Assembly: GCA_000733355.1 (NCBI GenBank)
Contig: JNVV01000002.1
Span: 1-64,000 of the forward strand
DNA: 64,000 bases
Source of the DNA: Falciphora oryzae
Lineage: Eukaryota; Ascomycota; Sordariomycetes; Magnaporthales; Magnaporthaceae
Direction: 5' to 3'
Part shown: piece by piece, positions 1 to 64,000 of the stretch
Layout: each line of letters starts with the position of its first letter
Numbering within the stretch: position 1 is the stretch's first letter
Notes under the pieces: generated by a model
What the model saw: only the letters and a program-made list of their open reading frames with translations
Told to the model about the DNA's origin: nothing
Databases searched by the model: none
Translations under genes and position numbers: made by a program

Positions 1-2219
1 AAAGGTAGGGAGGTGCCGAGGGTAACTACAGGACCCTCGCCGGCGTCAGATTCGTCCCGTGCCTGCAGGGAAGCGCCCAATTCGTTTTGGGAGTAATCCC
101 GCCTGGCACCGGCCGGGATACCCGTGCGGGCCCGCCTTCGAGGCCGTGCCGCCGGCGCCTCGTTACCAAAGGGGCCGGCGCCTAAAGGCCGGCCTTTTTT
201 GATTCCAACCGGCTCTGTAACTCGTGATAGGGGATCCGTTGCAAAGCGACTGCCAGGGTGCAGCCAAAAGTCATCTACAGCGCTAATCTGTAAGCCAAAG
301 ACCTTCGGATCACGGCGTTAAGCCTCGTGGAGGGCAATAAGCTCATGGGGACAGGGCAGGCCGTATTGTGCACGCGTAGAGCCAGTGCAAGGGCCGATAT
401 TTAGGCCGTACGGGTGCAAGCGGGAGGGGATCGTTGAAAGGGCGAGGCGGTTGATTTATTCGAGGAGGGTAAAGCACCACAACGAGGCTCGCAAAAGGAG
501 ATCCCCTGCCCACGAACGGCCGGCATAATCCCACCTAACGCGATCTAGAGACCTCTGTTGGCGCTTTGTAAAAGCCGTAATTTTATGCCTCGTTTGCGTG
601 CGAGTAGCCTGCTCAAATTGGGCCAACGTTAAGCGAGAGGATAGCTCGTAGGTTTTGAGGGACCCGTTACTACTTTCGACCCCGGCGGTGCTAATTACCC
701 CCCTGTTAAGGTTATATTTCGTATAACAACAGGCCCATTGCCGTCGGGAAGGCCAAACGCGTTATTGCAGGTAGTTGATTAATTTCGTTTGTTTAAGGAA
801 CTCCTCTACAAGCTTATCCATAGCCTTTTCATACGCCCTACGGTCCCTAATATAAACGACGTGCTTCCATAAGGTAAAAAAGCCGGTCCGGTTGTGCGGA
901 ACGTCGCGAGGGACGTGTTGGTAGGCATCCAACCCTTGGGCAAATCGGATATGCCGGTGGCTATTATTAAGGGCTTGCAAATCGTCAGCCTCGTTAGCCT
1001 CGTCAGCCTTGCCGCCCTCCTCGCTTTGGGAATCTAGATCCGGCGACCTTTCCAGGACCTTTATAGCGGCCGATTTGCACTATTTCTTTTTTATTTAAAG
1101 CACGACGTCGGCGTTTATATGATACACGCACAACTGCATTTTTGCGAAAGGAAACGCCGCTTTAAAAGCGGCCCGCATACGGCCGTTTTGGTCGGTAAGG
1201 GCGACTTTTGGCGGGGGGATCCCTTTTATTGTAAGGAAGCCGCGGAGGCTACCAAACACCCAAGCAAACGTCTCTTCAGTTTCGTTATTAATTAGGGCCT
1301 AAAAGACCGGCACCGTTGTGCGCTCGTTGGTAGTAATTACTACCGTTAAAAGATGCAAATTGTTGCGGTTCGTCTTATAGGTAACGTCGATTTGGAAGCA
1401 GTGCGGGTTGGCTCGAAGGAAAGGAAGGGTATTTTCGTAAACCCAGGCGGCGCCGGCAAAAGTGGTAGTTTTTTCTAGATCCCGCTAAAGGAAATCAGGC
1501 GGGTTAAAGGCTTTAAATACCACTTCCGGATCCTTTAAAGCACGTACAAAAGCCGCGGTAGGCCGGTAGCCGTTAATAATGCCTTTCCGGTAAGCCGCCT
1601 TGTATTTATATAGCGAAGGGAAGTCCCAATCGAGTTTGGGAAAGCGGCGGCGGGCGAGGTCGAGGATCGATCGGGTACGGATAGCAGCGTTTTCAAACAA
1701 CGGCTTGAAATAATCCCAGTGCCCCTCGCGGAGTTGGCTCGCCCGCTCTCGAACGGAGGGCGTTATGGCTTTTGTAGGGAGGGGGCCGTGGCCCTCGTGG
1801 GTAGATTCGAGCATCCTAACGCTCCAGAGCCCTCCGTTGGCCTCGAGGCGCTGCAAAATAAAGCCGTATTTGCAGTTGGTAATTTGGGAGGTTTGTGTGC
1901 AAAGTCGAAGGGCCCGGGAACCGGTAAGCCGCTGCCGGAAAAGGCACCCGGATCGGAGCTTTTTGAGTCCTTGGGAGTCCGACCATGATCGTACGGTAGA
2001 GATCTTAATACCCTGCAAAATGCAAAAGGCGTCAAAAACGTTAGCTAGCGCTTCGTAGTTAGGGTAGAGAGTTGAGAGGGCGTCGGTAGGCTCGGCGCGC
2101 CAGGGGAGGCCGTTCCAGTGCGTGGGACCGGCCGCGGCTGGGACCGCCTCGTCGGGAGCCTCGTCGGGAGCCTCGTCGGAATCGTCACTAGAGATGACGA
2201 TAACCTCGTTTTCGTTCAT
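1..2219 (-). pseudogene. MULE (Mutator-like) transposase relic, RIP-type stops
   Basis: One minus-strand reading frame runs from an ATG at 2219 past the window edge and reads as a MULE transposase throughout. The N-terminus is acidic (MNENEVIVISSDDSDEAPDE), followed by a FAR1-like Cys/His domain (about 2000-1750). The central MULE core includes 'IDVTYKTNRNN', 'ALINNETEETFAW' and 'LTDQNGRMRAAFK'. Near the C-terminus are 'ESSNGSLKTYELSS' and the conserved 'QYGLPCPHEL', and then a 'DPLSRVTEPVGIKKGRP' tail. Seven stops interrupt this frame, at 318-320, 456-458, 762-764, 1080-1082, 1095-1097, 1299-1301 and 1485-1487. Six are TAA/TAG where CAA/CAG would fit, and the one at 1080 could come from TGG or CAG. 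All are single transitions of the CpA-to-TpA kind expected of RIP. No frameshift is needed. The element is dead, and its left end lies outside the window. Confidence 0.85.
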
Positions 2220-2405
2220 GGTGCCGGCGTGCACGTTGTTATTTTTGTGATTAAATAGATTAAAAATGGTCAAAAGTTGCTTTTGCAGGCTAAATTGGGT
2301 GGGCAGCGAAACCGGAACGCACAGGCGTTGCACTGGCCAAAAAAGTGGGTTGGGTGGGTGAACGAGCAAAAAGGGTGGGTGGCCCGGAAGAGCCTCCTTT
2401 TGAAA

Positions 2406-2445
2406 GGGTCTGCCTATACAGCCCCAGCGTTTGGCTATTTGGCCC
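2406..2445 (+). repeat. Left terminal inverted repeat of the 970-bp MULE
   Basis: These 40 bp are identical to the reverse complement of 3336-3375. Weaker similarity continues inward for about 22 bp. Confidence 0.9.
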
Positions 2446-2648
2446 TAGAATCGCGGGGCCACAGTGCCAACACACACGGATTCGGTACCTCGGCCAAATC
2501 TGTACCAAAGCGCGAAGATTTTCAATGTACTTAATGTTAGCCCTGTGCACGGAGGAAAAGTAAAAAGGCTTAACACCAAAGAAAAAGCCCGTGATAATTT
2601 TTTGATGCTTACGATCAGCTTCTAATCGACTTTAACAACAATGCAATC

Positions 2649-3103
2649 TTAAGTCTCCTGGGCGCTCAGGAGGGCCTCCTGGACTGCCTTTGTGGCTACA
2701 AGGTCAAAATCACCCTCGTTTTCAACGGGAATCTCATCGTACTCGTCATCTAGGAGCGTCATCTGCGAAAAAGCGGCCTCGAGGACCTCGTCGTCGATCT
2801 CTTCAGCGAAGCGGGTAAAAATACGTGCTGAGCGCCGTGGTGCGGCCGTGCCTGGCTCGTATAGATCAAGTGGGTAGGAGAGGTCCGTTGACCCTGTAAA
2901 GGAGTCGGATCCGGCCCTGGCCCGGCCTAAAGTAGGGGCAAACGAGGGGGGCCCCCTGCCGGCAGGGGGTCTGCCCCTTGTTGACCCCCGTCGGCGCCGG
3001 TATAGCGATCCTTTTGGGCGAGGTCGTAGCCTGCAGCGTGCGCCTGGGCCTTGAGGGCGGCCGTAGCCTCGTCAGCGGTCGCGTAGGTGGTAGGGGACTC
3101 CAT
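2649..3103 (-). pseudogene. Internally deleted MULE transposase remnant
   Basis: The frame starts with ATG at 3103 and reads MESPTTYATADEATAALKA, then 'QAHAAGYDLAQKDRYTGADG'. That is the pattern of a FAR1/MULE N-terminal domain (an 'eA..al...a...GY.l' start). After a Gly/Pro-rich stretch the frame hits a stop near 2930, and a shifted frame continues as an acidic tail ending 'ATKAVQEALLSAQET' with its stop at 2649-2651. The catalytic core is absent. It is useful only as evidence for how the non-autonomous element arose. Confidence 0.55.
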
Positions 3104-3335
3104 GGCGTTGACGTTGATTGCGGGCGTAGGTGCGTGGGAATAGCTTCAAGTTTGTTGTTGTGCGGGCGTTGTTGGCCGGGCGTTGTTGTGCGGGAAATTT
3201 TAATTGGGTCGGTCGGTTACAAGGATCGTTGCACACGGCCGGTACATTCAAAGATTCGCGGCAGGGGTCAGTTTGGTAAGGAAATACATGAAAAGTTGAA
3301 TGCGTTAGTGATCGCACCGTGGCTCCACTATCTTG

Positions 3336-3375
3336 GGGCCAAATAGCCAAACGCTGGGGCTGTATAGGCAGACCC
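3336..3375 (-). repeat. Right terminal inverted repeat of the 970-bp MULE
   Basis: Exact 40-bp inverted copy of 2406-2445. It is followed immediately by the right copy of the 9-bp target-site duplication at 3376-3384. Confidence 0.9.
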
Positions 3376-4386
3376 CTTTTGAAAGGTGCGGATCCGGCGG
3401 TTGGGATTGATTGCCTCGCTTCCGACTATTATAACGACGATACTTCTTCCTCCGACTCCACGGAGTCCGGTTCCGACGAGCCCGACGGATCCAATTCCGA
3501 TGGACCTAGTTTCGATGGGCCCATTTTGCACATCCTCCTCGAAGCCTTCAAGGCAAGGTATCCTCAAGGGCTACCGGGATTCTCAACTTATTTCCTGATC
3601 GAGGCGATCGAACTCAACAGCCTTAAGACTTTGGAACCTTTACTTGCGGCAGGCATCGATGTCAATCACTTCTTCTATGGGCTTGGGTCCGGGCTTGGCT
3701 ATTCCACCCCACTCGGTTATGCTATCCGGCATTCGGCCGACCCCAACATATTGGCGTCGCTGATTCGAGCTGGTGCCGACGTTAATGGCATCGCCGCAAT
3801 GCCCAACGGGCGCGGGGGTAAAAGCGGTGATGTTTGGCCCCGGCTTCCTGCACTCTTGGTGGCTATCGAAACGCGCACAGAAGCTCTGGTGGCATTCTTG
3901 TTGGACAACGGCGCAAACGTCAACTGTCCAGCGCAACTGGGGGTCAAACGGACACCTCTGCAAGCCGCCTGCGAAATTGGAAGCTGGTCCATCGTCCAGC
4001 TCCTCCTGGAACGGGGTGCAGACGTCGACGCCCCTCCCGCGCGCAGAGGTGGGGGCACGGCGTTGCAGCTAGCCGCGATGGGCGGATACGTGCGGATCGT
4101 CCAGCTGCTCCTCCGGCGCGGCGCCAGCGTCCACGCGGCCCCGTCCAAGGTGAACGGACGGACCGCGCTAGAGGCCGCGGCGGAGAACGGCCGGTTCGAT
4201 ATGCTTTGGCTCCTGTGGGAGTTGCAACAAGGAGCCGGTTTCCCAGAGGATGAAGTCGAGCGAGCCATTCGCTATGCTAACAGCAAGGGCCATAGAGGCT
4301 GCGCGGAGGCCATTTCACTTCTCCAGAGAAAGGAGCTTCTCATTGGGGGCTTGTGCGGGCAGGCGTCAGGGGATGTTGTCTTTTGA
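3376..4386 (+). pseudogene. Ankyrin-repeat protein, 5' end cut off by MULE insertion
   Basis: The open frame continues from the target-site duplication (CTT TTG AAA in frame) to a stop at 4384-4386. After an acidic Ser/Asp-rich linker ('DDTSSSDSTESGSDEPDGSN') come five or six ankyrin repeats, with typical signatures such as 'TPLGYAIRHSADPNILASLI', 'TPLQAACEIGSWSIVQLLLE' and 'TALQLAAMGGYVRIVQLLLR'. The frame has no ATG upstream of the repeats. Rightward from the element the first in-frame ATG is near 3798, inside the repeats, so the native start and N-terminal domain are missing. In fungi such arrays often follow a Clr5-like or effector domain, which cannot be seen here. The repeats themselves contain no stop. 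It could still be transcribed from a chance promoter. Confidence 0.7.
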
Positions 4387-4796
4387 CTTCCACATTTATT
4401 CTCTTTTTTATTTTCTTTTTTCTTCCCAACATTCGCGTTTCCCTGTTTACGCATGTCTTATAGTCCGCTAATGTTCTCCTATATCCTTTACTTTGCAATC
4501 GATTTTTTTTTTTCCTTTCGATTTATTTAGCTACGTCGTTCCAGGCTGTGCAAATTAGGGCTTGCCATCCCAGGTCCGTTCACCGTCAGCCCCCCGGAAG
4601 GATCTGCCGAGGCGCTCGGACTAGCCCCTGAGCCCTGTCTCGCTTTTTTTTTTTTTTTTTTTCGCTTGGACATTATCCACCCCAATTTTCTTCTCTTTCC
4701 CATACAGCACTTTGTTCTTCTTCTTTTCCCTTTCCTTCCTGCTTGTTTCGATCCCGCGCGTCTACCACGGTGGCGCATTCGGTAACCGATGCCACC
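4387..4796. other. Intergenic, poly-T tracts
   Basis: AT-rich 3' flank of the ankyrin gene with homopolymer T runs (for example near 4504 and 4645). I see no coding or RNA signal. Confidence 0.5.
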
Positions 4797-5156
4797 ATGA
4801 AAACGCCACACGTACTCGGCGCGCTGTTGCGCAGCGGCCGGCACACTAGCCTCATTGTGGTTGCCTGCGCCACCCCCGCCCTCTGGGCCCTGCTTCTCGT
4901 CTACCTATGCCCAGGTACTACCCGCGCGGGCAAGTCGTCTCGGACGAGCAGATGCTGGCCGAGGCCCCACTGTTCCCCGTGGACTTCGACAGGGATGTTG
5001 CTCTGATCAGTTAGGGAACTCGCGACCACATCCAGGGATGGCTCGATGCGCACGCGGGCCACGTCAACCTGGCCAATTTGCTTCTCGTGGCCGACTTTGC
5101 GCCCAGCTACACCGCCAGCGGGGGCGATGCTTTGCCGGTGACCGATGCCAAGAATT
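4797..5156 (+). pseudogene. Relic of a type II membrane protein, possibly GT31-like glycosyltransferase
   Basis: An ATG at 4797 opens a frame with a short basic start and one hydrophobic segment ('LIVVACATPALWALLLVYL'), as in a Golgi type II anchor. The downstream part continues only after a frame change near 4918 ('RYYPRGQVVSDEQMLAEAPL', then 'FPVDFDRDVALIS'). It is then stopped by TAG, and the same frame resumes 'GTRDHIQGWLDAHAGHVNLA' before ending at about 5156. The order anchor, 'FPVDFDRDVALI', 'GTR..(V/I)..WLD' resembles the start of fungal family-31-type glycosyltransferases. This is a recollection of pattern, not a search result. The catalytic half is absent. Confidence 0.3.
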
Positions 5157-5391
5157 GATAGATTCGAGGAAGGATGTCCTCCGGGCAGGCGGGCCGCCGA
5201 GGAGAGCGTATTGCGCCACCCTATTGGCCAGGGGGGCCGTTGGCGACGGCATGCTACCGTCGCCAGCGTCTTTGTCGGGCGTGGTGTTGGTGTTGAATCG
5301 CTTGTTTGGCGGGTGTTGAGGATTTGTATGCAACTTGGCAGTGTGCGCCAACAGCACCATGCCAAGAATTGATAGGTATGACGAAGGATGT
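5145..5391 (+). repeat. Short direct repeat pair, 214 bp apart
   Basis: ATGCCAAGAATTGATAG occurs at 5145-5161 and again at 5359-5375, with partial similarity for about 16 bp further (GAAGGATGT shared). The first copy ends the glycosyltransferase-like relic, so a local duplication or a lost insertion is possible. Confidence 0.6.
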
Positions 5392-5693
5392 GGACTCGGT
5401 CCGGGCTGGAGCGACCTGGATATGCTTGTAAGCACTGTGCATTATTTCGTCGGAAGGTCCTTTGAAGAAATATTGGCTCTAAAAAAACAAAAATAAAAAA
5501 AAAAACAAAGACAACCCATCCCACACGGCTGTTCTCCCGACGAACGCCCACGGCGGCTACCGGCTCCGGTTACGCCGTAAGCTAGTTTAGTTGTTGGCAT
5601 TTTGGGCGAGCACGAACAGTCTTTCAAATCAGGCTTTCTTATTTGGCGGGCCTTCGCTGGCCTTGCAAGGTCGTGTTACTAATGAACACATTG

Positions 5694-5986
5694 GGGCGTG
5701 TTTGATGCTAAATGGTTTTTTGGTTTTTGACATACAATTTTCAAAAAAAAAAACCAGTTTATAGATCCGCGGCAAAAGTTTAAAAGCTTAAAAATTTACC
5801 TCGTTACAAGTACTTTTTCAACCAAGGCAGCGAGTCGTATCCATGCTGTCACCTTTTCAATATAGTGGTGTTAGGTACGTGCACCCCTTGCGTAGCCCCG
5901 GAGATACTTGCGGGTAAAACTGGGCCGTCTCCACGGGGTAGGTTTGTTACAAAAACCAAAAAAAACCATTGGTATCAAACACGCCC
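5694..5986. mobile_element. 293-bp MITE-like element
   Basis: The ends are inverted copies beginning GGGCGTGTTTGAT and continuing through a TGGTTTTTTGGTTTTTG block (about 36 bp with few mismatches). The element is bounded on both sides by TTG (5691-5693 and 5987-5989), a possible 3-bp target duplication. The interior is AT-rich and non-coding. The GGGC-G-TGTTTG terminus and 3-bp duplication resemble PIF/Harbinger-type MITEs, but the family assignment is tentative. Confidence 0.65.
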
Positions 5987-6161
5987 TTGGAGATGTATAA
6001 TGCATTAGAAACCTCGTTAACACTATTTTTTTTCAGCTCCAGAGAATCTTTTACCCGACAATCCATCCCCAATTCTTGGCCATCAACAACCTGATGTTCC
6101 TTGACTTTCCACTAGACAATAACACAAACTCCCAGTTATACCATTTTCAAAGGCGCCCCCT

Positions 6162-6627
6162 TTAGCATCCCCGGCACTGGCCGGTCCTGATATCACAGCA
6201 ATCACAGTTGGAGCCGTCCTGTGCACAATGTCAGTGCCGTCCCATCGACATTCTATCACACTGTTGGCAGGCTCGAACTTACCGAGGGGTTGGTGCACAT
6301 GGCAGGACATATTGAAACCTTGCAGAACTGAGCGGTGAGGGTAACCTTCCACAGTTGCGGCTGTTGCAGTCGCTCCAAGTGTCAGAAAGCGCAGGCCATT
6401 ATTTGGGACACAGAGGGGGAGCGGAATCGGATCTTACCGGGCAGGCACCGGGACCATCGTGGTTGGTATAGCAGCAAGTATCCCAATAGCACTATTTCCT
6501 ATCGTTAGATTCTTGGGGTTGTCCTGTTGCTAAGGCCAAGGGCGCGGGATCTCACAATAGCAGCCACCTGCCCGCACGCCGCAAAGGCGAGGCAGGTGGC
6601 AAGGAGGGAAGAGGCCGAGGTCTTCAT
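6162..6627 (-). CDS. Small secreted cysteine-rich protein, 86 aa, four exons
   Basis: Predicted exons are 6627-6556, 6491-6438, 6360-6283 and 6218-6162. The introns are 64, 77 and 64 bp. The 5' sites are GTGAGA, GTAAGA and GTAAGT. Introns 1 and 3 have CTAAC/CTGAC branch points, and every junction keeps phase 0. The signal peptide is MKTSASSLLATCLAFAACGQ, followed by VAA. The mature part has twelve cysteines in about 63 residues, for example 'CYWDTCCYTNHDGPGACP' (4 Cys) and the C-terminal 'NCDCCDIRTGQCRGC' (5 Cys). No exon is long enough to show as a normal open frame. I do not recognise the family. Size, secretion signal and even cysteine number fit a fungal effector or a small apoplastic peptide (inference). 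Confirmed splice reads would settle it. Confidence 0.65.
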
Positions 6628-7680
6628 GATGATGGGGATTGAGGAGTTGTTGAGACGGGTTGGAAAAGTAAAGAAGTCCGAGGAGAGTGAAAGAGCGGGA
6701 TGACTGTGGCACAACAGTAAACGAGTGAGTGGCTGCGGCACAAGGCTTGCTAAAAGAGTGGATGAGGTTCGAAGGCAAGCTTGGTGGATGCTTGGCCCTA
6801 ACGTCGGCTCCGGTGGAAGATGGAGGAAATCTTTTATATCAGTCAGTCCTTATCAGCCTCCCCTCTCCCTCGCGTCACGGCTGCGGAAAGGGCAGTAGCA
6901 TAATTCATTTCCGACTGTGGGTCGCTGCAGAAAACGGCGGTTGCAACCATGGGCGCAGCACAGAGTCAGGGAGCCCAGGAGAGGTGTGCGCCTCGGACCG
7001 ATACCCCTATGTGACCTGGGGGCAGCCCCGAAAAAACAACCCGAAATGGGAGACCTTGTAAACCCCGCATAGTGAACTGGGATGGGCATTAATGGCGGCC
7101 GCAGGGTCCTTCCCGGTGCGGCGATAGCCGGTTGAGACGATCAGTTGTGATAAGCACACCGAATGTGACCCTATTTTCAAATCGGGTTCTGGGGCTGTGC
7201 TTATCACGGATGTTCGCCAGGGATACCATGGCCTCAAAGACACCTCCCATTATCGGCAGGCGTTGCGCTCCGTGGGGATGCATACGTTTAAATCTTTAGC
7301 CGCAATGCGTAATTTTAATTCCCCCTCGCTTTGCGCGCGTTTAAAACCCCAAAACAGTCGGCAGTTGCGTATCGGCGCACACCCTGATACGGAAGGCAGC
7401 GCGAAAAGGGTCGCAAATCGGTAAAGAGGCTACCCCTGAACCGCGACAGCCGCGGCCAGAGACCACCCGTCGAAGAAGTCGTTTAAAAAACGACCTCCGT
7501 CCTCACTTGCGACGACACTCCAACACCACCCTTAGCATCCGCACGCCTGCCTTTCCCAGCCTCTGCTGCAGTCTTTCGTTTACTCCTTGACCTTTTTGTC
7601 GCTCACGCTCGCTTTTTCATGCAGCATATAAAAAAAATCACATTCGCTTGAATCACGGTCTTTCCACGAAACCAGCCAAG
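6628..7680. other. Intergenic between two secreted-protein genes
   Basis: About 1.05 kb separating divergently transcribed genes, so it should hold both promoters. The only structure I see is the inverted repeat at 7147-7207. Other open frames here have no family signal. Confidence 0.5.
7147..7207. repeat. 12-bp perfect inverted repeat
   Basis: GTGATAAGCACA at 7147-7158 is mirrored by TGTGCTTATCAC at 7196-7207 across a 37-nt spacer. It could be a hairpin or paired regulator sites in the shared promoter region. The GATAAG core also matches a fungal GATA-factor site on each strand. Confidence 0.5.
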
Positions 7681-8496
7681 ATGAAGACTTCCGCTATTGC
7701 TCAGTCCCTCCTCCTTTCGGCCACAGGCGTTGCTGCCGCCGGCCGCTACTGTTCCTGGCCCATCCAGCGCCAGATCAGCAGCGTCGAGCCCATATGGACG
7801 GAGCCGGAGCTCGTGGCCGGTGTTTTCGTCGGCCCTTCCTCCACTACCGGTACTATTGCAGCAGGCTACACCTTCACCAAGTCCTGGACCATTACTGGCG
7901 GCGTAACTGGCACAGCTTCTTTGTTCGTCATTTCCCACCAGCCGAAAGCGTCAACATAGGGGGTTCTCTGCTGATTATTGTTCGGTAACCCCAGGCTCGC
8001 CATTGGCAGTCTCGGCATTTCGGCATCTTACGGCGTCACTACCGCCGAGGGTACGTCATTGACCGTCAGCATTGCGTGCCCCGCCAATGTCCGGTGCGGC
8101 ATCACGGCTTCGGCCTACGTCCTCAAGGTCACCGGCAGCGAAACCCTCTTCAGCTGCGGCAGCCCCGACAAGTACGACACGACGTTCCCGTGCCGCGACT
8201 CGGCACCCAGCCAATGCCCAAGCGTCGTTTGGGGCGTGACCCCTGGTGTTATGAAGCCCTTCACGGCTGTAAGCATTCCTTCTCTTTCTTCCTCTCCATC
8301 ATATATATATATATATCTTTGGAGGAGGGCCGCCTCATTTGTTTTCACTTTGTGGTGCTAACCCCATCGCGACTATTTGCAGTATCTCCCCCTTGCCAAG
8401 AGCAAATCCAACGTCAACCAGCTGCTCGCTGTCAACTACAACGCTTGCACTGCCGGCACGCCCTATCAGGGCATGAAGCCCTGCCCCGGTTACTGA
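7681..8496 (+). CDS. Secreted protein of unknown function, 209 aa
   Basis: Exons are 7681-7922, 7995-8268 and 8383-8496. Intron 1 uses GTTCGT...CCCAG and joins 'TASL' to 'LAIGSLG' in phase. Intron 2 is GTAAGC...TTGCAG and contains a (TA)n tract. The protein begins with a signal peptide (MKTSAIAQSLLLSATGVAAA) that shares its MKTSA start with the neighbouring small cysteine-rich gene. The mature part is Ser/Thr/Val-rich with about eight cysteines, including 'ACPANVRCG', 'FSCGSPDKYDTTFPCRD' and the end 'GMKPCPGY'. No catalytic motif is visible. A cell-wall-associated or effector-like secreted protein is the safest description. Confidence 0.7.
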
Positions 8497-8989
8497 AGAC
8501 AGAAATGGGAGAGAGTTTTGAACGCTGTAGGAAGGCCGGAGAGCAGCGGAGGTAGAAGCGGGCCCACGCGCCTCGTGTCCACTATCCGTCTGAGCATGAG
8601 GTTTTAAAATGTTCGTGGGTGACATATATAATTAGAGGTTCATCGTCCACAGCTGCTTACGCCTGGGAAAGCATAATGGGAATAAATGGTTTGGACAGGT
8701 AGCCCCCTGTTTTTAAGAGAAGCTTTCTTGTGCCCGGCTCTTCTTATCCCACCATGGCTAGCCGTCGTAACCTAGCATTAGTGGAAGGGTGGTGCTAGTT
8801 CGGGCTTGGCCATAGTGCTATAGCGGGTGGGGGTCCCTCTCGGGGTGTAGGTGCTTCTGGGCGGGGCCAACGGACAGCAGCAACAGCCTCAAAAATTTTC
8901 CACACACGGCACTTTCAGAATCAAGCATTACGCACAAAGAACGGGCCCATCATTCCCTCACAGAGGCTCTGCTAATACCAAAACGAACC
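8497..8989. other. Intergenic, nothing recognised
   Basis: About 490 bp between same-strand genes. I see no repeat or motif beyond ordinary promoter or 3' flank sequence. Confidence 0.5.
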
Positions 8990-10072
8990 ATGGCTTCTCT
9001 TTCTCCCGGCCTGGGCACGAGCAATTCCGTACATACGCTGTCATCCTTGTCCAGATTCCAATCACTTCCACCGGAGATCAGGCGCATGATCTGGGAAGCA
9101 TTCCTGATGGACGCAACGCCCGTGGTGTATCGATTCAAGCTCTTTCAGTCAGCCCTGGCCTCTAACGACAGGCAGCCTGCGCTCGTCCCATGCGCCTGGC
9201 CCGGACGGGACGAAGACAATCTCTGGGACAATCTGCTTCAATCCACACTGCCCACGCGATCCGCTTTGGGAACCTGCTCAGAGTCTCGTCAGGTCGCGCT
9301 CAGCCTGTTCTCCGACACCCTGCCGTTGTACAACTTCCCTCGGTCGGGGCCAATGCCCAGGGGCACCACGCTCGACGTCGAGGTGCAGGGCCCTCACTGC
9401 CACTCGCTCAGATTCAACAGCGCCCAAGACATCATTGTGCTCGAGGCAGACTGGGACGACCAGGAGGCCGCTGTCAGCTACATGAGGGCGGAGCAGCAAG
9501 GAGCAAGCAACAACCGCCGCGATAACCCCCTCTCCGTGATCCGACACGTCGGGATCGCAGTCAGCGACCTCGAGAGCGGCCCCTCGCGAGGGCCCCGTTA
9601 CCCGCTCTCCTACGGCACGCCGCTCGACGAGTGCCGCTGCGACACCGACGAGTGCAGCGACGCCTGCCGCCTGGAGCCGCTACCGGCCTTCCTCACGCTC
9701 CTGTTTCCGCTCCTCAAAGCATTCTACATCGCGAGAGTGGCGCCCGGCGGCGACGACTATGGCGACACGGACGAGGACGAGTGGACGCACCTGGAGGACG
9801 GCATCTGCCATTGTGTGCCGGCCAACCAGAGCGATGCGGTCGACGAAGGTCTGGGTTCCCCGACGCCCAGACATATCTGGCCAACCGTCAGGGGGGCGGA
9901 TATCGACAGGATGTGCGTGGTATGGGACGGGAGGACGGGGTGCTTCCCGACCAACTATATTGTCGACCACATCCAGACGTTCTGGCGCGGGCACTTCCCG
10001 TACTATCGTGGACTAGACCATTTGGACATCAAGTTCTTGCGGCGGATCGACCCCGGCGGGGAGGAGGCATAA
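8990..10072 (+). CDS. 2EXR-domain protein, 360 aa
   Basis: Single exon from ATG 8990 to a stop at 10070-10072. Residues 22-37 carry the family hallmark 'FQSLPPEIRRMIWEAFL'. Around residues 82-101 is the second hallmark, 'TRSALGTCSESRQVAL', typical of the fungal 2EXR family, whose biochemical role is unknown. The C-terminal half is acidic and cysteine-containing ('DECRCDTDECSDACRLE'). No signal peptide or membrane segment is seen, so a cytosolic or nuclear protein is expected. The start is well placed, because an upstream reading frame in register is closed shortly before it. Members are numerous and fast-evolving in plant-associated Sordariomycetes. Confidence 0.8.
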   Translation: MASLSPGLGTSNSVHTLSSLSRFQSLPPEIRRMIWEAFLMDATPVVYRFKLFQSALASNDRQPALVPCAWPGRDEDNLWDNLLQSTLPTRSALGTCSESRQVALSLFSDTLPLYNFPRSGPMPRGTTLDVEVQGPHCHSLRFNSAQDIIVLEADWDDQEAAVSYMRAEQQGASNNRRDNPLSVIRHVGIAVSDLESGPSRGPRYPLSYGTPLDECRCDTDECSDACRLEPLPAFLTLLFPLLKAFYIARVAPGGDDYGDTDEDEWTHLEDGICHCVPANQSDAVDEGLGSPTPRHIWPTVRGADIDRMCVVWDGRTGCFPTNYIVDHIQTFWRGHFPYYRGLDHLDIKFLRRIDPGGEEA

Positions 10073-12465
10073 GGGGTTCGGTTGACATGGGATCCGGGTG
10101 GGAGGACAGGCTATTTGGAACATCCGACAGCTCTACATACATTCGGCACAGTGTCCAGACGGAGGCCAAATCGGCAAAACGAGCCCATCCAAACATCATG
10201 CCCCTTCTACCGAAACCGGGCTGGAAACGGTCGATGCTGGCTGCGCACGAGCAAGCCGCTTTGCGCAAAGTGGGGACCGCCACACAAAGGAATAAGAAAA
10301 CAAAGCAGAGCGTCTCTGCATAGATGTACAAAACCCATTGCTGCAGAAGTCTCGCGACAGTCGGTTTGGTTAGCTCTTGTGAGGTGCCGTAGTCGCAAGG
10401 GGTTTCTCGCTGAGGGATGGAGGTTTGTGGCGAAGACAACTTGGGTGGAATAGCTGCTGGGCAAAGTGGAGCAGCAACAACCAGCTGACCAGAACGAACC
10501 AACGCAAAAAACGGGGCGGTATCGGTTGCGACGATCCCTACAGCTGTACCTATTTTGATTCGATGCTGGCTGAGAAAGAATTTGGACAGTTTTTATCTTT
10601 GCTGTCGGTTGTGTGCAGAGAGCGTTGGGCACGCTCGACTCAACTCTAGGGGGCGAGGCAGCTCGACGGTGCCCGGCATGACCCGCTGCCGTGGATGTGT
10701 CTTGGTGCCCCTTGAAGATTAGGCATGCTTCCAAAAGCCGCGCTCCAAAAGAGCGGCATCGACAGAGCCTTAAAGGCCAGGGACTGGAGTAGCTTAGTTC
10801 GTTTGGTGGTAGGTGCTGAACGGCTGGGCAGTTTAGCTCGAGATTGTCGCGGTACAATGGGGGTTCGGCGTTGCGTGTCGTGACAAGACATCTGTGATCC
10901 TGCCCCCTCGCTCCCAACTGTGGGTGTATCGGCACTGCGTAGCCGTGCCCACCGTGGGTGCCGCCGCCAGAGCTCGGCGGGCGGGCATTTAACAGTGCTC
11001 CAGCAGCGCGATCCTGGGCAAACCGGAGTGATTTTCGGCGCAATTCCAGGCCGTCGGTAACGATCCGGGGTACAGCTGCCAGTGGCAAGGAGCCGGCCTA
11101 CGCGCTTTACGTGACACTATCAAGACCCGTATCAGAGCTTTTCTGCACAGGCTGCAGTCGGGACGAATGGATGGCGATGTGTTGATCACCCAGTGGACGG
11201 TGCAGGGTCTGAGGGGCACTGGGAAAGCATGTTGTATGTAGTGTCACCCAAATGTGTCGGGTCGACGCCGCTCAGCGTGGGGAAAAGCCAGGGAGGCGTC
11301 GAAAGTACCGAAATCTTCCATCCAATCGATCAACCATGCAGCCAATGGTTTATTTCCTGTTCTGGATGCGGCGTAATGACTGGCAACTCGCTCCAGCCAC
11401 ACAACGGTGGACAACGGTGGCGGGCAACACCCGTCAGACGCGAGTGCTAGGCGCGCGCGCGGCAAAGCGAACCTCGTGCAGCATGATATGCCGTGTGCCG
11501 TTTCCCCTTCAGGGGCGGCCCGCAAAAATAGCACTTGGTTGGCTTACGTTGTTTTGTCGGCTAGTCCTGTTGCGGTCTAGCTCACAGGCGAATCTGTCAG
11601 AGATTTGCGAAGATCCCGATGTTCGCCCTGGCCCGTGCGGCCGCATGCGCGCTGCTTATTGGCGTACCTTGCATAGCCCCCAGTGCCAAGATGCCCCTGC
11701 GGGGGAATCCCCTTGTCTTGTCAAACCACGGCCGAGGGAAATGAAAAGGGGAAGCGGCGAGGGTGCGCGGCCCTCGAAACCCTCCTGACTCTGCTCGTCC
11801 ATCATCTCCATCATCACGGCTTTTCTTTTGTGTGCTCATCTGGGTCTTGCTTGGGCTTGGAAGCGAGGAACCAAGGCCAGAAGCAAGAAATCACCAGTCC
11901 CGTCGCTTCTCCCATTTGTTGATTGGGTCATCTGCGCGCGCTGCACAGATCGACCTGCCGTCCGCTCGCTCGCTGATTCACGTCTTCGATTGGCATTCCT
12001 CGGAGACCCTCCCGGACGAAGATCTTCCCTGCCAAGTCGTCCCCACTCCTGAGCCACCCTCGTTTTAGTGCCCTCAGCTGTCTCTGCTCCCTCCTTGGAC
12101 CGTCCTGGAAAGCGGCGCCGTTCTTGTTTCTCTCATTCCTCTCCCCATCCGCGCCTGACACACCTCCCAAGGTCGACTTGACGTCGCCCTCGCCCCGTGT
12201 CCTGCGCCGTCGCTCTTTGTCTGTCTGTCGTCGAGGCGCTGCGATTGATTGATAGCCCTGCCTCCTGCGCGATTCTTTGTCCCACCACTTCTCTCTGTCC
12301 ATTGCAGAGGATGCGCTCGGAGCCGCGGCCGTGATTTCGACCACCATTCCTTTGATTGACCGCAAGTCGCGCCATTTTCGACCAATACTCCTTCTCTTTT
12401 ATCTTGTTTCTTTCTTTCTCTCCTTCACACGTCGGCCGTCCAAATCGGCTCGGCATTTCGTCACA
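10073..12465. other. Long intergenic region upstream of the CRH gene
   Basis: About 2.4 kb. Several open frames exist (the longest at 10207-11088, minus) but their composition is arbitrary and no motif is seen. The last 400 bp are CT-rich with stop-free frames, as in a long 5' UTR of the downstream cell-wall gene. Confidence 0.5.
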
Positions 12466-14228
12466 ATGATACCCTCACGATCGATCTTTTCGGCGTTCGC
12501 GCTGCTGGCCTCGAGCGCCCTCCACTTCGGCAATGTCGCCGCCCAAACCCACGGTCTGACAGACTGTCAGCCGCTGGTGAAGGACTGCCCACCGAACAAG
12601 GCCTTTGGCATCGCGCACAACTGGAACTTCAACGCGACGCCCGCCGGCTGGGAAACCAGAGTCAGGCCTGTCACGTTCGACAATGACAATGGAGCCACCT
12701 TCACCATCACCAAGCAGGGCGAGTCGCCAACCATCCGCTCAATTTACTACATCTTCTTCGGCCGCGTCGAGATCATCGCAAAGGCTGCGCCCGGCGTCGG
12801 CATGATCAGCTCCATGATGTTGCTCAGCGACGACCTCGACGAGATCGACTGGGAGTTCCTCGGAATCAACCAGACCCATGCCCTGACAAATTACTTTGGC
12901 AAGGGCATCGAGGACTTCACCAAGGGCGTGTACTACCCCGTCAAGGGCGGCGTCCAGGCCGACTACCACAACTACACCACCATCTGGACCAAGGACCGTC
13001 TGGACTGGATCATCGACGGGCAGATCGTCCGCACCCTGCTGCCCAAGGACGCCAACAACACGTACAACTACCCCCAGACCCCTATGCGCATCTCCATGGG
13101 CATCTGGGCCGCTAGCGACCCGAGGTTGCCCAAGGGCACCCAGGAGTGGGGAGGAGGTGCCACCGACTTCAGCAAGGGCCCCTTCAGCATGCATGTCAAG
13201 AGCACTTATGTCGAGGACTTCAGCACTGGCAAGGAATATGTCTATGGCGATCGCAGTGGAACCCACCAGAGCATCAAGATCGTTGCGTAAGTTTCTCCAT
13301 GGATCCGGCCTGATCCCAAGCGGCCTTGTGCCTGCGGCTAACCCCCGACTTCGCGAACAGTGGAGAGTCCACGGCCAACACCACTATCATGGCGGCTCAG
13401 ACTCAAGATAAGAGTGTTTCCGACCGCTGGAACGAGCTCTCATCGGGCGCCAAGACGGGCGTGTACGTGGGCGCCTCAGCCTTCGTTGCCATCATTGCCG
13501 GCTCGCTGCTCTTCTACTTCCTCCGCCAGCGCAAGCGAGGTCAGGAGGAAGCCAGGCTCGCCGCCGAACGTGAGGAGCGCGAGCGCGTCGAGCTGGAGCA
13601 GTACCGCAAGGCCGGCATCAACCCCGACAGTCTCGTGCAGCAGACCGAGTACAACGCCAAGGACGACCGCGACGACATGGGCAGCCGGGGTGGCGGCAAC
13701 AGCCTCGACGGCCAGGCCGTGGCTCCCGGCAGCCCCCTTAACGAGAAGTCCTGGGGGGCCCCTATGGGAGCGGCAGCTATTGGCGGCGCGGCGGCAGGCG
13801 CTGCTGCTGCTAACGGCATGCGCAGCCCCACTGTCCCCCTCCTTCGCAACGGTCCCCCGAGCCCCAACCACAACAACGGATTCAACGGCCAGTACCATGA
13901 CGACCAGCCCGGCCACTATCAACAACAGCAGCAGTACGGCCGGGATCTCGGTCCCCAAGGCGGCATGAGGTCGTCTCCCGGACCCGCTGGAATGGCACCG
14001 GTCTCCCCAATGCGGACACCCAGCCCGGGCGCGCCGCCCGCGTTCCCTCCGCCTCAGGCCCCGCCCTCGCCGGCCGCATACGGTAGCAACGGACGCAGCT
14101 TCACGACCCCCGCACAGCGCATGGGAAGCCCCGGCCCCATGAACGGGCCGCAACGTAGTTACACCAACGACCCCTACCACGGCCCTGGTGGTGGCCAGCA
14201 GGGCGGTGGTGGCCAGCAGTGGAGGTAG
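12466..14228 (+). CDS. CRH-type cell-wall transglycosidase (GH16), 562 aa
   Basis: Exons are 12466-13286 and 13361-14228, with a GTAAGT...ACAG intron. Residues 1-27 form a signal peptide (MIPSRSIFSAFALLASSALH...). The GH16 catalytic signature DEIDWE lies at about 125-130 (Glu126 nucleophile, Glu130 acid/base by family analogy), with 'FLG' following. The domain ends near 265. Known CRH enzymes (Crh1/Utr2) transfer chitin chains onto beta-glucan in the wall. Here the usual GPI end is replaced by a transmembrane segment ('VYVGASAFVAIIAGSLLFYF', about 308-327), a basic stop-transfer stretch and a Pro/Gly/Gln-rich cytoplasmic-type tail of about 230 residues. Earlier in-frame ATG codons exist from 12277 on, but only this start gives a signal peptide. 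Confidence 0.88.
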
Positions 14229-15024
14229 TTGTCAAGTGGCCGAGATGAGATAGGATACCGTGCCGGAGTACAGCGTTTCGGTCGGATCTGTCCTGCCTGG
14301 TCTCGTTTTGCATCTCCTGTTTCCCGACACGATTCCCAATCTTGGTTTTAACATTCCTCTTCACCTTGATCATTTTTTGTGGCTTTTGGTTTGGCAAGGA
14401 TGTTTTTGTCTGTATCTTCCTTTAGCTTTGTGCTTTCTTTAGTGCCCTCGGTACGCCTCGCATCTGCCTTGTCAAGATATCATACGCGACCTGTGGCTGG
14501 GTTGAGCCCCATAGGTCCCACGCCATTTACCTTGCTGCATAATTCTTTGCGCATACCGGGTTTCCTTGGACTCCGCTAATGTGAACGCTGTGCACGCCAA
14601 TTGGGAGCGCCGACCACCTACCTTGGAATTGAAAAGGCAGTGCAGGTGGCCATGCACACTGAAGGAGTACCATTACATTTGTCAAGCGTGCACTCCAAGG
14701 TTCGTGAGAAATCGAATCCACAAATGCCAGCACTATGTATGGGTCGCTCGATTAGGTTTGCCCGGGTGCCAAGTACCAAGTACTGGGTGCTTGTGATAGT
14801 TCGGGCCAAAAATTTCCGTGGCGGCCCGAATTTGTTCGGAGGAAAAATGCATGTCGGCGGATATATATCGGATGACTTTCGTTCCCAACAGCAGATGACG
14901 GCCAACCAGTCAGGTATTATATGCAACATTTGGGTTCTCGGTCGAGCCGGCGCTTCGAGACAAGGCCCAGGCCAGTGACGCTACTACTCCTCCCGCAACC
15001 GAACACCACAGGACCCAAGCCCGT
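14229..15024. other. Intergenic between convergent genes
   Basis: About 800 bp holding the 3' flanks of the CRH gene and of the P450 on the other strand. Nothing further is recognised. Confidence 0.5.
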
Positions 15025-16934
15025 TCACCGCTGTGCCTCCTTCAAGTCGACCCACAAGTCGGGCTTCATCCAGGTCTGGTACGTGTCCATCTCCCCCTCG
15101 TCCCAGCGCCTCATGCACTCGCGGGCGGCGGCGCCCTCGGCGGGCGCGAGGTCAAAGTGCCAGAGGAGGTGGGCCAGGACGAGGCGCAGCTCCAGGTACG
15201 CGAGGTTCTTGCCCATGCAGCCGCGGGGCCCGGTGCCGAAGGGCTGGGACGCGGCGCGGCGGTCGCCCTTGAAGCGGGGGTCCCCGCCGCCGTCGCCGCC
15301 GTCGAGCCACCGCTCGGGCGCGAAGCGGCCCGGGTCGGCAAAGTGGCGCGGCGTCAGGACGGCGGCCCAGGGCGCGACGGCGACCGTGGTGCCCTCGGGC
15401 AGGGGCTGGCCGGCGACGACGGCGCCGCCGGGCGGCACGACGCGCGGCTGGTTGGACGGCGCGGGCGAGAAGAGCCGGAGGGCCTCCTCGAGCGAGGCGT
15501 CGAGGTACGGCAGGNNNNNNNNNNNNNNNNNNNNNNNNNNNNNNNNNNNNNNNNNNNNNNNNNNNNNNNNNNNNNNNNNNNNNNNNNNNNNNNNNNNNNN
15601 NNNNNNNNNNNNNNNNNNNNNNNNNNNNNNNNNNNNNNNNNNNNNNNNNNNNNNNNNNNNNNNNNNNNNNNNNNNNNNNNNNNNNNNNNNNNNNNNNNNN
15701 NNNNNNNNNNNNNNNNNNNNNNNNNNNNNNNNNNNNNNNNNNNNNNNNNNNNNNNNNNNNNNNNNNNNNNNNNNNNNNNNNNNNNNNNNNNNNNNNNNNN
15801 NNNNNNNNNNNNNNNNNNNNNNNNNNNNNNNNNNNNNNNNNNNNNNNNNNNNNNNNNNNNNNNNNNNNNNNNNNNNNNNNNNNNNNNNNNNNNNNNNNNN
15901 NNNNNNNNNNNNNNNNNNNNNNNNNNNNNNNNNNNNNNNNNNNNNNNNNNNNNNNNNNNNNNNNNNNNNNNNNNNNNNNNNNNNNNNNNNNNNNNNNNNN
16001 NNNNNNNNNNNNNNNNNNNNNNNNNNNNNNNNNNNNNNNNNNNNNNNNNNNNNNNNNNNNNNNNNNNNNNNNNNNNNNNNNNNNNNNNNNNNNNNNNNNN
16101 NNNNNNNNNNNNNNNNNNNNNNNNNNNNNNNNNNNNNNNNNNNNNNNNNNNNNNNNNNNNNNNNNNNNNNNNNNNNNNNNNNNNNNNNNNNNNNNNNNNN
16201 NNNNNNNNNNNNNNNNNNNNNNNNNNNNNNNNNNNNNNNNNNNNNNNNNNNNNNNNNNNNNNNNNNNNNNNNNNNNNNNNNNNNNNNNNNNNNNNNNNNN
16301 NNNNNNNNNNNNNNNNNNNNNNNNNNNNNNNNNNNNNNNNNNNNNNNNNNNNNNNNNNNNNNNNNNNNNNNNNNNNNNNNNNNNNNNNNNNNNNNNNNNN
16401 NNNNNNNNNNNNNNNNNNNNNNNNNNNNNNNNNNNNNNNNNNNNNNNNNNNNACCCGTAAATGTCATCCCACGCCTCCACGTCGATGAAGCTGAGCTCGT
16501 TGGGCGCGACCCTGACGATGGGGCCTGGAACAGAGTCGCGGGAAGGCCGAGTTAGCAGCCCGTTCTTTTCACATCCCTAGAGGCATCAACACACCGTATT
16601 TGTCGTGAAGCTCCTTGTAGGCCTTGGGCTGCCGAGCTCGAAGCAATGCCCACGCGGCTGGTACTTCAGAGATGCTGTTGAGCCAGGGCCCCGGGTACCG
16701 CCGGAGCGGGTGGAAGATTCGCATGCGTAGCACGTGGATGGTGAAGACCAGGAGCAGCTGGAAACCACGGGCAGAGAGGCGCCCTCTCCTAGTCAGTAAC
16801 TGTAGCGTTTTTGTAGGGAGCCGTCATCATCACGGCTTTTTGGTGTGGGTGGTGCTTACGGTGGAGGTTGCCGCGTTGAACATTTGTCCCACGGTAGGCA
16901 TAGCCGCGGCTTCCAGCAAGTTAAGAATGCCCAT
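15025..16934 (-). CDS. Cytochrome P450, interrupted by an assembly gap
   Basis: Exon 1 is 16934-16860 and exon 2 is 16757-16595. Exon 3 runs from 16524 into the gap, and coding resumes at 15514 and ends with TGA at 15025-15027. The N-terminus has a membrane anchor ('LLLVFTIHVLRMRIF') and the Pro-rich hinge 'HPLRRYPGPWLNSIS', then 'IVRVAPNELSFIDVEAWDDI'. After the gap come the K-helix ExxR ('SLEEALRLFSPAP'), the PERF-like 'RFAPERWL' and the haem loop 'PFGTGPRGCMGKNLAYLELR' with the axial Cys. This N-terminal style is typical of secondary-metabolism P450s related to isotrichodermin C-15 hydroxylase. The substrate is unknown. The I-helix lies in the missing 938 bases. The gap would hold about 312 residues without introns, slightly more than expected, so at least one intron is probable. 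Confidence 0.85.
15515..16452. other. Assembly gap (938 N)
   Basis: A run of N inside the P450 gene. Open frames that appear to cross it are artefacts. Confidence 0.99.
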
Positions 16935-18158
16935 TGTGCCTATCCACAAACCTGACGGGCTGCAAAGGAAACCGTCCAACGGAGGATTGGTGATTGTGGA
17001 TGGGTTGCAGAACAAGAGAGCTGACAAGTACAGAAACCATCAGATATGCAAGGTCTTCTCGCGGGGGACGCAAGGGTATTGGTACAACGGCTCTCCCAAT
17101 CACCCCGCAACCCACCGCCCTCCCCCTTCGTTAAGCCAAGCCTACCCAGGTACCTCACAGCGCGCGGGCTGTCCCGGATACCCCGAAGCTCCGCCAAACA
17201 AGTGGAAACGGTTTAACCGGTCATCCTAGGGGTTGATTAGGGTTTTCGGTATTATTTTGGAAAGCCGAGATTTCTGCTGCCCGCACCTAATCCAAGCCCC
17301 CTCCCCTGCTCAACGATACGCGTGGGTGTAAGTGTACCATTTCCGTTTCCATCTGTTCGTTCCATGGTCGAAATAGCCCTCCCTATCGGGCTTCTATCCG
17401 CAGCGAAACCCGCTGATGCTACGACGGATATATATGCCTATTTTGTCCGCGCCCGGCACGGCCCATAAGTTAAGCTTTCTTCCACCCCGCCTTCCCTGCA
17501 GTTGTTAATCGTCTTTTTTTTTTTTAAACCCCGCCCGAGTGCAGACGCGGAAACAATACCGCGATCGCACGTTACCTTGATCTTCGCTCTGGCTGTCGCG
17601 GCGGCTATACATCGGAGCTGCTGCCCCCCACGCCTTATCCCTACGCTAGAGCTCTCCACTCTAGAATAGCCGAATGCATGTGGCGTCTGCAGTCGGGGCC
17701 TAGACCCCAGTGGGTCAATATTGACGTTGGAGACGCACGTGTTTTGCGTCAAGCAGGTATCGTGGCCAATGGTTCCTTTGTCCGAGGAGTTTTGGGCTGT
17801 GGCTTTTGGGGGGGTTTCGGATGCCCAGGTCAGGTTCCTTCTCTACTTTTCCTTCTTTTTTTTTTTTTTTTTTTTTACTGTTCCTACCACAAGTCTCATT
17901 CATTCTGTTTGGCAGCTCCTTACAAACCAGAATGATAATGGGGTATGTTATGGAGTTCTCCTTGCAGGTTCTGGGTGCTCCTGCGTAACCCAAGCTGCCA
18001 AATGTGTGGGTTTTCGTCTATATGCATGAGTAGACAAGTGCTTACGGCAGGATGAAGCTTAAAAATGGGAACTGTGATTTCAGGACACTGCCGAAACAGA
18101 CCTACGTTGTAAAAGCAAATAACAGGGTCCAACAACTTTTAGAGGGCCACGGTTCCAG
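16935..18158. other. Intergenic, may hold 5' exons of the next gene
   Basis: This contains the P450 promoter and, from about 17700, fragments that might be upstream exons of the following gene (for example 17937-18029, with 'GVCYGVLLAGSGCSCVTQAA'). No joined model kept both phase and splice consensus convincingly. A poly-T tract lies near 17858. Confidence 0.4.
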
Positions 18159-19779
18159 AGCCGCGAAGACACGTCCCTCACCTTTATGAGCTCTGTCCAC
18201 GAGACCCTCAAGATCGAGGGCGGTTTCGATGGCTGCACGAGCGTCTTGGACAAGCAGTGTCCCTCTGGTGGATGCTCCCCCGGCATGAACAGCAAGTATT
18301 CAGGTCCCGCGGGCAGGCTGATCTGGAACTCGCTCGTCTTGATCCGCGACATGCACAAGTCGTACTACACGGCCCTCACCGGCGGCGCGTCGACCTTTGG
18401 GACCCAGGTGCAGGACATGGAGAACAACTTTGCCCCGATCCCCCCGCCCCCGGACAACAAGTCGCTCTTCATCCTCCTCGATCTGCTCGCCATGGGCACC
18501 CTGATGGCTGCGGGACCTTTTTTCAACAACTTCATCGCCAAGCTGCCCAGATTCTCCACACCGGGCAACACGGCATTCCCCAACGCCAAGGACACGACCC
18601 TGACCATGATCGGCCAGTCGATTGGTCTGGCCAAGGATGTCAAGAACGCACCCAAGCCGGGCGACTGGACCCCGAAGGAACAAGCCAAGTTCTCGGCGTA
18701 CATGGGCCAGATCATTGAAGGCTGGGAAGACATCACCGTCAAGTCCCTCGAGAAGATCCTCGACGGCAACGACACGTCACTCGCGGTGCTCGACAAGCTC
18801 CTCGCCAACGGCGCCCTGTACCCCAAAGACGCGGCTCCAAACTCTGACCTCGATCTCTTCAAGAACATCCGCAAGTCCTTTTTTTGCGTATGCGATTCCG
18901 ATCCCGTGGTTCAGGGCAGGCTACTACCCCTTCATCATCGACTCTGGGGCTGCCTGCGGCACGAGCAACCCAATCACCAAGTACATGACGGAGGACGTGC
19001 AGCGGCAGACGGGCGTCTGCTACAACAACCGCATCTACTTCCTCGCCATGGTAGAGGGCGATCCGCGAGAGTGCACAGAGGCAGACTGCGAGGACGGTAA
19101 ATTCGCTGCGCCCAAGGGCATTACTGGCCTCAACGGTCAAGACTATGGCGGTCTCACCAGGGATGACATCATCGCTGGAGCGATGCGTACGTATGTAAAG
19201 AACGGCCTGAAGAATGGTGCGGATCCCGGCAACGTCGACCTCAACGACAATGACGCCGCCGATGCGCTGTACAACCTGGACATCACCACGCCAGGGTTCA
19301 TCTCCCTCCCTATCTGCAGCCCCGTGGTCGCATGGAAGTCGTGGGACGCCACAACTGGGCATGTAGGCTCCCCAGGGAAGGGCTCGACACCGAACTGGCC
19401 GTGTGACCCGGCCAAGGGGCTTTCCCACTGTGGCGAGTACGAGTACGACGAGGGTAGCACCAACGACGACTCGCCGTCCGTGACCGATTGCGAGCAGATC
19501 ATCCGCAACATCCAGGGGGACACCACCACCGACTGGACCCAAGACGTCGTAGGCAAGCCCTGGAGAGACCTCAAGGCCAACGGCTGCAAGTTCTCGTTCA
19601 GGGCTTCCAAGATCAACGGCAACTCCGTCTTCTACGTTGGCGGACAAAACGTCATAGACCTCATCGAGAAGTCTGTCAAGGACTTTGCCAAGGGCGGCAA
19701 GGTCTCTGCCAGTGGCCACATGACCTGCGGAGGCAGCGCGGTGAAGCAGTGGACCGAGTGGAAGCTTCAGAAGAATTAG
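18159..19779 (+). CDS. Protein like the C-terminal module of subgroup-C GH18 chitinases, with a frameshift
   Basis: A possible acceptor (TTCCAG) precedes 18159. The frame runs through 'FMSSVHETLKIEGGFDGC', 'SGPAGRLIWNSLVLIRDMHK' and 'LLDLLAMGTLMAAGPFFNN' to about 18880. It then continues only one frame over: 'FFAYAIPIPWFRAGYYPFII', 'YGGLTRDDIIAGAMRTYV', 'PGFISLPICSPVVAWKSW', stopping at 19777-19779. The switch falls in a run of seven T at 18880-18886, and six T would restore a continuous frame. The layout resembles the cysteine-containing region that follows the catalytic domain in killer-toxin-like LysM chitinases, also found alone. No GH18 catalytic motif is present in this window. Whether the extra T is a sequencing error or a real null allele cannot be decided here. 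Upstream exons and the true start are unresolved. Confidence 0.5.
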
Positions 19780-21477
19780 AGCCTGTTCAATGCTATTGCG
19801 GTTTGCCGTTCGGAGTCCTTCATGCCGGGCCAGGGGCTCGAGGAGCGGGAAATGCGGCACGGCGGATCCCAAGCTGGCCAGGTGGAAGGTCACGTGGGAT
19901 CGGAGACCTTTTTCAAGCTGCACAAGGTCCCCTCTCCAAGCGAGCACGGAGGCTTTGCCTCCCTGGCTTGACCGGTGTGAGAAGCAAAGCCCCAACCACG
20001 GGACGGGGCACGGCATATCGCAAAACCCGGACCGCCTGGTCTGGGCCCCCTCCCCTTGTTGGACGGCGCGCGCTGTGTTGTTGTCGATCCCTCACCACAT
20101 GCGACGGCTTGCAGAAAACATCGAAAGCCAAGGAAGGAAATCCCGAAATATTGGATGGAAAGGACGGGATGGATGGGCATTATCGTCACAAGGCAGATTT
20201 TTCGAACCGAGCAGGACCCCAGAGGAGTGAAGTTTGATGGGTCAATGCGAACGACTTGCAATGTTATCGGCTTGCTTGACGAGGAAAATCCTGCATGCCT
20301 CCTCCATGCTTGCCTGCCTGCCTGCCATTGCAACGCCCAAACCGCATGCGGGAGGCATACCCGACGATGGGCAAATTCCAACAAAGCCACCCCTTTGCAG
20401 AGTTGCGACCGAGGCGCTAGCGCGTGCCAACCAAATGTCAAAACGCACCCGCTCCCTAGCGTGCCTGCTGCACACGACCCCCTGCGCCAGCCATTCTTTC
20501 CCATCTCCTCCCCCTCCCGCTCACCGCGTCCGCTTATTGCCCGCCGCATCTGCTGCCAAAACCGCGACGCCACACGGAACATCACCCCCGGCTCACCGGT
20601 GATGTATGGCCCCGGCCGTGCGTACGGGGGCTGACGGGAATCATCCGTCACATGGGATGATGGCAGAAAACGGCTGTTATTTCGAACGCAAAACAAATCC
20701 CGCCCACAGTTATAGCACAGTATTCGCCCATGAATCCCATGTTGATTACCCCCCTGCAAATCCGCCTTCTCTTCTTCATCTACCCCAATATCCCCCGTCA
20801 TCAAGGACGGGAGGGGTTTGTACGGCAATTCAGAACATCCAGAACAGCCCAGAATCAAGGGAGCATGTGATGGCGTGTCCACACCTATAAAATTCGGCTT
20901 AAAACTGCCTGCGGGCCACCCCTGCCCAAGGTGTGATGACCCTGCATCGGCCGCCGGTCATGCCCCTCAGCGGCGTGCTTCGACGGAACCGATGTCCAGC
21001 CTGCATATGTACCATAAATCTAACCACATGAGCTTAGTTTCTATCATATCCACCCGTCCCGGCATAGCTTCGTCGAACATGTGCGAATCAGGCCCGAGCT
21101 ATTGGCTGCGAGGCCACATGTCGGCCCCTCACCTGTGCTGATGCCGCCTTCGGTGATCAGCACTAATACATCTACTTTAGACGCCTCACGGGATGCCGTC
21201 TCTGCAAGACTGCAGGGATAGGATGGGGCCCAATAGGGAATGAGAGAATGGAGTCGTTTGTATTTGTGTTAGGCCAAATGTAGGGGTCTAGGTGCTAACG
21301 ACACTGATGAACCGATGCGCTTGCTCAGGATACTGCACTCTGTCCTTGTCTTGACGCACACAGGCCGAGGGACACTTGCGAGAAAACAACCCTCTTCCCT
21401 TCCAAGAAAAACAGATCAACAAAAGAAACCATCGAACATTATTTCCAGCCCGATCCCAACTCTTTCAGCTCCTTACA
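19780..21477. other. Intergenic, nothing recognised
   Basis: About 1.7 kb between the 3' ends of convergent genes. Scattered short frames only, and no repeat structure noticed. Confidence 0.5.
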
Positions 21478-24400
21478 TCAGTCGTCTTCGTCGCAATCGT
21501 CGGGTACAGAAGGCGCCTGGCTGTGAACTGTTGGTGATCCAGACTTTGTAGACGTGTTGGCGCCGTCGGATTTGCGACCCGTCGTAGGTGTCGAGTGGAT
21601 CGACTTCTCCGTTGAGGTCGATGTTGTTTTGGTCGACGTATCTTGACTTGCCCAGCTGTGTTCCTTTGAGGTTGAAAATTGACCATGTGTGGCCTCGGGC
21701 TCCGTCGACAGGAAGCTCCAGTCGTCATCACTAGCGCTACCCTTGATGGTCGCTATTACTGTGCTCCTATGTGCTGACGAGGTAGGTTTCGAGGAAGCAG
21801 GGGTCGATGCATCACCCCCAACAGTGACCGTAACGGTCCTCCGCGCTGAAGAGGGCGAAACCGAAAAGCTGCTGCCTCCGACAGTAACCGTCACTGTCGT
21901 CCTCCGCCGGGCCGAAGACGATGAAGATGAAGAAGCTGGAAGGGATGACCCAGAACTTGCGTGATTCAGTGTCAAGTGATCTCCGGGTCCGAAAATCGGC
22001 ATGCGGCCACCTCCAGTTGTCGGAACCGGTCCAGGAGATGACAATGCCGACGACGGCCGGACCAATGGCGATGGCAAGGGCGGACTGAACGGGTTCGAGC
22101 TCTGGGCAAGCTGTGGCGGCTGTCCGCAGAGCTGTTGCCAGTCTCCGAAGCAGAGGTAGCCAGCTTCGCCTTCTGTGGCGGCAAATCCTCTAGAGCCACC
22201 CCAAGACAGGCCAGGCATGCCAGAACCAGCACCGTAACTTCCGCCGGGGCCGTCACTTCCAGATCCAGAGCCACCCGAGTCACCGCTGCCAGGCGTTCCG
22301 CTGCCGCCTGAACTGTCGCCTCCGTCACCATATCCATCATATGGGTCTTCAGGCTCACCTGAATTCCTCCTCCGAAAATTGCCTGTGCCCCGGCTGTTCT
22401 GAAATTTGAACACGGCAACGGTATCGGTGAACCCAGCCTTGTTTTCCTTCCAGTAGGCCAAGTCAGTGCCCTGGCGATTGATCATGCTGACCACACCAAC
22501 AGTGTTGAGATTGTAGAGCGAGACATCGAGAGTGTCACTCTTGGTGTTGCCTTGACTGCTTGTCGACGAGCTGGCCGGGTCAGCGCCAACGTAGAGAATC
22601 CGGGCTTGGCACTTCCCCAAGACTCCTTCGTGTGTCTTGAAGCCTTCCTGGCAGCATGATGTGCTCCAGTTGTTGAAGAACGAGTAGAGCCCGGCGCCAT
22701 AGACGACTACGTTCTTGCTTCCGATGATTCTCAGACCCCATCCCATCTCGCATGGCGGCTTGCCTGGCAAGCTATCTGCGAGTGTGAGCATCGGTGGCTT
22801 GTCAGCAGAGGGCTGGACTGCGCCGGTGTCGTTGCTCGTCTTGGCTCGGCAGTCAAGTGCAAAGTTGGGATCATGGATCGTCTCGTTCATGGTAGTGAAC
22901 GGAAACGGCGCAGGTGGGTTTGGTTGGTAGTAGGCCGTCTCAGTCTGAATCTGCCCCATCCATATGTTCTTGGTGTGGACGAGCTGATATTGATACAGTG
23001 TGTGGTGCTCGACAGAAGTCCCGACCAGCCAGATTCGGCCAGCCTTAGACTCAATGAGCAACCCACGCCCAGCGTAGATCGAGATCTGGGTGTTGCTGTG
23101 GTCCTCGATATCATGATCGGCAACCCAGAACCAGTTGTTCTCCATGTACAGGCCGCGAGCCGACTTGGTGATGTGGCAGGACATGTAGGCGGCAATGCAC
23201 TTGGGGTTGACGTCGTTGCCCTTCTCGGGTGTCTTGAGACACTCGGCCACCTGCAATCCAGAGCCCGCGAAGCCGCCGATTCGAGTGTGTACGTCCCACA
23301 TGCCGGACGGGGGAGTGCTCTGTGAAGTCAGCTTGCATGTGCTGCCGGTGTAGGTGGCAAGGTTGTACTCGATCAGCACGGCGCCTGCCGTGGCTCCCTG
23401 CGTAGAGATAAAGACGTCTGAAAATTCCAGATAGCCCTTGTCTCCCGGCTTGCCAACCTGGACCACCGGGTGCGGTCGATCGATGTGCGAAAACTTGGAA
23501 CCGGCAGCCATAATAACAGATGACATGGCTTCTCCGACAACACGGAGATTAGGAGGGAAGAACACTGCGAACTAGATGTTAACCTGCGGACTTCAAGGCC
23601 GGAGGTAGGCGAAAAACCCAAGATGAAACATACCCGTATCGGTGACCCTGTAGTATCCCGCATCAATGAAGGCGACGACTCCCTCGGAGTACCTCTTGGA
23701 TGCATCTCTCATCAGTCTATTCAAAGCGTCGGTATCATCCGTGACACCGTCGCCGCGAGCGCCGTAGGTCCTCGCAGAGAGGAACGAGCTGGCAGGGGTA
23801 TCGTGGTATTGCGGCTGTGATGTGGTGGTCAGTGGGCATTCAGGGGTCACAGGCCGGCGACTGAAAAACTATGTGCTACACCATGGGCCCTGATAAAGGC
23901 GAGACACGTACCTTGGATCGTTCGTAGTACTTCTCGCCAGCTGTGAGAGCCTGCGGGACGGGAAAGTACGACACGTCCGAGGCTTGGTATACGCTAGGGC
24001 CGTATGGTGCGTACGCATTGCCCTAGAGCCTGGTTAGCTCGCTGCGACAGAGCCCTGGTAGTACGGTTTTCGTTGGGCAGAACTTACATGACCAAAGCCT
24101 CGCTTGATGACCGTTGCTGATGGAGACCCTTGGATGATGTCACCCTTAGCTCCCTTGAGAATGGTGCTGACATTCCTGAACTGGACATTTTGGATGACGA
24201 GAGATCCGGCTCCCGGCTTTTCTTTGATCGCGGGATCCCGGCCGGTGATGATGCCGACGTCGACATTGTTGAAGTGGGAATCGAGCAGGGTAACAGAGCC
24301 GACAGAAGAGCTAGTCATGTTAATTCCGGTCCTGCAGTTGTTGATCGTCATTGACTTGTACGTCCAGCCCCAGTCCCAGATCTGGAGTATGGCGGTTTGG

Positions 24401-25291
24401 GAGCCGTGGAACGTGAAGTTTCGGGCCGTGTATTGTTGGTTGCCGAACTGATTGTTGGTTGCGGAGACGTAGCCCCGTGCTGGTCAGTAACTTGATGGAT
24501 GGGAAAGGCCCAAAGGAGCTGGGCATGTATAGTGAGATGGTGATTGGGCTCACCTGTGCTCCGTACTCGCCGCCATAAAAGACGAGGTCGTTGAGCATGC
24601 CTCCGCTGCCTTCCTCCATGAAGATTCCCGAGTGGTGGCGGCTGGGGTCGTAGGACATGCGAAAGACGACGTTCTGTATCGAGGTCGCCTGCGAGGAAGG
24701 CCAGTGGATGCCGCAAACGGCGCCAGGAACCTGTCGCATGTCCAGAACGAGATTTCTGACTATACGGCCTGTTAGGCATCAAGGTACGGCAGACGGTGAG
24801 TGCTTGCGTAGAAGATCTGGCTTACTCTGGCGGAAGAAGGTGTTCGTGGCTCCGTATCTGAGATATCCCGTGCTCTGGTACGGGTTGGCCTCGATGAGGC
24901 CAAGACCGTTTGCCCGAAAGCCCTGGGTAGCCCTGATGACGGGCATGGAGGTTGGATCGCCGATCATCTGGGTGTAGTAGTAAGAGACAATAGAGGAGGA
25001 GATCAGGTAGGTGCCTTTGGGGAAGTAGACGACAGCAGGGGTGATGGTGGTTCCAGCGCAGGGGCTGTCACCACCGCATCTGTCGCCGGAACTGATGGCC
25101 GCGTTGATGGCATCGGTGTCGTCGGTGACGCCATCTCCCTTGGCGCCAAAGTCCTTGACGTTCCTGAAGACCGTGTAAGACTTGTCCGGGTTGAAGGGCG
25201 AGATTCCACGGTGCGGGATGTCCTCCATCCAGTATGCAGCGGCGGCTGACGAAATCAGAGCCGCCAGAAGGGTGAGTGTCTTGAGGTGCAT
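21478..25291 (-). CDS. GH55 exo-beta-1,3-glucanase, 1136 aa, six exons
   Basis: Exons are 25291-24826, 24759-24554, 24447-24088, 24022-23912, 23814-23634 and 23564-21478. All junctions are GT-AG and in phase, giving 1136 residues. Residues 1-19 are a signal peptide (MHLKTLTLLAALISSAAAA). The twin pectate-lyase-like beta-helix signatures of GH55 are present: 'FGAKGDGVTDDTDAINAAI' (about 48-66) and 'YGARGDGVTDDTDALNRLM' (about 398-416), each followed by helical coils. Such enzymes release glucose from laminarin-type beta-1,3-glucan outside the cell, for wall remodelling or nutrition. From about residue 770 there is an extra Gly/Ser/Asp-rich and Ser/Thr-rich tail with two or three 'TVTVTVGG' segments, unusual in length for the family and likely O-glycosylated. 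The enzyme reads intact. Confidence 0.88.
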
Positions 25292-27795
25292 CTTGTAGAG
25301 AGAAACAAAGGAGCAGAAGATTTCGTGGAGGCGTGTGTCCGAGGTTCTAGGGGCAGAGTGATAACTATGATGCTGTAAATAAAATGCAGATAGGATCCAA
25401 AGGATTGTTGCTTGCGATGATGCGAGTCTGAAAGGAGTGGACGGTTGCAAAAACCGAGGCGAGGGATAGAGGACTGTCGAGGACGAGGTTCCTGTGGGGA
25501 TTGGGGATGACAGAGGGCTGGATCAGCCTGCCCAACAGGGCCGGCGAGCATTCGACGTGGGTTCAGTTGCCGTGGCTCGCGGCGCTGCCTGCCCGAGAGT
25601 CGTGCCGACCTGGCTGGGGAAGGCACGCCTGCGAGAGATCGGGCAGCGTCCACGGAAAGCAGCTTCAGTGCTGCTTGGATAAACCGAGGTACTTGCCCAT
25701 CGCCTCCTGCATCGAGGCCCACCTGTATCAATGGATGGAACTTGCCACCACCATCATAACACGCCTCGCTCTTGCCGCCCAAGCAAGTAGGTGATCATCT
25801 CGACAGAATCCCAGAAGCCGCCATCTCCTGGACTCAAAGACGCGCCTCCATTTCCTAGAAGGTTGCCCTGGATATATCGTAGCCCTAGCCCCTTGCCTTT
25901 TGAACCTGCCCGGGCAAGTCCTTCCTCGCCAACACAAAGGCCGTGATTTTGCCCGGGGGCCGTGCGTCGGCCAACACTCTGAGATATCCAAGTGGCACAA
26001 GTATCAGCAGCTTTTCAGCCTCCCATACGTAGATCCTGCCTTGCTCGAATCTAGCAGTAGAGTCGCTCGTTGCTACCTACCCAGCCGAAATTTTCGCAAA
26101 CCTGGTTCGAGCTAGGACGCGTTCCGCCGATCCTAGCGCATACACAATCAACCCAGCTATGGCTACCCGAGTAACGCGTCGCTCCCACCCTGCCAGTACC
26201 CTGATGCCACCACTCTGTATCTTCAAAGCAATGCCCCATAGGCTCAGTCCGCCGGAGGTAGTATCTGGAAGGCGGCCAACACCTCGAGCCTGGCCATCGC
26301 CTAGACCCTTCGCGAGGCCACCAAGCAGACCCAGGCGCAAACCAGCCACAGCAACAGCAACAGCCAGCACCAGGCCCAGGCCAGAACACGAACAGCCGGT
26401 GCGGCTTCGGCTGTCGTTGAGGCCCAGTGTGCTTGGACGACATGCCCGCCTTGCGGGTAGTACTGGTTTAGGCCTTTGATGCAATCCGCCCTACGAGGGA
26501 CGGCCTGCACGAGCTTGCGGCGTTTGGGAGGAGGGTTGCCGGCTTTGGCTTCGGCGTGCTGGTGTATCGCTTTCCGGAGAGCTAGTGGTGTCTCCAGCGG
26601 CCCGGCCATCCTGCCATTAGAAGTTGATCGAAAGGCGGGTATGCTGGCGACGATTAAACATCAACATCTCCAAGAAATATTATGGAAGCTCTGCTGTGCT
26701 CCCAATGTGTACACAACTTTGCTCTCCTGAAGGTGTCCAGTTCCTCTGCTTTTTTAACCTCGTCGTCGTCGTCCTTGCCGTCCCAAGCTGGGCAGCCGGC
26801 CTCGGTGAAAAATTTGCAACTCGACGACATCCACCGGTGCCGCAGGCGTGCAGCTGGCCAGAGCCTAGTCGCGCTTCCCGTCGAAGGAACGAGCTGGCGT
26901 TCATGACCGTGGGGTACGCCGTCCGGGGGCAAAGCAGCCACAAGCGTCGCCAATACGGGCCGTCGTCGCGCCAGCCCTCTCCGAGATATTTCCCAGACGC
27001 CGCATTTACCCAGCCCCCGGTGAAGCGGGCAAAGGAGGCCTTAAGGGTGCTCACCAGCTCCAGCCGGCAGGTGCAGCAGGACCAGCAGGCTCGACATCGG
27101 TCACGGCTGCAGCATCCTCAGCAGCCGTCTCAGCGGCAAGCCTCCCGCAACATGCACCCCAGGCTTACAGGCCCTTTTCCACCAGAGGGAGACCGGCGGG
27201 GAGTGGGATGCATCTCCCACTTGTCGTACGCGCTCCATCGGAAGTCGTTGGCGCAGTCAATCAAAAGGCTCTTGGGCTGTCGCTTTTGTCTTTCGTGGCA
27301 GTCCTGCTGTTAGACAGCATCCGGAACTCGAGGAAATCCGCGCGAAAACTTCAACCGGGACCAGAATGAATGGTACCACGAAAACCGCGCAAGTTTTCCG
27401 CCAGCGCTATAATGGTTTGAATAATACGAAAAACGCGCCGTTGGAAGCGTAGCCCAGCCGCCTCGATAGATGTCCTCAATCCCGGCAAGTTGTGCCGTCG
27501 AGGGCCCGAGAGATGCTTATATGATGCGTTCCGCCTCCCGAAGCTTGTGATTCTTCAGCTACTTCTTATCGAACTGGGCCATCCACCATTGTGAATTGGA
27601 GGTTCCCCGCTTGCGCGCCGGCTTGGGCACTTTCTCATTTGACGCCGGTCCATAGAGGCTAGTTGGCAGTGTGTCAGGCAAAAGTGGCGTGGGCAGTCGA
27701 ATCCCATCAACCATTTGACATATTTAGGTACACGGGCTTGGAGAATTATACAATAGAGCATACAGCACCGGATCCGGAAACACAAGAACCACAGC
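25292..27795. other. Intergenic with a possible decayed coding relic (about 26060-26640)
   Basis: Most of this 2.5 kb shows nothing. Between about 26060 and 26640 one plus frame reads 'GYPSNASLPPCQYPDATTLY', a Gln/Ser-rich stretch and 'AQCAWTTCPPCG', interrupted by TAG codons near 26240, 26304 and 26458, each explicable as CAG to TAG. A Gln-rich patch recurs near 27070-27150. That suggests an old RIP-affected repeat or gene, but I cannot name it. Confidence 0.3.
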
Positions 27796-29147
27796 TCAAG
27801 TATCACCAAAGATGAAAACCCCCTTGCCCTTCCTGAACCCCTGCAGCGTGCCCTGGACCGCCGCCCTGAGAACCCCCTCCTCCGTGTCCCAGTCCCACCT
27901 GACCTCGTCCACAGGCGCGTCGCGGAACTTGCCCGCGCGGATCAGGCCCAGTATCTCCTCAATCGTCTTGCGCTTCGACTCCCTGTCCCCATCAGCCCAC
28001 CTGCTGAGCCAGAACCCCCTGAACCGGATGTCTTTGAAGATGAGCAGACCACTCGGCAGGGCTACCGGCTGCTTGGACATGGCGCCGTACGTGACCATGG
28101 TGCCGCCCGCGCCCAGCACGCGCGCCATCTGCGTCGCCGACTTGCCGCCCACGCAGTTGAGGCCGAGCATCACGTCCGCGCCGCGCGTCCACTCCTCCCT
28201 CAACCGGCTCGAGAACCCGCGGTCCAGGAACTCGGCCTCGGTCACCACGACAGTCGCGCCGAGGTCCGTCAGCTCCTGCTTCAGCGCTGCCGTCGCCTCG
28301 GGCGTGTCGCGCTCGCGCACCACGTTGACGGACCTCAGCCCGGCCAGGTGGCCCAGCTGGACCGCGGCGCGCCCGACGCCGCTGTTTGCGCCGTTCTGGA
28401 TGAACCAAGCCCCGCCGTCCGCGTTACCCTTGCGGTACGCCTGCACGCTCAGGTCGACGAGGTCGACGTAGTCGCGCAGCATGCGGTGCGCCGAGCACGG
28501 GTTGACGCTGACGGTCGCGGCCTGCAGCGGGGTGAGCGCCGCGCCTTCGCCCTCCGGCACCCGGATCAGGGCGTTGTCGGCGTTGTCGACGAGCGCGTGC
28601 GTGCGCCAGGTGCCCATGCCCGTCGAGGCGGGGATGACCCAGTCTCCCGGCTTGAGCGTCTTGACACCCGACCCGACCGACAGTACCTCGAAGCAGCCCT
28701 CGTTGCCGGGGATGGAGGACGGCTCGGCCGTGCCAACCATGGCGTCAAAGGCCGGCTTGACGCCGTACGTGCCCTGGATCAGGTTCACGTCGGCCGGGTT
28801 TATGGGCGCGGCGAGGGCGCGGAGGGTGGCGGCGTGCTGGGGGATCGAGGGGCTTATCGAGTGGGTGTGCAGCCTGTGAAAAAGGGAGGGGTGAACGTCA
28901 GTATGGCCCCTTTTCCAGTTTGTGGCGCGAGTGGAGTGAAAGGGCAGGAAGCATACTTCAGCACATCGCCGGGCTCTCCAAACTTAGAAAACACGAGGGC
29001 CTTGGTCTGGATGTAGCCGTACGGGCCAGACTTGAACCTTGCCGTCGTGAGCGGCACCCATCTCGTCGCTGTCCTCCTAGGTGCCTTGGAGATTGATCTG
29101 GTGAGGGAAAGGAGGGGCGAGGTCGCCAGCCTCGAGGCTGTCGCCAT
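27796..29147 (-). CDS. ETR1: Mitochondrial trans-2-enoyl-CoA/ACP reductase ETR1 (MECR), 422 aa
   Basis: Exons are 29147-28957 and 28873-27796, with a GTATGC...CACAG intron. The first ~40 residues are rich in Arg and Ser with no acidic residue, like a mitochondrial presequence. The medium-chain dehydrogenase/reductase fold shows 'PINPADVNLIQGTYGVKPAF' (about 87-106), including the family's catalytic Tyr (about residue 100). The nucleotide loop 'NGANSGVGRAAVQLGHLAGL' follows at about 224-243. No zinc-ligand set is present, as expected for MECR. Known role: NADPH-dependent last step of mitochondrial type II fatty-acid synthesis, feeding lipoate synthesis and respiration. Length matches yeast and mammalian orthologues, and the frame is intact. 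Confidence 0.92.
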
Positions 29148-31258
29148 CGTTGGCTGATTGTCCGGTGGGAGGGGTCGCGGTTCAATTGGTCGTCGATGTC
29201 GTCGGTATTCGGCTAGAGTTCGTGTCTTTAGCGGCGGCGGTTTCGATCTTGCGTCTAGAGAAACGAGCGGTTGGCGTCGGTCGTTGAGCTGCAGTCGTCG
29301 TCAAATCGACGCGCAAAAAGGTGACCCAATTGATGCGTGCGAAGCTCAGCAGCGATGACGTTGAAGCTCCGTCAAGCTCTAACCAATCAGAATGCCCGCG
29401 CGGTCCGAGAACACCCATTCCCCGCAGACATCCACATCCCTGTCTCCCATGTTTCCGATGTTGTCCTCGCTGCCGGGTAAAGGGGTAGAAATACACGTGA
29501 TCCGCCGATCGTCTTTCTCGTCGTGGGGGCGGGGATGGAAGTTGGAGAACGTTTCGTGTCGTTCCAAATACAACAGTTGCGGGCCGTTCAACGCAAAGTA
29601 GCGGTTAAACAACGGATGAGATAGAGCATGATCAGATGAAGAGCCTAGCCTAGCCGCCCAACGACCTGGCTGGTTTCGATATTGATTTCGTCAGCCCGGC
29701 ACGGGCGTCATAGGTCGGCAGCTACCGGCCCTCCGGCCCGCTCGACACGATACGGTGAGGTGAAATTGCATGAGGCGTGACCCAGAGCCGACTAAAACCG
29801 ATGCTGCTTTCCCCTATTTCGCGCAGACTTCTTTCGTAGCGGCGCACACGATTGTGCGTGTGTCCCACGGCGGTGTGTGTGGCGCGAAGCCAGCAGCAAG
29901 CAGGACGACGGACCCGACCGAGCTAAATAGATCGGCCGTCGGTAAGTTGTGCCACGCTGCCCGTCGGCAGAAAAGCAGCGCACCGGTTTGCATGCGTTGC
30001 AATGGACGAATGACAGCTCAATGACAGCCTGCGGGCCGCCACCCAGAGGTCAAAGCGGTACAGCGGCCTGCCAATGATGGCACCCCAACCCCTCACCCGG
30101 CCATGCTGAAGGTGGGCGGCAATGCGCGTTTGGGGAAGAAAGCAAGGACGCTTCTGCATTGCAGGTCGACTTTCTGAACTTGGTCATTCGCTTATCCGTC
30201 CAGTCACGCGTTCATTGCCAGCCTAACATGGACCGTCCAGGTCCTAGGCACTTGACGCGAGGCAAACGGAACGGCATCGCCGGGCGAAAGCGTGTGCAAA
30301 AAAAAAGGAGTTTGTCATTGTCTGACGCTTTTCAAAACCCGATGCCTGCGCTGTGGATGATGTTTGATCCCGCAGGCAATTGGGGTGAAGCAGCCAAGTT
30401 TCGCTATATTAATAGAGGTTTGTGGATGGGGCAAGCCATGCGCATAAAATGGACGCCAAAGGACCCGATCCCCAAGAAATCCTCCGCTCCGGCAGCGAGG
30501 CTTGTTATCCTTATCCTATATGGCTGGCTATTAAATAGTGGTGGGGAAAGGTGAGACAGGAGATGCGGTGGTGACGGGTGGGGATCAAGAGTAATATTCA
30601 AAACAAAGTAGACAGGGCCAGGCCGTGGAAGTTATCCAAACGGGACCCAAGAACAGGCGCGGGGACATAGGGGAGTAAAAGCAGGTGGCAGCCCTGGGGA
30701 ATGCGGTAAGTCATGACAAAGAAAAGAGACCAAACGAAGAAAAGAAAAAAAGAAAACCGAGGGGGACGTGAAGGAAGCGGCACAGTGTATGTAAATGAAT
30801 GTAGAGCTCAGGGGTTGAGCTGGGGTATCTCGATTCACGCCTCTCTCTCTCTTTCTCTCCTCTCAATGCCCATCTCATATCTGTTTCCAGAGAAGAGGCG
30901 GCGATGCAGCAAAGCTGAAGAGACCCGCGGGGAGTTCCATCAGGGACCCTGCCGCGGTCGATCTCAGCTCGGGGGAAATGCGAAGGTTCGTACCTCATCC
31001 ATGCGCTCCAATCTTCAAAGGAATGAAAAAAAAAGGCCAATAAAAAGGTGCAAAAAATGATGACATGAGAAAAGAAGCAAAGGAAAAAAGGGGGCTCCGC
31101 CACCGCGGTAGCAAGCGTAAAGGGGCAATAAAACATGCCGTTAAGAAGATCAAATGGTTGGGGAAAAAAAATTAAAAAAAAAAAAAAAGAAGCAGAAACA
31201 CCAAGGCGCAAATGCCACCAAAACAGCAAGCGGAGCTGATTGAACCGGAGCCCAATCA
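29148..31258. other. Intergenic, nothing recognised
   Basis: 2.1 kb upstream of ETR1 and downstream of the next minus-strand gene. It contains purine-rich and poly-A tracts (for example around 31170) but no gene I can support. Confidence 0.5.
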
Positions 31259-31954
31259 TCACTTGATATTTTTAAACAGGTCCGCGCCGAAGTCGGTGTC
31301 CGCGTTGAGGTCGACCTTGGAGTCGAGAGCGCTGAGCTCGGGTATCATGGGCGGTGGCGGGCCGGCGGGCTGCTTGACGTCCTCGAACAGCACCGTGGCC
31401 CTCCTGTTGACACCGTCGTCACCGCTGCCCCGCAGCCGGCGGAACCACCCGCTCGACCGCTTCGACCTCTTGCCGTCCGTCATGACGCTGAAGTTGCTCC
31501 GGCTCTCGGGCCTGCCGTCCAGGCTGTTGGTGCCGCCCGCGGTGAAGTGGTGGGCGGCGCCGCCCTCGCCCTCCGTGTACGACGCGTTGAGGAGGTTCCG
31601 GCTGAACAGCCGCCGGATGCTGCCGGGCTTTGACGACGTGGGCGAGACCGGGGAGATTGGCTGGTCGGCGGGACGTTTCGTGCCGGCCTTGGCGGTCGAG
31701 ATTGGCGAGGGGACGTCCTCCATGGCGACGTCGTGTCCTCCATTGGCTGCCGCGGCGCCGTTCTGCTGCCTGGTCTCGTCAGCGGCGGCGGGCGTCTCGG
31801 ATGGCGGAGGCGCCTCCTCGGTGGGCGACGGCAGCGGTGGCGGGATGTCGGTGCCCTCGGTCAGTGGCGTGAACTTGAAGTCGAGGGCCGGGAGCTCGAA
31901 TCGCTTGGCGCCTGGTTGGGGCGTGGCGCCATTGCTCTGCGTTCTGGATGGCAT
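31259..31954 (-). CDS. Conserved hypothetical protein, 231 aa
   Basis: Single exon from ATG 31954 to a stop at 31259-31261. The N-terminal half is low-complexity (Pro, Ser, Glu, Ala). Two compact basic motifs stand out: 'PGSIRRLFSRNLLNASYTE' (about residue 110) and 'KRSKRSSGWFRRLRGSG' (about 160). The C-terminus is 'DTDFGADLFKNIK'. I recall similar short proteins in other Sordariomycetes but know no function. The basic amphipathic motifs could bind membrane or nucleic acid (inference). There is no signal peptide or transmembrane segment. Its upstream gap is unusually long (3.5 kb). Confidence 0.75.
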   Translation of the reverse strand: MPSRTQSNGATPQPGAKRFELPALDFKFTPLTEGTDIPPPLPSPTEEAPPPSETPAAADETRQQNGAAAANGGHDVAMEDVPSPISTAKAGTKRPADQPISPVSPTSSKPGSIRRLFSRNLLNASYTEGEGGAAHHFTAGGTNSLDGRPESRSNFSVMTDGKRSKRSSGWFRRLRGSGDDGVNRRATVLFEDVKQPAGPPPPMIPELSALDSKVDLNADTDFGADLFKNIK

Positions 31955-34900
31955 GGCGGGCGGGCTGACCGTCCGGGGGGTCGGGAGGGGGAGGGGGGTG
32001 GTAGTGGTGGTGGTGGTGGTGGTTCGCGTTCGCTAGCCGGGAAGAGATATTCCTCCTTTTGTGTGGTGAGCCGACGGGGATGCCGCGCGTGGGCCTGTTG
32101 AGCGTCTGATCGGGGCGTACTTGGTGGAATGTGCCTGTTCTCTGAGGTGGCCTTATGCAGGGAAGAAAGAAGAAAAAAAATAAATAAGATGAAATGCTGA
32201 GAACAAGCCGGTTGACTGTGTGTCCAAGCGTTTTCCTGGCTATCGGGGAGGCAGGTCGTCGCTGTACCCGGAGTGATTGACACCTCTTTGGGATTAGGTA
32301 CCTTTGGGGCAGGGAAGGTACTTTTTGTTAGGTCAACGACACCCAACAAGCGCTTCGAGCCGACAGGGCGAACGGACAGCGGCCTTTCTTGTTCGGGGCA
32401 GGCTTCGGTGGGCAAAAAAACAAACAGTGAGGATTGCTGGATGGAGAATGGATGGGAATTGGACAAACAAAAAAAGAGATGGTCTGAGCGAAAGGCGACG
32501 GATGGGGCTTGTGCGGACGAGCGCGAGGAGAAAGGCAGGCAGGCACCCCGGCAAGGCAAGGTGGATTTTGCGCTCGGTCGTCTGTCGACTGGGGTGGTTG
32601 GCTCACTTTCAAGAGTTGGGGTCTAGGAGGGAGGGGGGCGGGCGAGGAGCCGCCGCTTGGTGTCGGTGGTCGGCGCGCGGGAGATCGCTGCAGGACGAGA
32701 GTCTTCAGCGGGAAGGGGAGCCAATGGCGACGGGCCTGGCAATATGCGGCGGCGAGGGGCGGAGGCAGGCCTGGGATGGTCGCTCTCTCTCGCAGCTATT
32801 CACAAAGAAAGAATGCGGATGGGCTGCAGGTTATGGTGGGTGGCATGCAAAACATAAAAACAATGTCCGTTGTCAGGTCCTTTTGGGCAGCACAACACAG
32901 CACAGACAGAGGAGACATGGGCCCCAAGATGAGATGGGTGGGAACCAAAGTCCAGGGACGGCAAATGACATGGAGACCCGTTCCCCAAGCAGAGCAGAGC
33001 GGGAATCCTACGCAATTGAGACGAACGGAATAGAGAAGGGTCTTTCCCGGTGCAGTCACGACTTGGACGATGGAGATGACTGGCCCCACGGGCATCGCAG
33101 AATCGACCATTCACAACGCCGTGCCTCGCGCGCAGTGGGGTGATGGACTGCCTAAAGCGGTAGGTCTGGGTGGTGGTCGGCGGTGGCAGGTTGCACCAGC
33201 ATGGAAGGCGATCCGAGCCTGTGGAGACTGGGCCAAACAAACGAAACGGCAGCGGGAGATGGGACAGACAAAACGTTTCCCAAAAGCCCAGTGTCAATGT
33301 GGACCGCCATGGATCAAGATACGGCGCGTGGCTGTTTGACGGCTGGCAGATTCTAAGGCCTAGGCCCAACAGCACGGCGAGAAATTCCATGATCTAGGTA
33401 TCTTGGTGTGCTCGAGTCCCGTCCCCCGGGGGCACTACGGCACCTCCCTGAAATTATCACCAAGTCTAATCACACCTGTCGCACAAGGCCGGCTCGCCTC
33501 ACAGCATCGGGTTCCACGGATCCAGCCTGCTACAGACGTCTCAGAACAAAAGCAAAGGCATTGGACACAGCCCCCAATGCGTTCACCGGGCCCCCATGGC
33601 CCCCTCGACTTCCCAGGTCGATGCCTGGAAGAAATCATGCTGGGAATCATGGAAGAACAGAGGCGAATAGAAAAATAGGACGCCGCTGTTACCATGTGGG
33701 TTGGGTTGGAGCTACCTTGCGTAGTGGTATGGCGCTATTTGGAGCTACTGGGACCTAAGCAAATGGCGAGCTATTTCCTGCGCCAATTCCTTCGCTCCAA
33801 CAGCCAACGTCAGCACCCATTTCATAGGATCACCGGCCTCCATCCCCCGCTTGCGTGAACTTTGGATGGCGCAGCTGGGGACCACCGAGACCGCTCGCCG
33901 ACCCAGCAGCAGCAGCCTTGCGGAGTGATGCAATGCAAGATCTCGGAGCTTCGGCGCAGCTCCCCGATCGCGCACACAGCATGGAGGATGGAGGGACCCT
34001 GTGTTCCTGAAACGGTCGCCCAGCATGAACCATTCGTGTGTCTGGCTGAGAAAGATAGGGGAAGCGTTGCCGGTCCAGCCCTCGGGCAGTCTTTCTGCAG
34101 TCAATCATGCAGCATCCTCAATGGGGGAAAACAACAAGGATGGGCGCGCGTCGCGTGGCGGGCATGGCGCAAGCCCGCTCCCGCTTGTCAGTGGGTTCCA
34201 TTCAAATTGTCCGGGGCCCGTTGACAAGGTATCGGGTCCTGGGATTGAGTGATGGTTTGACCGTTCCGTTCGGCGTTGCATTCGAAAAAGCAAAGTGCAG
34301 GCAGGATGATGAATGGAAAACACCCGTGACGCCTTCGAACGGACGACCCTCATATTGAAACGAGCCCAAAATCCTCCTGCATCGCGGCTCGGAGGATCAT
34401 CTCGTTAATTATAAACGGGCCGGCTGGGGATCGTGATCCGGATTCCCGGTTCGAAGAAAAGAACACCACATGCAAAAAAAAAAAAAAAAAAAAAGATGGA
34501 AAACACACGCGATCGGCAAAGGCCGACGACCCGGAACCAAGAAAACGAATGGAGACCTGGGGCGAAACATGCCCGCTTTGACAAGGCAAGAAATGAGCAC
34601 AAGGAAGAAGAAAAAACAACAAGCGGGCATTTTCTATTCGAAATGGCAAAAGCCTGCCACAAAACTCATTTGCCATTCCCCTCTCGAGTGTCCTGAGACG
34701 GTCGTGTGTCCCACATCCCGGGCCATAAGAAGCAAGCGACTAATTGTCTTTTTTTTGTCATCCACCACCGTGCTTTCGGATGCCACAGCGAAAAAACGCT
34801 GATATCCATAGCAGTGGCGCCAAACAAAACGGTGGCCCAGAGACAACAACACTCCACGATGGACAGAGCAGAGACAGAAACAAAATCAAGTGGAGTTATA

Positions 34901-35424
34901 ACATGACTTTAATGACCCGCGCAACGAGACATCCCACGGCAGTTGGGCTCTCCCGGACCCGGAAATGAGGCATCTGCCGTCCCGGCGACTTACGCACGTA
35001 TTCTCACGGGCGGCCAGCCTCAGCGGTTTTGGTAGGGGCGCTGCTCAAAGTTGTATTCTCGGCTGAGAGGCCCTGATCCAGCTCAGAGAATAATCCTGCC
35101 CATTTAAATTCACTACTGCCCCCAAATCGGCCCGTCCTGTTTGACATCTCAAGCAAAAGAGATATGGCAATGCATTTACTTAACAACTCGCTGAGCCCGG
35201 CATCATGAACCATATACACACCGCACCTGCGCCGAGAGTCCCTGTCCCCATATTCCCCGTGTTGTATGTTGCTGATGATGGGTGAATTTCGAATCGAGAA
35301 AAAGAGAGTGAACGAGAAAATCGAAAACGAAGAGAAACAAGCAAAACAATAAAAAGAAGGAGGCCGCGTCTCGTCGTCCTCCAATATCTACCACTCCCAT
35401 TTACTTCCTCCACGCCGCGGCTCA
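31955..35424. other. Long gene-poor stretch
   Basis: About 3.5 kb with many overlapping short frames but no motif, consistent splice set or repeat. It may include a long promoter or 5' UTR for the minus-strand gene at 31954 and the 3' UTR of UBC13. Homopolymer A and T tracts occur near 34474-34494. Confidence 0.5.
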
Positions 35425-36254
35425 TCATTTCGGGACGGCATACTGTTGCGTCCATTCGCGGGCCGTCTGGATGGCTGCTTGCTCATTCTCCTTCCATGTC
35501 TTTGCGACATCGGGAGCCAGCGGGTCGTCCGGGTTCGGAGCGCCTAGGAGAGCTTGGATAGAGAGCAGGATCGTTCGGATTTGCAGAGCGGGCGACCAGT
35601 TGTCTAGCGATGGGGGACCCCTTTGTCAGCGACGAGCCCTGGCATGCACGGGAGAAGCCATGGGAAAACCGACATGTACTAACTTTTGAGGACATCAAGG
35701 CAAATGCGGCCCAACTTGTCCACGTTCGGGTGGAAAATCTTGGTAAGGAAACGGATCTTGGGAGGCGTCATAGGGTAGTCGTCGGGAAGGAAAAGTTCGA
35801 GCTTAAATACGCCGCCTGTGGTCGCGTGGGTTCCACCGTGTTAGAGGACAGCTCAGAAGCCGACATCGGGGGCCGCTCCATCACGGGGAGGGGGGCTCTG
35901 GACGGAGGGGGTTTTACAGCCCGCCAGGATCGCCGGGAGCTTCGGTCGTGGCAACCAAGGTGGCTGACCTTCATAGGGGGACTGTGAGGGGCCGTGGATC
36001 TCGACGTCAAAGTAGCGGAGGTTATCTTCGTGGGGAACAGCGCTGATGCCGGGGACACTATCGTGGTGGGCCAAGAGCGCTCTGGTCAGCTTCAGGGTCT
36101 CGAAAGGTTGTCGGTCGACTGTCGCGCGACCGGGTGGCCGTCATGGGAGCCCGCGACGGGGAGCGAGGGCGAGGCAGAGCTGAGGCGCAGAAAATACATA
36201 CGGTTCGGCCATCAGCCGTTCTGTCTCCTTGACGATCCTCTTGGGCAAGGCCAT
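35425..36254 (-). CDS. UBC13: Ubiquitin-conjugating enzyme Ubc13 (E2 N), 150 aa
   Basis: Exons are 36254-36202, 36057-35969, 35815-35684 and 35603-35425, all in phase, giving 150 residues, the family length. It begins [18 protein letters not shown]. '[20 protein letters not shown]' identifies Ubc13. The 'HPN' triad lies at about 76-78 and the active-site Cys at about 86 in 'GRICLDVL', followed by '[20 protein letters not shown]'. With Mms2 this enzyme builds Lys63-linked ubiquitin chains in error-free DNA-damage tolerance and signalling. It is divergent from MTC5, with about 870 bp between the two start codons. Confidence 0.95.
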
Positions 36255-37126
36255 GGTTCGGGTTTCTGTGTGGTTGTCTTTTCGTTTGTCAATATTCCTC
36301 CTTCAATGAGCAGCGCAGCCCGGCTGAACAAAGCGGAACGTTGAATCGCAGCCAAATCCCAGTCGCCCAAAAACGCCTTGCAGATGCTTTGGAGATGTTT
36401 TTTTGCCGGTCCAGAGCGGGATGATGTTTGGCGGGCATGCGTGGTGGGGGTTGAAGTGGGCGCCTGACGTGAGTCGTTGGGAAAGCGCTGTCGTGCGCCC
36501 GCCCTGTGACGACTAGGGACGACGGGACTAGAGCGGCGGGCGGGCGCAGAGGAAGGCTGCAGGTGATAAGATAAGGCGCAGACAGGGGCAAGGCCGTCCC
36601 CCACATAAATTCCCAATTTGGACTGAGGCCAGGCGGCGACGGGTGTACCTTGACTTTTGGCAATCATGCTTCGCGCACTTGAAACCCAAAGAACGCACAC
36701 ACCTAGAGTGAGTGATGCGCCAGAATGAGGCGAGAGGCGATCGTGAGAAATGCGACAAAATTTTGAAAGAGCATCGGTAAGGGGAAGCTTGAGGGAATAC
36801 AGTCGACTGCGTGAGCATTGACCGAGGTACATTGGTCCAACAAGCTCCACTTCAGCCTAGTCCTGTCGCGGTGCAAGCTCCATGCGCGTGATTGACTCTG
36901 GTAGACCAGATTGCAGGCAAAGAACGAGCCTCCCAGCCTAGCATTCTACATCAACCCACGCCCACCCATCGCATCGCAGCTGGCCGGCGCGCCATTTAGA
37001 CAGACGGCGGCGGCCAACAGGCCAGATGAATAAGGTCCATATTGGTAGCGATTCGGAGCCCGCGCCGAGCCTTGCGTGAATGATGACGGGGGCTTCGCGT
37101 CGCCGCCCTCCTTGCGCCCCTCGAAG
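36255..37126. other. Bidirectional promoter region between UBC13 and MTC5
   Basis: Intergenic DNA between two divergent core genes. No distinct element was identified by eye. Confidence 0.5.
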
Positions 37127-40100
37127 ATGCCTTCGGCATATGAACAGCAAAAAGAGCCCCTGAAAAAGGGCAAGTCCATCAAGTCAGCCTTTGAGAGCGA
37201 GAGCTACGATGCCGACTGGACAATCCACGTTGAAGGCCTGGTGGGCTCGGCCACCATCTCGCCGTCGGGCCGAGACGTCGCCCTCGCATCGTGAGTGCCA
37301 CACATGAGCCAGTGCTGGTACCACAGGCGGCCCACGTGACGAGCATGCGCTGATTTTATGCAGACCCGAGGGACTGGCCATCATCGACCTCGACTCTCCC
37401 TACAGCCCGCCGCGGCGGCTCAGCAGTCGCGGGCTGCCATGGCTCGTAGTGGACGTGCAGTGGTCACCCTTTGCCGCGCGCGACTACTGGGTTGCGTCGA
37501 CAGCAAACCACCGCTGTCTGGTCTGGAACCTGAACTTCCGGGATGACTCGGCCTCAGGACCCATCGAGCATTCGCTGCAGGGCCACAGCAGGGCCATCAC
37601 CGACATCAACTTCTCGGCTCATCATCCAGACCTGCTCGCCACGTGCGCCGTCGACGGCTATGTCCACAACTGGGACTTGCGCCGGCCACGGCAGCCGGCC
37701 CTTAGCTTCTGCGACTGGACCGCTGGCGCCACGCAGGTCAAGTATAGCCGCCAGGATCCCCACATCCTGGCCTCGTCCCACGACCGCCTCCTGCACATCT
37801 GGGACGACAGGCGACCCACCGAGCCCGTCAAGACCCTCATGGCTCACTCGTCAAAGATCTACGGCTTGGACTGGAACCGCACGCGACCCACTGCCCTCGT
37901 CACTTGCTCGCTTGATAAGAGCATCAAGTTCTGGGACTACAGCCGTGATGGAGAGGAACTCGAGCGTGTCATTCGTACCGGCTTCCCCGTCTGGCGCGCC
38001 CGCCACACCCCCTTCGGCTGGGGCGTGCTCGCCATGCCTCAGAACGAGCCTGGCCACCTGCACCTGTACGATGGCCGCTGCGGTGAGGATGTGCCCCATG
38101 ACGACCGTACCGAGCCTGTCGCCATATTCGACGCCCACGGAAACCACAAGGCCAAAGAGTTCCTCTGGAGGGGCCGCGGCGGTGTCGACGATGCCGGCCT
38201 CGACAGTCGCGACTTTCAGCTGGTGTCCTGGGGTGAGGACAAGGAGCTTCGCCTGCAGAGGGTTGAAGGTGACGTGCTAGCGTCCGTCGGCTACCTCAAG
38301 GGCCAGCCCGCGCCGAGCGGGCTCATAATCACGCGCAAGGGCGCGACGTACAAAACATTCCGGACCGTGGATGATGGCGTGCACCGCGAGAGGCGGAGCG
38401 CGACCATGACGGACCCCCGACCAAGCAGCAGCAACCTGGTCCGCCGCAGCGCCCTCACCACCGGCATCCGGACGCCATACTATAAGACGGTGACGACGTG
38501 GCGGCCGCCGTCGATGAAGGCCAAGACGACGTCAAAGGATGCAGACCGGGGACTCGCTCAGATTGGATGGATGCGGGGCGTGACGATGAACAAGCGCAAG
38601 GCCCCTTTCGAACCACCCAAGAGGGAGGGGCCTTCGACCAAGGAGGACTCCATTTTCGAATCGGAATATCAGGACAGCGAATGGGCCGAGCCCGAAACGA
38701 TACAGGACGAGTTTGTCCGTATCAGTAGTCAGCTCCCTAACGTGAAATGGGAGCACATCGACATGGATAGTCTCGTGATCAAAGCGAGCCTCAAAGGACC
38801 GTGGGGTGTGGGCGGAGAGAGCATATTCATCAAAGTCAATGTCGACATTCCGGGCGCCTATCCCAAGACCAAGCCGCCAAAGTTCCTCATCGAGAAGAGT
38901 TCGTTCATGCCCGACGCAACGCACGCGAAGCTGGAGCGGGAAGTACAGGAGCTGGCGAGCCAGCTTGTTCAGTGCAAGAAAAATTGCCTCGATGCGGCAT
39001 TCTCCTATCTGTTGGGCGAGGTGGATCTTGAGACGAGCACGACGTTGTTCAGGAACGTCCGGGATCTGGATGACGACATCAGCGGGATCGCCGACGAGAG
39101 CTCCAGTGATGACGACGACGACGGTGAGATCCCGCCCGGAGGGTCGGCCTCCATGTCACAGGAGCTACCAGAGGCTGCGACAGGAGGTGCCGAGGTCCCG
39201 ACAGTGCTTGGTGGCGGGTTCCGCCAGACGGTGATCCCTGTCAAGCGTACATGCGGCGCCCGCTTCTCCAACGACGGCAAGCTGGCCTGCTTCTTTCCTT
39301 CCAAGGAGGAGAAGGCCAAGCTGCTCTTCGTGTCGACCGAGTCGGCCAAGGAGAAGACCAAAGGTGAGCCGCGGTTCGCGGGCTTTGGTCGTCTGGCCCA
39401 TGACTCTCCGCCGCCCAGGCAGCGGCACCGCGACGAAGAAGCGTCAGCAACAGAGGACGCGTCTGGAGGCTCGGGCGACTCGGACGACTCGTCATCCTCG
39501 TCCTCGACCGACTCAGAGATAGAGACGGCGAACCGAATCAGTTTCTGGTATCGACCAGGCCGCAAGTTTAGGAAAACTTGGAGCGCCAACGACGGATCTG
39601 TACGCTCTAGCGGCGGGGGCACCGGCACGGGAACAGGGACGGGGACGGGGGTTGGCGCCGGAAGGAGGCGCGGGGCCAGATCCAAAAACATCGTCTCAGT
39701 CCGTGACATGCGAAACCTGCTCCCGTCCAAGCGCGAGTTCGCTCAGGAGTATGCCATATTCGGCAACGGAACCGAGGTGTGCGAGCACAACGCGCAGGTT
39801 GCTGAGAAGTACGGCTACCACGACCTCGTTGACATTTGGCGATACTCAGCCCTGCTCCTACGCTCTGACATACCGCTGCGGCTTGCCGAGCAGGCTCCTA
39901 GGCGCAAGTCTGTTCTCGTCATTGCGCGCGACGCCGTCTCAAGGTTCCACCACAGCGCGGCAACCGACGACGGCGGCTTCCTTGGGACCGTCAAGTGGGG
40001 CCGCCATCCGCTCGCTCACGACTTCATTACCGACCTGTTCGACTATTTCGAGCGGCTCGCCGATATCCAGATGCTGGCCATGCTGTCGTGCATCTTTGGC

Positions 40101-42311
40101 ACGTCGTCGGCCGAGGACAGTGTGGCGTATGCAGAATCACACCTCACGCAGCCGCAGACGCCCTTGCCCATGAAGGCGCCCTCTTTCTCACTCGAGTACT
40201 TCCCAACCAACCCGGAGCTGTGGCAGAGCTGGCACAAGAACAAGAGCCAGGCAAGCTCTGCTATCACGACGCCTCGCACCTCTCAGACCCCGAACGTCTA
40301 TTCCAGCTCAGCCAACTCGGAAGAGGCCGGCGTCTGGACGGGGGACCCAGAGTCCAACTCGTATTCCTGCGGTGAACCATCACCTCTGCACCTGAGATCT
40401 GGCCGCGAACACTCGGGCGAGACGGACCAGACACAGAGCCTATCAACATCTCCTAGCAGCCGCGCTTTCCGCCGAGCCAACTCCGCCGTGGCGTCAGCCC
40501 TAGCCGCGAGCCTGCCTCGGACGCTCCAGGGGATGGTGTCTTCCTCGCCTCCGGAGCCGCCACCAGCCACGCGCAAGCGACCCAGTCCTGCCGAGGCCAT
40601 ATTTGGAGGTTTCGGGCCGGCAGTGACTTGGGGCGCATCAACCGTGTTCGGCGCCTCGTCTACAGACGTCACAGCGCCCCCGTCCACGCGCGCGCCGTCA
40701 ATCGTGGATGAGCGGCGCAGCAAGGACGAAGCGGTTGTGACGACGCTTGTAGCTGTGGACGTGTCTGTCAAGCTGTGGAATGAGCGACAGTTTGACGACG
40801 ACGGCTGGATGATAACGCCTTTCCTCGAGCCGGATCGCAGCACGCTGTATGCGAGCTACCGATATGCATACGCTGAGATGCTCCAAATCTGGGGTCAGCC
40901 GCTGGCCCGACTGGAGATAATGAAGTTTAACGTGCTGAACGGGGATGACGCTGGGCTGGAGGATTCGGGCATGTTTGGCCTCGACAGCAATACCTCAGAC
41001 GGCGGTGGCAGCTTCCACGAGAGCATACACATAACACACAAGGGTGCCACAGGCAGTACGGGCACTTCGTCACCTACTTTACTGGTCGGCAAACGCGAGT
41101 ACCTCGAGACGGTTTTGACGTCTGGGCGAGGCCTCGACGTAACGGGCATATGCAGGATACACGAAACGAACTTGGAGCCGCTTCAGAGCACAGGGCGTCC
41201 ACTTCCTCGCCACTATGGCTCTTCCCTGGGAGCCACCGCCCCTAGCAGCCATCCCCCATCCTCGGCAACACCCGTCGGGCCGAGCGGCGGCTCTGTCAGC
41301 GTGGGTAGCGGAACGATCCGAGACGGCGGCGCAACGACAGCAACGACAACCATCGGCGGCGCGGTGGGCACGTGCGACCGGTGCCACACGCTGCAGGCGC
41401 AGCTCCGGTGCGTCTTCTGTGCCGAGCCCGTGGCGGCGCTGTACCCCGCCTGCCTGGGCTGCGGGTGCCCGAGCCACGAGAGCTGCCTGGCCGAGTGGCA
41501 CGCCGCGGGCGAGCGCACATGCCCGGCCGGCGACGAGTGTGACTGCGCGGCCGAGGCGTCGCGCGGCACCGTCGAGAGCTGGACAGCCATCCAGTCGGCG
41601 CTCGCGGCCGCGCGCGCCGTCTCGGCCTCGTACCACCACCAGCAGCACCTAGCCGCGGGAGGAAGTGGAGGCCGGGCGACGAGGCGGAGCGCTGGGGGCG
41701 CTGGGGGCACTGGGAGTGGGAGAGTTGTGCGGATAAACACGGGCGCGCCCGAGACGCGGGTCAAGGTGCACGGGCCGCCGGTTGCGTCTCCCAATATCGC
41801 GCGGCCTAGGCGGCGGTCGACGCCGGGACACATTCCGCTCGGCGGCTCTGGTAGCGGCAGCAGCTGGGTCGGGACCGAGGATGGGAGCGCTGTGGTCGGC
41901 GTTGTTGGCGGTGGCGGTGGCGGCGCCGTCGCGAGAGACGTGCTCGCCGTCGCCGCGGCTGCCACGGCCACGCCCCTTATAAGGGGGGATGACATCGACC
42001 GCGAGGACTGGGAGAACATCGCTTCAGGCGCGCACCTGCCGTCGGCCAGCTCGGCGGGCCCGGCGTTTGGGCCGCATCCGCAGCCGTCGGCGCCGTCATC
42101 GGGCCCGCCGAGCGGGCGAATGTCGCTGGATGGCGGGCCCGGTAGCCTCTCCCCCGCCACTGACGGTGGGGGAGGGCCGTCGAGGCTGCTGGGGCACCCG
42201 TCCATGGCGGCGGCGCATCTGAGCCGGCTGAAGAGGCAGGTTGGGGATCTGGGGCGCCCGTCGATACTGAGGCAGCGGTCTGGTGGGGTGCCGCCCAAGA
42301 AGGGGCCGTGA
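37127..42311 (+). CDS. MTC5: SEA/GATOR2 complex subunit Mtc5/Sea3 (WDR59), 1703 aa
   Basis: Exons are 37127-37290 and 37364-42311 (GTGAGT...TGCAG), exactly in phase. The N-terminal third is a WD40 propeller: 'VVDVQWSPFAARDYWVAST', 'ITDINFSAHHPDLLATCAVD' and 'IYGLDWNRTRPTALVTCSLD', each followed by W-D. An RWD domain sits at about 500-610 ('VRISSQLPNVKWEHIDMDSL', then 'PKTKPPKFLIEKSSF'). A zinc-binding RING-like module sits at about 1391-1450 ('CDRCHTLQAQLRCVFC', then 'CLGCGCPSHESCLAEWH'). WD40-RWD-RING is the WDR59 order. The complex acts on the vacuole surface and relieves Npr2/3-Iml1 inhibition of TORC1. Long Ser/Gly/Pro-rich insertions make it larger than the yeast protein. The start at 37127 is preferred over any upstream in-frame start. 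Confidence 0.9.
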
Positions 42312-43050
42312 GTTTTTGTGTTTGTATGGAGCGATATGTACCTTGATAGTGTCCCTTTGAAATGATTTTTTTTTTGCAAACCGTCTAACCGTCGAAACAA
42401 TGTTGTGTGATTTCATATCCTGGCCCTTGAATTAAACTTGCGCCATTCACAACCTCGCTGTACCGCCAGAACAGATGTGGCCCAGTGGAAACTGGGACCC
42501 TCTGGACAAGCTCTAGAGGCAGACGCTCGCAAAGGGGGGTCAGGCCGGCAGCGGCGGCCACTTGGGGAGCAGGGAACGAGCTCATGGAGCCTGTCTCTGG
42601 CAGGCCGGGGTCTGGGCGCCACGCCACGGACTTCAGGCCGGTGTAACGGCCCAAAGGCGGTCGGGGGCGCCCTCGACCGGGCACCACTTGCCGAACAGGT
42701 CTAAGCAGGTTGGATGTAAGGCGACAGCCTCGGGAGAGGCGGCACAAATGTTGCAGGAGGGTGCGCGGCAAAGGACAAGGCCACTGCTGGGCTGCTGGGC
42801 ACAGTCCAGTCAGTGATGCTCGGGGGGGGGGTTGGCGCCGAGGTGTGCGTAACGGCGTTTGTAACCTGGGTAGAGGGCCATAGACTGCCTGGCGTGAAAC
42901 CGGCAGAAGAGCCCGTTGGTGTCTGTGGCCTCCTCGGCGCGCGGCACCGAGGTTGACAGGCTCAAGGCCTGCTTAATGGTGCCGCGATTAGTCTATCATT
43001 AACGCCGCCGAGTCTCCTTGGAGCAGTGTCCTGTACTGGCTCAAATACCT

Positions 43051-43089
<39 letters not shown>

Positions 43090-43666
43090 CAGCTGGCCTG
43101 GAGGAGCACATACACACACTTCTTACATCAAATGCTGGCTCAAATACCTCAAACACACCCAAATTGGCTTGGAGGATGTACATAGGTGCACACACTTCCT
43201 ACATCAAGCACTGGTTCGTAGATGGCTGCGCAGTTGCTGCCACCTGGTAGGCCCTAGCGGACGTCAAACAAGAAAATCGATAACAGAGGTGCCTGCTGTG
43301 CACGCTGACCGTGATTGGGCTGGTAAATGAGGCAGCCGCAGTCACGTTTTGTCGACATAGGTGGACCCTGTTCTCCAATCCTGCACAGAGTTCCGTTTGT
43401 TCCAAGGAGATCCGTTTGTTCCAGGGAGATCCGGAGACGTGGACCACCCGACTACGCTGGACGAACTGGCAAATACTGGTATCCAAAGCAAACCGCCGAC
43501 CTGATTTCCTACGCAAAGAAAACACAGAGATAAAAAAAAAGGGAAACAGGGGGGGAGAAGCAAGCAAGAAAACGGAAGAAACAAGAGAAGTCATCAACAT
43601 GTCAAGCAAAACCTGGGTACAGATCCGGAAGTTTTACTCATGTACCGAAGCCCATCAAGCAAAACA
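42312..43666. other. Intergenic with microsatellite and local duplication
   Basis: Mostly featureless. The only structure is the duplicated block with a (CA)n tract, listed separately. Confidence 0.5.
43037..43212 (+). repeat. Tandem duplication carrying a (CA)n microsatellite
   Basis: TGGCTCAAATACCTCAAACACA begins copies at 43037 and 43136. Both continue into related CTGGCCTGGAGGA / TTGGCTTGGAGGA and ACACACTTC(T/C)TACATCA blocks. The first copy is expanded by about 17 CA units (roughly 43054-43088). Confidence 0.7.
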
Positions 43667-44538
43667 TGGTATACGCTAACCCCTGTGTGAGCTCGGTAGT
43701 TCCTACCACCCGACTTCACGTTTTTCCCCGACGGCGTCATTGCGCTGGGACGCGTGATCCCCGACCCACGGCGACCGACTGTCACGCTCGCCTCCCTGGG
43801 CCCACAGTCAGAAAACCCGACCATCCCATCCCAGAAGCCAAGATCCTCGTCGAGAGCAACTGCGCCTTTTCGTCGATGAAGAGCCGGTCGTTCGGTTCCC
43901 GGTTGCTAGCCAAGGTCCTCGAGCTAGCCTCGGCCGACGGCAAGACGGACGTCTCGTGGTCTGTCAATAAGTCCTACAGCGCAGTCCGCCACGAGGTCCG
44001 CACGCTGGACGGCGTCTTCACCCCGGCGGCGCTGCAGGCCATCACGGAGCTGGAAGAGGTGAAGCGGCACATTAAAAGCGGGATTCTCAGCAAGCGGCGC
44101 GCGTACATCATCTCCGGGATCCGCGTGGCCCTGGATTCGATCACCGTCACGGAACACGAGGAGAGGAAGACAGGGGTGTCCGTCGGTGCATCCGGCCCCG
44201 CGCCGACCGCGGTGCCGGTGGAGCTGGGAGGCGGCTTGTCGGGGAGCAGCGAGGGGAGCTGGACGAGGTCATTCAACACGGCGCCGGGGGTCATCTTCGC
44301 GTACCGGCTGCATGTGATTCGGCCAAAGTGGTGCGGCGGGGTGGAAGGCGATTTGTTTCCGGACACAGAGGCCTTCTTCACCGGGGATGGGGGAGATGAC
44401 GACGAGGAGGAAGATATGGAGCTGGTCGCTGTGGACGCCGCGGTAGCTCGCGAGGACATGCACTTGGATGACGATGTGTTCAGCGAGGATCAGAAGCTTG
44501 AGGACGAGGACGAGGAGTTTTATATTGTAACACATTAG
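43667..44538 (+). pseudogene. Gasdermin-like protein 1 (HET-Q1/RCD-1-like), apparently broken
   Basis: The long downstream frame (about 43830-44538) carries the pattern I associate with fungal gasdermins: 'AVRHEVRTLDGVFTPAALQ', a helix, 'KRRAYIISGIRVALDSITV', a Gly/Ser-rich hairpin, then 'GVIFAYRLHVI', with an acidic C-terminal tail. The family's N-terminal strand region ('DFTFFPDGVIALGRVIPDP') is present but in another frame (43667 to about 43840). Two stop codons precede it in that frame (near 43688 and 43697), no ATG lies in register, and a small indel near 43830 is needed to join the halves. Known gasdermins form plasma-membrane pores after proteolysis. As it stands this copy should not yield a full-length protein unless an unusual splice removes the lesions. 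It lies 1.1 kb upstream of a broken S8 protease on the same strand. Family call is by pattern only. Confidence 0.5.
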
Positions 44539-45647
44539 TCCCGGAGGCGGGCCGTGACGGAATGTCTTCCTAATGCTCTCTTTATCTTCTCTTTTCCTTT
44601 TCCCTTCTACATTTCCCCCTTCCCCATGTCCTCTTTGACCCCTTAGCCCTCTTCATTACTGCCATTGGGCCCTTGAAGCTCGTTGGTAAACCCTAGCATC
44701 GCTTCCTCCAGCTAACTAGGTACCTAGATGCCTTACAACAGGATACAGGATGGCTGGCTGTACCTACAAGCCGAGGCAATGCATAATATCGAGCTTGTAG
44801 TAGTCCAAACGATAATTAATTTCTAGGCTCATCACTGTTTCCGGTCTCAAATTCGCTGGTGACAATGACCACCACCTCCCTGTCCCCCGGGGGGTAGGTA
44901 GGTACCTACCCTGGTATGTTTCTGGGTCGTACTTGGCCACCCCGCCGTGTTTGCAGCTGTCTATCAGGCTTTTTCGCCTTCCACACAACAAAGCCGGGCG
45001 GGAGGGCTCTAGAGAATCATATTGGGAAACACGGGCTGGCTACAGGCCTTGTTAAGGTATCCTACCGCCGCAAGCCTTATGAACCAACAAAGGTATCTGG
45101 AGCTACAAGGGTAACTAAAGTCACAAGGCACAGCGGGTGGTACTAAGTTAGGATCCTTTTGGCGGGCCGCGGAAACGTAATTATCTACATAAAGTCGTGG
45201 AAATGCGTGGAAGTACTTTGTTCGCGGATGCGTGGGTTCGAATCCCCTTGTGACCACCCGCCCGTTTTCTGTGCTGTGCTCCAATCCTGACCGTATAAGT
45301 CCCCGAAAGGCTCCAATCAAGGGACCTTTCAAAGGGGATTGGCTCTTTTTTTGGGCTTTGCTCCGGAGGGCCAACAGAACTTGACAAAGCCACAAAGGTA
45401 TCTCAGCCACAAGGGTATCTCAGCTAACAGGGGTAAGTATATACACAAGCCACGGCCTGCTAAAGGCTGCGGCATCAAGCCGCGCATGTCTGGAGGTGAA
45501 TGATATGCCAATGTGGGATTCCCGGCCGCGAGCCTCGCCGGGCCGGCGGCGAACCTCACAACACCGACTACGAGCTAGCATATCCGAATCCATTCCCAAA
45601 TCCACTTGATTTATCCTCTTCCTCTTTCTATCACCAAGCCGCGCATC
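44539..45647. other. Spacer between gasdermin-like 1 and protease 1
   Basis: About 1.1 kb. It carries two AGGTACCT palindromes (44716-44727 and 44895-44910), an imperfect direct repeat CAAAGGTATCT...ACAAGGGTA (about 45089 and 45395), and a lone B-box-like GGTTCGAATCC (about 45235) that I did not accept as a tRNA. Confidence 0.5.
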
Positions 45648-48592
45648 ATGGCCAGACGCGTGCCCCCGTATTCGGAGCCACCGTATCCGGTGCTGGAGCC
45701 GTTTGCTGCCACGATCACCAGCACAATTATGACCGCCGTTGCCGAACAACGCATTCGGCCGTCCGACCCTTTCTACTCACCGGCAACCGATACTGCGATC
45801 GGCCTCTACCTTATCCGTACTCATCTTGAATGGTTCCCAAGTCGCCGAATCGAGCCTGGTGTCGAAGCGCTTTGCCATATGCTGCTCGGGGAACTTGATG
45901 CTGTTTTCGGCACTGTACGCTGCACACCCTTAACCTTTCCGTGTTTCCATTTTTGTCTCCTTCCACTTCCCATTCCCATCCTATAACCTATTCCTAGTTC
46001 ACGCATTATATCTTCCATCCCGCCGCTTTCGTTTTCACTAAGACAGTGTTTGTTTAGCCCCACGAAGAGACATTGAGGTCCAAGATTCTATCTCGCATTT
46101 TCGGAACCCGGCCAGATGGGGCGAATATCTTGGGGTCTCTCAGGACCCGAACAGAAGAAGTGTGGAAACTTAAGGAACTATGCGATTATATCTTGGATAT
46201 ACTCGCTCGGCACGAAGACGAGGATGAAGACGAGGATGAACCTTTGGAACCGTGTACGACCGCTGGCACATCAGCCTCCGTTACCGACAGAGCCTTGAAC
46301 ACACTCGAGGTGATCAGCCAGTGTAACCCGCTATCCCACGGGGTTTCGGGCATCACCAGCTCAGCGAGTACCTGGCACCCTACTCGGCTTTGCCTCGACG
46401 GCGCGGATGATGACATCCGAGTCCTCGTCTCAGGCTCCAGGGATGCTGGATACTGGCAAGAATTTCGCATCAGAACGTGCGTTTCCTTTCCAAAATTGTG
46501 TCTCGCCCCAGCCCACTAACCAAGAGGACAGTCAGATAGAATGCCCTGTTGACCAGCATCGACAATCATTCGAAAGCCAGGAGCTCTCCTTCTGTCATTA
46601 ACGAGCGATGGAGGCGGCTTCACACTGCTCGGTGTCGAAACACTGGAGCAAATTCTCGACGCTGGTCCAGGCGAGTCTCTCGCGGGGGTGCTTCGCAAAT
46701 ACGAGTTCGGAGTGAAAGACAGGGTGTCGCTCGCACACACTTTGGCACGAGCCTTCTGGCAGTAGTAGGTAGCACTTTTATTTACCGAATTTTCTTTCCA
46801 GCATCCATCCTTTGTCCTATCCTTTTTTTATTTTACCGAGAAAATGCCAACCCAGCCTGATACAGTAACGGCCCGGATCGGATGTGGGCGAAATGGACAA
46901 GCGACACAATCTGGTTCATGCCCGAAAAGGGGAGCGAGCAACAGGAGGATAAATTGCCTCTCCGACCTTGCGTTTCGCTCGCATTCCGGGACGGCGAAGT
47001 GTCGTCCGACGTCCCCATTATCGATGACTTGCCGACACACCCATTTCCCTGTATCCTCGACATAGGCGTCCTCCTGCTTCAGGTCGGGCTGGGGAAACCC
47101 TTGACGACACCGAAGCAGGGTGGCTTTGTCAAACGGCTCAACCTCAGCCACATGATTGCGCTGGACGCGCAGAAGGATCTGGAGAAGGCAACTTGGGACA
47201 ACTTTTTTTTGAAGAGACTTTTTGATCATGTTGTGGGTTTCTGCCTGGACAGCAAGAACTTCACCGAGAGAGGGGGCATTCTGGCCTACAGGGAGATCTT
47301 CTACGAGAATGTCGTTGTGCCACTCGCGTGGCTGGCGAAGCCCGGGGACATCACGTACCTGAGCAAAAAAAAAGTTCCCTAGGAGCGAAAGAGTGGGCTC
47401 CCCCAAAAGTGAAAGGGTAGAAGCGTCCGGCACAGAGACAGTGGAGCCCTCCGAGAGCAAGAAACTTGAGCCGCAGCCACACGCGGAGCCCTTCGAAAGG
47501 GAGGCCCTATTCCACAGCAAGCTCGACCCCGAACTGTGGCTTGACAACACCAAGAAAATTTGCGGATTCGTAGCGCTGAAGCGCCGAGCCCAGAAAGTCA
47601 AGGTCCCGGTTCGAGTTGCCATTCTAGATACGGGTCTGAACAAGCAGATGGATATCTTCAAGCAGAAGGAGAAGGAGGGACTGCTTAAAAGGGTCACAGG
47701 CTAGAAAGACTTCGTCAACCCAGGAGCCTCCGAATGGGTGGATTCACATGGTCACGGAACTTTGATGGCAAGGCTTCTTATGGAGTGCGCTCCAGAGGCG
47801 GAGATTCTTGTCGCTCGAGTTGCCAAAAATACTAAGGAGCTGAAGAATAGCCTTGGAAGGATCAAAGAAGTAAGTGGTCTGACCCCTCATTTCCGGTCAC
47901 CGGTACTGACCGTAACGGATAAATAGGCAATTCTTTGGGCCGGGGAGCGCGGCCGAGCCGACATCATTTTTATGTCCTTTGGCATTTCACCCAAGAAGGG
48001 TCAAGAGATAGCGGAGGCAATCAGTATTGTGGAGAGGGACCGCAACAAGAAAATCATCTTCCTCGCCAGCGCGGGGAATTCGGATTCGGACAGCGAGAGC
48101 TTTCCGGCGTGCCATCCCTCTGTCATTGCTGTTTACGCAACCGACAAGCATGGGCAGGGTCTTCCATCCAACCCGATAACCCCAGAAGGCAGCGCTTGTG
48201 TCCTAGGCACTTACGGCGTACCCCCGGACACCCTGCGACTCGAGTTCGCCGATCTTTATCCCGATATCTGCGAGCCTGGCTCTTCTGTTGCCACGGCCGT
48301 TATGGCGGGCGTCGGCGCGACGATGCTTGCGTACGCAACAGTGCTCCCTTCAATTATGCAGATCCCGTACAAGCACGTGTTCAAGCAACTCTGGACCACG
48401 AAAGGAATGGAGGCTCTTCTGGACATGGTGGGCGAGGTGGGCTCGAAAACAATGCCGCTCCGATCCGTCAAGCTCCCAGCTTTTTGGAAGAACCGTCACA
48501 GCGATGGGTGGAGGTTTGCTTTGTTCCTCCACACCCAAAACAAGGTCCAGGACTCAATTCCGTGGTATACTGAGACGGAGTTGGATGATTAG
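45648..48592 (+). pseudogene. DUF7580-like / S8 subtilisin-like protease 1, disrupted
   Basis: Recognisable exons are 45648-45914, 46058-46476, roughly 46580-46764, 46866-47869 and 47927-48592. The N-terminal helical part reads like DUF7580: 'TLEQILDAGPGESLAGVL', 'RVSLAHTLARAFWQ', 'HPFPCILDIGVLLLQVGLGK'. The peptidase has the Asp motif 'VRVAILDTGLN', the His motif 'DSHGHGTLMARLL' and the Ser region 'EPGSSVATAVMAGVGA', so the S8 triad residues survive. Lesions: no splice choice keeps frame around 46477-46580; nine A at 47365-47373 shift the frame (eight would not); and TAG at 47702-47704 lies between the Asp and His motifs where Trp or Gln is likely. Homologues such as Podospora HET-Q2 cleave and activate a neighbouring gasdermin. 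Confidence 0.7.
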
Positions 48593-49291
48593 TAGCGGCG
48601 GCTACCCCCCTAATTCTGCTTAGCTAGGTACCTTTGGGGGGGAAAGGGGGTTGCTCGGCATGGGGTACTGCCATAATTGAGGTCGGACAGCCGTGGTAAA
48701 CTTGGACACGATCTTTTGGGCTATTGCAGGGCTAATTCTATGCGTGGTCTCGGTCTTTGTGTACAGCCGGCCATCATGTATCCTGTTTGGTTATTGTCAC
48801 CTCCGTTGGTTAGTATGCCCTATTGTTTGGGTCCCAGTTGTGACAGTGTTTCCCCTTCCGTCATTGTCACCTCTGTTGGTCATTGTGGCCGGCTGCCCCC
48901 GGGCGCACCTGCCGACCCGGGCCGCCAGAAAGTGCGGGAGGCACGCAAATGCCTTTATCTAGGAGGTTAACGTTCAACTTGTCCGTCTCTTTATTCCCTT
49001 TTTCTTTGATATTCCATTTTCCCTTTGTATTCCATTTTCCCTTTGTATTCCGTTTTCCTTTTGCTATTTTATTTCCCTTTGTTATTTTTCTTTCCCCTCT
49101 CTTTGCCTTTTTCCTCATTCCTCGTTTTATTCACCTATGCCCGTAGGTATTTAAACCCCTTCCTGCTGTCGATTATCAATGCCCATGAGCCTTGCCCCTT
49201 AACTTGGTGACTACCAGCTACCAGCTACCAGCCTACCGCCACCCACTCCCACCCCCCTCTTGACGCGGCACCTGCTGCGCGAAAGCACCCA
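48593..49291. other. Intergenic with an 18-bp minisatellite
   Basis: About 700 bp with an AGGTACCT motif at 48626-48633 and a pyrimidine-rich minisatellite (49011-49090) just before the HEAT gene. Nothing else is seen. Confidence 0.5.
49011..49090 (+). repeat. 18-bp tandem repeat, about four units
   Basis: ATTCCATTTTCCCTTTGT is repeated exactly once (49011-49046) and then in two diverged copies. The strand is strongly pyrimidine-biased. Confidence 0.65.
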
Positions 49292-50839
49292 ATGGGCAAC
49301 TGCGGACCTGGTGGGGTTGCTGGGCGTCTGCTCGGCTTCAAGCGCGTCTCCGAAGATCGAACAGCATCTTCAGTGCTGGATCTCACCAATGCCTGCCTCT
49401 CCAAGTTCGACGAGGCCATGGCCTCGTGGCCGAACGAAGGCATAGAAAAACGCTCCGCAACCTTCAACCTCTGGGTAGATTCTGTTGGTGTCGCCGCGGA
49501 GTCGGGACTCTCACTCGACTCGAAACTTCGATCACGCCCGAACGACCTGATCGTGGTAAAGGACCTCCTCCTAATACTTTTCGACTCACTGACTGACTAC
49601 ATCACCCTCACCCTTTCGCAGGCCAAAAAGAATCTCGGTTACATCGTTCAGAACATCGACTTAGCTATCAGGGACTTGCACTTGACGAGTCGCAAGGTGA
49701 CCCGTCTCGCCGGAGAAGCATTGCGAAGCCTTAGGGCCGACAAGACATTTGACCCCGACATACACGAGGAGCTGAGAAAGCACCTTGAGTGCCTGCTTCT
49801 TTGCCGGCGGACAGAGCATGGGCGCGCCTCTGACGAACCGATCCTCCCGGACATCGTGTCATTCTCGAATGACCCATACCCAGACATTAGGAAGACAACA
49901 GTGAGGGTTCTCAGGTGGCGATCGGACTTGTCAGAAACGATCCTAAACGGGATTGAGGCATGGCTCGAAGATCCGGACGTAGACCCTCAGTTCCTTGCGG
50001 CTAAAGCCCTTGGTGGGCAGTCGGACCTGCCAGAAACGATCCTCCAGGAACTCGTGGCACTGCTCAATGATCCGACCCCATCCTTTAGGTTAATTGCGGC
50101 TAACGCCCTTAGGTGGCAGTCGGACCTGCCAGAAGCGATCCTCCAGGAACTCGTGGCATTGCTTAAAGATACGGAGTCCGCCCTAAGGCACCTTGCGACT
50201 GCGCCTTTTCACGAGCAGAGAAACCTGCCAGAAGCGATCCTCCAGGAACTCGTGGCATTTCTCAAAGATCCGGACCTTGACATTAGGTGCTTTGCGGCTG
50301 CGACCCTTGGTAAGCAGTCGGACCTGCCAGAAGCGATCCTCCAGGAGCTCGTGCCATTGCTCAAAAATCCGGACCTACATGACGAGTTCTGGGCGTCTAG
50401 AGTCTTGCGTGACCAGTCGGGCCTGTCAGAAGCGATCCTCCAAGACGTGGTGGCGCTGTTCAAGGATGCGACCTGGTCCACTAGGCAGGCAGCGGTTTCA
50501 GCCGTGGGTCGGCAGTCGGGCCTGTCAGAAGCGATGCTGCAGGATATGGCGGCTTTGTTGGAAGACCCGAACGAGGACGTTAGGTTCGCTGCAGTCAATG
50601 CTCTCGGTCGGCAAGAGAAGCTGCCAGAAACGATCATTCAGGGTGTGGCGGCCTTGTTGGAAGACCCGAACGAGGACGTTAGGTTCGCTGCAGTCGTCAC
50701 TCTCCGTCGGCAAGAGAAGCTGCCTGAAGCGATCATTCGGAGTCTGGCGGCCTTGTTGGAAGACCCGGACGAGCGCGTTAGGACCGCTGCAGCCTCGCTT
50801 GCAGAGACTGCAAGCAATAGCGAGATTAGCGCGGACTAG
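49292..50839 (+). CDS. NLR-like repeat protein 1: helical N-domain plus HEAT array, 515 aa
   Basis: Single exon. Residues ~25-150 form a helical domain with the pattern 'FNLWVDSVGVAAES..LSLD' and then 'RLAGEALRSLRAD'. The same pattern opens the C2H2/TPR/HEAT protein at 57359 ('FNIWCAKLGV...SIDFRLKD'). From 49928 there are nine consecutive 33-residue HEAT-like units, each about 'LPEAILQELVALLKDPD' plus 'VR..A..ALG.QS'. No NACHT/NB-ARC, protease or membrane segment is seen. Such repeat arrays usually bind protein partners. Here, beside gasdermin/protease pairs, a sensing or adaptor role is plausible (inference). The gene reads intact from ATG to TAG. Confidence 0.7.
   Translation: MGNCGPGGVAGRLLGFKRVSEDRTASSVLDLTNACLSKFDEAMASWPNEGIEKRSATFNLWVDSVGVAAESGLSLDSKLRSRPNDLIVVKDLLLILFDSLTDYITLTLSQAKKNLGYIVQNIDLAIRDLHLTSRKVTRLAGEALRSLRADKTFDPDIHEELRKHLECLLLCRRTEHGRASDEPILPDIVSFSNDPYPDIRKTTVRVLRWRSDLSETILNGIEAWLEDPDVDPQFLAAKALGGQSDLPETILQELVALLNDPTPSFRLIAANALRWQSDLPEAILQELVALLKDTESALRHLATAPFHEQRNLPEAILQELVAFLKDPDLDIRCFAAATLGKQSDLPEAILQELVPLLKNPDLHDEFWASRVLRDQSGLSEAILQDVVALFKDATWSTRQAAVSAVGRQSGLSEAMLQDMAALLEDPNEDVRFAAVNALGRQEKLPETIIQGVAALLEDPNEDVRFAAVVTLRRQEKLPEAIIRSLAALLEDPDERVRTAAASLAETASNSEISAD
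49928..50818 (+). repeat. Nine 99-bp HEAT-coding units
   Basis: The period is exactly 99 bp. The motif CAGAAGCGATCCTCCAGGA recurs almost unchanged in the middle units, and GAAGACCCGAACGAGGACGTTAGG is shared by two later ones. Units are more diverged than in the array at 60330. Confidence 0.85.
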
Positions 50840-50925
50840 AGAGGAAAAATAGTTCTCAACTGATATTGATGGCGGCGAAGCTATCCACAACAGGTAGGTC
50901 GTCAAGCCTGCTTCGACGACCCTTT
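50829..50925 (+). repeat. 3' flank shared with the HEAT gene at 61 kb (copy 1)
   Basis: GCGCGGACTAGA, AACTGATATTGATGGCGG, GCTATCCACAA and GTCAAGCCTGCTTCGA occur in the same order and spacing at about 61322-61411. Similarity extends past the stop codon, so the two HEAT genes share a duplicated 3' end. Confidence 0.85.
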
Positions 50926-51029
50926 AGGTAGAAGCATTCAAGAACCCCAGGCTATGGAAGTGCGCGGATCACTCAACCCCTGCTGTCTCGTTATAGCACC
51001 ACGTCAGGTAACTAACACTAAATCCATTC

Positions 51030-52160
51030 AGGCAGCACCTCGTTGAGGATCTTTGCCCTTTTACATGCATTGCCAAGGACTGCCCTACCCTCCATCTCCT
51101 GTTCTGCTCACGAGAGGAGTGGGAAACGCATGCGAAAAAGAGTCGCCTACCGTGGTGCTTGCAATATCCGTTCTGCGAATACGACGACACGGGGCAGCCT
51201 TCGATGGAGGCCATGTCTGTTCACCTTCGAGCCAACCACAAAGGCTGGCTCAGGGGCCATTCCATGTCTACCCTTATCTCTTGGTCTGCTGTCCAAAAGA
51301 TAGGAATCACGACCTGTGATCACATTCTGGGAGAGGCCTACGACTTCGCTCTTCGCGCTCTTCCATGGCCCAACCCCGAAATACACGACTCAGCGCGGAA
51401 GCCTAGTGCATGGAAACTTCCGGAAGAAGATGCTGAAACCTCGTTTGGCCGCTGAATCCGAGAGCCGGATGTTGAGGGAGCGGAAGAGATCGAGCTGCAG
51501 CTGTGCGACTACGATAACGCCGACCACTCTGAACCGAGGTCAGCTGATCTGAGGGAGAACACTGATTACTTTGACGAGGGTGGCTATTTAGACGACAAGC
51601 TCGAGGACAAGTCTTTAAGGCGGCAAGGCGACCGGGGTAGCGCTGCCCAGTCGAACCACTCCTTCGATAATGAATCAACCTCCCCATCTTTTGAGATCCG
51701 CTCAAGCCACTCGACGGCCACTGTGTTACAGGAGGGGGTGGAAACGAGCGAATTTGAAGCGGTAATGGAACCGAGAAAAAGGTGTTCCTCAAGTGAAAGC
51801 GCTCAAAGCAACCTCGCCGCGCCAATTGCTCTGCCACAGGCTCTTAGTTATACCCTCTTGATAGGTTCCTGGACCTGCCGGCCGACCCCAGATAGATTTA
51901 GACCCCTTACGTCGGTACCCCTAGACACTTTGGAAGGCCTGGTCGCCCCTTGTGAAATTTCCGTTTGGCTATTTCTGTACTCTGATGGTCTCGACAATTT
52001 TTGCAAGCGTTCGAACCGGGTCAGCTCATATCGCAACGTATCCCAAATGAGGCTCGCGTCATGTTCAGGGATGCTAAGAGGCAAAATCCTCCGCAGCACC
52101 ACCTCTTTCCCTGGGAACGCACCGCGATGTCATATTGATCAACATCGCTTCGGTCTTTGA
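51030..52160 (+). pseudogene. Relic of a C2H2-TPR receptor (N-domain and most TPRs missing)
   Basis: One frame reads 'HLVEDLCPFTCIAKDC', 'LLFCSREEWETHAKKSRLPW' and 'CLQYPFCEYDDTGQPSMEAM', then 'SVHLRANHKGW', a Cys/His pattern like the degenerate fingers of fungal C2H2-TPR proteins. A TGA at 51453-51455 interrupts it (CGA would fit). The frame then gives an acidic linker and 'EIRSSHSTATVLQEGVETSE', matching 'EARSSHSATLLRGDVEESG' of the 57359 gene just before its first TPR. After 'EAVMEPRKR' the similarity stops, although the frame stays open to 52160. There is no start codon or N-domain. Confidence 0.55.
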
Positions 52161-52533
52161 TCTTGTCAAAGTCAAATCGTTGTCAGTGCTGCCAAGATAT
52201 GAGAAGGGCCTCGATTTGCCATAGGTCAGGTGGCTGGCACCCACTTCCCCTCCATTCCGGTATATCCAAACGTTTCGGGCGCGCCAGCCTCAGCCACACT
52301 CAGCGCGAAGCATATGATACTCTCATCTTGATTGGCTCAGTTGCCTAGCATTTGTCTGGTGGCGTACAATTGCCCGGTTTGTGCCATGGCATTCGGGCAA
52401 AGGAGGGGTCCTTCGGCGCCAAGTCGTTGGGCCGTGATTTTCAGGCCCATGAACTTTTGCCTCGGGGCATATTGTATACAATGACATGCCTCGCTGGGCC
52501 GTCACCAACACACTCTCGCCCTAAAGCAGCATA
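52161..52533. other. Spacer before gasdermin-like 2
   Basis: About 370 bp, presumably the promoter of the gene at 52534. No motif recognised. Confidence 0.5.
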
Positions 52534-53286
52534 ATGCCGATACTGCTGTATTTTCGTGCCCCACGCTTCGATATCTCGCCCGAGAGCCCCACGGCACCGA
52601 GGTTGGGCAGCATCTTCTCAAGCCTTAGGCGTCTGACGGCGCCGCTGAATCAAGATGAGGCACTCTCGGTCCCGACGGGCCTCGTCAACCAGACCGGCAC
52701 CGTTGACTTCCAGGACAAGGCCGTGAAGAGCGTCATGGGGAGCCTAGGCCAGGGGCTCGCCAGCAGCGGCAGCCTGATCTACGCGTTCGCCAGCGATAGG
52801 CACGACACGTACCGGTGCGAGGTGCTCGAGACGGCCGAGTTCGAGCCGGACGAGCAGTTTGTCAAGGACAGCATCACCGCGTCCCCTCGCGTCCAGGACT
52901 TCCTCCGGGACACAATCTCCTTCTTCGGCGGCAGGCGCGTGTACATGATCATAGGCCTCAAGATCGCCACCGGCTTCGCCGTGTCCAGCAACACCAGCGC
53001 GGAGCACGGGCCCCGGCTCAAGGTCGACCTGAGTTTTGGCGCCTCGCGCGACGTCTTGCACGGCCCGGCCTCGTCCAAAATCGTATTCGCCTACCGCGCC
53101 ATCAAGATCTCGCCCAAGGGGGACGGCGAGGTCAGGTATAAGGACCTCAGTGGCGGCCAGTATGGCATTGGCGACAACTGCGGGGAGGGGGAGCCCCCGT
53201 CTTGGGACATGGAGCCCGTGGGAGAGGAAGATATACTTGAGGAGTTTCCGGACGCGGGGATTGTGGAAATCCAGCACCAGGTCTAG
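52534..53286 (+). CDS. Gasdermin-like protein 2 (HET-Q1/RCD-1-like), 250 aa, intact
   Basis: Single exon of 250 residues, the size of known fungal gasdermins. The segment order fits the pore-forming domain: an N-terminal strand ('ILLYFRAPRFDISPE'); 'TYRCEVLETAEFEPDEQFV'; a helix ('RVQDFLRDTISFF'); the strand 'RRVYMIIGLKIATGFAV'; a Ser/Gly-rich hairpin; and 'SKIVFAYRAIKISPKGDGEV', which parallels the conserved 'G..LAFR' strand of animal gasdermins. The last ~30 residues are acidic, as in an inhibitory tail removed by cleavage. Known fungal members (RCD-1, HET-Q1) permeabilise the plasma membrane. Its stop lies 141 bp from the stop of an intact S8 protease on the other strand, the expected activator. 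The call rests on pattern and context, not on a search. Confidence 0.6.
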   Translation: MPILLYFRAPRFDISPESPTAPRLGSIFSSLRRLTAPLNQDEALSVPTGLVNQTGTVDFQDKAVKSVMGSLGQGLASSGSLIYAFASDRHDTYRCEVLETAEFEPDEQFVKDSITASPRVQDFLRDTISFFGGRRVYMIIGLKIATGFAVSSNTSAEHGPRLKVDLSFGASRDVLHGPASSKIVFAYRAIKISPKGDGEVRYKDLSGGQYGIGDNCGEGEPPSWDMEPVGEEDILEEFPDAGIVEIQHQV

Positions 53287-53427
53287 ATGGTAGACCAGAG
53301 GGTGCCTCTTGGGCCAACTACTTTATCTATAATCGTGCGATTCAAACAACTTCGCGAAGCTAATTTCACTATATATGCTCACCCGCGCGACCAAAATCCT
53401 TGTGTAGACAGCTCTAAGCGCCCCGTA

Positions 53428-56400
53428 TTAGGTTGACTTTCTCAGCGGCCCGAGAGCTATCCTAATTTCTTGTTGGATCCATTCATCCGTCCGCTGTTCG
53501 CCAAATGTCTGCCACGGCCGGATATAAGAGTAGTCGCGGGTCCTAGAGTGCGTCAACTTGTCGAACATGCGGCGCAGACCCCCGACTCTACGCAGCTCCA
53601 GCCAGTCGTCGTTCGTGAGGAAGGCACGGGCGTAGTCGAGGATTACGGCAGCCATGCCGGCGGCGACGGGGGCTGCACACGACGTGACATTCATGTAGCG
53701 TTGGTCGCTCCCCAGCCGCTCGGGCCACGCGGACAGGACGGCCTCGCCCACCACGGCGAGGGTCTGGTCCTTGGCGGCGCCTGGTGTAAACACGGACGGG
53801 TTGCCGGCGCCGTCGAACGAGTGCACGCATATCACCTCGGGCGCGCGGGCCGGCCACGCCACTTCGTCCGACCGGTTCTTGCCATCGTTCGAGGCGGCTG
53901 CGAACAGGCTGACGCCTTGAGCTGCGGCGTGCCGGATCGCCTGAAGCATGGAATCCTTGGGTTCCATGTCGTGCTGACCTTCGGCGAAGCCAAACGACAT
54001 AACAATGATATCGACCTTCCACTTGTCGACAGCGTGCCAGATCGCCTAAGCCATGTCAGCCAAGTTCGTATACCATTTTCTGAGTACAAATGGAAAGGGC
54101 ATAAATGGTATCATTGGCATAAAACGAAGAGGGCCGGAAGGGGCGCGTGGGGCCGGTCTACCTGGGCGACATTTTTTGGATCTTTTTTCGGGTCTGGTTG
54201 CGACTCCTCAAACACTCGGGCCACATATATATCGGCCATGGGCGCAACTCTAGCCAGTAGCGTGGAGAGGTGCGTGCCGTGACCGACGTTATCCTTCCAA
54301 TTCTCGGACCGGTTGTCTCCCAAGGGCTCGCCGTCGACCCAGCTCCGATATACGACTTCGCGCCCGCGGAGGTACTTATCCTTCTGGGTTTCGGACAACT
54401 CGATACCGCTGTCCAGGATTGCGATGGCCACCTTCTTCTGATTGCGGCGGTAGATGATACTTCGCTTGTCGAGATAGACCCGGTTCAGCATGTCATTATA
54501 GAACCCAAACCATTCTTCAGTCTGTTTTATCCTGAGTTTTATTGTTAGCACAGCGCTGCTAAGTAGTGGATCGGAAGGGGAAGAGAAAAGGGAAGGCACT
54601 GTGGCATGTTCGTACTTGGCGCCATCTATGAAATCCTCTTTGCCACTGCGAAGACAGGCCTCACGTTGGTAACGCGTTTCATCCCGTCTCGGTGCTATCA
54701 AGGCTGGTACCTATCAGTTAGCTAGGTATTCTGCGCAAGAGCTACTTATAGGGATGTACTGTACCCAGGTTTCCTGCCGTTCCATTGGGAGCATTGAGAG
54801 GCTCAACTCTAAGTGAGAGCGGATATGTGGCATTCTCCCCACGAATTTCGTCGTCGTCCATCAGACGACCCAACTGCATGCCATATCCCGTCTCCAGGGC
54901 GGTCGCCAGCGGGGCGACCACGCATGTGAGCACGTAGTAGCGCAGGGGCCCCTCCTCAAACAGCAACTGGTCTGGCAGGGTGCTCGGCGGGCGGAGGACT
55001 AGGCAGGCGCGGATCGCTTCGCGGAGGGAGGAAGGGATATCCCGCGACGGGTGCTTCTCAAGCTGTTCGAGCGCGTTTAGTGCCAGGGCGCCATCCGCGT
55101 TGCTGGGCGCCATCGCCGTTCGACATGCTTCGTTCAACCGACCCCTGTCGCAGCGGTTCTTTCCGCACAACGCATCAAATTTGGTACGGGTGGCAATCTC
55201 CAGGAGCATGATGCCGAGGGCCAGCACTGCTGGGTGAAGGTGGTACCGAGACACTGTTGCGGGATTGGCCTTGGGCTTTTCTTGCCGGCGCAGTAGGTCG
55301 GCCGAAAGGTATGGCTGCTTTATTGCAAGCAGCCGGCCCTCATCGCCGGCGCACCGAGTGAACAAGATTTTGTCGCTGCTCCAGCAGGATTCCGTCTGAA
55401 GCCAAATACCCGGGTACAGATACAGGACGGACGTGGCCAAGATGTAGGCCAACGCCAACCTATCCTTATCGTTGTACCTCGAAATGCGTGCCGTGGATGG
55501 TGCCGCAGGGTCATCCCCTAGGAGCTCGTGGAGCGACTCCATGACTGAGTGTTCACAGGCCTCTCCCGGCGCCGGTGGATGAAGGGCCCAGAGCATCTGT
55601 TTTTCGTGCTCAGCCCACAGATTAACCTTCACTGCGTCACTCCGCAGCATCAGGGGGCAGAGATTGTTGTGGACCGGGGATTTCGGGGTTTTCGCTGCCG
55701 GTCCACGTCTGCTCGGCTTGGTAAGCTATTTGTTCAAAGCAGCCTGGCGCGACGAAGAGGAAACAAAAAGGTATTGCTGTATCGCTCACATGTAGGCCAT
55801 GACACGGACGTCTGTCACCTTCCAAGTGACGTGATCTTTACAGACGGGAAGAAGAATTTCGAATTTGGCGTCGATGTTATGGAGGGCACGCCCCGGTTGT
55901 GGCGCCGCAGCAGCCTCCAGCAGGAGCTGGCGGTGACGGGTCAGGCTGAGACGGGCCTCCCGGGCATTCGGGGGCCGCCGCCAGCGGCACCCGCAGTTCC
56001 AGTGCCGACCCAGAAGGCCATGCACGCTATCGGCCAGCTTCTTGACGCCGTTGCTCGGGTGTCTCGCCAGGTTCGGGGGCGTGTTTCCTGCCTGCGGTGG
56101 CTCGAAAAATAATTTCAACAGGTGGCGACTCGCCTTCTTGATAATCTTTAGAAACTTTTCCCGCTCGTGCGTCTCTTTCGAAGTCTTCTCGCGGCGGAAA
56201 AGGCGAATGGCGCCAGCCATTTCGGCCAAGCAACGTTGCACCTTCTTTTCGTCTGCCGTCTCCGTCGCCCCACCTCCGGCGCCGTCTTCGTCGTCGTCAC
56301 TCTCCATCCCGCTTGCCTTATCCTGCTCGAGATCTACCTTTCGTGCGATCGCCCAGGTTCGGGCCTGGAGCGCATGTAATTCTGGGAACTGCTCCGCCGG

Positions 56401-56819
56401 GTCATCGGCCGTGGCGCCGCCAGTTGTAAACGGCCAGAGAAACGGGGACTTGATAAGCGGGCATCCTCTACTGGTTAGCAAGCTGTTGTCTCGTTACACC
56501 CCGGCACAGTGAGTGTAGCGGATCGCGCTCATACCTTTTGCTCAAATAAGCCGAATCTCTTCTGGATGCGGCTCTCCAGCGCCTTCAGTAGCTGGGTTAC
56601 AACAGCCTCATCCAGCCCGGGCTTCCACTCGCCGCGAGATGCCAACACAGCCGCTTCAATATTCATAATATCGACGTAGCAGTCGCCTAGGCATTGCTTC
56701 GGTACTAGCTGTGCGTCGTCGTCGTCGTCTTCCCCGTCGCCGTCCCGCTCGCTCCGCAGCTGGAGGGCCAGCATGTGGAACACTGGAATAACATCGCGAA
56801 GCAACTGAAGCTGCCACAT
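53428..56819 (-). CDS. DUF7580-like / S8 subtilisin-like protease 2 (HET-Q2-like), 987 aa
   Basis: Predicted exons are 56819-56535, 56448-55790, 55708-54765, 54703-54616, 54531-54162 and 54045-53428. All are in phase, for 987 residues. The acceptors of exons 2 and 3 are the least certain. Residues 1-650 are helical and DUF7580-like ('HWNCGC', 'EARLSLTRHRQLLLEAA', 'YHLHPAVLALGIMLLEIATR'). The S8 domain follows, with Asp ~699 in 'VAIAILDSGIELSE', His ~743 in 'NVGHGTHLSTLLARVAP', oxyanion Asn ~835 in 'LFAAASNDGKN' and Ser ~904 in 'NVTSCAAPVAAGMAAVI'. It has no signal peptide, so it should act in the cytosol. By analogy with HET-Q2 it should clip the adjacent gasdermin-like protein. No lesion is seen, unlike protease 1. 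Confidence 0.8.
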
Positions 56820-57358
56820 TGGTGTATTCAACTGGAGGTGATTTTCAGAAGGACCACTTCAAATAAACCCGTGTTTATCTTGAACTTCGTTTCGCCTTCT
56901 GTGCAATATTTCCCCTTAGGAATGCCTAGCCTTGCCTGTTTTTATTAGGCAGCCAGGACGGTTGGGCTGCCTTTCAGCTCCCCCACTTTGCATGTGCCTG
57001 TACGTGGTATCAAGGAGGTGTTTTTGGACAGTACATACATCTCCATCTGTACCTAGGTACCTACCTAGATACCTAACCTACCACCGACCTACCCACTACA
57101 CCTTAATACCTACATCGAATGTTTCAATGTGACCATGGTTGTTGGCCACTTATATCTGCTGCTACTCGTATTTGACCGCGTTTGCCGCGGCACAGATACG
57201 CTCGGCGTATTGAATTTGCGGGTAGATTGATACCTGATACAAGACATGGACCGCATCCTCGATCAGGCTGCTTCCACAAAGATCGACTGCGGCCTTTCCA
57301 CGTCCAGAATTTGGAAAATAACGCCGCGGAGAGCTCGCAACTCTAAAATTGAAAGGAA
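56820..57358. other. Divergent promoter region with AGGTACCT-rich tract
   Basis: Lies between the starts of protease 2 and the C2H2-TPR-HEAT gene. It contains the ACCTA-rich block ACCTAGGTACCTACCTAGAT (57051-57070) and its continuation to 57082. No other element is recognised. Confidence 0.5.
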
Positions 57359-60300
57359 ATGTCTACCGTGAGACTATCCAAGCCTTCGGGCAGCCTTGCT
57401 CTTCAGGCAGCCGACTGCCAGATATTAATGCGGAAGCTTAAAGAGGAGAACGAGAGAGACGAACACGAACCCAACGAACGGGCCGGCCGTCAGACGGCCG
57501 AGTTCAATATCTGGTGCGCCAAGCTTGGCGTAAACGAACACGGCCACAGGTCGATCGATTTTCGACTCAAGGACGTTCCACAGATATGCGGCGCCATCGG
57601 GCTACTATTACAATCGCTGAGATTCGATCTCGGCCGCCTCCCTATGGTGTCAGCGACGGCAGCCACACCCGTCGTACTGCTCGGAAAATCGCCAGGCCAC
57701 GATCACCCGGTGGCAGCGGAGCGAACCTCCACTGAATCAGGCGAAAGCGAGGGTGACTACGTTGACGGTGGAGGCAGTGATACGTCATCACTGTCTTTCC
57801 CTAGCCTGTCCTCACCTGAGAGCTCGGCGGACGAGGAGGAAACATCGGCGGGCCCGACATCCGGTGCCGCAGCACTGTGGAGGCATATCGAGGACACGAT
57901 CGACCGGCTTCACGGGCTCGCGAGACGGGTTCAAGACGCCGGGGCCAAGGATCGACAGGAGCGTATCGACCGCTACCGCAGGAAACCGGGGCCTAGCCAG
58001 GTGTACGACCTGTTTCTCAGGATAGCGGCGGAAAAGCTCCAGCGGGGTAACGACTTGAAGCGAGCCACAAAGGTCGTCAAGGAAAGAATAGCAGAATCTT
58101 TCGCTCGACGGCGGATGAAGTTTGCCTACCTAAAATCACATGAAGCGAGGAGAGTCATCGGTCCACCAGCCGATCCGTCCCCAGGACCGGCTGTAGTGTG
58201 TCCACCAAGCCACAAGCGCGAGCAGACAGGCCCGGCGCCGGCACCCCAGCACACGGGCGGCGGTTTAGCCGCTCTACCAGACGAGGACACAATTTACACC
58301 AGGACCCAGAACACCAAACTCCGAGACACGCCCGAGATGCGCCAGCCCGAGCGGCCGGAGAGCGTGGCGTCGGCTACTCTGCGTCACCATGGCTTTCCCA
58401 GACCGCCCGATGTCACTGGCAAGGACGGCTTCGTGTGCCCGTATTGCCGCCTGTATTTCCCCGCCCGAGAAGCGCGCATGGATCGNNNNNNNNNNNNNNN
58501 NNNNNNNNNNNNNNNNNNNNNNNNNNNNNNNNNNNNNNNNNNNNNNNNNNNNNNNNNNNNNNNNNNNNNNNNNNNNNNNNNNNNNNNNNNNNNNNNNNNN
58601 NNNNNNNNNNNNNNNNNNNNNNNNNNNNNNNNNNNNNNNNNNNNNNNNNNNNNNNNNNNNNNNNNNNNNNNNNNNNNNNNNNNNNNNNNNNNNNNNNNNN
58701 NNNNNNNNNNNNNNNNNNNNNNNNNNNNNNNNNNNNNNNNNNNNNNNNNNNNNNNNNNNNNNNNNNNNNNNNNNNNNNNNNNNNNNNNNNNNNNNNNNNN
58801 NNNNNNNNNNNNNNNNNNNNNNNNNTATCCAAGACTTTGAGCCTTACTTCTGCATTTTCGAAAAGTGCGACGCGCCGTTCGACGTACCGAACACGTTCGA
58901 GGGCCTTCTCAGCCACATGCAGGCGGCCCATCTGCCTGAGCAGTGGCACATCGAAACAGCGGAAGGGCACAAAGAGTTTGATGATAGGAGCGACTTTGAG
59001 CGCTACATCCGGAACCAAGGAGACATACCCGAATCGCTGCTGCCTACAATGATGGAGTTTGCCCGGCGTAGGGTGGCGCTGGTCTTCGACCGCTGCGCCT
59101 TCTGTGGCGGCTATCCGGACGCTATCGAGAAGGATTTCCCTGACCCGAGCATGCCGGGCGCGCAAGAAAAGCTACGCAAACACATCAAGAAACACCTGCA
59201 TGACATCGCACTGTTTCTCCCACCGGACCGCGACGATCTAGTCGGCGAAGAAGATAGCGAGAACGGCAACAGCGCCGCGGGTTCAGGGGCCGGAAACCAG
59301 GCAAGGAGCAAGAAGGGGTCGGGTGGCTCCGACGCCCCAGCGGTTTCGGTTTGCGGCCGGCAAAGCTGCGACTGTCGTCCCGAGGACGGATCGGAGCCGG
59401 ACCACGACCTACCGCCTGCCGCGCTTGACGACACAAATGGCTCGCCTGAGGATGACCGAGGTGAACTCTCGCCAGAGCAGTACCATGATTGGGATGAAGT
59501 TTTGCGACGGGTAAAGCCACGGGACATTCCCGAACCCGACGAAGACAGTTTTCGGCTCAAATGGGGCGCTCGTCGGGCTCTTGAGGCCAGATCAAGTGAC
59601 GCCGCCAGCGAGGCCCGCTCAAGCCATTCGGCCACTCTGCTACGGGGGGACGTGGAAGAGAGCGGACTCGAGGCGGTAATGGAAACAAGAAAAAAGGTTC
59701 TGGGAGAGGAGCACCCTGATATTCTGAATAGCATGGCCAGCCTCGCGTGGACATACAGGAATCAGGGCCGCTTGGAAGAAGCCGAACTGCTAGGGGCGCA
59801 GGTAATAGAGGCAAGAAAGAGGTCACTAGGAGAGGAGCATCCCGATACGTTGGCCAGTATGGCCAACCTGGCGTCAACGTACAAGGCCCAGAGCCGGTGG
59901 AAAGAAGCCGAATCGATCGAGGAAACGGTGATGGAAACGAAGAGGGTGCTGGGAGAGAAGCACCCTGATACTCTGACAAGCATGGCCAACCTCGCGTTGA
60001 CATATAGGTGTCAGGGCAGGTGGAAGAATGCCGAGACGCTTGAAGATCAAATCTCGAGCAGACGCTTTGAAAGCGTACCGATGGTGGACCTCGACGAAGC
60101 CATCCAAACGGGACGAAACTTTATCGATGCCGCTCCGATGGATCATTTCAACCGGTCCGGCCGATTAAACAACCTCGGATTTCTTCTAAGCAACAAATAC
60201 CTTCGTACTGGAGAGATAACGGACCTCAAGGAAGCCGTCTGGTTATTCCGGGACGCCATCGCCGACACCCCGCCGGGCTTCCCGCTTGGTCCTTGCTATC

Positions 60301-61112
60301 TGAGCGACATGCTTTCGGACTTACCAGACCTGCCCGGACTGATCCTCCCGGATATCGTCTCATTGTTGAAAGATCCAGGCCCAGACATCAGGAGGGCAAC
60401 AGTGGCGGTTCTCCGGCAGAGACCGTACCTGCCAGAAACCATCCTCCAGGGACTCGTGGCATTGCTCAAAAACCCAGACCCGAACGTTAGGTCTTCCGCA
60501 GTTTCAGCCCTGGTTCCGAAATCGGGCCTGCCAGAAGCGATCCTCCAAGATATAGCGGCATTGCTCAAAGACCCAGACCCGAACGTTAGGTCTTCCGCAG
60601 TTTTAGCCCTGGGTCCGAAATCAGGTCTGCCAGAAGCGATCCTCCAGGAACTCGTGGCATTGCTTAAAGACCCAGACCCGAACGTTAGGTTCTCCGTAGT
60701 TTTAGCCCTGGGTCGGAAACCGGGTCTGCCAGAAGCGATCTTCCAAGATATAGCGGCATTACTTAAAGACCCAGACCCGGACGTTAGGCTTTTCGTAATT
60801 TCAGCCTTGAGTCGGGAACCGGACCTGCTAGAAACGATCCTCCAAGATATAGCGGCATTGCTTAAAGACCCAGATTCGAGGGTCAGGCTTTCCGCAATTT
60901 CAGCCCTGCGTTGGAAACTGGGTCTGCCAGAAGCGATCCTCCAAAATATAGCGGCATTGCTTAAAGACCCAGACCCGGACGTTAGGTCTTCCGCAGTTTC
61001 AGCCCTGGGTCGGAAACCGGGCCTGCCAAAAGAGATCCTCCAAGATATAGCGGCATTATTAAAAGACCCAGACCCGAAAGTTAGGTCTTCCGCAGTTTTA
61101 GCCCTGGGTTAG
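57359..61112 (+). CDS. NLR-like repeat protein 2: N-domain, C2H2 fingers, TPR, HEAT (gap inside)
   Basis: It starts at ATG 57359. Part 1 has the helical N-domain shared with the 49292 gene ('GRQTAEFNIWCAKLGV', 'SIDFRLKDVPQIC'), an acidic Ser-rich linker, and the first finger 'DGFVCPYCRLYFPARE' just before the gap. Part 2 (from 58826, different register, so the gap is mis-sized or holds an intron) has fingers 'FCIFEKCDAPFDVPNTFEGL' and 'RCAFCGGYPDAIEKDF...H'. Three 42-residue kinesin-light-chain TPRs follow ('GEEHPDTLASMANLASTYKA'), then a CHAT-associated-type TPR ('GRLNNLGFLLSNKYLRTGEI'), then eight 33-residue HEAT units to TAG 61110-61112. No NTPase or effector enzyme is visible. A sensor or adaptor for the neighbouring protease/gasdermin pair is an inference. 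If the TAG (CAG-like site) were read through, the frame would run to 61274. Confidence 0.7.
58486..58825. other. Assembly gap (340 N)
   Basis: A run of N inside the C2H2 part of the repeat-protein gene. The reading registers on the two sides do not match for a 340-bp gap. Confidence 0.99.
59697..60065 (+). repeat. Three TPR (kinesin light chain type) coding units
   Basis: Units of about 126 bp each encode 'LGE(E/K)HPD(I/T)L.SMA.LA.TY...(G/S)R...AE'. They are clearly related at both protein and DNA level. Confidence 0.85.
60330..61112 (+). repeat. Eight 99-bp near-identical HEAT-coding units
   Basis: Units of exactly 99 bp encode about 'LPEAILQDIAALLKDPDPNV', then RSSAV.ALG.K.G. Blocks such as GATATAGCGGCATTGCTTAAAGACCCAGA and GTTAGGTCTTCCGCAGTTT are shared letter for letter between several units. 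The homogeneity points to recent internal amplification or concerted evolution, as in fungal NLR repeat domains. Confidence 0.9.
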
Positions 61113-61321
61113 CGGCCGGGCCTGCCAGAAGCATTAGTCCAGGGTTTGGCAGGATTGCGGAACGATCTGGTCCAAGATGGCAGGTTTGTTGTGTACGACA
61201 ATCCACAAAATATACCAACAGACACTGACGGGGACAAGCAGGAAAGCAGCTACTGGCAGAATTGGACAAGATAATGAGATTGTAGCTGGGGTGGTTACTG
61301 AAGAGTTGTAGTAGCGTGATT

Positions 61322-61411
61322 GGCGCGGACTAGATGGGAAAAATAGTGGTGAACTGATATTGATGGCGGTAACGCTATCCACAAGAGGTGGTCAAGCCTG
61401 CTTCGATGACC
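61322..61411 (+). repeat. 3' flank shared with the HEAT gene at 50.8 kb (copy 2)
   Basis: Counterpart of 50829-50925, with the same ordered blocks, including GCGCGGACTAGA and GTCAAGCCTGCTTCGA. It lies past the premature TAG, near where the ancestral stop probably was. Confidence 0.85.
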
Positions 61412-61432
61412 CCCGAACTGAAAGCACAGCTT

Positions 61433-62614
61433 TCACCTCTGCTTTTTTGTGACTTCCCCGCCCTTCTTTGGATTGCTCCGGTAAAACAAGATATAAACTA
61501 TATCCCTGACCCAGCCGGTCCACCCCCCAATACTCTCGATCGTGTTGAGCAGGCGCGTGTACCTCCACACAAACGCCTCGACGCTGTCGTAGTCGTGCGC
61601 GTAGCACTCCCACACCGCCTGCCCGCCTGCGCCACCACCGCCCTGCCTATACCCGCCTCCCCTCTCCGCGTCACCCTCCTCCTCCACATACTCGACCGCC
61701 TCCCCATCGTCCCGTATCTTGATCCGCGGCCCAATCGCCAGCGCCCGTCCACGGATCCCCTCATCAGCAGCAAGCCGCGTGCCGGCCTCGACCACATCCT
61801 CGACCGACGCCAGCCCGGCCCCCGCAAGCAGCGTCATGCCGCCCGCGGGGATGAGCGGCGTGTCGACGAAGTAGGGGCACAGCATGTTGACGCGCACGCC
61901 GCCGTGCCGCCACGCCGTGCAGCGCAGCGAGCGGAACAGGCCCGTCAGCGCGTGCTTGGCGGCGCAGTAGAGCGGCTGGCCGGGCAGCGGGAAGATGCCC
62001 GACGCGGAGCCGACGAGCAGGATGTGCCTATCCGGGGTTTGCTGGGCGGTGGTTGAGGTGGCAGAGGCGTTGCGGGCCAGCCAGTACAGCGCCAGGTGCA
62101 CCGAGTACAGCACGCCGGTGAGGTTGACGTCGACGACGGCGAGCGACGGCGGCTTTGCGGGGCCGTCATCATCGTCGCCCATGGTGGCGGATGGGTTCTC
62201 GAACCCGCGCCCCGACGCCGTCGACGCGAGCTCGGCGATGCCCGCCGCGGGGACCACGGCGTGGATGCCGCCGGTGGGGCTGGCCTGCGCCGCGGCGCGG
62301 AAGAGGGCGACCTGGCTCTGCCAGTCGGTGACGTCGCAGCGCTGGAAGAAGTGCGCCTGCTGCTGGCCCTCGGCCCGGAGTTCGGCGACGAGGGCCTCGC
62401 CGGCCGAGACGTCGAGGTCGCCGATGGCGATGAAGGCGCCGTGGCGGGCCCAGCGCCGGGCCAGGGCGGCGCCGATGCCCGACGCGCCGCCCGTGATCAG
62501 GATGGTCTTGCCGGCGAGGCGGGAGGCGTCGTAGGGCTGCTTGACGTCGACGGGCGGGGATTGGAGGATCTCCTCGACGAGGCGGTGCGTGTTTTCGGGG
62601 GCTAGGGCCGCCAT
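61433..62614 (-). CDS. Short-chain dehydrogenase/reductase, 393 aa
   Basis: Single exon. The classical SDR cofactor loop 'TGGASGIG' is at about 41-48, followed by an acidic 'GDLDVS' (about 65-70) that suggests NAD(H) preference. Catalytic residues are visible: Ser in 'LVGSASGIFPL' and Tyr216-Lys220 in 'YCAAK'. The C-terminus is longer than usual, with a Gly-rich insert and 'WTGWVRDIVYILFYRSN', which may associate with membrane. The substrate is unknown. Its 3' end lies close to the shared HEAT 3' flank, and the sequence is intact. Confidence 0.85.
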   Translation of the reverse strand: MAALAPENTHRLVEEILQSPPVDVKQPYDASRLAGKTILITGGASGIGAALARRWARHGAFIAIGDLDVSAGEALVAELRAEGQQQAHFFQRCDVTDWQSQVALFRAAAQASPTGGIHAVVPAAGIAELASTASGRGFENPSATMGDDDDGPAKPPSLAVVDVNLTGVLYSVHLALYWLARNASATSTTAQQTPDRHILLVGSASGIFPLPGQPLYCAAKHALTGLFRSLRCTAWRHGGVRVNMLCPYFVDTPLIPAGGMTLLAGAGLASVEDVVEAGTRLAADEGIRGRALAIGPRIKIRDDGEAVEYVEEEGDAERGGGYRQGGGGAGGQAVWECYAHDYDSVEAFVWRYTRLLNTIESIGGWTGWVRDIVYILFYRSNPKKGGEVTKKQR

Positions 62615-64000
62615 GGTTGGGTTGTGCGGGGGTGGTGAACCTGCTAGTTTTCTGTGCAGCGTCTTGTTGGATCAACTGTGTATATCAAGGCCCCCTTTTC
62701 GAGTCTTTCCCTCGCTCTCGTCGACTTTGCAGAAGCTACGCCGATATGACTGGAATTAGACAGAAATACAAAACCCAGAATTATCAGTTCAGCCGCACCA
62801 CCGCATTCGAGAAAAATCCATTGAAAGTCGGTCAAAAGCTCCAGTCCGACGGCCAGGGCCTGGCCGCTGATATTGCGAGCTCGTCAGCTCTGGCTGCATG
62901 GGGCTGAACGCCGAGAAAACAGCGCCAGCTAATTTTAGGGCCTGTCCTGTTCCCTATCGAGCGAAGGCCAAGGCAGCGAGCGGCTTGGCGCCCGGCTCTC
63001 GTATATCGCGCCATTCTCGATGGCCAAATAGCGAGTCGTGTCAGTGTTTTTAGTCAGGGTTGCAGCCCGAATTAGGAGGGGCTCGAGTGTTGATGCAAGG
63101 TGAAGAAAAAGACCATGTGATAGACACGATATCGCTCGGTGGATATTCGGCGATAGCGAGCGAGAAAGCCCACGAAAAAGGGTCGTGGGCGAAGAACATG
63201 CCATGGTGGGAAGACACTTGCATCCATCCCAAGAACCTCATTCTGCAGACAGCCTGGCTGTATCTGCGTCGGGCGGCTTGGCTCCGAAGAGAAAGGGTCG
63301 AGAAAAAACAGCTGGACAAGACGGACAAAGAAAAGGAAAATCACCCCTCGAATACCTATGGGTGCCGCGGTCCTCGATATCCCTTCTTAGCCCCTCGGGG
63401 GACTCCAGGACGCTGTCGCGCTCGAATTGTAGAAGCTCGCGAGAAGCACCACGTGTCCTCGCCCTCCCCAGATCATATCGCGCCACGCACATGTGGCCAG
63501 GCGCTTGTTGCGCCACTCCCGCTAGCCCAGGGGATTTAGTCCCGTAGCGCGAGGCTCTCGTCGCTGTGCAGTGCAGATAACTACCGACGGGAAACACGTG
63601 CGGAAGGATAGGTCGGAAACTATAGGGCTGACTCTAAGGCGCCCGATGGGGCTGTTTTCGTATTCCAGCGTACCAAGATGATGTCCGTTGTTGAACTTGA
63701 CCTTTTTATTTCAAGGCGGTGGACAAGAGCCTTTGAATGATATGTTCATGGAAGCCTTTCCTGTGAAACAAAGACAATGATCTTTGGCACCGGGGAACAA
63801 GCAACAAATGGCACGACGCACGACAAGAGAATCCAGGCAATTTTCATCATATAATATTCTCAAAGAACGAAAAACCCAACGAAAAGGGGGAGGAAAGTAC
63901 AGGATTAAACAAAATCGTCATTAAAAAAAAAGACCACAAATGTGCGCATAAAATAAATGATAGCAGAAGAAAAGATGGTTCCAGACCAGTGAGGCGGATC
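62615..64000. other. Intergenic, nothing recognised
   Basis: Upstream region of the SDR gene, then about 1 kb without a supported gene. The last 300 bp are A-rich and could be the 3' end of a gene outside the window. Confidence 0.45.

Follow-up and report, generated by a model that had tools for sequence, protein, structure and literature searches.

Two adjacent gasdermin-protease cassettes in Falciphora oryzae, each probably with a NACHT-less repeat protein as third member

Which genes make up the putative cell-death cluster at positions 43667..61274 of a Falciphora oryzae contig, and do its repeat-bearing genes belong to it? A preliminary description of the window (here, the whole 64,000-nucleotide stretch analysed, C2:1-64000) had listed two gasdermin-pattern proteins, two S8 proteases, two HEAT arrays and a relic, all of which are present, albeit with corrections. 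We consider that the region probably comprises two death cassettes that lie side by side but are distinct in evolutionary terms, each composed of three genes: a gasdermin, a protease and a gene starting with a shared N-domain (ND), this third gene coding for a repeat protein devoid of NACHT. The pairing of gasdermins with proteases is already known in fungi; the new part is the ND ('HEAT') gene as third member, the regular presence of which points to a missing component of the fungal death pathway.

Gene content and state of the two cassettes

Cassette A spans 43.6-52.2 kb and is decayed, while cassette B spans 52.5-61.1 kb and appears largely intact. The region had been described as a possibly self-contained sensing and execution locus; two such loci can be discerned, with the repeat genes as regular third member, but only B still looks largely intact.

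43599..44538, plus strand: GSD-A, fungal gasdermin; exon 1 at 43599-43616, exon 2 from 43700; frame broken at ~43810-43846
~45648-48592, plus strand: protease 1, with DUF7580 (46876-47328) and S8 subtilase (47609-48439) domains; start approximate
49292..50839, plus strand: 5' part of the cassette A third gene; ND (49349-49678), then at least 8 HEAT units, each of 33 aa; gene start inferred
51012..52160, plus strand: displaced C2H2 remnant and tail of the cassette A third gene, matching the C2H2 region located after ND in its sister gene on contig C17
52534..53286, plus strand: GSD-B, intact fungal gasdermin; single open frame of 250 aa, pore-forming domain and short acidic C-terminal tail
53428..56819, minus strand: protease 2, tail-to-tail with GSD-B; N-terminal region, DUF7580 (probable pseudokinase), S8 domain with Asp/His/Ser motifs
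57359..61112, plus strand: third gene of cassette B; ND (57383-57685), masked bases (58486-58825) with C2H2 directly behind them, TPR, array of 7 HEAT units, each of 33 aa

An 83-nt intron, placed by sequence and relatives, separates the two exons of GSD-A; the gasdermin gene reported at 43830-44538 is present, with its true start further upstream. Since the family match of GSD-A comes in two pieces of differing frame (43700-43846 and 43810-44532; E 2.6e-12 and 1.1e-77), the frame is broken in this assembly, whereas it is open and intact in the relatives. Protease 1 retains its catalytic motifs, although a stop at 47702 interrupts the frame between those for Asp and His; the change of frame near 47.37 kb may represent an intron. 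The ND of cassette A is 62% identical to C17:566301-566750, and the order of the C17 sister gene (ND, then C2H2) identifies 51012-52160 as the dislocated 3' portion of the first HEAT gene. What had been called a C2H2-TPR relic is thus a C2H2 remnant at the end of the cassette A third gene, no TPR being found in this segment by Pfam. Decay of the RIP type left no mark in the dinucleotide indices along 42-64 kb in 2-kb steps (TpA/ApT 0.57-0.83; (CpA+TpG)/(ApC+GpT) 1.07-1.23), as judged against the usual limits and with an index that single changes would escape. A telomeric contig start was looked for and rejected, neither TTAGGG nor CCCTAA occurring twice or more in succession anywhere in the window.

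Such lesions, namely the GSD-A frame change, the in-frame stop in protease 1 and the displaced C2H2 remnant, are what would be expected if the whole cluster were degrading and had no present function. The two reservations about the intactness of cassette B, both in its third gene, are a masked stretch of 340 bases and the stop at 61110-61112, which interrupts the HEAT-2 array and has repeat-like sequence directly beyond it; the latter also fits general degradation. However, GSD-B is fully open, protease 2 is predicted to splice cleanly (988 aa without an internal stop, from six exons separated by five GT-AG introns 61-116 nt long), and both are conserved, with 62-74% identity to named Gaeumannomyces proteins, which makes a mere graveyard very doubtful. 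DUF7580 (E 8.4e-21) and S8 (E 1.6e-14) lie on separate exons of protease 2, the catalytic motifs of which read AILDSG, GHGTH and VTSCAAP. Its serine motif contains NVTS, where most homologues have SGTS. The third gene of cassette B lies head-to-head with protease 2, across a gap of ~540 bp.

The two cassettes had also been taken for a duplicated set. As a local copy this does not hold: GSD-A and GSD-B share 19% identity, near the genome median (21%), and the nearest in-genome relatives of cassettes A and B lie on other contigs (C17:571k and C31:378k, respectively), so that a recent tandem duplication giving both pairs was ruled out. A counterexample exists elsewhere in the genome, where the nearest gasdermin and protease of C58:113k are found within the same C58 island (32% and 38% identity).

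Identity of the gasdermins and proteases

In profile searches the GSD-B family matched RCD-1-1 with E 3.8e-9 and the GSD-A family with E 0.0036, the two families being related to each other at E 8.9e-19. The best match of GSD-B, by profile as well as by fold, is RCD-1 (RCD-1-1/RCD-1-2) of Neurospora crassa, and its predicted model adopts the gasdermin fold with modest confidence (pLDDT 58.6). When the single GSD-B sequence was compared with PDB, RCD-1-2 (E 0.026) ranked below designed beta-trefoil proteins; these matched via a repeated 20-residue stretch, and the profile search decided the matter. By homology to the pore-forming domain of a proven gasdermin, the GSD-A and GSD-B proteins are fungal gasdermins, with pore formation and killing predicted from the fold. 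Comparison of both proteins with RCD-1, which the preliminary description had proposed, upheld its two gasdermin-pattern proteins, and the predicted model of GSD-B did not lack the fold, which would have spoken against it. All named hosts of the 71 GSD-B homologues are fungi; identity to the Gaeumannomyces matches is 62-71%, save for one more distant paralogue (36%).

Both gasdermins are paired with an S8 protease bearing DUF7580, as had been described, although DUF7580 of protease 1 (E 7.4e-5, 26.7 bits) lies right at the Pfam family cut-off. The arrangement is that of Q2L clusters, with an S8 subtilase adjoining the fGSDM gene and, in protease 2, the catalytic Asp/His/Ser. All 26 protease 2 homologues among the matches listed (7,996 candidates scored) carry DUF7580 as well as S8. 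Nine of the 26 share species and contig size with a GSD-B homologue, an indirect indication of linkage, and two such pairs have consecutive locus tags (NM208_g303/g304 and CDV31_015803/015804), contrary to the prospect that the genes would be unlinked in all relatives. In record P0134, protease and gasdermin are even read as one protein (E 6.4e-88).

DUF7580 has a kinase fold. Nevertheless, the catalytic HRD was seen in 0/26 aligned rows and DFG in 0/25 (one row being gapped), with positions matched by eye; DUF7580 is therefore pseudokinase-like at most, and a probable pseudokinase. A literature search under the name DUF7580 found nothing, and its kinase-like character would offer one way of interpreting a large fungal family that has no name yet. 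Among the 29 DUF7580 loci of the genome, genes without S8 tend to be close to HET genes (5/13 within 7 kb, 0.53 expected, the 7-kb limit having been picked after the distances were known), whereas those with S8 are not enriched there (2/16, P 0.14). Around gasdermins the enrichment of HET genes is weak: of the 19 loci, three have one no further than 7 kb away (0.78 expected; P 0.04) and six within 20 kb (P 0.015).

The third gene and its ties to the cassettes

Both 'HEAT' genes start with an ND that lies outside any Pfam family. The sharing of an N-domain, suggested previously, is confirmed by 34% identity over 38 aa (E 5e-6), and the arrays, with 33-aa spacing, comprise, by pattern, 8 units that are 47% identical on average and 7 units that are 71% identical on average. 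According to Pfam these are superstructure-forming repeats (HEAT_2, E 1.8e-29 and 1.2e-40; TPR_10, E 1.9e-33). The label 'NLR-like' holds for the C-terminal HEAT and TPR repeats, but the proteins do not qualify as NLRs: none of the 85 matches in the window is to NACHT (90 of 128 candidates scored), and neither NACHT nor NB-ARC appears in the Pfam rows for the ND stretches or the HEAT frames (those of HEAT-2 being the best 25 of 32). NLR membership was rejected on this negative NACHT test, as qualified by the 340 masked bases in B and the share of candidates scored. Five ND sequences compared with Pfam at E 10 returned no fitting family (NUP160_helical at E 0.14 in one), and solved structures yielded designed proteins and chains without a usable lead. 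DUF2278, the sole strong Pfam match, covers residues 3-201 of a frame on contig C12 and may belong to a neighbouring gene.

Of the 16 gasdermin loci recovered by genome-wide protein queries, 14 have an S8 match no further than 10 kb away (P 3.5e-22, the chance per locus being 2%); the count is 12/14 when the window's own two are excluded (P 6e-19). The counts of ND and of cassettes that follow refer to this genome only. The ND profile, seeded by the two window NDs, was extended iteratively over the very loci being counted; it took in 11 frames at E<0.01 in round 0 and two more in round 1, with 0 matches to reversed sequences. ND was thereby found beside 15/17 gasdermin-protease pairs, as opposed to 0/8 of the examined S8 loci that lack a gasdermin (Fisher P 4e-5); when only S8 loci with the same type of protease were counted, the contrast was 15/17 versus 0/4 (P 0.0025). 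Conversely, all 19 non-window ND loci recovered with four queries have DUF7580 or a gasdermin at a distance of 6 kb or less (P 2e-38). Two of these supplied their own ND as query, each being also recovered by the other's query, and without them the count is 17/17 (P 2e-34); as the ND queries were all taken from cassettes, distant ND proteins in other places may have escaped detection.

The three genes of the 15 cassettes have correlated distances (Mantel r of 0.73 for GSD-S8, 0.79 for GSD-ND and 0.57 for S8-ND; 0/20,000 permutations each), and the cassettes therefore look inherited as units. The nearest relative is identical for all three genes in 9/15 cassettes, A and B included, and differs between them in the remaining six. 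ND is head-to-head with the protease in 11/15 and with the gasdermin in 3/15, a tandem arrangement being found in window cassette A only.

These observations bear on the view that we are dealing with ordinary two-gene fGSDM/Q2L units, the ND-C2H2-repeat gene being a frequent neighbour in a fast-evolving region with no role in the pathway. Two-gene clusters are indeed the published unit (PMC10197012, in the part available), NLR genes are clustered in many Sordariales genomes (PMC12258605, likewise), and no ND match was found in 2/17 cassettes (C17:545k and C4:1243k), showing that ND is not universal. Yet the linkage of all non-window ND loci, the contrast with S8-only loci, the GSD-ND correlation and a head-to-head layout in 14/15 cassettes render a bystander gene unlikely. 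Six loci (on C67, C55, C32, C20 and C7, and C58:69k) have ND beside DUF7580 with no gasdermin detected, suggesting that the closest tie of ND may be to DUF7580.

Unlikely, too, is a third gene acting as a C2H2 DNA-binding regulator of a shared divergent promoter. Its head-to-head position relative to protease or gasdermin would suit this role, and a C2H2-like motif, detected by pattern, occurs in 6/13 non-window ND cassettes and both window copies, many loci being cut short; on the other hand, the arrays of similar HEAT and TPR repeats resemble a protein-binding surface, and the zinc fingers depart from the types known to Pfam (zf-Di19 at E 5e-4, below the cut-off, in one of the frames scanned).

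Unlike cassettes are clustered beyond chance, neighbours being 16-32% identical. Seven of all 19 gasdermin loci have another within 40 kb (mean 0.54; 19/200,000 shuffles), five within 25 kb (9/20,000) and four within 10 kb (43/20,000). For the 16 loci from genome-wide queries the corresponding numbers are four (2,508/200,000), two (2,276/20,000, not significant) and two (926/20,000). Such side-by-side unlike cassettes make a quantitative case for a fungal 'defence island', raised as a hypothesis in PMC10197012 (in the part available).

A proposed pathway and its closest known counterparts

Homology and predicted fold of the gasdermin, the protease motifs and indirect two-gene linkage across fungi, along with linkage and matching divergence of three genes over 15 cassettes of this genome, lead us to propose, at somewhat less than even confidence, a three-component pyroptosis-like pathway running from a NACHT-less ND-C2H2-repeat receptor through a DUF7580 pseudokinase-protease to a gasdermin, with ND-DUF7580 as a general receptor module. 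At rest, the gasdermin would be kept inactive by its short C-terminal tail. The ND repeat protein, which we propose to be a NACHT-less sensor, would perceive a non-self or invader cue and then, as co-inheritance and head-to-head layout suggest, engage the pseudokinase part of the protease. By analogy with HET-Q2/HET-Q1, the freed S8 domain would cut the acidic tail, whereupon the gasdermin, going by its fold, would oligomerise in the plasma membrane and the cell would die. The occurrence of ND-DUF7580 without a detected gasdermin and of S8-less DUF7580 near HET suggests swappable executioners.

Alternatively, the third gene could be a restraint or antidote holding the protease off, with cassette loss or a foreign allele freeing the killer (allorecognition, incompatibility or a selfish killer element). 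Inheritance of the three genes as a unit is compatible with this, as is the function of fGSDM systems in heterokaryon incompatibility (PMC12881547, in the part available); cassette A, where gasdermin and protease are both broken, is uninformative on the order of loss, and we regard restraint as quite unlikely. A third gene that has stayed with gasdermin and protease across 15 diverged cassettes offers a concrete candidate for the upstream component still lacking; which stimuli activate these fungal sensors is a major open question according to the available part of a 2025 review (PMC12881547).

In the accessible portion of the literature on three-gene fungal gasdermin clusters the ND gene is not described, although the primary Q2L-cluster paper, outside this search, may mention one; combining C2H2, gasdermin, het-Q2 and HEAT repeat returned nothing with three of these terms. 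The gasdermin-protease operons of bacteria are prokaryotic, unlike the window cassettes, and we know of no ND-C2H2-repeat partner in them. Fungal NLRs and their clusters share with our locus the arrays of similar HEAT/TPR units and the clustering of immune-type genes, but the window has no NACHT match and the N-terminal domain no Pfam family; in the portion of PMC12258605 available, fungal HEAT repeats are a partner of N-NACHT, and only 16/272 Sordariales NLR clusters consist of paralogous copies. RCD-1, the top match of GSD-B, is activated when two allelic gasdermins come together and not by cleavage (PMC12881547, in part), whereas GSD-B is located in a protease cassette. MLKL and the fungal HELL-kinase/pseudokinase proteins likewise tie a kinase-like regulator to a membrane-killing module, except that here the kinase-like part is fused to the protease and the pore former is separate; the same review, as far as available, mentions 'other predicted kinase-like domains' fused to protease domains. 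The closest counterpart is HET-Q1/HET-Q2 of Podospora anserina (fGSDM/Q2L), in which a gasdermin with a short C-terminal tail also adjoins an S8 subtilase gene, with many copies per genome, ~80% of fGSDM genes being near a protease gene (PMC10197012 and PMC10989679, in the parts available). Our cassettes differ from it in the length of the protease (988 aa for protease 2 versus 388 aa for HET-Q2; PMC10989679, same part), in its DUF7580, a probable pseudokinase, and in the co-inherited third ND-C2H2-repeat gene.

Third genes linked to the gasdermin-protease pairs

The linkage and co-inheritance of a third gene, set out below, lead us to read the island in the window as two cassettes, each composed of a gasdermin gene, a gene for an S8 subtilase (PF00082) bearing the probable pseudokinase domain DUF7580 (PF24476), and a gene combining an N-terminal domain (ND), a C2H2-like segment and HEAT or TPR repeats:

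Cassette A, 43.6-52.2 kb: broken gasdermin (GSD-A) and broken protease 1; HEAT array in the third gene, with the C2H2 part of that gene displaced
Cassette B, 52.5-61.1 kb: gasdermin (GSD-B) and protease 2, both open

The two HEAT-repeat proteins had been described as sharing an N-domain, and their NDs are indeed 34% identical over 38 aa. When the ND of cassette B was compared with the whole genome (50.2 Mb in 123 contigs; the window opens contig C2 and covers its first 64 kb), four loci were found outside the window, all beside DUF7580 or gasdermin genes. Four genome-wide protein queries gave 19 non-window ND loci, all 19 lying within 6 kb of a DUF7580 or gasdermin locus (P 2e-38 under uniform placement; the genome holds 29 and 19 such loci, respectively), although distant ND homologues in other places may have escaped detection, every ND query having been derived from a cassette. 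DUF7580 is within 6 kb of 18 of these loci and a gasdermin within 10 kb of 13, and linkage holds for 17/17 once the two loci that supplied queries are removed.

An ND profile, started from the NDs of both window genes and extended over successive rounds, was run over 23 S8 loci and the window. It matched in 15 of 17 gasdermin-protease cassettes versus none of eight S8 loci without gasdermin (Fisher P 4e-5), or none of four when only S8 loci of the same protease type serve as controls (P 0.0025). No match was obtained on reversed sequences, or in cassettes C17:545k and C4:1243k (contig:position). Of the ND genes in these 15 cassettes, 11 stand head-to-head with the protease and three with the gasdermin; only that of cassette A is in tandem. 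Pairwise divergences across the 15 cassettes are correlated (gasdermin-S8 0.73, gasdermin-ND 0.79, S8-ND 0.57), each value being reached in 0 of 20,000 permutations, and the closest relative is the same for all three genes in nine cassettes and different in six. That of cassette A is C17:571k (gasdermin 64%, S8 53%, ND 58%), that of cassette B is C31:378k (36%, 43% and 38%), and C58:119k pairs with C12:17k. The data themselves show homology, linkage and co-inheritance.

The ND matched no Pfam family and had no useful match in the PDB. A C2H2-like pattern follows it in 6 of 13 non-window cassettes, and many loci end there; both window genes carry HEAT repeats, with TPR additionally in B. The HEAT arrays at 49800-50839 and 60001-61112 are alike (~50% in amino acids, 68% in nucleotides) despite distant NDs, and a pattern search found no comparable array in the short stretches of other cassettes examined; repeat exchange between neighbouring cassettes is one possible explanation. 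A stop at 61110-61112 falls within the second array, with sequence resembling another HEAT unit just past it. Runs of N mask 15515-16452 and 58486-58825, the latter within cassette B's third gene, where it hides the join of the two frames. An ND-bearing open frame at C12 (L038:1023-2111, minus strand) matches DUF2278 over residues 3-201 (E 2.4e-37), reflecting either a neighbouring gene or a fusion.

Proteases, gasdermins and their arrangement

The common DUF7580-like N-terminus proposed for the two proteases was recovered in both (E 2.1e-21 for protease 2 and 7.4e-5 for protease 1). The reading frame of protease 1 meets a stop at 47702, which separates the Asp motif from the His motif; an intron could account for the shift of frame near 47.37 kb. 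Protease 2 is predicted to be spliced from six exons, with five GT-AG introns, into a stop-free product of 988 aa, whose closest named relatives are from Gaeumannomyces (74% identity). Its catalytic Ser motif (53428-54045) reads NVTS, versus SGTS in most homologues. GSD-B (52534-53286) is likewise closest, among named relatives, to Gaeumannomyces (62-71% identity); ~20 residues present in most aligned relatives are absent near residue 165. The closeness of both proteins to Gaeumannomyces suggests that the host probably belongs to the Magnaporthales.

Among the matches listed, all 26 protease 2 homologues carry both PF24476 and PF00082, and nine sit on a contig that matches that of a GSD-B homologue in length and species, an indirect sign of linkage (G. 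tritici, Ilyonectria robusta, Fusarium decemcellulare, F. ambrosium, four Trichoderma and Decorospora gaudefroyi). In F. decemcellulare and F. ambrosium the protease and gasdermin have consecutive locus tags. A single 1261-aa protein of Paramyrothecium foliicola (P0134) unites DUF7580, S8 and gasdermin domains, residues 972-1246 being a GSD-B-type gasdermin (E 6.4e-88) directly after the protease. This could possibly be a true protease-gasdermin fusion; because an internal Met lies at the gasdermin start, it is probably two neighbouring genes joined by annotation.

The preliminary description spoke of a duplicated set. In the sense of recent tandem copies this does not stand: the gasdermins of A and B are 19% identical and the S8 domains 31%, values close to the medians across the genome (21% and 31%, respectively). 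Gasdermin loci do cluster, with 7 of 19 having another within 40 kb (on C2, C17 and C58; random mean 0.54; 19 of 200,000 shuffles), under a null of random placement that disregards contig ends and gene density. Sixteen of the loci came from genome-wide queries and three only from within examined S8 loci; among the 16, four have a neighbour within 40 kb versus 0.38 at random (2,508 of 200,000 shuffles). Narrowing the distance to 25 kb leaves two, which is not significant (2,276 of 20,000).

DUF7580 in the wider repertoire

The immune-type repertoire of the genome is very large (at least 150 HET and at least 85 NACHT matches), none of the matches listed falling in the window. Of 13 DUF7580 loci without S8, five have a HET match within 7 kb, a limit picked after the distances were known (expected 0.53, P 1e-4), versus 1 of 34 control S8 loci; at C9:988938, for example, such a locus adjoins HET at C9:990066. 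DUF7580 may thus serve several executioners.

A gasdermin match at C70:13578-14106 has no S8 match on its contig. At C9:334443-336127 lies a DUF7580-S8 protease near the protease 2 type (S8 E 1.5e-68), with neither a gasdermin nor an ND match in the 10 kb of sequence examined; 18.7 kb away, adjoining a HET match, a 31-aa fragment resembles the start of GSD-B (C9:353140-353229). Together they look like a broken-up cassette.

Proposed mechanism and known systems

Published work already describes fungal gasdermin-S8 pairs, how many of them a genome carries and the notion of an island (PMC10197012, PMC10989679, PMC12881547), as well as, for Sordariales, NLR clusters made of unlike members (PMC12258605). 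No account of a co-inherited ND-C2H2-repeat gene was found in the literature covered, which excludes the primary paper on HET-Q2-like proteases.

The most likely order would run from an ND-C2H2-repeat sensor through the pseudokinase-protease to a gasdermin pore. The sensor role, suggested by the repeat arrays and by the logic of the cassette, is the least certain step, and the third gene may instead be a regulator or restraint. By analogy with the Podospora pair HET-Q1/HET-Q2 and with RCD-1, the gasdermin tail would be clipped and the gasdermin would form pores.
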